Of a stretch of DNA of 30,754 bases, positions 1-30,754 are shown one piece after another. The stretch is from Candidatus Cloacimonadota bacterium. Lineage in GTDB: Bacteria > Cloacimonadota > Cloacimonadia > Cloacimonadales > Cloacimonadaceae. Under the pieces are notes generated by a model, which saw only the letters and a list, made by a program, of their open reading frames with translations, was not told the origin of the DNA and searched no databases. The translations under genes were made by a program, and so were the position numbers. Each line of letters starts with the position of its first letter. Position 1 is the first letter of the stretch. The stretch covers positions 1-30,754 of the forward strand of contig JALOBM010000022.1 in the NCBI GenBank assembly GCA_023228285.1. The letters run 5' to 3'.

Positions 1-138
1 AATCGCCCCCACAGCTCACTAAACTTCCTACCTCCGGCAAAATACAGAGAAAACTATGAAAACAATGTCGATAAGAAACGTGTCACTTTACAAGTGGTGT
101 AAAAAATGGGACAGGGTCAGAATAATTTATATTTGTAG
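1..138. other. Non-coding left edge, possible repeat remnant
   Basis: I see no supportable gene here, and no coding sequence runs in from the left edge. The stretch holds a small hairpin (CACTT-TAC-AAGTG near 86-98) and a GGGACAGGGTCAG word near 109-121. The latter resembles words seen in intergenic repeat families, but I cannot name a family. The important negative is that nqrA, which normally precedes nqrB, does not end in this stretch. Confidence 0.5.
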
Positions 139-168
139 TTGACACATTCACTACAGAGTGCTTATATT
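139..168 (+). promoter_or_regulatory. Sigma-70-type promoter of the nqr operon
   Basis: A perfect -35 TTGACA (139-144) is followed by an 18-bp spacer and -10 TATATT (163-168, 5/6 match). The predicted transcript start is near 175. This would make an ATG at 176 leaderless, and it supports the ATG at 200, which has its own ribosome binding site, as the real start of the first gene. Confidence 0.75.
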
Positions 169-199
169 GTAATATATGAAATTGAAGGAAAGTCTTTGT

Positions 200-1123
200 A
201 TGTTTGAAAGAATCATGAAACAGCAGATGATGAACAGGGTATTATACTCGCTAATCCCGATCACTCTGTTTGCGATTTACTTGTTCGGATGGAGGGTACT
301 TGCCATCGTAGCGGTAGCCAATATTGCCGCTTTTATCAGTGAATACCTCTTTGTGCGCAGCAAGAAAGCTGGCAAGGTTTCCATGGCGGCATTTGTTACT
401 GGTAGCTTGGTTGCGCTCACCCTACCTCCAAGTATCCCCTTGTGGATGTCTGCGCTTGCTGCAGTGATATCCATCGTGTTTGGGAAGATGGTTTTTGGCG
501 GTTTTGGCGCCAATATCTTCAATCCGGCTATTTTGGGGCGCACTTTTGTGTATATATCATTCCCGAATCAGATGACAATTTCTTGGCTAAAGCCCTACGT
601 GATGAGTGATTTTCCCGGAGGTTTTGCACGCTGGACGGTGGAAAGTTCGATGCAGACAGGTGCAACCATTCTGAACAGCTTCAGAGCCAGCGGAGAGGCA
701 ATGTATAGCATGCGAGAGTCCTTATTCGGCTTTGTTTCCGGGTCTGCTGGAGAAACATCTGCCCTGTTGATCATTCTTGCAGGCATATACTTGATTGTCA
801 CAAAAACAGCAAAGTGGCAGCCCATGCTTGCTACCTTACTATCTCTTACCCTCTTTACTTGGCTCTTTTACCCTTCAGAAAATCCCCTTTACCTTATCCT
901 TAGTGGTGGTGCTTTGTTCGGCACTGTATTTATGGTTACAGACCCTGTTTCTTCCCCCAAAGGAAACTGGGGTATCTGGATCTATGGTTTGCTAATCGGT
1001 TTCCTCACTGTCTTCATTCGCCGTTTCTCACTATTTGCTGAAGGTTTCATGTTTGCTTTGTTGCTTACAAACGCTTTCATGCCGCTTATTGAATACTGTC
1101 TGGAAAAGGTAGGCAGGAAATGA
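200..1123 (+). CDS. nqrB: Na+-translocating NADH:quinone reductase subunit B / RnfD-type membrane subunit
   Basis: Membrane subunit of an Nqr/Rnf ion pump that carries covalent FMN and moves electrons across the membrane. The 307-aa chain is almost entirely hydrophobic helices. T156 lies in a TGAT motif, the position where ApbE attaches FMN in NqrB/RnfD. The GETSALLIILAG segment and the TDPVSSPKGNWG-IYGLLIG segment near the C-terminus are family hallmarks. I chose ATG 200 over the in-frame ATG 176 because GAAGGAAAG (184-192) sits 7 nt upstream and the promoter predicts a start near 175. Its stop overlaps the next ATG (ATGA). The length is closer to RnfD (~330 aa) than to typical NqrB (~410 aa). 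The NqrB name rests on the nqrF gene that closes the operon; RnfD is the alternative name. Confidence 0.88.
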   Translation: MFERIMKQQMMNRVLYSLIPITLFAIYLFGWRVLAIVAVANIAAFISEYLFVRSKKAGKVSMAAFVTGSLVALTLPPSIPLWMSALAAVISIVFGKMVFGGFGANIFNPAILGRTFVYISFPNQMTISWLKPYVMSDFPGGFARWTVESSMQTGATILNSFRASGEAMYSMRESLFGFVSGSAGETSALLIILAGIYLIVTKTAKWQPMLATLLSLTLFTWLFYPSENPLYLILSGGALFGTVFMVTDPVSSPKGNWGIWIYGLLIGFLTVFIRRFSLFAEGFMFALLLTNAFMPLIEYCLEKVGRK

Positions 1124-1794
1124 AAGATAGCTTCTGGTTCCCCATAGTCTTCATGCTGATAATAGTGTTGATCTTTACCGGTATCCTCAGCGTGATGTAC
1201 CGACTGAGTGAAAGCAAGATAGAAGCCTATTTAACTGAAACCTACGAGAGACGCATTCTCGGTACTCTAGCGCAAGCTATCGCCGATGCTGATGCTGGTT
1301 CTGCAGATGATATCACGGCAGCATATCCGGAATCTTTCCATAAATACGTCCAAAGCATGGAAGATAAGGGTTTTGAACGCAAGGTCTATCGCGCTGTGGT
1401 GCATGACAGCACTGTAGCCTATTGTTTCGAAATCGGAGGTAAGGGGCTTTGGGGATCAATGCGAGCTCTGGTCTCCACTAGCACCGACTTCCGCACGATC
1501 TATAGCTTAGCCATCGTAGATCAACAAGAAACTCCGGGTTTGGGCGCTCGCATCGAAGAAGAATGGTTTTTGGATCAATTCCGCAATCGGCTCTTTGTTG
1601 TGAATCCTGATTCCTCCGATGATGTTACTCAGAAATATGAGTTTATAGCCGAAGCCCAAAGTCCGGTAAATGATAGTCAGCTAAAGCGCGTTACCGGGGC
1701 CACCATTACCTCGGACTCGGTAATAAAGATGTTACAGGACGAGTTCAATTACATATACAAGTATTACGGAACGAAAGCAAATGAAAAAGACTGA
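1120..1794 (+). CDS. nqrC: Nqr subunit C / RnfG-type FMN-binding subunit
   Basis: Peripheral periplasmic subunit with one N-terminal membrane helix (about residues 5-27) and a soluble FMN-binding domain. The FMN-binding signature is near the C-terminus: VTGATITSDSV, where T195 of T-G-A-T is the residue flavinylated in NqrC/RnfG. The segment QQETPGLGARIEEEWF matches the conserved ETPGLG motif of the family. Length (224 aa) is normal for RnfG or a short NqrC. The start overlaps the nqrB stop by 4 nt and the end overlaps nqrD by 14 nt, implying translational coupling. An ApbE-type flavin transferase must be encoded elsewhere. Confidence 0.9.
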   Translation: MKDSFWFPIVFMLIIVLIFTGILSVMYRLSESKIEAYLTETYERRILGTLAQAIADADAGSADDITAAYPESFHKYVQSMEDKGFERKVYRAVVHDSTVAYCFEIGGKGLWGSMRALVSTSTDFRTIYSLAIVDQQETPGLGARIEEEWFLDQFRNRLFVVNPDSSDDVTQKYEFIAEAQSPVNDSQLKRVTGATITSDSVIKMLQDEFNYIYKYYGTKANEKD

Positions 1795-2377
1795 GATATT
1801 TAGCATCGCTGCATTCAAAGAAAACTCCATCTGGAGACAGATACTGGGCATCTGTTCAGCCTTGGCGGTTACCAACCTGATGATGAACAGCCTGATTATG
1901 GGTTTGGGCGTAATCTTTTCCCTAGCCCTGTCGAATTTCACGATTTCCCTGATCCGCAATTGGACTCCCAGAAGCGTCAGAATGATGGTGCAAACGCTAA
2001 TTATAGCATCTTATGTGATAATCGTGGACGTTTTCCTGAAGGCCAATCTACCCGAGATCAGTAAACAACTGGGACCATATGTCGGATTAATCATTACAAA
2101 TTGCATCCTGATGGGCCGAGCGGAAGCTTTTGCCTCACAAAACTCACCTATTGATTCTCTAATCGATGGTATCGGTGCTGGTACCGGCTACACACTCGTT
2201 CTGCTCATGATCTCCTTTGTACGGGAACTCTTTGGTTTTGGCACCATCTTTGGATTCAAAGTTCTTGGCTCCTGGTGGACAAACTGGAGCATCATGGTTA
2301 TGGCTCCCAGCGCTTTTTTCCTGCTGGCGATACTCATCTGGATAATCAACACACACTATTATAAGGCGAAAGTATAA
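1781..2377 (+). CDS. nqrD: Nqr subunit D / RnfE integral membrane subunit
   Basis: Polytopic membrane subunit of the NqrD/RnfE family; with NqrE it forms the pseudo-symmetric core that binds an Fe-S centre in the middle of the membrane. It has about six hydrophobic helices in 198 aa. Recognisable segments are an N-terminal NSIWRQILGICSALAVT region, the LGPYVGLIITNCILMGRAEAF segment (near 95-116) that contains a conserved Cys, and the GYTLVLLMISFVRELFG segment. Start and stop overlap the neighbouring genes (14 nt upstream, TAATG downstream). Confidence 0.9.
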   Translation: MKKTEIFSIAAFKENSIWRQILGICSALAVTNLMMNSLIMGLGVIFSLALSNFTISLIRNWTPRSVRMMVQTLIIASYVIIVDVFLKANLPEISKQLGPYVGLIITNCILMGRAEAFASQNSPIDSLIDGIGAGTGYTLVLLMISFVRELFGFGTIFGFKVLGSWWTNWSIMVMAPSAFFLLAILIWIINTHYYKAKV

Positions 2378-2964
2378 TGGATATCAGCGGATTTATTCTG
2401 TTTTGGGCTGCAATCTTCACCAGCAATATCTTACTTACGAACTTTCTGGGTATGTGTTCATATCTCTCGGTATCCCGTGAGATCGAATCCGCCCTGGGCT
2501 TGGGAACTGCTGTAATATTCGTTATTACTGTTACTGCAGCATTGAACTGGTTGGTTTACAATTACATCCTGGTTCCTTTCGAAATCGTATATCTCCAGTA
2601 TATTGTGTTTATCATTGTTATTGCGGCTTTTGTGCAATTTCTGGAATTGCTGATTGAACGCTATGCTCCAGCGTTGTACTATACTTTGGGAATCTTTCTC
2701 CCTCTGATCACGGTAAACTGCGCAATCTTTGGAGTTGTATTGTTCATGATTATCCGCAATTATAACTTCATCCAATCCATAGCATTCGCAGCGGGAAGCG
2801 GGATCGGATGGTTACTGGCTATCCTTATGCTTGCTGGTATCCGCCGAAAGCTGAAAGAGAAGCTGGTTCCCATAGGATTGCAGGGCGCGGGTATCAGCCT
2901 CATAATAACAGGTATAATGGCACTTGGTTTTGTCGGTTTTTCCGGCATTGTTCAGATTCAATAG
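2377..2964 (+). CDS. nqrE: Nqr subunit E / RnfA integral membrane subunit
   Basis: Partner of NqrD in the membrane core. The 195-aa chain has about six transmembrane helices. Conserved family segments are visible: LTNFLGMCSYLSVS near residue 20, with the Fe-S ligand Cys, and LGIFLPLITVNCAIFGVVLF near 105, with a second conserved Cys. The spacing of these two Cys-bearing half-helices is the NqrE/RnfA signature. The ATG overlaps the nqrD stop by one base. The stop is followed 9 nt later by the nqrF ATG. Confidence 0.91.
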   Translation: MDISGFILFWAAIFTSNILLTNFLGMCSYLSVSREIESALGLGTAVIFVITVTAALNWLVYNYILVPFEIVYLQYIVFIIVIAAFVQFLELLIERYAPALYYTLGIFLPLITVNCAIFGVVLFMIIRNYNFIQSIAFAAGSGIGWLLAILMLAGIRRKLKEKLVPIGLQGAGISLIITGIMALGFVGFSGIVQIQ

Positions 2965-2973
2965 GGAGATTTG

Positions 2974-4077
2974 ATGTTACAACGAATTATTGACGATATC
3001 GCCCTGATGAGCGCAATCGGTGTTATCCTGGCTTTTATCATTGTGCTTGCACAGCGCTGGCTCAGTAATTATGGTGAGGTAATTCTGAACATCAATAACA
3101 AAAAGGATATCACAGTGAAAGGAGGCAATTCTCTCTTGGCGACCCTTGCCGACAATCAAATCTTCATCCCTTCCGCCTGTGGAGGCAGAGGCACTTGCGG
3201 TGCTTGCAAATGCAAGGTCTTTGAGGGAGGAGGTCCGCTGCTACCTACTGAAAGACCACTACTTAGTAAAGAAGAACAAGCTAGAGGAATGCGCCTAAGC
3301 TGCCAGGTAAAAGTAAAAAGTGATATCAAGATTGAGATTCCCGAATCCATCTTCAACATTCGCAGATTCCACTCTATAATCGAAGAAATAATTGATTACA
3401 CATATGACATCAAAGGCATCACATTCAGACTTCAACAGGGCGAAACCATCGACTTCAAAGCCGGCCAATACGTCCAATTGGAGACAGAACCGTATGGAAA
3501 AGTAAAGCAAAAAGTCATGCGTGCATACTCTATATCTTCCAAACCGGAACTAAACGACCGTATCCAATTGATAATCCGCCTGGTTCCGGAAGGAATCTGT
3601 AGCACCTGGGTTCATAGAATCCTAAAAGTTGGAGACAAAGTAAATTTTACCGGACCTTATGGAGATTTCTATTTGCGTGACACCAATGCGGATATCCTGT
3701 TCGTAGCCGGAGGTTCAGGAAAAGCACCGATAAAATCCATACTTGAGCACTTACAGGAGGTAGGAACAAAGCGAAAAATGACATACTTCTTTGGCGCCCG
3801 CACTACCAAGGATCTATATCTCACCGAGGAGTTCAGGGCTTTCGAGAAAGTATTTGAACAGTTCGAATATGTCCCCGTTCTTTCCCATGCCCTTCCGGAA
3901 GAAAACTGGAGTGGAAAGACGGGTTTTGTAATGCCGTATTTCAAAGACGCGATACGAGATCCGCAAAACACCGAAGCATACCTTTGCGGAAGTCCTGGTA
4001 TGGTAAATGCGGTTACCAAATCGCTGATTGAGTATGGACTATCTGAAGACAAAATCTACTACGACAGTTTTGGGTGA
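2974..4077 (+). CDS. nqrF: Nqr subunit F, NADH-oxidising [2Fe-2S]/FAD subunit
   Basis: Electron entry subunit: oxidises NADH with FAD and passes electrons to a [2Fe-2S] centre and on to the membrane subunits. Domains in order: an N-terminal helix anchor (about 9-27); a ferredoxin domain with C69, C75, C78 and C110 as cluster ligands (CGGRGTCGACKC, then LSCQ); an FAD domain with RAYSISS; and an NADH domain with the GGSGKAPIKS segment and the YLCGSPGM motif. It ends in YYDSFG, typical of NqrF. I chose ATG 2974 over the in-frame TTG at 2971 because GGGAG lies 5 nt upstream. The presence of NqrF rather than RnfB/RnfC defines the complex as Nqr-type. Confidence 0.94.
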   Translation: MLQRIIDDIALMSAIGVILAFIIVLAQRWLSNYGEVILNINNKKDITVKGGNSLLATLADNQIFIPSACGGRGTCGACKCKVFEGGGPLLPTERPLLSKEEQARGMRLSCQVKVKSDIKIEIPESIFNIRRFHSIIEEIIDYTYDIKGITFRLQQGETIDFKAGQYVQLETEPYGKVKQKVMRAYSISSKPELNDRIQLIIRLVPEGICSTWVHRILKVGDKVNFTGPYGDFYLRDTNADILFVAGGSGKAPIKSILEHLQEVGTKRKMTYFFGARTTKDLYLTEEFRAFEKVFEQFEYVPVLSHALPEENWSGKTGFVMPYFKDAIRDPQNTEAYLCGSPGMVNAVTKSLIEYGLSEDKIYYDSFG

Positions 4078-4081
4078 TATT

Positions 4082-4540
4082 ATGAAACAAACTCCACTAG
4101 AATCCAAGATAATGGCCAAAATGCAGCCCGGAGTAATTACTTATGGCGGTTTTTTGGGAACTGACAGAAGAGATTTTATACAGATAATAGCCGATGATGA
4201 AAAGACTCTAAACAAGCTAGGAAAGACTCCTGAGGAGATTGCCGACAGACTGGAATACTTTCAACAGCAGAGTTTTGATGCTTTCGAGAGTAATACGGTT
4301 GTTGATGGTATTTACGAGGTGGAAACTGAAGTTGTGCGCGGATATCTACCCTGTCCATTTATGCATCAGGGTATATATCGCAAGAGCTACACCACCGTAA
4401 CCAATACCAGATCCGGCAAGAGCTTCACATACTCCGCTCTAAATATACACTTGATAAGAGCACATCACTTTTTCGAAGGAAAAAAATCTCACTTTCGTTT
4501 AGAGCCGGACGAGCTGGTTAATGAGCTCTTCCAAAAATAA
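4082..4540 (+). CDS. Conserved protein of unknown function, last gene of the nqr operon
   Basis: A 152-aa soluble protein that I do not recognise. It has no signal peptide or membrane helix. The ATG lies 4 nt after the nqrF stop with no intervening promoter, so it is almost certainly cotranscribed with the pump. The C-terminal half is rich in aromatic, His and Cys residues: RGYLPCPFMHQGIYRKSY, then IHLIRAHHFFEGKKSHFR. These could bind a metal or cofactor, but the pattern matches no motif I can name. It is far too short to replace NqrA (~450 aa) and lacks the CxxCxxxC layout of the NqrM assembly factor. A role in pump assembly or regulation is inference from position only. Confidence 0.8.
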   Translation: MKQTPLESKIMAKMQPGVITYGGFLGTDRRDFIQIIADDEKTLNKLGKTPEEIADRLEYFQQQSFDAFESNTVVDGIYEVETEVVRGYLPCPFMHQGIYRKSYTTVTNTRSGKSFTYSALNIHLIRAHHFFEGKKSHFRLEPDELVNELFQK

Positions 4541-4570
4541 TCATTGACTACATGAGCCCTTCGTCAATTG

Positions 4571-4579
4571 TGGTATTAT
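4571..4579 (+). promoter_or_regulatory. Extended -10 promoter of the zinc-ribbon gene
   Basis: TGG-TATTAT is an extended -10 element (TGn + 5/6 match to TATAAT). The predicted start near 4586 leaves a leader of about 34 nt containing TAAGGAG before the ATG at 4620. A TTGACT at 4544 is too far away (24-bp gap) to be its -35. Confidence 0.5.
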
Positions 4580-4619
4580 CGTAAGATATTTATAGAGTAA
4601 TGAATATAAGGAGTTCCAC

Positions 4620-4796
4620 ATGGCGAAGAATAACCGTGGCAAAACCCTCAGATCCATGCCTGATCATGGTCGCGGCGAATGCCCTCACTGCCATCGTACC
4701 GGTGTAAAGCTGATGTACGAAATAAAAAGCGCCGAGAAGGCCATCAAGGTCTGTAAGGTCTGCAAAAGCACTCCAGCCGAAAAGCTTGAGGCCTAA
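4620..4796 (+). CDS. Small zinc-ribbon protein, 58 aa
   Basis: A 58-aa basic protein with two paired-cysteine knuckles: CPHC (residues 21-24) and CKVC (45-48). This is a classic four-Cys zinc ribbon. The N-terminus (MAKNNRGKTLRSMP) is Arg/Lys-rich, as in small ribosome- or RNA-associated proteins. A strong ribosome binding site (TAAGGAG, about 5 nt upstream), an extended -10 promoter and a downstream terminator make it a self-contained transcription unit. Similar small ribbon proteins exist in several phyla but I know of no assigned function; RNA or ribosome binding is inference from charge and fold. Confidence 0.85.
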   Translation: MAKNNRGKTLRSMPDHGRGECPHCHRTGVKLMYEIKSAEKAIKVCKVCKSTPAEKLEA

Positions 4797-4813
4797 AATC
4801 TCACACTAGGTTT

Positions 4814-4838
4814 GGGAGAGCGCTGCTCTCCCTTTCTT
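4814..4838 (+). terminator. Intrinsic terminator after the zinc-ribbon gene
   Basis: A perfect 8-bp stem GGGAGAGC / GCTCTCCC with a GCT loop (4814-4832) is followed by TTTCTTATT. It lies 17 nt after the stop codon and 22 nt before the rsmA start. Confidence 0.85.
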
Positions 4839-4854
4839 ATTACTGCTACTAATT

Positions 4855-5637
4855 TTGAAAGCAATAAAAGAACTCGGACAGCATTTTCTCAAGGATCCCG
4901 CATTAGCGTCCCAGATTGCGGATTTGGGTGACATCTCACCTGGCGAAAGAATATGGGAGATCGGTCCCGGACCCGGTATTCTAAGCCATGAGATTATTTC
5001 ACGAGGTGCTGTTCTGGAAGCTTTTGAACTGGATAAACGCATGTCAAACCTGCTCCATGAACGTTTCGGTGACAACATGCAACTTATCCTCACGGACATT
5101 CTACGACTCAACTGGCCACAACAAATCGCACTGGGATACTCACCCCTCAAGATCATTGCAAACATCCCTTACCAGATCACATCTCCCCTGCTTTATCTCA
5201 TACAGGAGCATCACATACATTTCCACCATCTGGTTCTGATGGTCCAGAAGGAAGTAGCTCAACGCCTTTCTGCTAAACCCGGAAAGAAGGATTATGGTCC
5301 TCTTACTATCAAGCTGGGTCTTTGTTACGACATCAAAACCGCCTTTATGGTAAAGCGGGAGTGCTTTGAGCCGGTTCCGAAGGTGGATTCGGCAGTGATC
5401 ATTATGCAAACCCGCAAAGAAGTGCCCTACATTGCCAATCCCCAATGCTTCAATAATGTTATCAATGCTGCTTTTGCTCATCGCCGCAAAACACTAAGAA
5501 ACAATCTGGTTTTCCTGGTAGGGAAAAAAGAGATGGATTATTTGGAACAACGGACTGCCATAGATTTCAACCGTCGTGCGGAGACTCTGGATGAAAAAGA
5601 GTTCATTCGTCTTAGCGATACTGTGGCTGAGCTGTAG
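4855..5637 (+). CDS. rsmA: 16S rRNA dimethyladenosine transferase RsmA (KsgA)
   Basis: Dimethylates the two adjacent adenosines of helix 45 in 16S rRNA using S-adenosylmethionine, late in 30S assembly. Visible motifs: GQHFL at the N-terminus, the SAM-binding EIGPGPG (near 36-42), and the catalytic NIPY (near 103-106). The C-terminal helical domain has the AFAHRRKTLRNNL segment. Its 260 aa fit the family (~270). The start is a TTG only 22 nt after a terminator, with no obvious ribosome binding site; an ATT at 4852 is the only near alternative, and GQHFL must stay inside the protein. The 3' end overlaps the next gene by 47 nt. Confidence 0.93.
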   Translation: MKAIKELGQHFLKDPALASQIADLGDISPGERIWEIGPGPGILSHEIISRGAVLEAFELDKRMSNLLHERFGDNMQLILTDILRLNWPQQIALGYSPLKIIANIPYQITSPLLYLIQEHHIHFHHLVLMVQKEVAQRLSAKPGKKDYGPLTIKLGLCYDIKTAFMVKRECFEPVPKVDSAVIIMQTRKEVPYIANPQCFNNVINAAFAHRRKTLRNNLVFLVGKKEMDYLEQRTAIDFNRRAETLDEKEFIRLSDTVAEL

Positions 5638-7378
5638 CGCTTCTCTTTGCGCTCAATCCAGCGGTATTGAATTCTATCATTACAATAGCGACAATGTTCG
5701 CCTCTTGGAATCAATTCTGCAATATTCTATGAATCCGTATGCAAACACAGGTGTGAACATTTATGGACAAAGCTCCTGGGAAGACCGGATGAATTTCAAT
5801 CAGGAAACTCGCCGTTCCATGCTCGGTAGCTCTCTATCATACTCCCGAAACCACCTTACCCACACATTCCTGATGGACTACGAGTCTTATTTCGATTCCA
5901 GCGATCTGGAGCCCACAGCCTACATCAATAAAAACGGAAAACTGGGTTATGGACTGTTTTGGTCCCCCTTGGATAGCCTTCTTCTGGGATTACAGGCTCA
6001 TGGCCTTATCCGCAACGAACAAGACCGCTATCTGCACGATAACTATCGCAGTAGTGATGGATTTCAGCTTGCTTCCGATGCCTCCTACCGCTACGAAGGT
6101 TCAGCCGTCTCTGCCGGTCTCAGGGGAAATGTGGAGGCCAAAGAAATGAACTGGGAATCCTACCGTTACATCCGTGCTGCTTTGGATTTCAACGCCGCAT
6201 CCGACAAGATTGATTGGGAAAGCGGAATCAACCTTGATCACCGGTTGGACGATATCTACACCATCAGTCATAGCTTAGAAGATGAACGCAGCATTTACCA
6301 AAAACATGATGAACAAAAACGCCACGGTATGAATGTTTTCGGTACTCTGCAATACACACCTCACTCAAAAATAATCCTCAGCCTTGGAGAAAACTATACG
6401 GAGAAACGCATCAGGTTAAGAGAGAACACGATCCGCAACAACGGAGAATTCTACAATGCCCTTGATCTGGCCATAAACTACAAGATACTGCCTACCTTGA
6501 ATCTGAAACTCAATGCTGCCCACAATATCTCCATCAAGGATTTCAATATCGAACAAAACACCCGTCATATCGAAAATCGCATTCTCAATGCAATATCGGG
6601 CTGGGAATACAGTCCGCAGGATTCTCTCTTTGTAGGTATGGGCATCGTCCTGCAACGTACCAGCTTCCCTTCCAATGAATACTGGGACAACGATCTTCGT
6701 ACCAGAAGTGCCCGCCTGGGCTGGAAGCATTATTATCACGATTTTCTGCGCATGTCAAACTGGTTTTATTACTCTATGCGAGACGATATCTATATGAACG
6801 CCTTACTTTCTGCCAACAACCACAGCCTGGAAAGCTTCACCTTCAATCCGGAAGCAGAAATTCTCTTTGGTGATCGCCTCGCCTTCGTTCAAGCTTATCA
6901 AGTTCGCACAGATTATACCGATTACCATTATAAGAATTCCCGCACCGACAAACTGTATCGACAGTTGAGCTGCAGCTACAAACTAGTCTTCGATAGTTAC
7001 CCCTACGTAGCCCGGGCGGGCGATGAATATTGGCTTGCTTTGCCCTATCGAAGCCATTCCGGTTCAGCATTCCTCAGCGATATCAATTTCTCTTACGAAG
7101 AAAACCAATACGGGGAGAAGCAGGGAGAATACTACAATATTCGCAGCAAAAACCGCCGCTATCTTGCCGGACTTACCATCAAACACGATATTGATACTTT
7201 TTACTACAGCCTCGCCCCGCGGTATAGCTGGGGTACATGGAAAGAATACTCCCTCACTGCAGGTACTTATTGGACTTTCGACAATGGGAGTTATGTGGAA
7301 TTAAGCTTAAGCCCCATATCTGAAGATTTCAAGGAGATTGATTGGCGCAGTTCCATAAACCTGAGCATTGTGTTCTAA
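5591..7378 (+). CDS. Predicted outer-membrane beta-barrel protein
   Basis: A 595-aa exported protein with a signal peptide (MKKSSFVLAILWLSCSASLCAQ). The mature part alternates polar and aromatic residues, rich in Tyr, Trp, Asn, Ser and Asp. It ends in the pattern SINLSIVF, with a terminal Phe, as in Gram-negative outer-membrane barrels recognised by BamA. No catalytic domain or plug is recognisable. ATG 5591 was preferred to the in-frame GTG 5576 because it begins the signal peptide and GGAG lies 7 nt upstream. The gene starts inside rsmA, so the two are probably cotranscribed. The exact function is unknown; a transporter or surface-exposed porin-like role is possible. Confidence 0.8.
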   Translation: MKKSSFVLAILWLSCSASLCAQSSGIEFYHYNSDNVRLLESILQYSMNPYANTGVNIYGQSSWEDRMNFNQETRRSMLGSSLSYSRNHLTHTFLMDYESYFDSSDLEPTAYINKNGKLGYGLFWSPLDSLLLGLQAHGLIRNEQDRYLHDNYRSSDGFQLASDASYRYEGSAVSAGLRGNVEAKEMNWESYRYIRAALDFNAASDKIDWESGINLDHRLDDIYTISHSLEDERSIYQKHDEQKRHGMNVFGTLQYTPHSKIILSLGENYTEKRIRLRENTIRNNGEFYNALDLAINYKILPTLNLKLNAAHNISIKDFNIEQNTRHIENRILNAISGWEYSPQDSLFVGMGIVLQRTSFPSNEYWDNDLRTRSARLGWKHYYHDFLRMSNWFYYSMRDDIYMNALLSANNHSLESFTFNPEAEILFGDRLAFVQAYQVRTDYTDYHYKNSRTDKLYRQLSCSYKLVFDSYPYVARAGDEYWLALPYRSHSGSAFLSDINFSYEENQYGEKQGEYYNIRSKNRRYLAGLTIKHDIDTFYYSLAPRYSWGTWKEYSLTAGTYWTFDNGSYVELSLSPISEDFKEIDWRSSINLSIVF

Positions 7379-7601
7379 TCCCCACCTCCATTATCCCCTC
7401 TACATTTTTTCTCACACTATTTATACACACTATTCACAGCAAAGATCCCCGGAATTTACTTCCTTCATACACTATATAGCGGACAAGACTGGGACAAATT
7501 TGCATCCCCCCTACACAAAGGGCATTACAACGTAATTCCTCTAGCATCACAAATGCCCAGGCATCTTTGTGATTGACAAAAAACCGCTGCGGATATGTGC
7601 T
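7379..7601. other. Intergenic region before the SRP RNA gene
   Basis: No coding sequence is supported here. It contains a bulged hairpin at 7546-7573: outer arms ATCACAAA / TTTGTGAT, inner arms TGCC / GGCA. The hairpin touches the -35 element of the SRP RNA promoter and lacks a T-run, so it is not a simple terminator. The rest is pyrimidine-rich and shows nothing recognisable. Confidence 0.5.
7573..7599 (+). promoter_or_regulatory. Probable promoter of the SRP RNA gene
   Basis: A perfect -35 TTGACA (7573-7578) and a weak -10 TATGTG (7594-7599) with a short 15-bp spacer. Transcription would begin about 7605, right at the base of the RNA's closing stem. The position fits well; the -10 is poor. 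Confidence 0.5.
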
Positions 7602-7607
7602 GCTCAC

Positions 7608-7698
7608 GCCAGGTACAGCCAATGTCTGAATGTGAATCATGTCAGGTCGGGAACGAAGCAGCATTAAGCAATCTCAGATGTGTGCGCTGCCACCTGGC
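7608..7698 (+). ncRNA. ffs: Signal recognition particle RNA, small bacterial (4.5S) type
   Basis: RNA scaffold of the bacterial SRP that binds Ffh and guides nascent membrane and secreted proteins to FtsY. The domain IV core GTCAGGTCGGGAACGAAGCAGC (7641-7662) matches the universal GTCAGGTC...GGAA...GAAGCAGC pattern. It shows a GGAA tetraloop (7650-7653) closed by TCG/CGA, where E. coli has TCC/GGA; this is a compensated change. Flanking stems also pair: TCTGA (7625-7629) with TCAGA (7674-7678), CAGC (7616-7619) with GCTG (7686-7689), and GCCAGGT (7608-7614) with ACCTGGC (7692-7698). The conserved CAGG/AGCA internal loop is present. No Alu domain, so it is the short form. The exact ends are estimated from the terminal stem. 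Confidence 0.93.
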
Positions 7699-7706
7699 TT
7701 TTTTTT
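7699..7706 (+). terminator. U-tract ending the SRP RNA
   Basis: Eight Ts directly follow the closing stem of the SRP RNA. The RNA's own terminal helix therefore acts as the terminator hairpin, as in several bacterial SRP RNA genes. Confidence 0.7.
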
Positions 7707-7778
7707 GGTAATCGGCTGCAAAATTGCTTAATAATTGTACGATATCATCCATTAGGATTATATATAAAAGGAACTTAA

Positions 7779-10634
7779 ATGAAGAACTATATCTTGCTTG
7801 CGCTGTCTCTTCTTGGTCTTGCTTCGCTATTTGCCTACCCGGTACGTATTCAAAGCTGGAACTTGGATCAGGATGTGAAGCAGATAATCGCACTAAATAT
7901 CAGCATAGACAGCGTAACCAGACACAACGGCACCATCATCGCTTATGTTCGGAACGATACCGAGTATGATTTATTGAAGTCTCTGGGCTTAGATGCCCAA
8001 CGTATCCCCGATCCCTCCCGGGAATACTATGAACAGCTCCGTGATACCGCCTGGAAATCCAATACGCTGATCAACGAATACTACAGCATACCGCAATACA
8101 TCAATTTTATGCAGACAAGAGCATCATCCTTTCCGAATATCTGCCATCTGGAGCAGTATGGCACTTCCATACAGGGTAATCCCCTTTACTTCATGAAAAT
8201 CTCGGATAATGTGACTGTGAATGAAGCAGAACCAGAAGTTAAATTGGTTGCCAGTATTCACGGCGACGAGACCGTAGGCTATGTGATGATGTTGCGCTTG
8301 ATTAAACACCTTACCGAGAATTACAATATCGACCCGGTGATTACCGAACTGGTAAACAATACCGAGCTATGGATAGCTCCTTTGATGAATCCTGACGGCT
8401 ATGTGAACGGCGAAAGATACAATGCAGCGGGAATCGATTTGAACCGGAATTTCCCCATGCCCAATGGTATCACAAATCCGGATGGCTACCCTACTGCCAC
8501 GGAGAACGTTGCCATGATGGACTTTAGTCAAGACCACAATTTCTGCATCGGTATAAATTTTCATGGCGGTGCCCTGGTGCTAAACTACCCTTGGGATTAC
8601 ACTCACGCCCTCACACCGGATAATCAGATGATTATTGATATGTCCCTCACCTACTCCTCGCAAAACCTGCCTATGTACAACAGCAATGAATTCGACAACG
8701 GGATCACAAACGGAGCAGCCTGGTATGTGATTACCGGTAGTATGCAGGATTGGAATTATGGCTTTACAAACAACATCGAACTAACCGCCGAAATCAGTAG
8801 CATAAAATGGCCAAACACCTCTACTCTAGATGGGTATTGGGATGATAACCGGCAATCTATTTTGGACTTTATCGCTTATGCACAAAATGGCATAAAAGGC
8901 ACAGTTACAGATTCTGATGGTTCTCCCCTACCCGCCACTATCAGCATCATTGGCAACGACAAGGATATCTGTAACGATACCACCATAGGAGACTACCATC
9001 GCATCCTGCTGCCAGGCACATACACTATCCAAGCTTCATCACCGGGATACATACCTCAGACTGCAGTCCTCACTGTACCTGCCTCTGGATCTATAGAACA
9101 CAATTTTGTGTTGCCACAAGCTTCCATTATGAATATCTCTGGTATTGTGAGAGATATCTCAGGCTTCATCAACCCAGAAGCTACCATAATGATCATGACC
9201 GATCCCCAAATCCTGCTCCAAAGCGACGCCAATGGCTGCTTTTACCTGGAAAACATACCTGAAGGAGATTACGAGGTTTCTGCTATAGGATGCGGTGGAG
9301 TATTTCACAGGACACTGCAACTGCGTAAGCACGGAGAAGAAGATCTTGTAACTCTGGTGCTGCAACCGCCAATCTTCAACGATGACTTCGAAAATGGCAT
9401 CATAAATTGGAACGTTACAGGAAACTGGGGCATAGTCCAGGAAGATGGCAGCTCTGTTCTCACGGATTCTCCATCAGGAAACTATTCATCGAATCAGAAT
9501 ATTCCCGTCAGCCTGGTTTCCGCTGTGTCGTTGCAGAACATCGACACTCCCCAGCTCCAGTTCAGAGCAAAGTGGAATTTGGAAAGCGGTTATGATTTTG
9601 TGTATGTTGAGGCTTCTTCCGATGGAAACAACTGGGATCAACTAGATGCGATTACCGGGAATCAACCGGACTGGATCAACCTTACCTACTCTCTTGATGC
9701 CTATACAAATGGATTCATGTTTCTGCGTTTCCGTTTTGTTAGCGATTGGTCACAAACCGGAGACGGCATCTATATAGACGACCTGATTATCACCGGTACG
9801 GATACCGGTGAGCCGATCCTTGGAGATGTGAATCTGGACGGAGTTATCAGCCCTGCTGATGTTCAGGCGGTTTTGGACTACAGCGTGGGAGGAAATCTGA
9901 GTGCCGCACAATTGATCAACGCCAATACCGACCTTCTTCAAGGTGTAAAGACTCTGGATGCATTCAACATCTTGCGATATATGAAGGACAGTAACTACTT
10001 GTTCCCTCCTCAGGATCCTCTGTCTCCGATTCTGCCTGAAGCAGAGATCAATCCATTTATGGAGGGCGACAATCTGCAGATCGGCCTTTCTGATGAGCTT
10101 CGCAGTCTTCACATCAATATACCTTACGGCATCCAGGATCCTACGATTATTCCCCCTGATACGCCATATTATGTTGCCATTAACCAGGAAGATGGATTGC
10201 TAAGCTATATCGCCTATGCGTTCGTACCAGAACAAGACATCAGTGTGGCTCTGCAAAATCCTGAAAGCAATTTTAACCTGCTCGCAGAAATAAACGGCTT
10301 TGATGCCGAAATCGAAGTGCATCCTTCAGACAGTGCAGAAATCACCATCCCCGGTCCCCAGCTAACACTATGTCAAAACTACCCAAATCCTTTTAATCCC
10401 AGCACCACAATCAGCTTCAGTTTACCGGATGCCGGGCCAGCGAGTTTGAAAATATATAACACCAAGGGACAATTGGTCAGACGCCTGCTGGATACTAACT
10501 TAAACCCGGGTACTCATTCGCTTGTATGGGACGGTATGGATACCAACAGTAATGCGGTTGGCTCTGGTATCTATCTCTATCGGTTGAAAACAGGTAAGCA
10601 GACAATATGTAGGAAAATGGTACTAAGTAAATGA
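7779..10634 (+). CDS. Secreted M14 zinc carboxypeptidase with dockerin and FlgD-like sorting domain
   Basis: Exported peptidase of 951 aa. It has a signal peptide (about 1-19), then an M14 catalytic domain (about 95-370) with zinc ligands H161 and E164 (IHGDE) and H262 (NFHGG), a substrate-binding segment GIDLNRNFP, an NPDGY motif, and the catalytic Glu E338 (ELTAEIS). Next come two carboxypeptidase regulatory-like beta domains (about 372-535), a MAM/jelly-roll-like domain (about 540-675), a dockerin-like Ca2+ repeat (GDVNLDGVISPADV, about 683-745), and a C-terminal FlgD-like domain with NYPNPFNPST (about 865-951). That last type serves as a secretion or anchoring signal in related phyla. RBS AAGGAA lies 5 nt upstream. 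It probably degrades extracellular peptides. Its stop overlaps the next ATG. Confidence 0.92.
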   Translation: MKNYILLALSLLGLASLFAYPVRIQSWNLDQDVKQIIALNISIDSVTRHNGTIIAYVRNDTEYDLLKSLGLDAQRIPDPSREYYEQLRDTAWKSNTLINEYYSIPQYINFMQTRASSFPNICHLEQYGTSIQGNPLYFMKISDNVTVNEAEPEVKLVASIHGDETVGYVMMLRLIKHLTENYNIDPVITELVNNTELWIAPLMNPDGYVNGERYNAAGIDLNRNFPMPNGITNPDGYPTATENVAMMDFSQDHNFCIGINFHGGALVLNYPWDYTHALTPDNQMIIDMSLTYSSQNLPMYNSNEFDNGITNGAAWYVITGSMQDWNYGFTNNIELTAEISSIKWPNTSTLDGYWDDNRQSILDFIAYAQNGIKGTVTDSDGSPLPATISIIGNDKDICNDTTIGDYHRILLPGTYTIQASSPGYIPQTAVLTVPASGSIEHNFVLPQASIMNISGIVRDISGFINPEATIMIMTDPQILLQSDANGCFYLENIPEGDYEVSAIGCGGVFHRTLQLRKHGEEDLVTLVLQPPIFNDDFENGIINWNVTGNWGIVQEDGSSVLTDSPSGNYSSNQNIPVSLVSAVSLQNIDTPQLQFRAKWNLESGYDFVYVEASSDGNNWDQLDAITGNQPDWINLTYSLDAYTNGFMFLRFRFVSDWSQTGDGIYIDDLIITGTDTGEPILGDVNLDGVISPADVQAVLDYSVGGNLSAAQLINANTDLLQGVKTLDAFNILRYMKDSNYLFPPQDPLSPILPEAEINPFMEGDNLQIGLSDELRSLHINIPYGIQDPTIIPPDTPYYVAINQEDGLLSYIAYAFVPEQDISVALQNPESNFNLLAEINGFDAEIEVHPSDSAEITIPGPQLTLCQNYPNPFNPSTTISFSLPDAGPASLKIYNTKGQLVRRLLDTNLNPGTHSLVWDGMDTNSNAVGSGIYLYRLKTGKQTICRKMVLSK

Positions 10635-11116
10635 GACACATTGCCCTATCCATCTTCCTGATCCTCTCCTCCCTTTTGCTCAGCGGATGTCCCCAAGCTC
10701 CGGTGAAAGAGAAAGCAAAGTCCAGCTATACTTTCCGAAAGGATGGAACGCTGCAAGTTCATTCCGTAAACGGTACTCTGAAAGCTGAGTTCGACGTGGA
10801 AATAGTAAAAAGCGAAAAGGAACTGGCTCAAGGGCTCAAATATCGGGAAACTATGGAAGAAAACCAGGGAATGCTATTTGTCTTTGAACAGATTGATTAT
10901 CATTCCTTTTGGATGCAAGACACTTACCTTAGTCTGGATATGATCTTTATAGATCACTACAACAAGATTATCAACATCGCCAAAGACACTATTCCCTTCA
11001 ACGAAGACCCCATATATCCTGAAAGAGCAAATAAATACGTTCTGGAGGTACTTGCCGGTACCACAGATAAACTAAACATTATTGAGACGGACGAGGTAAC
11101 ATGGCTAGAAAACTGA
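10631..11116 (+). CDS. DUF192 family lipoprotein
   Basis: A 161-aa predicted lipoprotein with lipobox LLSGC (Cys20) after a hydrophobic leader, followed by a DUF192 domain. Family hallmarks are an early KSEKELAQGLKYRE segment, GMLFVFEQ, and FWMQDTYLSLDMIFID (near 95-112). The C-terminal KYVLEVLAGT segment is also typical. The biochemical role of DUF192 is not established. The ATG overlaps the stop of the carboxypeptidase gene (ATGA) and the end overlaps the next gene by 16 nt, so the three form one coupled unit. Confidence 0.9.
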   Translation: MRHIALSIFLILSSLLLSGCPQAPVKEKAKSSYTFRKDGTLQVHSVNGTLKAEFDVEIVKSEKELAQGLKYRETMEENQGMLFVFEQIDYHSFWMQDTYLSLDMIFIDHYNKIINIAKDTIPFNEDPIYPERANKYVLEVLAGTTDKLNIIETDEVTWLEN

Positions 11117-11982
11117 TCTTCCCTATTATCGCTTTGTTGCTGCTCTTCGGTTGTAAAGCCAAACCCGATGAGATGGACAATGCTACTCACACAGAGACGG
11201 AACAATCTGATGAGATTGTTATGGATTCAGAAATGGATAGTCCCGTTGAAAACGATAATCCATTACAAAGCTATCAATACTCTTGGACAAAATCCGAGGA
11301 TATGCCAGATGTAGTTATCATTATCGATGATTTCGGCAATAGTGGAGGTCAACTTCTGGAGGATTTTGCTGATCTTCCGGATGAAGTGGTTTTTGCAGTA
11401 CTACCGGATCTTTCCCATAGTGAGGAAGCAGCCAGTATGGCAAGCCGCAAAGGGCATGAAGTGATCATTCACATTCCCATGGAAGCGGAAAATAGCAGTA
11501 TTAGTCCCGGTGAGAAGTATATATCTAAAGACATGGATGAAAAAGATATTATGAAAACTCTGGATGGTTTTATTGCCCAAATGCCCATGGCTGTTGCTGC
11601 CAACAACCACATGGGTAGTGCCACTACAGCTAGCTTGCCCACAATGAAGACGGTGCTAAGCCATCTGGCAAAAAAAGGATTGTTTCTAATCGATAGCGCC
11701 ACTACTTCTCAAAGCGCGGTCTATAGTGCGGCAAGAGATTTGGATCTTTTTACTGCCAAACGTGATATCTTCCTGGATGTGCCGGATGTCAGCGACGCCA
11801 CTCTGGCATCAAAGATAGAATCCCTGGCCAAGTATAAAGGGCGCAAAGAACCGATTGTCATCATTAGTCACTGTCATAATCGCGAAAAACTCGATGCAAT
11901 GAGGAAGTTCATTACTCAGATAGAGAGTATGGGCTTACGCTTGGTATCTTTGCGCGATGCTTTCCCGAAAGTTAGAGCTTAA
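11101..11982 (+). CDS. Divergent polysaccharide deacetylase lipoprotein (YibQ-like)
   Basis: A 293-aa predicted lipoprotein (lipobox LFGC, Cys18), an acidic linker (about 20-70), then a NodB-like barrel of the divergent polysaccharide deacetylase family. The hallmarks are VVIIIDDFG (strand 1 with paired Asp), FAVLPDLSHS, HIPME and NHMGS (near 168-172), and VIISHCHNR at the end. In YibQ-type proteins the role is thought to lie in cell-envelope processing; no substrate is known. It is the last gene of the three-gene export operon. Confidence 0.88.
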   Translation: MARKLIFPIIALLLLFGCKAKPDEMDNATHTETEQSDEIVMDSEMDSPVENDNPLQSYQYSWTKSEDMPDVVIIIDDFGNSGGQLLEDFADLPDEVVFAVLPDLSHSEEAASMASRKGHEVIIHIPMEAENSSISPGEKYISKDMDEKDIMKTLDGFIAQMPMAVAANNHMGSATTASLPTMKTVLSHLAKKGLFLIDSATTSQSAVYSAARDLDLFTAKRDIFLDVPDVSDATLASKIESLAKYKGRKEPIVIISHCHNREKLDAMRKFITQIESMGLRLVSLRDAFPKVRA

Positions 11983-12007
11983 TAATGAGTAATTTGTTGA
12001 TTGCCGG

Positions 12008-12050
12008 GCTCCTGATTTGTGGATATGAATCCACAATTCTGAAAAGGAGC
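12008..12050 (+). terminator. Nested hairpin after the deacetylase gene
   Basis: An inner perfect 8-bp stem TTGTGGAT / ATCCACAA with an ATGA loop (12017-12036) is framed by GCTCCT (12008-12013) and AGGAGC (12045-12050). Only a weak T-stretch follows (GATTTTGC), so termination is plausible but not certain. It directly precedes the next promoter. Confidence 0.4.
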
Positions 12051-12061
12051 GTCGATTTTGC

Positions 12062-12088
12062 TTGACAGGATACCAAGGCATATAAAAT
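12062..12088 (+). promoter_or_regulatory. Probable promoter of the OB-fold protein gene
   Basis: A perfect -35 TTGACA (12062-12067), 15-bp spacer, and -10 TAAAAT (12083-12088). TATAAA at 12081 is an alternative at 13 bp. The start codon is at 12107 with AGAGG upstream. Confidence 0.5.
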
Positions 12089-12106
12089 GACTTATAGAGG
12101 TAAAGT

Positions 12107-12826
12107 ATGAGAAGGTATATATTACTTACAACCCTGTTTACAGGCCTGATTGTTTCGGCCTGGAGCATCTCTATATACGATATTCAATATACCGCATTCC
12201 CCGGTAGTGACAATACTTATCCCTCCCAATACGCTGGAAAGAGCGTTAGCACAGAAGGCATTATAACCGCCGTGAACTACAAATCTGGTGGTTTCTTCAT
12301 CTCCGAATCCGTAGCTGGGCCTTTTACCGGTTTGCTAGTTTTAGAGCGCCGCAGCGATGTTCAGGTTGGAGACCGCATTAGGCTTAGCGGTGTGGTTCAG
12401 GAAAGTTTTGGAATGACCACTTTGCAAGATATCACTTCCCTTAGAATCCTGGAACGCAACCACCCCCTGCCAAAACCCGCCAATCTCACTACTGCCCAGA
12501 TCACTCACTCTGTAGAAGCTGAAGCTTATGAAAGTGTGTATGCTCGTGTTCATTCAGTCAGTGCTTCCGGGCAGAAAAGCACTCGTAACCGCCTTCTGGT
12601 AAGCGATGGCACCGGTATGTGCACAATTTCGTTGGGGAATTTTGGCAGTACAAACATCAATCCCACAAAAAGCACCGGAAATCAGTATTCATCGATTACC
12701 GGCATTGTTACATTCAGCTTTGGTGAATTTGCTTTGAATCCTGTTTCCGGTTCAGATATTGAAGTGCACCAGCCTGTTTCGGTTCAAAACCGCAGCTGGG
12801 GAAAAATCAAATCCATCTACAAATAA
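12107..12826 (+). CDS. Secreted OB-fold-like protein of unknown function
   Basis: A 239-aa exported protein with a signal peptide (about 1-20: MRRYILLTTLFTGLIVSAWS). The body contains an OB-like beta domain: the segments YAGKSVSTEGIITAV, GGFFISES and VQVGDRIRLSGVVQESFG form the pattern seen in the OB-fold modules that precede nuclease domains in secreted bacterial nucleases. Here no nuclease domain follows. The second half repeats a weaker version of the same beta pattern (YARVHSVSASG, then YSSITGIVTFSFGEFAL). Nucleic acid binding is inference; no enzyme active site is visible. It is followed 13 bp later by a small membrane protein gene. Confidence 0.75.
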   Translation: MRRYILLTTLFTGLIVSAWSISIYDIQYTAFPGSDNTYPSQYAGKSVSTEGIITAVNYKSGGFFISESVAGPFTGLLVLERRSDVQVGDRIRLSGVVQESFGMTTLQDITSLRILERNHPLPKPANLTTAQITHSVEAEAYESVYARVHSVSASGQKSTRNRLLVSDGTGMCTISLGNFGSTNINPTKSTGNQYSSITGIVTFSFGEFALNPVSGSDIEVHQPVSVQNRSWGKIKSIYK

Positions 12827-12839
12827 TGAGGTTTAAATA

Positions 12840-13205
12840 ATGAAAAAGTTCTTCAAAACTCTGCTCTTTATTGGTGGAACTGCTGCAGCCGCTCATTTGG
12901 GTATGAAAGCATACCGTCGCGTAAGTGGAACGGTAAAGCTCTCCAAATCGCTTCCTGAGTTTCTGTCCAACGTATATGGTGAACAACCCAAAGTAGACAT
13001 CAACCAGACCATGAGTTATCTCTCTATCAAAGTGCGTTTTAGCCAAGAGATTCTCGATAAACACGAGGACATCGAAAATACCATTCGTGAGTATATCGAC
13101 GATTTTTACCCCGAAGTAGCCAAATGCTCCGTAGATATAGACATTCAGGCCAAAGCTGAGGAAACCGAAGCTTCACCCGAAGAGGAGCCCGATACCGAGG
13201 AATAA
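12840..13205 (+). CDS. Small membrane-anchored acidic protein, possibly Asp23-like
   Basis: A 121-aa protein with an N-terminal hydrophobic helix (about 4-22) and a soluble domain (about 50-105) with an alternating strand/helix pattern (YLSIKVRF, then a helix, then AKCSVDIDIQA). It ends in a very acidic tail (Glu/Asp-rich, 105-121). The strand-helix-strand order loosely recalls Asp23/Gls24-type envelope proteins, but I cannot confirm this. AGG lies about 10 nt upstream of the ATG. It probably shares the transcript of the preceding secreted protein and is closed by a terminator. Confidence 0.75.
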   Translation: MKKFFKTLLFIGGTAAAAHLGMKAYRRVSGTVKLSKSLPEFLSNVYGEQPKVDINQTMSYLSIKVRFSQEILDKHEDIENTIREYIDDFYPEVAKCSVDIDIQAKAEETEASPEEEPDTEE

Positions 13206-13233
13206 TTCCTTTTGTCTACCGCACACAATCTTG

Positions 13234-13261
13234 TGGTGGAGTTACTTTACTCCACCATTTT
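13234..13261 (+). terminator. Intrinsic terminator after the small acidic membrane protein gene
   Basis: A perfect 9-bp stem TGGTGGAGT / ACTCCACCA (13234-13242 and 13249-13257) with a 6-nt loop, followed by TTTT. It separates the acidic protein gene from the cupin gene. Confidence 0.8.
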
Positions 13262-13340
13262 AGTATGCATTTATTATGGCAATGCCACGTAAAGCACTTA
13301 TCTTATTTATTACAAAACAAAAACATTATGGAGGAATCCC

Positions 13341-13736
13341 ATGAAAGTAATACACTATGACAATGTGGAACTGGAACCAGTAAATGCTGAAGGCGCCAAA
13401 GGAGCTCAAATCCGATGGTTGATCAGCCAAAATGATGGCGCTCCAAACTTTGCCATGCGCATGTTTGAAGTGGAACCAGGCGGCCATACCCCCTATCATC
13501 AGCATGAATGGGAACATGAACTCTATTGCCTTTCCGGGAAGGGAGCTCTCGTTACAGAACGCGGAGAACTTCCCTTTGCCGAAAACGACATAATGTATGT
13601 TGATCCCGGCATGATGCATGCTTTTAAAAACGTAGGCGAGGACACCTTGAAGTTCCTCTGCCTCATCCCTCACGAAAAACCAGCGATGAAGAGGACCATG
13701 AATCCTTTCGCTGATGAAGAAGCAAATAACTGCTAA
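13341..13736 (+). CDS. Single-domain cupin protein
   Basis: A 131-aa small beta-barrel protein of the cupin superfamily. Motif 1 is GGHTPYHQHEWEHELYCLSG with probable metal ligands H53, H55 and E60; motif 2 is PGMMHAF with H93. All four residues of the usual cupin metal site are present. It has a strong ribosome binding site (TGGAGGA about 7 nt before the ATG). Substrates of such stand-alone cupins vary widely and cannot be read from sequence. The next gene starts 10 bp after the stop, so the cupin and the M42 peptidase are likely cotranscribed. Confidence 0.88.
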   Translation: MKVIHYDNVELEPVNAEGAKGAQIRWLISQNDGAPNFAMRMFEVEPGGHTPYHQHEWEHELYCLSGKGALVTERGELPFAENDIMYVDPGMMHAFKNVGEDTLKFLCLIPHEKPAMKRTMNPFADEEANNC

Positions 13737-13745
13737 GGGACTTTA

Positions 13746-14804
13746 ATGAATAAGAGCAACAAAGAATACCTCTATAAGCTGTTGAATGTAGCCAGTCCTT
13801 CCGGTTTTGAATCCCAAGCACAAAAGATAACCAGAGATTATCTTCGCGGTACCTGCGACGACATTTCTACTGATGTAAACGGCAACCTGATCGCCTTTAA
13901 GCGCGGCTCCAGCGATCTGAAGGTGATGATTGTCGGCCATGCCGATGAAATCGGTTTTATGATAAACTACATCGATGAGAACGGATACATCTATGTGAAA
14001 TCCTTAGGTGGATTTGACGTAAATCTGTTGCCGGGTCTGCGCCTGGATATCCATCACGATGGGAAAATCGTACGTGGAATCATCGGCAAAAACGCCCCTC
14101 ACATGACTCGTGGAGATTCAGATACTCCCAAGCTGAAGATGGAGGATATTTGGATCGACATCGGTGCCAAGGACAAGAAGGATACTGAAAAAAGAGTCTG
14201 TGTAGGAGATATCATTACTCTTCACAGTGAAATCGAAGAGCTTAGCGAAGATCTGATCGTTAGCAAGGCTACAGATAACAAGGTGGGAGTGTATATTGCC
14301 GCTGCTGTAATGAAAGCCCTTAGCAAAACACCCATCTCGGCAAATTATTACGCTGTATCATCGGTTGGTGAAGAAACCACCATGAAAGGCTCTCGCACCA
14401 GCTCCTATAAGATCGAACCGGATATTGCCATCGCCGTCGACGTAACCTTCACCTCGGATGTTCCCAATGCAGATAAACGCAAATTCGGCGATGTAAAACT
14501 CGGTAAAGGTCCCACTCTCACACTCGGTGCAGCGCTGCATCCCGGTTTGAATAAACATCTGCAAAGCTTGGCAAAAAAGCTCAAGATTCCCATGCAGCTT
14601 GAGATATCTCCCAGTTATACGGGAACAGATGCCGACGCTATTCATGCTCAACGGGGCGGAGTAGCAACGGCAGTTCTGAGCATCCCCAATCGCTACATGC
14701 ATTCTCCCAATGAGATTATAAGTCTGCAGGATATTGATAACGCGGTTAAACTCCTCACGGAATTTGTGAAGACAGTAGATACAAAGTTCGACTTGAGTAG
14801 ATAA
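13746..14804 (+). CDS. M42 family aminopeptidase (FrvX/TET-type)
   Basis: Cytosolic dinuclear-metal aminopeptidase of 352 aa; relatives form dodecameric tetrahedral shells that trim peptides. The full ligand set can be placed: H65 (GHADEIG), bridging D177 (ATDNKVG), general base E209 and ligand E210 (VGEET), D232 (AVDVT) and H319 (YMHSPNE). These positions agree within a few residues with archaeal TET peptidases. The segment TGTDADAIH (292-300) is also typical. It has no signal peptide. Substrate specificity (acidic, hydrophobic or other) cannot be assigned. AAGGGA lies upstream of the ATG. Confidence 0.93.
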   Translation: MNKSNKEYLYKLLNVASPSGFESQAQKITRDYLRGTCDDISTDVNGNLIAFKRGSSDLKVMIVGHADEIGFMINYIDENGYIYVKSLGGFDVNLLPGLRLDIHHDGKIVRGIIGKNAPHMTRGDSDTPKLKMEDIWIDIGAKDKKDTEKRVCVGDIITLHSEIEELSEDLIVSKATDNKVGVYIAAAVMKALSKTPISANYYAVSSVGEETTMKGSRTSSYKIEPDIAIAVDVTFTSDVPNADKRKFGDVKLGKGPTLTLGAALHPGLNKHLQSLAKKLKIPMQLEISPSYTGTDADAIHAQRGGVATAVLSIPNRYMHSPNEIISLQDIDNAVKLLTEFVKTVDTKFDLSR

Positions 14805-14825
14805 ACAATTATCTTAAGACACTTG

Positions 14826-14856
14826 GGCACTGCTTCACCCTAGCAGTGCCTTTATT
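14826..14856 (+). terminator. Intrinsic terminator after the M42 peptidase gene
   Basis: A perfect 9-bp stem GGCACTGCT / AGCAGTGCC (14826-14834 and 14842-14850) with a 7-nt loop is followed by TTTATT. An outer stem AGACACT (14817-14823) / AGTGTCT (14857-14863) encloses it, giving a nested structure. Confidence 0.85.
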
Positions 14857-14892
14857 AGTGTCTCCTCATCCTCCCTTGTTGGAGTTATATTA

Positions 14893-14954
14893 AAGCAGAT
14901 ATCATCCCGTTATGATCGAGTGCCCACTCGATCATAACGGGATGATATCTGCTT
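14893..14954. repeat. Perfect 30-bp inverted repeat with 2-nt loop
   Basis: The left arm (14893-14922) begins AAGCAGATATCATCCC and the right arm (14925-14954) is its exact reverse complement, ending GGGATGATATCTGCTT. Only CC separates them. No T-run follows on either strand, so it is not a normal terminator. It lies between the M42 terminator and the promoter of the dikinase-gap operon. Confidence 0.97.
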
Positions 14955-15034
14955 CAGCACTGCTTTATGCCAAACGAAATGACATAGCAAAGCTTCAGTA
15001 TATTGCAAAATAAAAACCTTAATCTGCAATTCTC

Positions 15035-15061
15035 TTGACAGAAAGCTAAGGATATTATAAC
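15035..15061 (+). promoter_or_regulatory. Probable promoter of the dikinase-gap operon
   Basis: A perfect -35 TTGACA (15035-15040), 15-bp spacer, and -10 TATAAC (15056-15061, 5/6 match). The predicted leader is about 40 nt and ends in a purine-rich AGAGGAAGAGG before the GTG start. Confidence 0.55.
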
Positions 15062-15110
15062 AGGCAGGAGTGGGTGTTACAACCGCGATTAATTCCAGAG
15101 GAAGAGGATA

Positions 15111-18100
15111 GTGGAGAGATTAGTTTCTAAGGCCCTGACAGAAAATCTGCGCGCTACAAAAGTAGCTGAGATCGAACTGGATGAGTCCGCGCTTTGGCTA
15201 CTTGATGTATCCCGAAACTTCTATGGAGTAAACCAACGCTTACGCAGTTTTCTGGATGAACTGTACCATCCATTTGTGAATCCCAGTATTACTCTGAGCC
15301 TGATGCGTGCCAGCGTATTAGGAGATCTTTGGTGGTTTACTTCTCAAAATGAAAATCCCCAGAGATGCATTCGGATAATCTTGGATATGTATCGCAAGGC
15401 AGAGACATTATGCCAGAAAGACGCAGAACGGATGCAGCTTTTCAGCGATTTCCTGGAATTCAGCCAAGCCATGTGTGAGCAGGATCTACCCGATATATTT
15501 AATGAGTTACTGCATATTCTGAAGAACTTTATCGAAAACAATCTGCCCCTGTTTATCCGTCTCAGTACTCAGGCTCGCAGAACTCTGATATTCTTGGGTC
15601 ATAAATGCCATGAGAAAGATGTTGTCGTATCCATGCTAAGATTGATCCTCTCGGAAAACCTCAGCTACTGGCAGCAAAACACAAACATCAGCAAGTGGTT
15701 GAAAGCGCTCAAAAATGTACCTGAGAACATAGATGAAAGCCTGTTGCCAAACGACAAATTCTATTACCATTGGCAGAGACACCTGAAACAGGCTTCAAGC
15801 CCGGAAGACTTCAAGATAGTGCCTGCCTTCACCGAAATTGCCACCTTGCATCGGGATTACATTCGCGAGTTTGCCTCTCTGAGCCACAGAGTGCAGTATA
15901 TCTTCTTTCTTTTAGGACAACCCACGATGTTGGATATGATGGACCACCTTTTGTGGGATCTGAATCGGCAATTGGCAGACATGTATCAAGAGCTCTCCAT
16001 AGATGAAGTTCACGATATGGTCGATACTGTGTTTGACACTCTGAAACACTTTACCGAAACCCATATGAGCATCGTGCTGGATTGTGTTCTGACCATCGGG
16101 AGAGCTGTGCTGAAGGGGAGTAACAGCTCATTACACAAGCATATAATCGACCACATTATAGATCTTGGCTTTACTCCTCCGGGTGAAGTACGGATATCCG
16201 GAGACTGGCAGATTGAGGTGGACAAAAACCACGTAAAACACCTCAGAATCCTGCTTGAGCTTATCGCCATCAATCCCGTGCAAAATAAAGATCTTCTGGC
16301 CTTCACCATAATCAGTATGAGCAAGCACGGAGTATTCATTTCGGATACAGACCTGTTTCAAAAAGACGTCTCTGCGTTTTTGGGCGCCAATATCAAGACC
16401 ATCTTCGTGCAATGCAAACATCTCTTGCGCATGTTTCCGGTATTCTTCAATGAAATCGGCGCAGAAGGGGAGATAAGAGACACCAGCACCAATCTGGATG
16501 AGTTGTCCCAAAGAAAAGACCGCCTGATCCACTTCCTGCGTAAACAGGTTCACACCGAAAGCAATAACACTCATATCACCTTGATAGAATGTATCTTGCG
16601 CTATTGGATTACCTTGGATCCCAGCCCTTTGGAGCACATTATCCCCGCCGATGTATGGGAGAGCATTCAGGAGATTGATGAGCGTACGTTGCACCAGAGC
16701 CGCGCAACCAAGCAGTTTTTGGCAGATAACAAACTTACGGATTCAGAATTGCTATCGCTATCGTGGCAGAAGGTGGAGATCATCTTTGCAGATATGGAAG
16801 AGGATTACTACAATAAACGTCTGAAGTTATTGTGCTATTGCCACTTCCTGTTAAAAGACAAGTACAACCTGGATCCCTACGATATCGTTAAATTCCTTTC
16901 CCGTTATAGTTTCTTTGACGGACACGAACAGAATCGCCTGCGCAGCAGCCTAACCCGCAGGGATTATGACAGTTCCATACGGCAGATGCTGACTTATATT
17001 GGAAGACTGAATGCTCAGATTCTGGATCCAAAACCCACTAGCCCTTGGGAAAACATCTATTACAAGCGGCATATCGCTGCCGGAATTCCTTCAATGTATG
17101 GCATGTATAGAGAGCCCAAATTGGAAGCCATGGGTATGGTGTTCCGCTTGGAGAATGTGATCCGGCGCCTTTTTGAACGTAGTGTGGGACAATTGAATCT
17201 GAACTATATAAACGGGAAAACCATGCGCCGCATTGTTCGCATCTTGGAAATATACGATTATGCCATGCGACAGGAGATGGTAACCAGCGATGCCTTCAGT
17301 ACAGCACTGGCTATGCTTAGCTCAGTTCAGAACATCTCGAATCTTTCCCTGGAGCAATATCTGGATATCTTCAACCTGTTGAAAGACAGTGTAAATGAAC
17401 TGGCCAATGAATACTATTACCGCTTTTACGACAACCAATTATCACGGGCCAAAGCTGATGAAGACAGTCGTACCAGAAACGAGATTTTTGCCGAAGAATT
17501 CTATCGAAACTTGCTCTCAACATCCTTTCTGGTACAGGGTTTGGACAATTTTATTACCAGGATATTGGAATCCCTCACTCAGATGCGACAGCTCTTTAGC
17601 AAAGAGAACATCGTCCAACTGATGTCCTACGATCCCGATCGTCTCTTCTTCCATCTATATACTCGAAATTCCCGCATCGAAAACCAAGTGCTTTTGGGCT
17701 CCAAAGCCTTCTTTCTGAAGCGTATGCACCAATATGAATTCCCCATTCCTCCCGGTTTTGTGATCACTACTGATCTCTTTAGAAACAGAGAAATCATCAA
17801 TACCCACCCGGATATCTCCAGCGAGTTTGACCAGTTATTGTGGGATAATTTACATAAGATGGAGCGTTATACAGGCTTGGGATTTGGTGATCCGCAAAAA
17901 CCACTGCTCTTCTCCGTGCGCTCCGGTGCTCCCATGAGTCTTCCCGGTGCGATGGATACCTTCCTGAATATCGGCCTTACGGATGAGATAACTCTGAAGC
18001 TATCTCAACGCCCCAATTACGGTTGGACAGCCTGGGATTGTTACCGGCGCCTGATCCAAAGCTGGGGCATGGCCTACGGCATCCCCCGTGATGAATTTGA

Positions 18101-19151
18101 CAACGTGATGATAAACTACAAGAAATCTTACGAGATACGGCAAAAAACACAATTCTTACCACAGCAAATGCGCGAGATGGTGGATGATTACAAAAAAGTC
18201 CTTTCCAATTACAACATATCTCTGGAGCAAGATCCTTACCGCCAGCTTTATAAATCCATATCCCACGTGCTGGATAGCTGGGACACAAAACGAGCCAGGA
18301 TGTACAGGGCAAAGCTTCACATCGCTGAAGAATGGGGCACGGCGGTAATCATCCAAAAAATGGTCTTGGGAAACATCTCACTAAATAGCGGTACCGGAGT
18401 AGTGTTCACACATGCGGATTGGCATAAAGAGCCTGGGATTTTCCTGAATGGGGATTTTACATTATGTAGCCAGGGTGAGGATGTAGTTGCAGGCTTGGTT
18501 CATACTCTGCCAATTTCCGAAGCAGAACGCTTTCACCGCAATGGCGACGTATCTTTGGAGAAAGATTTCCCTGCTTTGTATCACAGCCTATTGCGTTATG
18601 CCAGGCAACTGATCGAAGATCACAACTACCCCCATCAAGAAATTGAATTCACTTTTGAAGGAAGCTCCGAAAAGCAGCTTTACATACTGCAGACTCGTAA
18701 CCAGGTAATCCACAAAAGCCCCGAATATCAGGTGTTAGGAACCTCAGATCTGCATCTGGAAAGTCTGGGAAGCGGTATTGGCATCGGCAAAGGCGCAGTG
18801 AATGGGATTATAGTGATCAATCAAGAAGACATACACCGCTTTAAAGATCATGGAGAAGCCCTTATTTTGGTACGCCCGGATACTGTTCCGGACGATATGA
18901 TGATGCTCTTTGAGTGTCAGGGATTACTCACTTCCCGGGGCGGAGTAACTTCACATGCTGCTGTTACCGCAACCCGTCTGGGCCTGATCGGAGTAGTAAA
19001 TTGCAGAGATTTGGTGGTGAACGAAGAAAACTCCACGTGCAAGATTAAGAATGTGGAGTTTAAGGCCGGAGACATGATTACATTGGACGCCAATGGCGGA
19101 ACCATATACTTGGGCAAGCATCCCTTGCAAAGCGTACAATCTTTGGTATAG
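15111..19151 (+). CDS. PPDK-like dikinase with long unknown N-terminal region and no PEP/pyruvate domain
   Basis: A 1346-aa protein. Residues 1-860 are mostly helical with no recognised domain; the stretch YYKRHIAAGIPSMYG lies near 650. Residues about 861-1197 are a PPDK-type ATP-grasp domain: LGSKAFFLKRM, IPPGFVIT, SVRSGAPMSLPGAMDTFLN (from 935), TAWDCYRRLIQSWG, and a closing LQTRNQ. Residues about 1210-1340 are the swivelling phosphohistidine domain, GGVTSHAA with catalytic H1282. The protein then ends, so the C-terminal PEP/pyruvate barrel of PPDK and PpsA is missing. It should move a phosphate from ATP to H1282 and on to an unknown acceptor, perhaps bound by the N-terminal half. GTG start with a strong RBS; gap follows 27 bp later. 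Rifampin phosphotransferase and glucan water dikinase are distant analogies, not assignments. Confidence 0.85.
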   Translation: MERLVSKALTENLRATKVAEIELDESALWLLDVSRNFYGVNQRLRSFLDELYHPFVNPSITLSLMRASVLGDLWWFTSQNENPQRCIRIILDMYRKAETLCQKDAERMQLFSDFLEFSQAMCEQDLPDIFNELLHILKNFIENNLPLFIRLSTQARRTLIFLGHKCHEKDVVVSMLRLILSENLSYWQQNTNISKWLKALKNVPENIDESLLPNDKFYYHWQRHLKQASSPEDFKIVPAFTEIATLHRDYIREFASLSHRVQYIFFLLGQPTMLDMMDHLLWDLNRQLADMYQELSIDEVHDMVDTVFDTLKHFTETHMSIVLDCVLTIGRAVLKGSNSSLHKHIIDHIIDLGFTPPGEVRISGDWQIEVDKNHVKHLRILLELIAINPVQNKDLLAFTIISMSKHGVFISDTDLFQKDVSAFLGANIKTIFVQCKHLLRMFPVFFNEIGAEGEIRDTSTNLDELSQRKDRLIHFLRKQVHTESNNTHITLIECILRYWITLDPSPLEHIIPADVWESIQEIDERTLHQSRATKQFLADNKLTDSELLSLSWQKVEIIFADMEEDYYNKRLKLLCYCHFLLKDKYNLDPYDIVKFLSRYSFFDGHEQNRLRSSLTRRDYDSSIRQMLTYIGRLNAQILDPKPTSPWENIYYKRHIAAGIPSMYGMYREPKLEAMGMVFRLENVIRRLFERSVGQLNLNYINGKTMRRIVRILEIYDYAMRQEMVTSDAFSTALAMLSSVQNISNLSLEQYLDIFNLLKDSVNELANEYYYRFYDNQLSRAKADEDSRTRNEIFAEEFYRNLLSTSFLVQGLDNFITRILESLTQMRQLFSKENIVQLMSYDPDRLFFHLYTRNSRIENQVLLGSKAFFLKRMHQYEFPIPPGFVITTDLFRNREIINTHPDISSEFDQLLWDNLHKMERYTGLGFGDPQKPLLFSVRSGAPMSLPGAMDTFLNIGLTDEITLKLSQRPNYGWTAWDCYRRLIQSWGMAYGIPRDEFDNVMINYKKSYEIRQKTQFLPQQMREMVDDYKKVLSNYNISLEQDPYRQLYKSISHVLDSWDTKRARMYRAKLHIAEEWGTAVIIQKMVLGNISLNSGTGVVFTHADWHKEPGIFLNGDFTLCSQGEDVVAGLVHTLPISEAERFHRNGDVSLEKDFPALYHSLLRYARQLIEDHNYPHQEIEFTFEGSSEKQLYILQTRNQVIHKSPEYQVLGTSDLHLESLGSGIGIGKGAVNGIIVINQEDIHRFKDHGEALILVRPDTVPDDMMMLFECQGLLTSRGGVTSHAAVTATRLGLIGVVNCRDLVVNEENSTCKIKNVEFKAGDMITLDANGGTIYLGKHPLQSVQSLV

Positions 19152-19178
19152 CACAAAAAATAAAAGGAGATCGCAAGC

Positions 19179-20429
19179 ATGAACCTCAGCTTACGAAACA
19201 AGAACCTCTTGGGTATCAATGGCTTGGGAAGAATCGGAAAGCTCGTGCTTTGGAATCAGATTCACCTGAAGTACTTCGACGGTATTGTAGTTAATTGTGG
19301 TCGTGATGTCGGGAAGACATTGGACGACTTGATCCAAGTGATCGAAACAGACAGTACATATGGTTCCATCCACAAGTTCCTCCACGGTGTGGTAGGTGGT
19401 AAAGCGGAAATCAAGATCCTGGACAAAGACAAGCCCATCCTGGAAATCGATGGTATTCCCGTTAAAGTCCTAAGAACTGCAAGAGATCCTAAAGACATCA
19501 ATTGGTTAAACGAAGGCGTGAAGATTGTGGTGGATTGCACCGGTAACTTCCTGGATCCAACCATGGCCTCCGAAGGCGGAAAACCTTGCCTGCGCGGACA
19601 TCTGGATGCTGGAGCTTTGAAAGTGATTTGTAGTGCTCCTTTCAAGATCAAGGGCACAGCACAGACTCCTCCCGACGCAAAGACCATGATCTATGGTATC
19701 AATCACCTGGAATTCAATCCCGCGGAACACCACATTATCTCCGCTGCATCCTGCACTACTACGGGTCTCTCCCACATGATCAAACCTCTCTTGGAAAACA
19801 ACCTCACATCCAGGATCGTAACGGCTTCCATGAGCACAATCCATGCAGCTACAAACACCCAATCCATCCTGGACAGCGTACCCAAAACCGGAGCCACGGA
19901 TTTGCGCAAATCCCGCAGTGTGATCAACAATATCATCCTCTCCACTACCGGTGCAGCAAAAGCCCTGGAACTCGTGATGCCAGAGATCAAAAACATCGGA
20001 TTCATGGCAGATAGCGTACGCATACCCACAAACACGGTATCACTGATAAACCTGAACGTAACCTTCTATACACAGATGGACGACTTGGGTGAACCCTTGA
20101 TCAACCGCAAGTTAATCAACGATGTATATGCTGCTGCTGCAAAAGGCGCTCAAAAAGACCTTTTAGTGTATAGCGAACGCCAAAATGTGTCAGCAGATTT
20201 GATCGGCAGCATGGCTGCTATCACCATAGAAGCACACGAAACTCATACCCGAACCGGTTTTATCAGCTTCCCTCCCGAAGCTCTGGCTCAACAGGGACTT
20301 AAAACCGATAAACAACTTGAAATGCCGGTTACTCATGCCAAGATATTTGGTTGGTACGACAATGAGCTTGGCTCTTATGTAAACAGTCTTTCGAGGCTGA
20401 CCAACTACATAGCCGGTAAAAGCATGTAA
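19179..20429 (+). CDS. gap: Divergent glyceraldehyde-3-phosphate dehydrogenase
   Basis: NAD(P)-dependent glycolytic enzyme that oxidises and phosphorylates glyceraldehyde-3-phosphate. It has the Rossmann motif GINGLGRIG (12-20), catalytic C192 (SAASCTTTGLS) and the partner H222. It ends with the FGWYDNELGSYVNSL segment, close to the canonical WYDNEWGYSNR. It is 416 aa, about 80 longer than usual; part of the excess is N-terminal to the active Cys (192 rather than ~149), including an insert around PTMASEGGKPCLRG, and three extra residues lie between Cys and His. The usual SNASCTTNCLAP reads SAASCTTTGLSH. It shares an operon with the dikinase and has a good RBS (AAAGGAGA). Activity is likely, but cofactor preference is uncertain. 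Confidence 0.9.
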   Translation: MNLSLRNKNLLGINGLGRIGKLVLWNQIHLKYFDGIVVNCGRDVGKTLDDLIQVIETDSTYGSIHKFLHGVVGGKAEIKILDKDKPILEIDGIPVKVLRTARDPKDINWLNEGVKIVVDCTGNFLDPTMASEGGKPCLRGHLDAGALKVICSAPFKIKGTAQTPPDAKTMIYGINHLEFNPAEHHIISAASCTTTGLSHMIKPLLENNLTSRIVTASMSTIHAATNTQSILDSVPKTGATDLRKSRSVINNIILSTTGAAKALELVMPEIKNIGFMADSVRIPTNTVSLINLNVTFYTQMDDLGEPLINRKLINDVYAAAAKGAQKDLLVYSERQNVSADLIGSMAAITIEAHETHTRTGFISFPPEALAQQGLKTDKQLEMPVTHAKIFGWYDNELGSYVNSLSRLTNYIAGKSM

Positions 20430-20447
20430 AGATTACTAACCAACACA

Positions 20448-20469
20448 GGCCCGGGATCCCGGGCCTTTT
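20448..20469 (+). terminator. Strong terminator after gap
   Basis: The 18-bp palindrome GGCCCGGGATCCCGGGCC (20448-20465) folds into a GC-only 7-bp stem with a GATC loop and is followed by TTTTC. Confidence 0.9.
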
Positions 20470-20531
20470 CTGTATACCTACTATTCGACTTTATGCTTGA
20501 CCGCATACCTGCTCTCTGTAGCGTTGCAAGC

Positions 20532-20957
20532 ATGAAACAAGTATTGATAATCTGTACCGGAAATTCATGCCGCAGTATCATGGCGGAAGCTTTGATAAAC
20601 CATTATCTAAAGGATGAATGGCAGGCATTTTCCGCCGGTACCCATCCATCCTACGTGCATCCTTATGCGATCATGGCATTGGAGGAACTGGGCATTGATG
20701 TTCATGGCTTACGCAGCAAATCCATCTCGGAGTTTTGGGATTCTGAAGACTTGGATCTCGTAATCACTGTATGTGACAGTGCAAAAAGAAACTGCCCCGT
20801 CTTTCTAAAACCCATTCCTCGCATTCATCTCAGTCTGGAAGATCCATTAAGATACGGCGTGTTGGATTTTGATGAAGCTATACTAGGCTTTCGAAAAGTA
20901 CGCACTGAAATCGTGAACAAACTGCTCCCCCTGTTACAGAATTATGAGTCTCGATAA
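20532..20957 (+). CDS. arsC: Thioredoxin-type arsenate reductase / low-molecular-weight phosphatase
   Basis: A 141-aa cytosolic protein with the LMW-phosphatase fold. The P-loop is CTGNSCRS with nucleophile C8 and C13. A redox pair, C81 and C88 (VCDSAKRNCP), is spaced exactly as in the thioredoxin-dependent arsenate reductase of S. aureus (Cys82/Cys89), and D104 (LEDP) is the acid. This favours ArsC over a tyrosine phosphatase, which lacks the redox cysteines. I chose ATG 20532 because the motif normally begins within 10 residues of the start; an in-frame ATG at 20493 would add 13 unusual residues. No arsenite pump or ArsR is nearby. It overlaps the next gene by 14 nt. Confidence 0.88.
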   Translation: MKQVLIICTGNSCRSIMAEALINHYLKDEWQAFSAGTHPSYVHPYAIMALEELGIDVHGLRSKSISEFWDSEDLDLVITVCDSAKRNCPVFLKPIPRIHLSLEDPLRYGVLDFDEAILGFRKVRTEIVNKLLPLLQNYESR

Positions 20958-21636
20958 GATAAAACTGAAGCTAATATATACATCCAGACGCAACACCATA
21001 TGCTATACGGCGATTGATCACGATACTCTGTCCATCAAAGCGCCCCACGGCCTATCCATGGACTACATCCAACAAGACATCAAACGCAACAGAAACAGGC
21101 TCCAACAACTCTTTGACAGCTACAACCTGGATTCCCCCTCTTTCGACTATTCTGATGGCTCGAAGCTCCTGCTTATGGGTGATGACTTTACGCTCCACTA
21201 CATAGATACAGAAGAGTATATATGGTTTTTGAACGTTGATATGCATATACTGTGTGTCTCCAAAGCCCATCAGTCGCAGATAGTGGAGGTATTGAAAGAC
21301 TTCTACTCCAGCCAGGCGGAATACTTGCGCAGCAGATGCCGGACTCTGGCTTCGGAACACGGCATTAAAGTAAACAGAATTGCGCTCCGCTGGACTCATA
21401 GCAAATGGGGATCGTGTTCCACTCTGGGAAATGTGAATCTTTGTAAATTCCTGATCCTGGCTCCGACAGCTATTCAGGATTACATCATTTTACATGAGTT
21501 GTGCCACTTGATACATATGAATCACTCCAGCGAGTTCTACGCTCTTTTGGGAAAAATGGATCCAGACTACAAGCTACATAGACATTGGCTGAAAGATAGG
21601 GGTAAAAGCTTAAGGATTTTCCCTCAAAACAGTTAA
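20944..21636 (+). CDS. YgjP-type metallopeptidase (DUF45/M48-like)
   Basis: A 230-aa predicted zinc metallopeptidase. The C-terminal half has the family block RWTHSKWGSCS (149-159), then DYIILHELCHLIHMNHS (179-195) with zinc-binding H184 and H188 (HELCH), catalytic E185 and third ligand H194. There is no signal peptide. YgjP-like proteins are widespread but their substrates are largely unknown; some are encoded beside type I restriction systems, which is not the case here. The start lies inside the end of arsC, and the stop is 9 bp from the stop of the convergent permease gene. Confidence 0.9.
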   Translation: MSLDKIKLKLIYTSRRNTICYTAIDHDTLSIKAPHGLSMDYIQQDIKRNRNRLQQLFDSYNLDSPSFDYSDGSKLLLMGDDFTLHYIDTEEYIWFLNVDMHILCVSKAHQSQIVEVLKDFYSSQAEYLRSRCRTLASEHGIKVNRIALRWTHSKWGSCSTLGNVNLCKFLILAPTAIQDYIILHELCHLIHMNHSSEFYALLGKMDPDYKLHRHWLKDRGKSLRIFPQNS

Positions 21637-21645
21637 ACAGAATCA

Positions 21646-22422
21646 TTATGTCGGTCTCTTCGGTTCCACATATTCGTCCATGCGCTGATAACGCCAGCGC
21701 AGAAAGATACGATCCAGTAATGCCACTATGCCAAACAGCAGCATCGAGAGCAGTATTATCACAAAGATCACCGCGAAGACATGAGCCGTATGGAAGGACT
21801 TTGTTGCCCGGGTCATATAGATGCCCAATCCGGCTTTTCCCCCCAGCCATTCGCCTATCACGGCTCCCATCACGCTGTATGTGGCAGCCAGTTTCAAACC
21901 GGTAAAAAACCCAGGAAGACCAGCGGGAAGCTTCAGATATCGAAAGCACTTGTAGCCCGTTGCCCCCAAAGCCTTCATCAGTCGAAGTTGATCTACGGAC
22001 ACTTGTTGAAATCCCTCAAATAATCCCAAGACAATTGGGAAAAAACACACTAATATCACGGTAAAAATCTTTGCTGATACGCCATATCCGAACCAGATTA
22101 TTATGATCGGTGCCACAGCAATGATCGGCACAGTCTGAGAAACCAGCAAATATGGATAGATAATCTGCTTGAACAACTTAGATGCATCCATTAAAATCGC
22201 TGTAGCAGATCCCAAGACAATGCTGATGAGCAAGCCTGTTACTGCCTCAAGCAGCGTCGGCTTCAAATGATGCCAGATCAAATCTGAATTATGAACGAAA
22301 ACGTCCAGTACTGCCTTAGGTCCGGGTACTATCCAAAAAGCTATCTTTGCAGTACTGCTGACGAACTGCCATAATATCAACAGCAAGAGCAGGAATCCCA
22401 AAGGGAGAAGGCTCTTCTTCAC
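21646..22422 (-). CDS. ABC transporter permease, SsuC/TauC/ThiX type
   Basis: A 258-aa inner-membrane permease with about six helices. It carries the cytoplasmic EAA loop that docks to the ATPase (LRLMKALGATGYKCFRYLKLP, about 146-166) and the VPIIAVAPIIIIWFG segment typical of the family that imports nitrate, sulfonates, taurine or thiamin precursors. The start overlaps the end of murB by 4 nt, so it is the last gene of the minus-strand operon. Neither the ATPase nor the solute-binding protein is in the window, so the substrate cannot be inferred. Confidence 0.9.
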   Translation of the reverse strand: MKKSLLPLGFLLLLLILWQFVSSTAKIAFWIVPGPKAVLDVFVHNSDLIWHHLKPTLLEAVTGLLISIVLGSATAILMDASKLFKQIIYPYLLVSQTVPIIAVAPIIIIWFGYGVSAKIFTVILVCFFPIVLGLFEGFQQVSVDQLRLMKALGATGYKCFRYLKLPAGLPGFFTGLKLAATYSVMGAVIGEWLGGKAGLGIYMTRATKSFHTAHVFAVIFVIILLSMLLFGIVALLDRIFLRWRYQRMDEYVEPKRPT

Positions 22423-23345
22423 ATCTCCCCTACTTGCCTGATCTCCATTTCCAATCGCACTTTAAATCGTTCATACACTGTACGCTGCACGTGTTGGATC
22501 AAATCTCTTACATCCCTGGCAGTAGCTCCGCCCAGATTTACAATGAAGCCGCAGTGTTTATTGGATACCTGTGCGCCGCCAATTCTGAATCCGCGCAGTC
22601 CGCAATCGTCGACCAGCTTACCGGTAAAATGGCCTTCAGGGCGTTTGAACACAGAACCCGCACTGGGCATATCCATCGGTTGTTTCTCGTTTCTCATCGC
22701 ATCCCATTTATCCATTGTTGCCCGAATCTCTTCCGGATCGGATACAATCAGCTGAAATACCGAACTAAGGTGGATCAGACCTCTATCCTGCAAGGCACTA
22801 TGCCTATAGCTAAAAGCATGAGCTTCCTTGTTCAGATGAAGGATGGGATTGCTGCTTTGCAGGCTTTCCAAGCTGGGACTGAGGCATTTGCTGCAATACA
22901 GTACATCTTTGATCTCTCCTTCGTAAGCTCCGGCGTTCATAAATACTGCCCCTCCCACCGATCCCGGTATCCCGCAGGCAAACTCCAAGCCCGACAGCCC
23001 TTCCTTTTGGCAAAAGTCACAGAGTTCTTTCAGACTCCGCCCAGCGAATGCAGACACATAGTTCTCGTCACGTGTTATCTTATTGAAGCCTTCCATGCTT
23101 ATCACCAGGCCCCGTATACCTCTATCCCCTATCAATAAATTGCTGCCCTTACCCAGGATGAACCATGGAACTTCATGCTGGAGGGCATATACCAAAAGGG
23201 ATATCAGGTCACGTTGTGTGTCCGGCTTTGCCAAGACATCTGCCGGGCCTCCAATTTTGAAGCTGTTATAAGGCGCCAAGGGCTCATCAAACATCAGTTT
23301 TCCCTGTTCTGCCAGATGTTGGAACTGTTCTTTGATCTGTTTCAT
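22419..23345 (-). CDS. murB: UDP-N-acetylenolpyruvoylglucosamine reductase MurB
   Basis: FAD-dependent enzyme that reduces UDP-GlcNAc-enolpyruvate to UDP-MurNAc with NADPH in peptidoglycan synthesis. Motifs: YNSFKIGGPAD (26-36) and GKGSNLL (66-72) for FAD, ACGIPGSVGGAVFMNAGAYE (123-142), FSYRHS (178-183), the proton donor S231 (SAGSVFKRP) and E299 near the C-terminus. Its 308 aa and the YRxS motif fit the type II MurB group. It overlaps its neighbours on both sides by 4 nt (ATGA). It is unusual to find it away from other mur genes. Confidence 0.95.
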   Translation of the reverse strand: MKQIKEQFQHLAEQGKLMFDEPLAPYNSFKIGGPADVLAKPDTQRDLISLLVYALQHEVPWFILGKGSNLLIGDRGIRGLVISMEGFNKITRDENYVSAFAGRSLKELCDFCQKEGLSGLEFACGIPGSVGGAVFMNAGAYEGEIKDVLYCSKCLSPSLESLQSSNPILHLNKEAHAFSYRHSALQDRGLIHLSSVFQLIVSDPEEIRATMDKWDAMRNEKQPMDMPSAGSVFKRPEGHFTGKLVDDCGLRGFRIGGAQVSNKHCGFIVNLGGATARDVRDLIQHVQRTVYERFKVRLEMEIRQVGEM

Positions 23346-26164
23346 ATTTTGCTAAAGAACCTCGTGATTTCATTAATGAGTTGCAATTCATCTTTCAATT
23401 CCAGATGTTTGCCGGGCAGTATCTCCTTGAAATATGTGCCATAGCGTTTGCGGCTTACTCTGCTATCCAGGATCAAGACAATACCTCTATCGCTTTTGGA
23501 GCGGATCAGTCGGCCGAAACCTTGCCGGATTCTCAGTAAAGCGTTTGGCAACATATAATGCATAAAGGAGTCCTTGTCTTCGCGTTCAAGCTTGTCGATA
23601 TATGCCTCTACTAAAGGCTCTGAAGGTACTTGGAAGGGAATCTTGTATAGAATCAACAGCGACAAGGAATCTCCCTGCACATCCACTCCTTCCCAAAATG
23701 AAGAAGTGCCCAAAAGAACCGCATTGTTCGCCTTTTTAAACTCCTCCAGGATGCTGCTGCGGCTGCCTCCTTTACCCTGCACAAAGAGCGGCCTTTGCCC
23801 ATAATACATGTCGTCAGCCACTTCATTGTACACAATATCCAAATCCCTGTAGGCAGTGAACAAGGCCATTGTGCCCACATCCACAGTCTGAAAGATCTGT
23901 TTCAGACAAGACAGTGCCTGAGGTTGAAAATATTTATCTTTAGGCTCCGGCAGGAAGCTGGAGATCAGCAATTTGGACTGCTTGTCATAATCAAAAGGAG
24001 AATCCACAAACAGTTCCACTACTTTCTTGTCCTCCAGCAAGTTCAAACCGGATTGGTTGAGGAAATAGCGGAATGATCCTCGAATGCCCAGAGTGGCTGA
24101 AGTGAAGACGATGGATGGCACTTGGGAATGCAATAGCTGTTTCAGAAAAACATTTACTTCTATGGGAGCATAGTTCAGAACTGCCGCAGGAACATTACGA
24201 TCCGGGCGCGGATTGTTCTCTATCCACAAGGCAAAATTATCCAGATCCGGCTCTGTGATGTATAGCAGAACTGCTTCCATCTCACTAAGCCGCATCACAA
24301 AAGCCGAGATTGCCTCCATGTGTCGGTCGTAGCCAGCAACCTGCTTGCTTTCCAGAGAGTTTATCACGTTTTCCATGGCCTTGGCTGCTTTCAGTATCTC
24401 TTTGAAAAGCAGCAAAAACTTGCCCAGCAAAGCAAATAGATCGGTAGCCTCTGCCTTGGATTTGATGCGCAGTTTGTTGTAAGAATCTGCCGCAGCACAC
24501 ATTGCCGAAGCCAAGTTGAATATGTCCATCGCTGGCTTGCGCGCTTCTTCGATCACATCTTCCAAACGCTTAGCCACAGCCAGACACTGATCCTTCTTTG
24601 CTTCGGGTAGCGGACTCTTGGCCAGTGCTTTGTCCCATCCGGCCAGAAAGCTGCTGCTATGAAGCCGTGAGCTGCCCGCAATCTGGTTCATCAGAATGAT
24701 CACATCTGCGTAAGATATTGTGGATCCCAGATGCTTGGAAGCTGAAGAAATCAGGTTGTGCGCTTCATCAATCACCAGATAGTGATATTCCCCCAAGCTG
24801 CTATTCTCCATTCGCATATCTGCCAATAGCAGCGCATGATTAGCTACTACCACAGAGGCATTATCGATCTCTCGACGCAAGTTCATGATGTAGCAATGGT
24901 GGTAATGCTGGCACTTACGATTCCCGCATAAATATCTGTCTGAGCATATTTTACGCCAAGTAATACTGAAGCGTCCCCGGTCAAAAGAGGAGTTTTCCGA
25001 GATGTCTCCGGTTACGGTCTGCAGCTTCCAAATGTATAGGTACAATAACGCGTGTGCATCCCAAGCACTTAGTTCCCTGCTACTCTGGTTTATTAGTTCT
25101 TCCCATCGCCTTTCACAAACGTAATTCTCCCGCCCTTTTATTAAAACCGCTTTGAAGGCTACAGGTAATATCTTCGCCAATTGCGGTAGATCCTTGTAGA
25201 AAAGCTGTTCCTGCAGGTTCTTGGTATTTGTGGATACCACAACCTTTGCTTTGCTGCGCTGTGCAAACTCCAGGGCTGGTACCAGATAGGCGAATGATTT
25301 TCCCACTCCTGTACCAGCTTCCACCACAAGATGATCCTCGTTTGTGAAAGCTTCGGATACCGCTTTGGCCATCTGAACCTGACCCTGGCGAAACTCAAAA
25401 TTGGGAAACTTCTGAGCAAATATGCCATCTTCAGAAAACACAGCTTCGATCTGAGGATCAACAGTTGCAGGCAGGGCATTGTCAATCACATTGTAAAAAG
25501 GACTCTTGATACCGGAAACAGGAGGAGCTGAGATAGCAGATTGGCGTTGAAAGCGGACTATATCCTCAAAGAAGCTGGTGCTCTGGATCTGTGCCATTTT
25601 AGCAAAGGATTGAAGCCGCGCGTTCACAATCATACTGAAGTTTTGGCAGGCGTAATCTCCCAGAGCCATCAGCAATTCTCCGGTTGCTTTGGCATCAGCG
25701 TCGGCACGGTGAGCGTTTTCCAACTCTATACCAAAATGCTTTGCCATCGTTCCTAACTTGTGATTTGTGCTCAAGGGCAGATAGGTTCTGCTCAGCTCTG
25801 CTGTATCCCATGTACCATTATCTAGCGGAAAGTCTGCCAATTTGCCATAGTTATAGTTGATGAAGCCCAGATCGAAGGATACATTGTGCCCCACCACGAT
25901 GTCGGAACCAACAAAGCTCTTCAATCGAGGCAATACTTCAGCAATATCTGGTGCACTGTCCACATCCTCATTAGTAATATGAGTAAGGAACATAATGAAC
26001 TTCGGCAAAGCCTGACTTGGCCTTACAAATGTGTCGAATACTTCCACAGCTTTGCCTTGACGAAAGCGGATAGCAGCTATTTGGATGATCTCGTCTTTGC
26101 GCTCCGATAGTCCGGTAGTCTCGATATCCAGGGCAGTAAAATTCAGCGTCTCAGAAAACTTCAT
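23342..26164 (-). CDS. dinG: DinG-family helicase with N-terminal DnaQ-like exonuclease domain
   Basis: A 940-aa fusion. Residues 1-170 are a DEDDh 3'-5' exonuclease: ALDIETTGL (D13, E15), GHNVSFD (D98) and HRADADA (H152, D157). Residues about 250-940 are an XPD/DinG-type superfamily 2 helicase: Walker A EAGTGVGKS (282-290), Fe-S cysteines C350, C413, C418 and C424 with the same Cx4Cx5C spacing as E. coli DinG, DEAH (466-469), FTSATLG, and QGFGRLIRS. This layout is known from Firmicutes DinG. With all motifs intact, it probably unwinds DNA in repair or replication. No LexA-like box is seen at its start, which overlaps the regulator's stop by 4 nt. Confidence 0.95.
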   Translation of the reverse strand: MKFSETLNFTALDIETTGLSERKDEIIQIAAIRFRQGKAVEVFDTFVRPSQALPKFIMFLTHITNEDVDSAPDIAEVLPRLKSFVGSDIVVGHNVSFDLGFINYNYGKLADFPLDNGTWDTAELSRTYLPLSTNHKLGTMAKHFGIELENAHRADADAKATGELLMALGDYACQNFSMIVNARLQSFAKMAQIQSTSFFEDIVRFQRQSAISAPPVSGIKSPFYNVIDNALPATVDPQIEAVFSEDGIFAQKFPNFEFRQGQVQMAKAVSEAFTNEDHLVVEAGTGVGKSFAYLVPALEFAQRSKAKVVVSTNTKNLQEQLFYKDLPQLAKILPVAFKAVLIKGRENYVCERRWEELINQSSRELSAWDAHALLYLYIWKLQTVTGDISENSSFDRGRFSITWRKICSDRYLCGNRKCQHYHHCYIMNLRREIDNASVVVANHALLLADMRMENSSLGEYHYLVIDEAHNLISSASKHLGSTISYADVIILMNQIAGSSRLHSSSFLAGWDKALAKSPLPEAKKDQCLAVAKRLEDVIEEARKPAMDIFNLASAMCAAADSYNKLRIKSKAEATDLFALLGKFLLLFKEILKAAKAMENVINSLESKQVAGYDRHMEAISAFVMRLSEMEAVLLYITEPDLDNFALWIENNPRPDRNVPAAVLNYAPIEVNVFLKQLLHSQVPSIVFTSATLGIRGSFRYFLNQSGLNLLEDKKVVELFVDSPFDYDKQSKLLISSFLPEPKDKYFQPQALSCLKQIFQTVDVGTMALFTAYRDLDIVYNEVADDMYYGQRPLFVQGKGGSRSSILEEFKKANNAVLLGTSSFWEGVDVQGDSLSLLILYKIPFQVPSEPLVEAYIDKLEREDKDSFMHYMLPNALLRIRQGFGRLIRSKSDRGIVLILDSRVSRKRYGTYFKEILPGKHLELKDELQLINEITRFFSKI

Positions 26165-29100
26165 CCCTCGTCCCTGAATAGATTGTAGCGCTGCAATTTT
26201 TTAATGAGACCCTGGCGCGAAAGCCCCAACTCTCTGGCTGCCTGGGTTTGGTTCCAGTCATACTTTTCCATGCATGCAGAGATCATTTTCCGTTCAAGTT
26301 CTTCCACAGCTTCCTTCAGATTTTGCTTTGTGCTCAAGAGGTCAATTGTGCGGCTGTGCTCAAAGTGACGATGCACTTCCTCCGAGAAATCCGAGGCATG
26401 AATGAAAGTATTGTCTTCCACCAAAGTTACTGCTCGCTCAATTTCATTCTCCAATTGGCGCACATTTCCCGGAAATTCATAGTTCTCCAAGGTCTTCATG
26501 GCTTCATCTGTAAAGCCCGATACATTTTTGCCAATGCGTTTGTTGTATTTATCCAAAAAGTGGATCGCAAGAAGCGGGACGTCTCCAGGACGATTTTTTA
26601 GGGGTGGTACTTGAATGCGGATCACATTAAGCCGATAGTATAGATCCAAACGAAAATCACCTTTATTCACCTTATCCAAGAGCGGAACATTGGTGGCGCA
26701 GACCACGCGAACATTCACTTTCTCCGTCTTGGTGGCGCCAACCCGTTTCACCTCACCTTCCTGCAGGAATCGCAGCAGTTTGGCTTGAGTGGATTGACTG
26801 ATGTCGGCAATCTCATCCAGGAAGAAAGTACCGCCGTCGGCTATTTCAAAGAGACCCTTCTTATCGTATGCTGCTCCGGTGAAACTACCTTTTACGTGAC
26901 CAAACAGTTCACTTTCCAGCAGGGTTTCAGGCAGAGCTCCGCAATACTGAGCCACAAATGCTTTCCCAGCGCGATTGCTGCCATAATGCAAGGCTCTGGC
27001 GATCAATTCCTTTCCAGTTCCGCTATCTCCTTCTAAAAGCACTGTGGTAGGGGTGTCCTTCACCTTTTCTATGATCTCGAAAATCTTCATCATCTCCGGA
27101 CTTTTACCAATTATATTGGCATATAACCTGCCTTCGTGAAGCTGTTCCCGAATGGTAGCATGTGTCTTTTCCAGATTTGCGTTGCGGATGTTCTCGATAA
27201 TTACGATTATCTGATTTGATAACGCATTCAAGAGGTTGATAATGCGTTCGCTGAAGTAGCGTGAACCGCTTTTGCAGAAGAGCAATACCGCACCCAGGGT
27301 ATCCTTGCGGATGGATAATGGCAACAGCAATATATTGTTGTATGATGCCGCAAAATGAGGTTGCTTGTAGTTTAGTACTTTGTTCTCCTGATGTACTTCC
27401 GCACATAGATACATGAAGCTATCATAATCCTTGTCTTCCGCCGAGAAATTCCTGAATATCTTATATTCCCAAGCATCTGGTAGATTTGCTGTACTGTGCA
27501 AACATAAAATACCGCCGTCCGCCTCCGAAATCTCTATCAAGCTAGTAAGAGATTGCTCGATAATCAGATCCAGATCTGTAATCGTATTCAGCTTCTGCGT
27601 GATCTCATAAAATTGATTGAGCAGGTTCTCTTCAAACTTCACTTCTTGCATCTGCGAGGAATATTCGCGGGAAATCCTTTGCATCAGTATGTCATTCTGT
27701 TCCAAGAGCTTTATGGAGCCATAATGCTGAATCACTTTCTTGTTGTTTTTCAATATCTGCAGAGCCTGTTCCCATTCTTCCAGATCCAACAGCACTTCGG
27801 CCAATTCGTAATTTGCCAAAGACAGCTCGTAATGACTATTTGTGGCAACAAAGCGTTTGAGTGCTTCTTCCAGATGCGTTTTGGCGTTTTCCGGATTCTT
27901 GCGTTCCAAGAGCGCACGCAGATAGTATGTCCAGCCGATTTCGAAGTCATTCTGTTGTTCTGTAGCAAGACGGAAAGCTTCATTCAGAAAATAATCCGCA
28001 CTATCGGCATTATGAGTCATAATGAAGTAATAGGCCTGGTTTTGGCAGCCTTCGATAATCTTGTCCCTGGCACCAAGTGCTTTGAAGAAATCGAAACTCT
28101 CCATCAGGTAGCGGTATGCATCTTTGAACTTGTGCAGTTTTGTGAGCACCGAGCCCAGATTGCCATAGAGCTCTGCTTTGATGTATTCATCGCTCACTGA
28201 GGGTAGCATCTCCAAGCCCTTGAAATATAGGTCATAAGCCAGGTTCAACTCACTACTCTTTTCATATACTTCACCCAGGTTGTTGAAGGAGCGCAGCAAC
28301 CCCTCGCCAAAGCTGTTTTCTTCGCTTAGCTTGATGGCTTTTTCATAATAGCTGATGGAGCCCTTCCAATCTCCCTTCTTGAAACTGAGTGCCCCCAGAT
28401 TGTTCAGAGACGCCACAGTGTTTCGGAAGAAATTGAATTCTATAGCTGTTTCCAGGGATTTCCTCAGCGCATCTTCAGCTCTGTCGAAATCACCGTGGTC
28501 CATCATTGTAACCCCAATGTTGTTGTATATATTGGTAATATTGTATGGTTCCGAGAGCAGACGCTGTATCTTCAGAGCTTCTTCCAGATAGTATAAAGAC
28601 CGGGCAGCATCACCCTTATCGTCCATCAATCCGCCCAGGTTATTGAAGCACACAGAAATACCGTTCAGATTGTAGTAGTCCTTTTCCAGGGCTAAGCTTT
28701 TTAGAAAGTATGTCTCACTCTGCTCCCAATCCCCCTGAAACATGTACAACACACCCAGATTGTTGTAGATTGCCGCCAGTCCGGCATGATCATCGGCAAG
28801 GCCGTACATAGTTTCAGACTCCTTGAATGCTTCTTCAGCTTGATCCCATTCATTGATGTAATAGTGTATTTTCCCCTTGATTTTCTTAGCTTCCGCCTGA
28901 ATCAGATAGCGCTGGTGCTGGTCTTCGATGTTGCCCATGGATTGCAGCACCGTATCAAGAGTCTCAAAAGCCTCGTTGAACTCTTCGCTTTCAGTAAGGA
29001 TATCTCCTTTCAGCAGTTGGATTCTGGATTTCCAGTAGGCATCAATCGTAGCAGGAGAGTATTTTTTTATGATCTCCAGGGCAAAGCTATTTGAATTCAC

Positions 29101-30438
29101 GGCAAAAAGCGTATTAGACAGGTTGTACACAATCTCTTCCGCCGGCAAGTTGTTTTCCGTGCATATATGAAGGCATTGACGATAGTAGTCTATTGCCTTA
29201 TCCTTCTGACTGATGCTCGAATAGCAGGCTGCCAGCTTTACCGTATTTTGCATCTTTTCCTGGGCATTCTTGCTAATCGAAAGAAGATAATCGTAGATGC
29301 TGATGCAGCTTTCTCCGTCTGAAATCAGCATAAACAGCTGCAACATCTCATTGAATAGAGCCGCATTGTAAGCTGCATAACGGATGTTCAAGCGCAAGAG
29401 CACCTGCGGCAACACATCGTTTTTCTTCAGATACGTGCTGATCTTCTTCAGCAAAGCGGGGGTAGAATCCGGATTCTCTTCCAGCCACAATCCAAAAGCA
29501 CGTTTCTTCTGAACCACGCAAGTGTCGTTCACGATTGCCAACAAACCACGCTCCACCAAAACCTTGCTATCGGTCTTTATTCCCTTACGTCCCAATGCTT
29601 CGGAGATATCGCTCAATTTCATCCCATCCAGCGTATATGCAGTTATCAAAAGTTCCAGCTGGCTCTCACTAAGATACTGCAAGCTTTGATAGTACACTTC
29701 GTGAGGATCGTAGGTCTTTTCCAAATACAGACTCAGGTCAAAGCCACCCTTGGGTTTTTGTCCTCTCATCTCTGAAAAGATCCGTTCCAGGATCATAAGG
29801 TTACCACCGGATATTTTATGCAGAATCTCTCCTTCGGAGATATAGCTCAATCCCGCTTCGGGGAAAAGGTTGCTCAGGAGCTTTTGCAGATCCTCTGCTC
29901 CCAAACTGGGCAAGTTCTCTTCTATTGAGAAGGGGAACAGCCGCTTTTGCGAAAGAGCAACTATCTGAATCCCCGTATCTGCCGCATATTGAACCAGATA
30001 CTGTAGGAAATCCCTGCTATAGGCATCCAATACATCACTATCATCCACAATCAGCACAAGAGGTTTTAGGAGGTCCCGCTTGAGCAATTGCTCGGTAAAG
30101 TAGTAGAAGAAGTCGTATTTCTTGCCGGTCAGGTATTTCGAATAATGCTCTTCAAAGAGCTCCATCTGAGCATGCTCATCCAAACCTGTCAATATACCTA
30201 CCAGCTCTGTAAAATGATTGAAATACAGGGGATGAGGGCTAAAGTACACAATCTGCGCATACTTCTCTTGCAAAGCGGAGATAATTGGCGTAATGAGGTA
30301 GGACTTTCCAGAACCGGACTTGCCGGTAATCTCCATCAGGTGACTGTGACTGCTGTCTTGAATTTGTTCCAGCACGCGCGACAAATTAAAGCGCTCGGAT
30401 ACGAATTCATGCATCTGTTGATATAGCTTTTCAGGCAT
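26161..30438 (-). CDS. Giant sigma-54-dependent regulator: AAA/STAND NTPase + TPR + GAF + sigma-54 AAA+ + Fis HTH
   Basis: A 1425-aa multidomain regulator. Residues 1-330: a NTPase with Walker A GKSGSGKS (39-46) and Walker B VLIVDDSD (128-135), likely ending in a winged helix. About 340-920: a long TPR array with repeated NNLG units (for example YNNLGVLYMFQGDW, FNNLGGLMDDKGD). About 935-1095: a GAF-like sensor domain. About 1110-1340: a sigma-54 AAA+ motor with Walker A GDSGTGK (1137-1143), the sigma-54 contact loop GSFTGA (1184-1189, canonical GAFTGA) and Walker B FFLDE (to 1209). C-terminus: a Fis-type HTH (1396-1418). It should activate RpoN promoters in response to a ligand or partner bound by the TPR/GAF part. 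There is no receiver domain. AGGAG lies 8 nt upstream. It heads the four-gene operon. Confidence 0.92.
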   Translation of the reverse strand: MPEKLYQQMHEFVSERFNLSRVLEQIQDSSHSHLMEITGKSGSGKSYLITPIISALQEKYAQIVYFSPHPLYFNHFTELVGILTGLDEHAQMELFEEHYSKYLTGKKYDFFYYFTEQLLKRDLLKPLVLIVDDSDVLDAYSRDFLQYLVQYAADTGIQIVALSQKRLFPFSIEENLPSLGAEDLQKLLSNLFPEAGLSYISEGEILHKISGGNLMILERIFSEMRGQKPKGGFDLSLYLEKTYDPHEVYYQSLQYLSESQLELLITAYTLDGMKLSDISEALGRKGIKTDSKVLVERGLLAIVNDTCVVQKKRAFGLWLEENPDSTPALLKKISTYLKKNDVLPQVLLRLNIRYAAYNAALFNEMLQLFMLISDGESCISIYDYLLSISKNAQEKMQNTVKLAACYSSISQKDKAIDYYRQCLHICTENNLPAEEIVYNLSNTLFAVNSNSFALEIIKKYSPATIDAYWKSRIQLLKGDILTESEEFNEAFETLDTVLQSMGNIEDQHQRYLIQAEAKKIKGKIHYYINEWDQAEEAFKESETMYGLADDHAGLAAIYNNLGVLYMFQGDWEQSETYFLKSLALEKDYYNLNGISVCFNNLGGLMDDKGDAARSLYYLEEALKIQRLLSEPYNITNIYNNIGVTMMDHGDFDRAEDALRKSLETAIEFNFFRNTVASLNNLGALSFKKGDWKGSISYYEKAIKLSEENSFGEGLLRSFNNLGEVYEKSSELNLAYDLYFKGLEMLPSVSDEYIKAELYGNLGSVLTKLHKFKDAYRYLMESFDFFKALGARDKIIEGCQNQAYYFIMTHNADSADYFLNEAFRLATEQQNDFEIGWTYYLRALLERKNPENAKTHLEEALKRFVATNSHYELSLANYELAEVLLDLEEWEQALQILKNNKKVIQHYGSIKLLEQNDILMQRISREYSSQMQEVKFEENLLNQFYEITQKLNTITDLDLIIEQSLTSLIEISEADGGILCLHSTANLPDAWEYKIFRNFSAEDKDYDSFMYLCAEVHQENKVLNYKQPHFAASYNNILLLPLSIRKDTLGAVLLFCKSGSRYFSERIINLLNALSNQIIVIIENIRNANLEKTHATIREQLHEGRLYANIIGKSPEMMKIFEIIEKVKDTPTTVLLEGDSGTGKELIARALHYGSNRAGKAFVAQYCGALPETLLESELFGHVKGSFTGAAYDKKGLFEIADGGTFFLDEIADISQSTQAKLLRFLQEGEVKRVGATKTEKVNVRVVCATNVPLLDKVNKGDFRLDLYYRLNVIRIQVPPLKNRPGDVPLLAIHFLDKYNKRIGKNVSGFTDEAMKTLENYEFPGNVRQLENEIERAVTLVEDNTFIHASDFSEEVHRHFEHSRTIDLLSTKQNLKEAVEELERKMISACMEKYDWNQTQAARELGLSRQGLIKKLQRYNLFRDEG

Positions 30439-30465
30439 TCATCATACTCCTGAATCAGTTTGTTG

Positions 30466-30501
30466 ACAGTACAACTGTAAAAAGAATTGACATACTGTCA
30501 A
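30466..30501 (-). promoter_or_regulatory. Promoter and double-dyad operator of the regulator operon
   Basis: On the minus strand, -35 TTGACA (30501-30496), 16-bp spacer, -10 TACAGT (30479-30474). The -35 lies in the dyad TTGACA-TAC-TGTCAA (30487-30501, plus strand) and the -10 in a second dyad ACAGT-ACA-ACTGT (30466-30478). Both have 3-bp centres, a layout suited to binding by a dimeric regulator, perhaps autoregulation. Confidence 0.5.
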
Positions 30502-30540
30502 GCAAAAAAAGCCCCGCGCTTCGGATTGTCCAATTGAGAC

Positions 30541-30632
30541 TAAGAAGTGACACCTGATAAGAAGTGACACCTGAAATGTCAAATCGTGACACCCATAAGA
30601 AGTGACACCTGAAATGTCAAATCGTGACACCC
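30541..30632. repeat. Tandem 38-bp direct repeat, 2.4 copies
   Basis: Two exact 38-bp copies lie at 30557-30594 and 30595-30632, each starting ATAAGAAGTGACACCTGA and ending CGTGACACCC. A partial copy (TAAGAAGTGACACCTG) precedes them at 30541-30556. Each unit has a GTGACAC word at both ends and a TGTCA in the middle. There are no spacers, so it is not a CRISPR array. Confidence 0.95.
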
Positions 30633-30754
30633 ACTTGACAAAACCGCTGAAATGCCCTCAGTTTGTGACACTCTTTTGTCAAATCATCGGAGTCCGAATC
30701 TTGTTAAATGCTACGGATGACATAATCAGAGTTCTAAGTAGTGTCATGTCAAGC
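30633..30754. other. Non-coding right edge rich in TGACA/TGTCA words
   Basis: No gene is supported. TGACA or TGTCA words recur at about 30635, 30666, 30678, 30718, 30743 and 30748, continuing the pattern of the tandem repeat. This could be the terminal region of a mobile element lying to the right, or a multi-site regulatory region; the window ends before either can be shown. Confidence 0.5.

Follow-up and report, generated by a model that had tools for sequence, protein, structure and literature searches.

A gene on the minus strand of the 30,754-nucleotide stretch of Cloacimonadota DNA analysed here (the window) encodes a 1425-residue protein that we consider fairly likely to be a one-chain activator, in which a STAND NOD-arm-TPR module (residues ~1-925) is fused to a complete NifA-type activator (~937-1420) and switches it in the manner proposed below. 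The original prediction, made from the letters alone, was right in its observation and in the structural half of its interpretation, and the coupling mechanism that it envisaged is plausible.

A single intact gene encodes the regulator

The span assigned to the regulator, 26161..30438, was borne out as exactly one open reading frame, running from 30438 to 26161 on a strand that had not been named (minus, as for all features below), with an ATG start, 1425 codons for amino acids and no internal stop. A frameshift concealing two separate genes had been raised as an alternative; the single frame here and the full-length matches in relatives speak for one gene. Because the protein is matched over its full length by a single open frame in 45 of the 59 genomes searched, its own included, the architecture is far beyond chance, and this gene for a very large regulator is genuine and intact. 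Pfam families matched by the protein (25 of 35 were listed) include AAA_16 (residues 19-150, E 2e-12), TPR_12 in four stretches and TPR_MalT (644-921), with TPR families spanning ~400 to 921, followed by Sigma54_activat (1109-1276, E 4e-69), AAA_lid_14 (1282-1360) and HTH_8 (1378-1418, E 5.6e-15). These matches confirm the predicted TPR array, which also appears as helical hairpins up to residue 925 in a structural model, as well as the full sigma-54 AAA+ domain and the Fis HTH.

The N-terminal module is modelled as a STAND NOD with an arm

The predicted Walker motifs proved exact in the translation: Walker A reads GKSGSGKS at residues 39-46 (30301..30324) and Walker B reads VLIVDDSD at residues 128-135 (30034..30057). 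Both lie in a nucleotide-binding domain (residues 33-175, 29914..30342) identified by AAA_16, by an AlphaFold model and by structural matches to MalT, PH0952 and Apaf-1. In the model this is followed by the helices of a NOD helical domain (residues 181-226, 29761..29898), a region covered by the range aligned to MalT and PH0952, and then by a winged-helix domain (residues 245-309, 29512..29706) whose secondary structure includes a two-strand wing at 300-309 and whose region is covered by the STAND matches.

The original prediction had made its reading depend on this fold matching AAA or STAND proteins. When the NOD model was compared with known structures, the best matches were MalT and PH0952, and Apaf-1 also aligned through residue 400; STAND proteins aligned on to residue 400, many other AAA+ matches ended near 243, and some archaeal ORC chains also aligned through 327-328, with an rmsd of 9-10. 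The arm is marked by the alignment to 6mfv, which runs through residue 400, and TPR hairpins then continue to 925. An hmmsearch of the PDB with a profile of residues 1-400 returned 32 entries up to E 1, with no STAND protein among them, and it is by its modelled fold that the N-terminal part is assigned as a STAND NOD with an arm. By the definition of STAND ATPases in PMC6468293, from which we took the features to be checked, a P-loop nucleotide-binding domain, a helical domain, a STAND-specific winged-helix domain, and an arm leading into a repeat sensor are present.

Conservation was counted in 177 full-length orthologues (sequences longer than 1300 residues plus the window's own, kept from 188 non-contained sequences), a partly redundant set that still includes close relatives, so that the counts are not independent. 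The Walker A lysine, K45, is kept in 172 of the 173 orthologues that are not gapped at this position (the other 4 are), and Ser46 is changed in 6. Asp132 of Walker B is kept in 149 of 177 and is Tyr in 22; the acidic pair DD is found in the window copy and in 135 of the 177 sequences and is changed in the others, mostly in one clade. A broad decay of the NTPase, as read from 37 sequences, was rejected, since the 177-sequence count and the tree place 25 of the 28 Asp132 changes, including all 22 Tyr cases, in one 32-member clade, with a Fitch count of 4 changes on the whole tree. K45 is kept in nearly all of the clade without the Walker B Asp.

With K45 near-universal and Asp132 lost in 28/177, nucleotide binding seems to be kept in the STAND domain, while hydrolysis may not be. 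The site that we take to be the position of the usual STAND GxP-like motif reads GNL and, together with the loss of the Walker B Asp in one clade, this means that switching may differ from that of MalT. The NOD is also the least conserved part of the protein, with a mean column identity of 43% for residues 1-400 vs 58% for 1-1095. Of the two ATPase motors originally envisaged, the sigma-54 motor stands, its catalytic residues being nearly invariant (n = 177), whereas the STAND domain, with its Walker B Asp replaced in 28/177 (25 in one clade), looks more like a nucleotide switch than a proven second motor.

A TPR superhelix and a GAF domain link the NOD to the output

The arm and TPR superhelix (residues 327-925, 27664..29460) are defined by the Pfam TPR families, by TPR structure matches and by the hairpins in a model of residues 1-1095 (pLDDT 88.7, pTM 0.70). 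In this model the hairpins extend to 925; a helix then connects them to a GAF-like alpha/beta domain (956-1062, 27253..27573), from which a long helix runs towards the AAA+ domain. Pfam did not call GAF in the window copy among the 25 of 35 families listed; the GAF-like domain that had been predicted is nonetheless upheld by GAF_2 calls in 26 of 35 orthologues, by the alpha/beta elements of the model and by an alignment to NifA over residues 937-1420.

LGN/Pins, Rap phosphatases and NprR were among the structures matched by the TPR part. The ligands of these TPR proteins are peptides or partner proteins, and the matches suggest that the ligand of the superhelix may likewise be a peptide or a protein. 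A second search, with the 1-1095 model, returned TPR matches only, among the matches listed. The TPR array is well conserved among orthologues.

The C-terminal half is a complete sigma-54 activator

The sigma-54 AAA+ domain with its lid (residues 1109-1360, 26359..27114) was identified by Pfam and carries eight residues that are identical in 177/177 orthologues: K1143, E1144, T1187, G1188, A1189, D1208, R1263 and R1269. F1186 is kept in 176 and E1209 in 175 of the 177, and position 1138, inside the sigma-54 Walker A, varies. The sigma-54 contact loop reads GSFTGA (residues 1184-1189, 26872..26889), with Ser at its second position in 169 and Ala in 8 of the 177; Ser at position 2 of GAFTGA is listed for LevR, a validated activator (PMC3162934). 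With the Fis-type HTH (residues 1378-1418, 26185..26307; HTH_8), the features of an enhancer-binding protein (EBP) are present: Walker A and B, R-fingers, a GAFTGA-type loop and the HTH.

The interpretation also called for rpoN in the same genome, and one PF04552 match was found there (G000 C1:17759-18238). This genome, of 2.06 Mb and 97% complete, has five strong sigma-54 activator matches, and since the other four (L001, L003, L004 and L005) start, by eye, with receiver-like sequence, the regulator is the only one-component sigma-54 activator seen in it.

A core gene of Cloacimonadota with a constant downstream neighbour

Across the genome of the window and 58 relatives, 45 genomes hold the regulator full-length in one open frame, 7 hold fragments or split matches, and 7 (G003, G024, G027, G029, G034, G050 and G055, one of them scored 99% complete) hold none among the matches listed, so that the regulator counts as a core gene of Cloacimonadota. 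Every organism name given for the best 120 of 1817 protein relatives belongs to this lineage, and so do the names of all but two of the 78 loci kept from a genome-contig scan that yielded 173 relatives, if Syntrophosphaera and Tenebribacter are counted, as we assume, as Cloacimonadota. A range beyond the phylum was considered and rejected, as the two loci, L151 (Bacteroidales) and L200 (Armatimonadota), are 4-kb contigs that are probably misbinned. In 395 genomes of the phylum of G059, which holds L151, the N-terminal part was found only in G059 among the matches listed, with two candidates per genome scored. Of 2547 plasmid records with a match, none spans 80% of the query. As a separate observation, the full-length match in G035 carries one in-frame TAA.

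Downstream, the regulator's stop is overlapped by 4 bases by the start of a gene for an ExoDinG-like exonuclease-helicase (23342..26164; RNase_T and Helicase_C_2), for which the closest NCBIfam models are DinG, with scores below their cut-offs. The run continues with murB (22419..23345, an NCBIfam equivalog above cut-off) and ends with an ABC transporter permease (21646..22422, BPD_transp_1). Of the 72 distinct loci with enough sequence, 69 have the ExoDinG-like gene on the regulator's strand and no more than 400 bp downstream (the misses are L058, L189 and L206). Among 19 parsed loci from the window's family, the murB cluster follows in 16, and so does the permease cluster. The ExoDinG-like gene and the regulator are absent together from G003, G024, G027, G029 and G034; we discarded this as independent evidence because one assembly gap can remove both neighbours. 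ExoDinG-like matches occur without the regulator in G050 and G055, and in G054 both are present, apart from each other. A review of DinG-like proteins describes ExoDinG as not LexA-regulated and its role as not yet fully elucidated (PMC11981726), which makes its linkage to the regulator a lead for that question.

A conserved palindrome lies in the regulator's likely promoter

Upstream of the gene, TTGACA (30496..30501) is the likely -35 box of its own promoter, the hexamer being found in 61 of 65 upstream regions with 3.5 expected, and TACAGT (30474-30479), read by eye, is a candidate -10. Between them begins a palindrome, TGTCAATTCTTTTTACA (TGT-N11-ACA, 30476..30492), that is a putative operator. 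The pattern TGT[AC]A-N7-T[TG]ACA occurs within 200 bp upstream in 55 of the 65 distinct regions, which come from related species and are not independent, against a mean of 0.125 (maximum 2) in shuffled and 0.09 (maximum 1) in Markov controls. In 29 regions, the window among them, the palindrome starts 7-14 bp from the start of TTGACA, in the interval that separates the presumed -35 from the presumed -10. Another 24 have it upstream of TTGACA, at a distance of 28-36 bp; 2 match neither placement, and 10 have no palindrome. As the palindrome resembles the NifA site, given as TGT-N10-ACA, and the C-terminal half is NifA-like, we prefer the reading that the regulator's own HTH probably binds it for autoregulation; it may also belong to another regulator.

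Searches for further targets were made with several patterns. TGGCAYNNNNNTTGCW occurs at 10 sites in the own genome vs 3 for the reversed pattern, and at 79 in ten relatives vs 26 reversed; 30 of those 79 were inspected, and 23 fell inside and 7 outside an ORF by simple picking. TGTMA-N7-TTACA gave 15 matches at nine places in the own genome (reversed control 4): the regulator's own site, two before V-ATPase-E-like and Der-like genes (named by eye) and six in ORFs. The site before the Der-like gene also overlaps a small ORF on the opposite strand. In ten other genomes, a stricter operator pattern found 10 sites (reversed control 4), namely 3 before regulator orthologues, 4 in ORFs and 3 at or between ORF edges, among which no target was recognised. 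A composite of the operator with TGG-N9-TGC, searched non-exhaustively (TGTAA half-site only, 40-100 bp spacing), was found at 20 places in 18 of the 59 genomes, with every promoter element inside an ORF of at least 60 aa. Its reversed control gave 0 in the 59 genomes, which on its face favours the 20, although the reversed gapped pattern was possibly mis-searched.

Sigma-54-like promoters do occur, for example before pilin-like genes, and none was linked to the regulator. Pilin-like genes were rejected as targets: in 29 upstream regions (L261 probably has a wrong start and L259 gave none), 6 had a promoter-like match, one of them weak, and as 0 of these 6 had TGT-N11-ACA there is no link to the regulator. 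The palindrome was found in 2 other pilin-like regions, both without a promoter-like match.

Discussion

The coupling of the switch, its ligand, the binding of the HTH to the palindrome and all of the target genes are steps that we infer, and the working we propose is the following. At rest, the STAND module would be closed around ADP and the chains kept apart. Once the TPR superhelix has bound its ligand, a peptide or a protein, with the GAF domain adjusting the response, the module would open to its ATP form, and STAND multimerisation would then gather the AAA+ domains into a ring that touches sigma-54 via GSFTGA and opens -24/-12 promoters. The regulator's own, sigma-70-like promoter bears TGT-N11-ACA, where the HTH would probably bind, leading to autoregulation. 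Speaking against this working are the composite searches, which turned up no sigma-54 target, a palindrome that may serve another protein, the clade that has lost the Walker B Asp, the GNL reading, the lack of STAND proteins among the PDB entries returned by the 1-400 profile, the partial alignment of archaeal ORC chains and the seven genomes with no regulator among the matches listed. We advance only tentatively, as a possibility, the more far-reaching reading that NOD multimerisation templates the sigma-54 ring on the same chain, in a core Cloacimonadota regulator coupled to an ExoDinG-like helicase and belonging to a broader class, still without a name, whose members in other phyla follow the same logic whether or not they carry a kinase.

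The same parts can be read in other ways. The GAF domain might be the true sensor, with the NOD-TPR part a nucleotide-bound, non-switching scaffold that docks a partner or locates the regulator. We regard this as unlikely, since the P-loop lysine is kept in 172/173, including nearly all of the clade without the Walker B Asp, and the model holds the whole NOD-WHD-arm set; it is favoured by the lower conservation of the NOD (43% for 1-400 vs 58% for 1-1095), by the changes in the Walker B Asp (28/177) and Ser46 (6), by a TPR array as well conserved as a docking surface would be, and by a C-terminal half that is a complete NifA-like unit. That the only conserved operator found is at the gene's own promoter, directly after TTGACA in 29/65 regions, and that the composite searches of 59 genomes found no sigma-54 target, would also fit a protein that acts chiefly at its own locus, as a repressor or autoregulator of the operon that it forms with the ExoDinG-like gene, comparable to EBPs that have lost sigma-54 activation. 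The very strong conservation of the G[SA]FTGA loop, the Walker motifs and the R-finger region, and the listing of Ser at loop position 2 for the validated LevR (PMC3162934), make this improbable.

To a role in defence, as a phage-sensing STAND protein with an incidental transcription output, we give very little credence. PADLOC matched the NTPase weakly to mads_8 (E 3.4e-7) and the EBP part strongly to CARF-AAA-HTH RtcR models, but the RtcR matches fall within residues 1087-1420, which EBPs have in common; with one orthologue per genome and the same downstream partner over many families, the gene does not resemble a mobile defence island, and a viral-contig scan with six exact peptides, which excludes close relatives only, found none.

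If the STAND-switched activator that we favour is real, it would mean that the oligomerisation switch found in MalT, Apaf-1 and plant NLRs is able to control a further ATPase motor, one that opens promoters, and sigma-54 transcription would be a direct read-out of STAND activation. For Cloacimonadota, where genetics is scarce, concrete handles are offered by the set of orthologues, the conserved operator and the constant ExoDinG-like neighbour.

Comparison with known systems

Like MalT of E. coli and the TPR-STAND protein PH0952, the regulator has the order NBD-HD-WHD-arm ahead of a TPR superhelix. The DNA-binding domain at the end of MalT is of a different kind and works with sigma-70, whereas the output here is a GAF-sigma54 AAA+-HTH unit. 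That unit resembles NifA-type EBPs over residues 937-1420, at ~35% identity, although NifA lacks the 930-residue NOD-arm-TPR part and the regulator scores 364.2 bits against the NifA equivalog TIGR01817, below its cut-off of 528.85. Within Cloacimonadota, four sister activators (L210, L211, L213 and L214, picked from six loci by a motif filter over 600 aa, which gave none for two) share the TPR and sigma-54 output. None of the four contains the GxxxxGK[ST] motif: L210, with a GAF domain, and L211, with a GAF below the Pfam cut-off, have a kinase where a STAND NTPase would be expected but is not detectable, and HTH_8 was not called in them; L213 and L214 have TPR only (the TPR-sigma54-HTH type).

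The original prediction had also presented the design as undescribed. We found no study of a STAND-TPR-sigma54 activator among the matches listed in the open-access PMC literature, which is weak evidence of absence because subscription papers lie mostly outside it, and no paper there on Cloacimonadota and sigma-54; a paper that mentions about 136 Pfam architectures of sigma-54 activators has neither TPR nor tetratrico in its main text (PMC3162934). In the databases, by contrast, the NTPase-TPR-GAF-sigma54-HTH order recurs behind a kinase. All five PknK-like proteins examined, of a type that includes some named from Myxococcota and Deltaproteobacteria, share with the regulator the succession AAA_16, TPR, GAF, sigma-54 domain, HTH_8, but are 1554-2037 aa long and carry an N-terminal Ser/Thr kinase. 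No kinase is among the 25 of 35 Pfam families listed for the regulator, whose NOD starts within the first 33 residues and leaves no room for one. The best 120 of 617 matches to the kinase form are large proteins, some named Myxococcota, Sandaracinaceae or Deltaproteobacteria. In 78 kinase-form proteins, phmmer at E 1e-3 found 1 with the NOD segment, 44 with the TPR segment and 78 with the EBP segment; a Walker A motif falls within residues 251-700 in 45 of them, G[AS]FTGA is present exactly in 65, and 39 combine the two. To call the design unique goes too far: as kinase-AAA_16-TPR-GAF-sigma54-HTH proteins occur in Myxococcota and elsewhere, the general design is wider than this family, and the regulator is its kinase-less, phylum-core version.

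Repeats upstream of the regulator and joint absence of the gene pair

Directly upstream of the regulator gene, on the reverse strand, we found three exact copies of GGTGTCACTTCTTA (30541-30609), where 0.2 would be expected even with two mismatches allowed. The assembly contig starts at this repeat region, and similar runs lie upstream of several orthologues, for example at loci L034, L036, L040 and L041. The repeats possibly represent the end of a mobile element. Genome searches found neither the regulator nor the ExoDinG-like exonuclease-helicase gene in G003, G024, G027, G029 and G034, which reflects either joint loss of the pair or a gap in the assemblies.

Other genes in the window

The window carries a bacterial small SRP RNA gene (7607-7702, forward strand; Rfam, 61.7 bits) and, at 7779-10634 on the same strand, a 951-residue zinc carboxypeptidase in which Pfam identified carboxypeptidase-regulatory repeats and a MAM-like domain, together with a secretion sorting domain at the C-terminus. 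A 1346-residue protein (15111-19151, forward strand) has PPDK_N and PEP-utilizer mobile domains in its C-terminal part (Pfam); its residues 1-900 gave no Pfam match at E 0.01. A GAPDH-like gene (19179-20429) adjoins a relative of the thioredoxin-type arsenate reductase ArsC (20493-20957, forward strand; NCBIfam matches below cut-offs).

Sigma-54 promoters and related activators

At locus L072, a pilin-like gene (207-695, reverse strand) has a candidate sigma-54 promoter, the strong match TGGCACGACTCTTGCA at 762-777, and comparable matches precede its homologues in a few further Cloacimonadota genomes. In two other activators of the window's own genome, L005 and L003, the sigma-54 loops read from the sequence are altered (GSFTSA and GAFTDA), so these proteins may act differently. 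Elsewhere in Cloacimonadota, two sigma-54 activators combine an N-terminal Ser/Thr kinase with TPRs, one at L210 (1460-5782, forward strand), where the GAF domain is clear, and one at L211 (4607-8770, reverse strand). There are also larger relatives that contain AAA_16, some bearing Myxococcota names.
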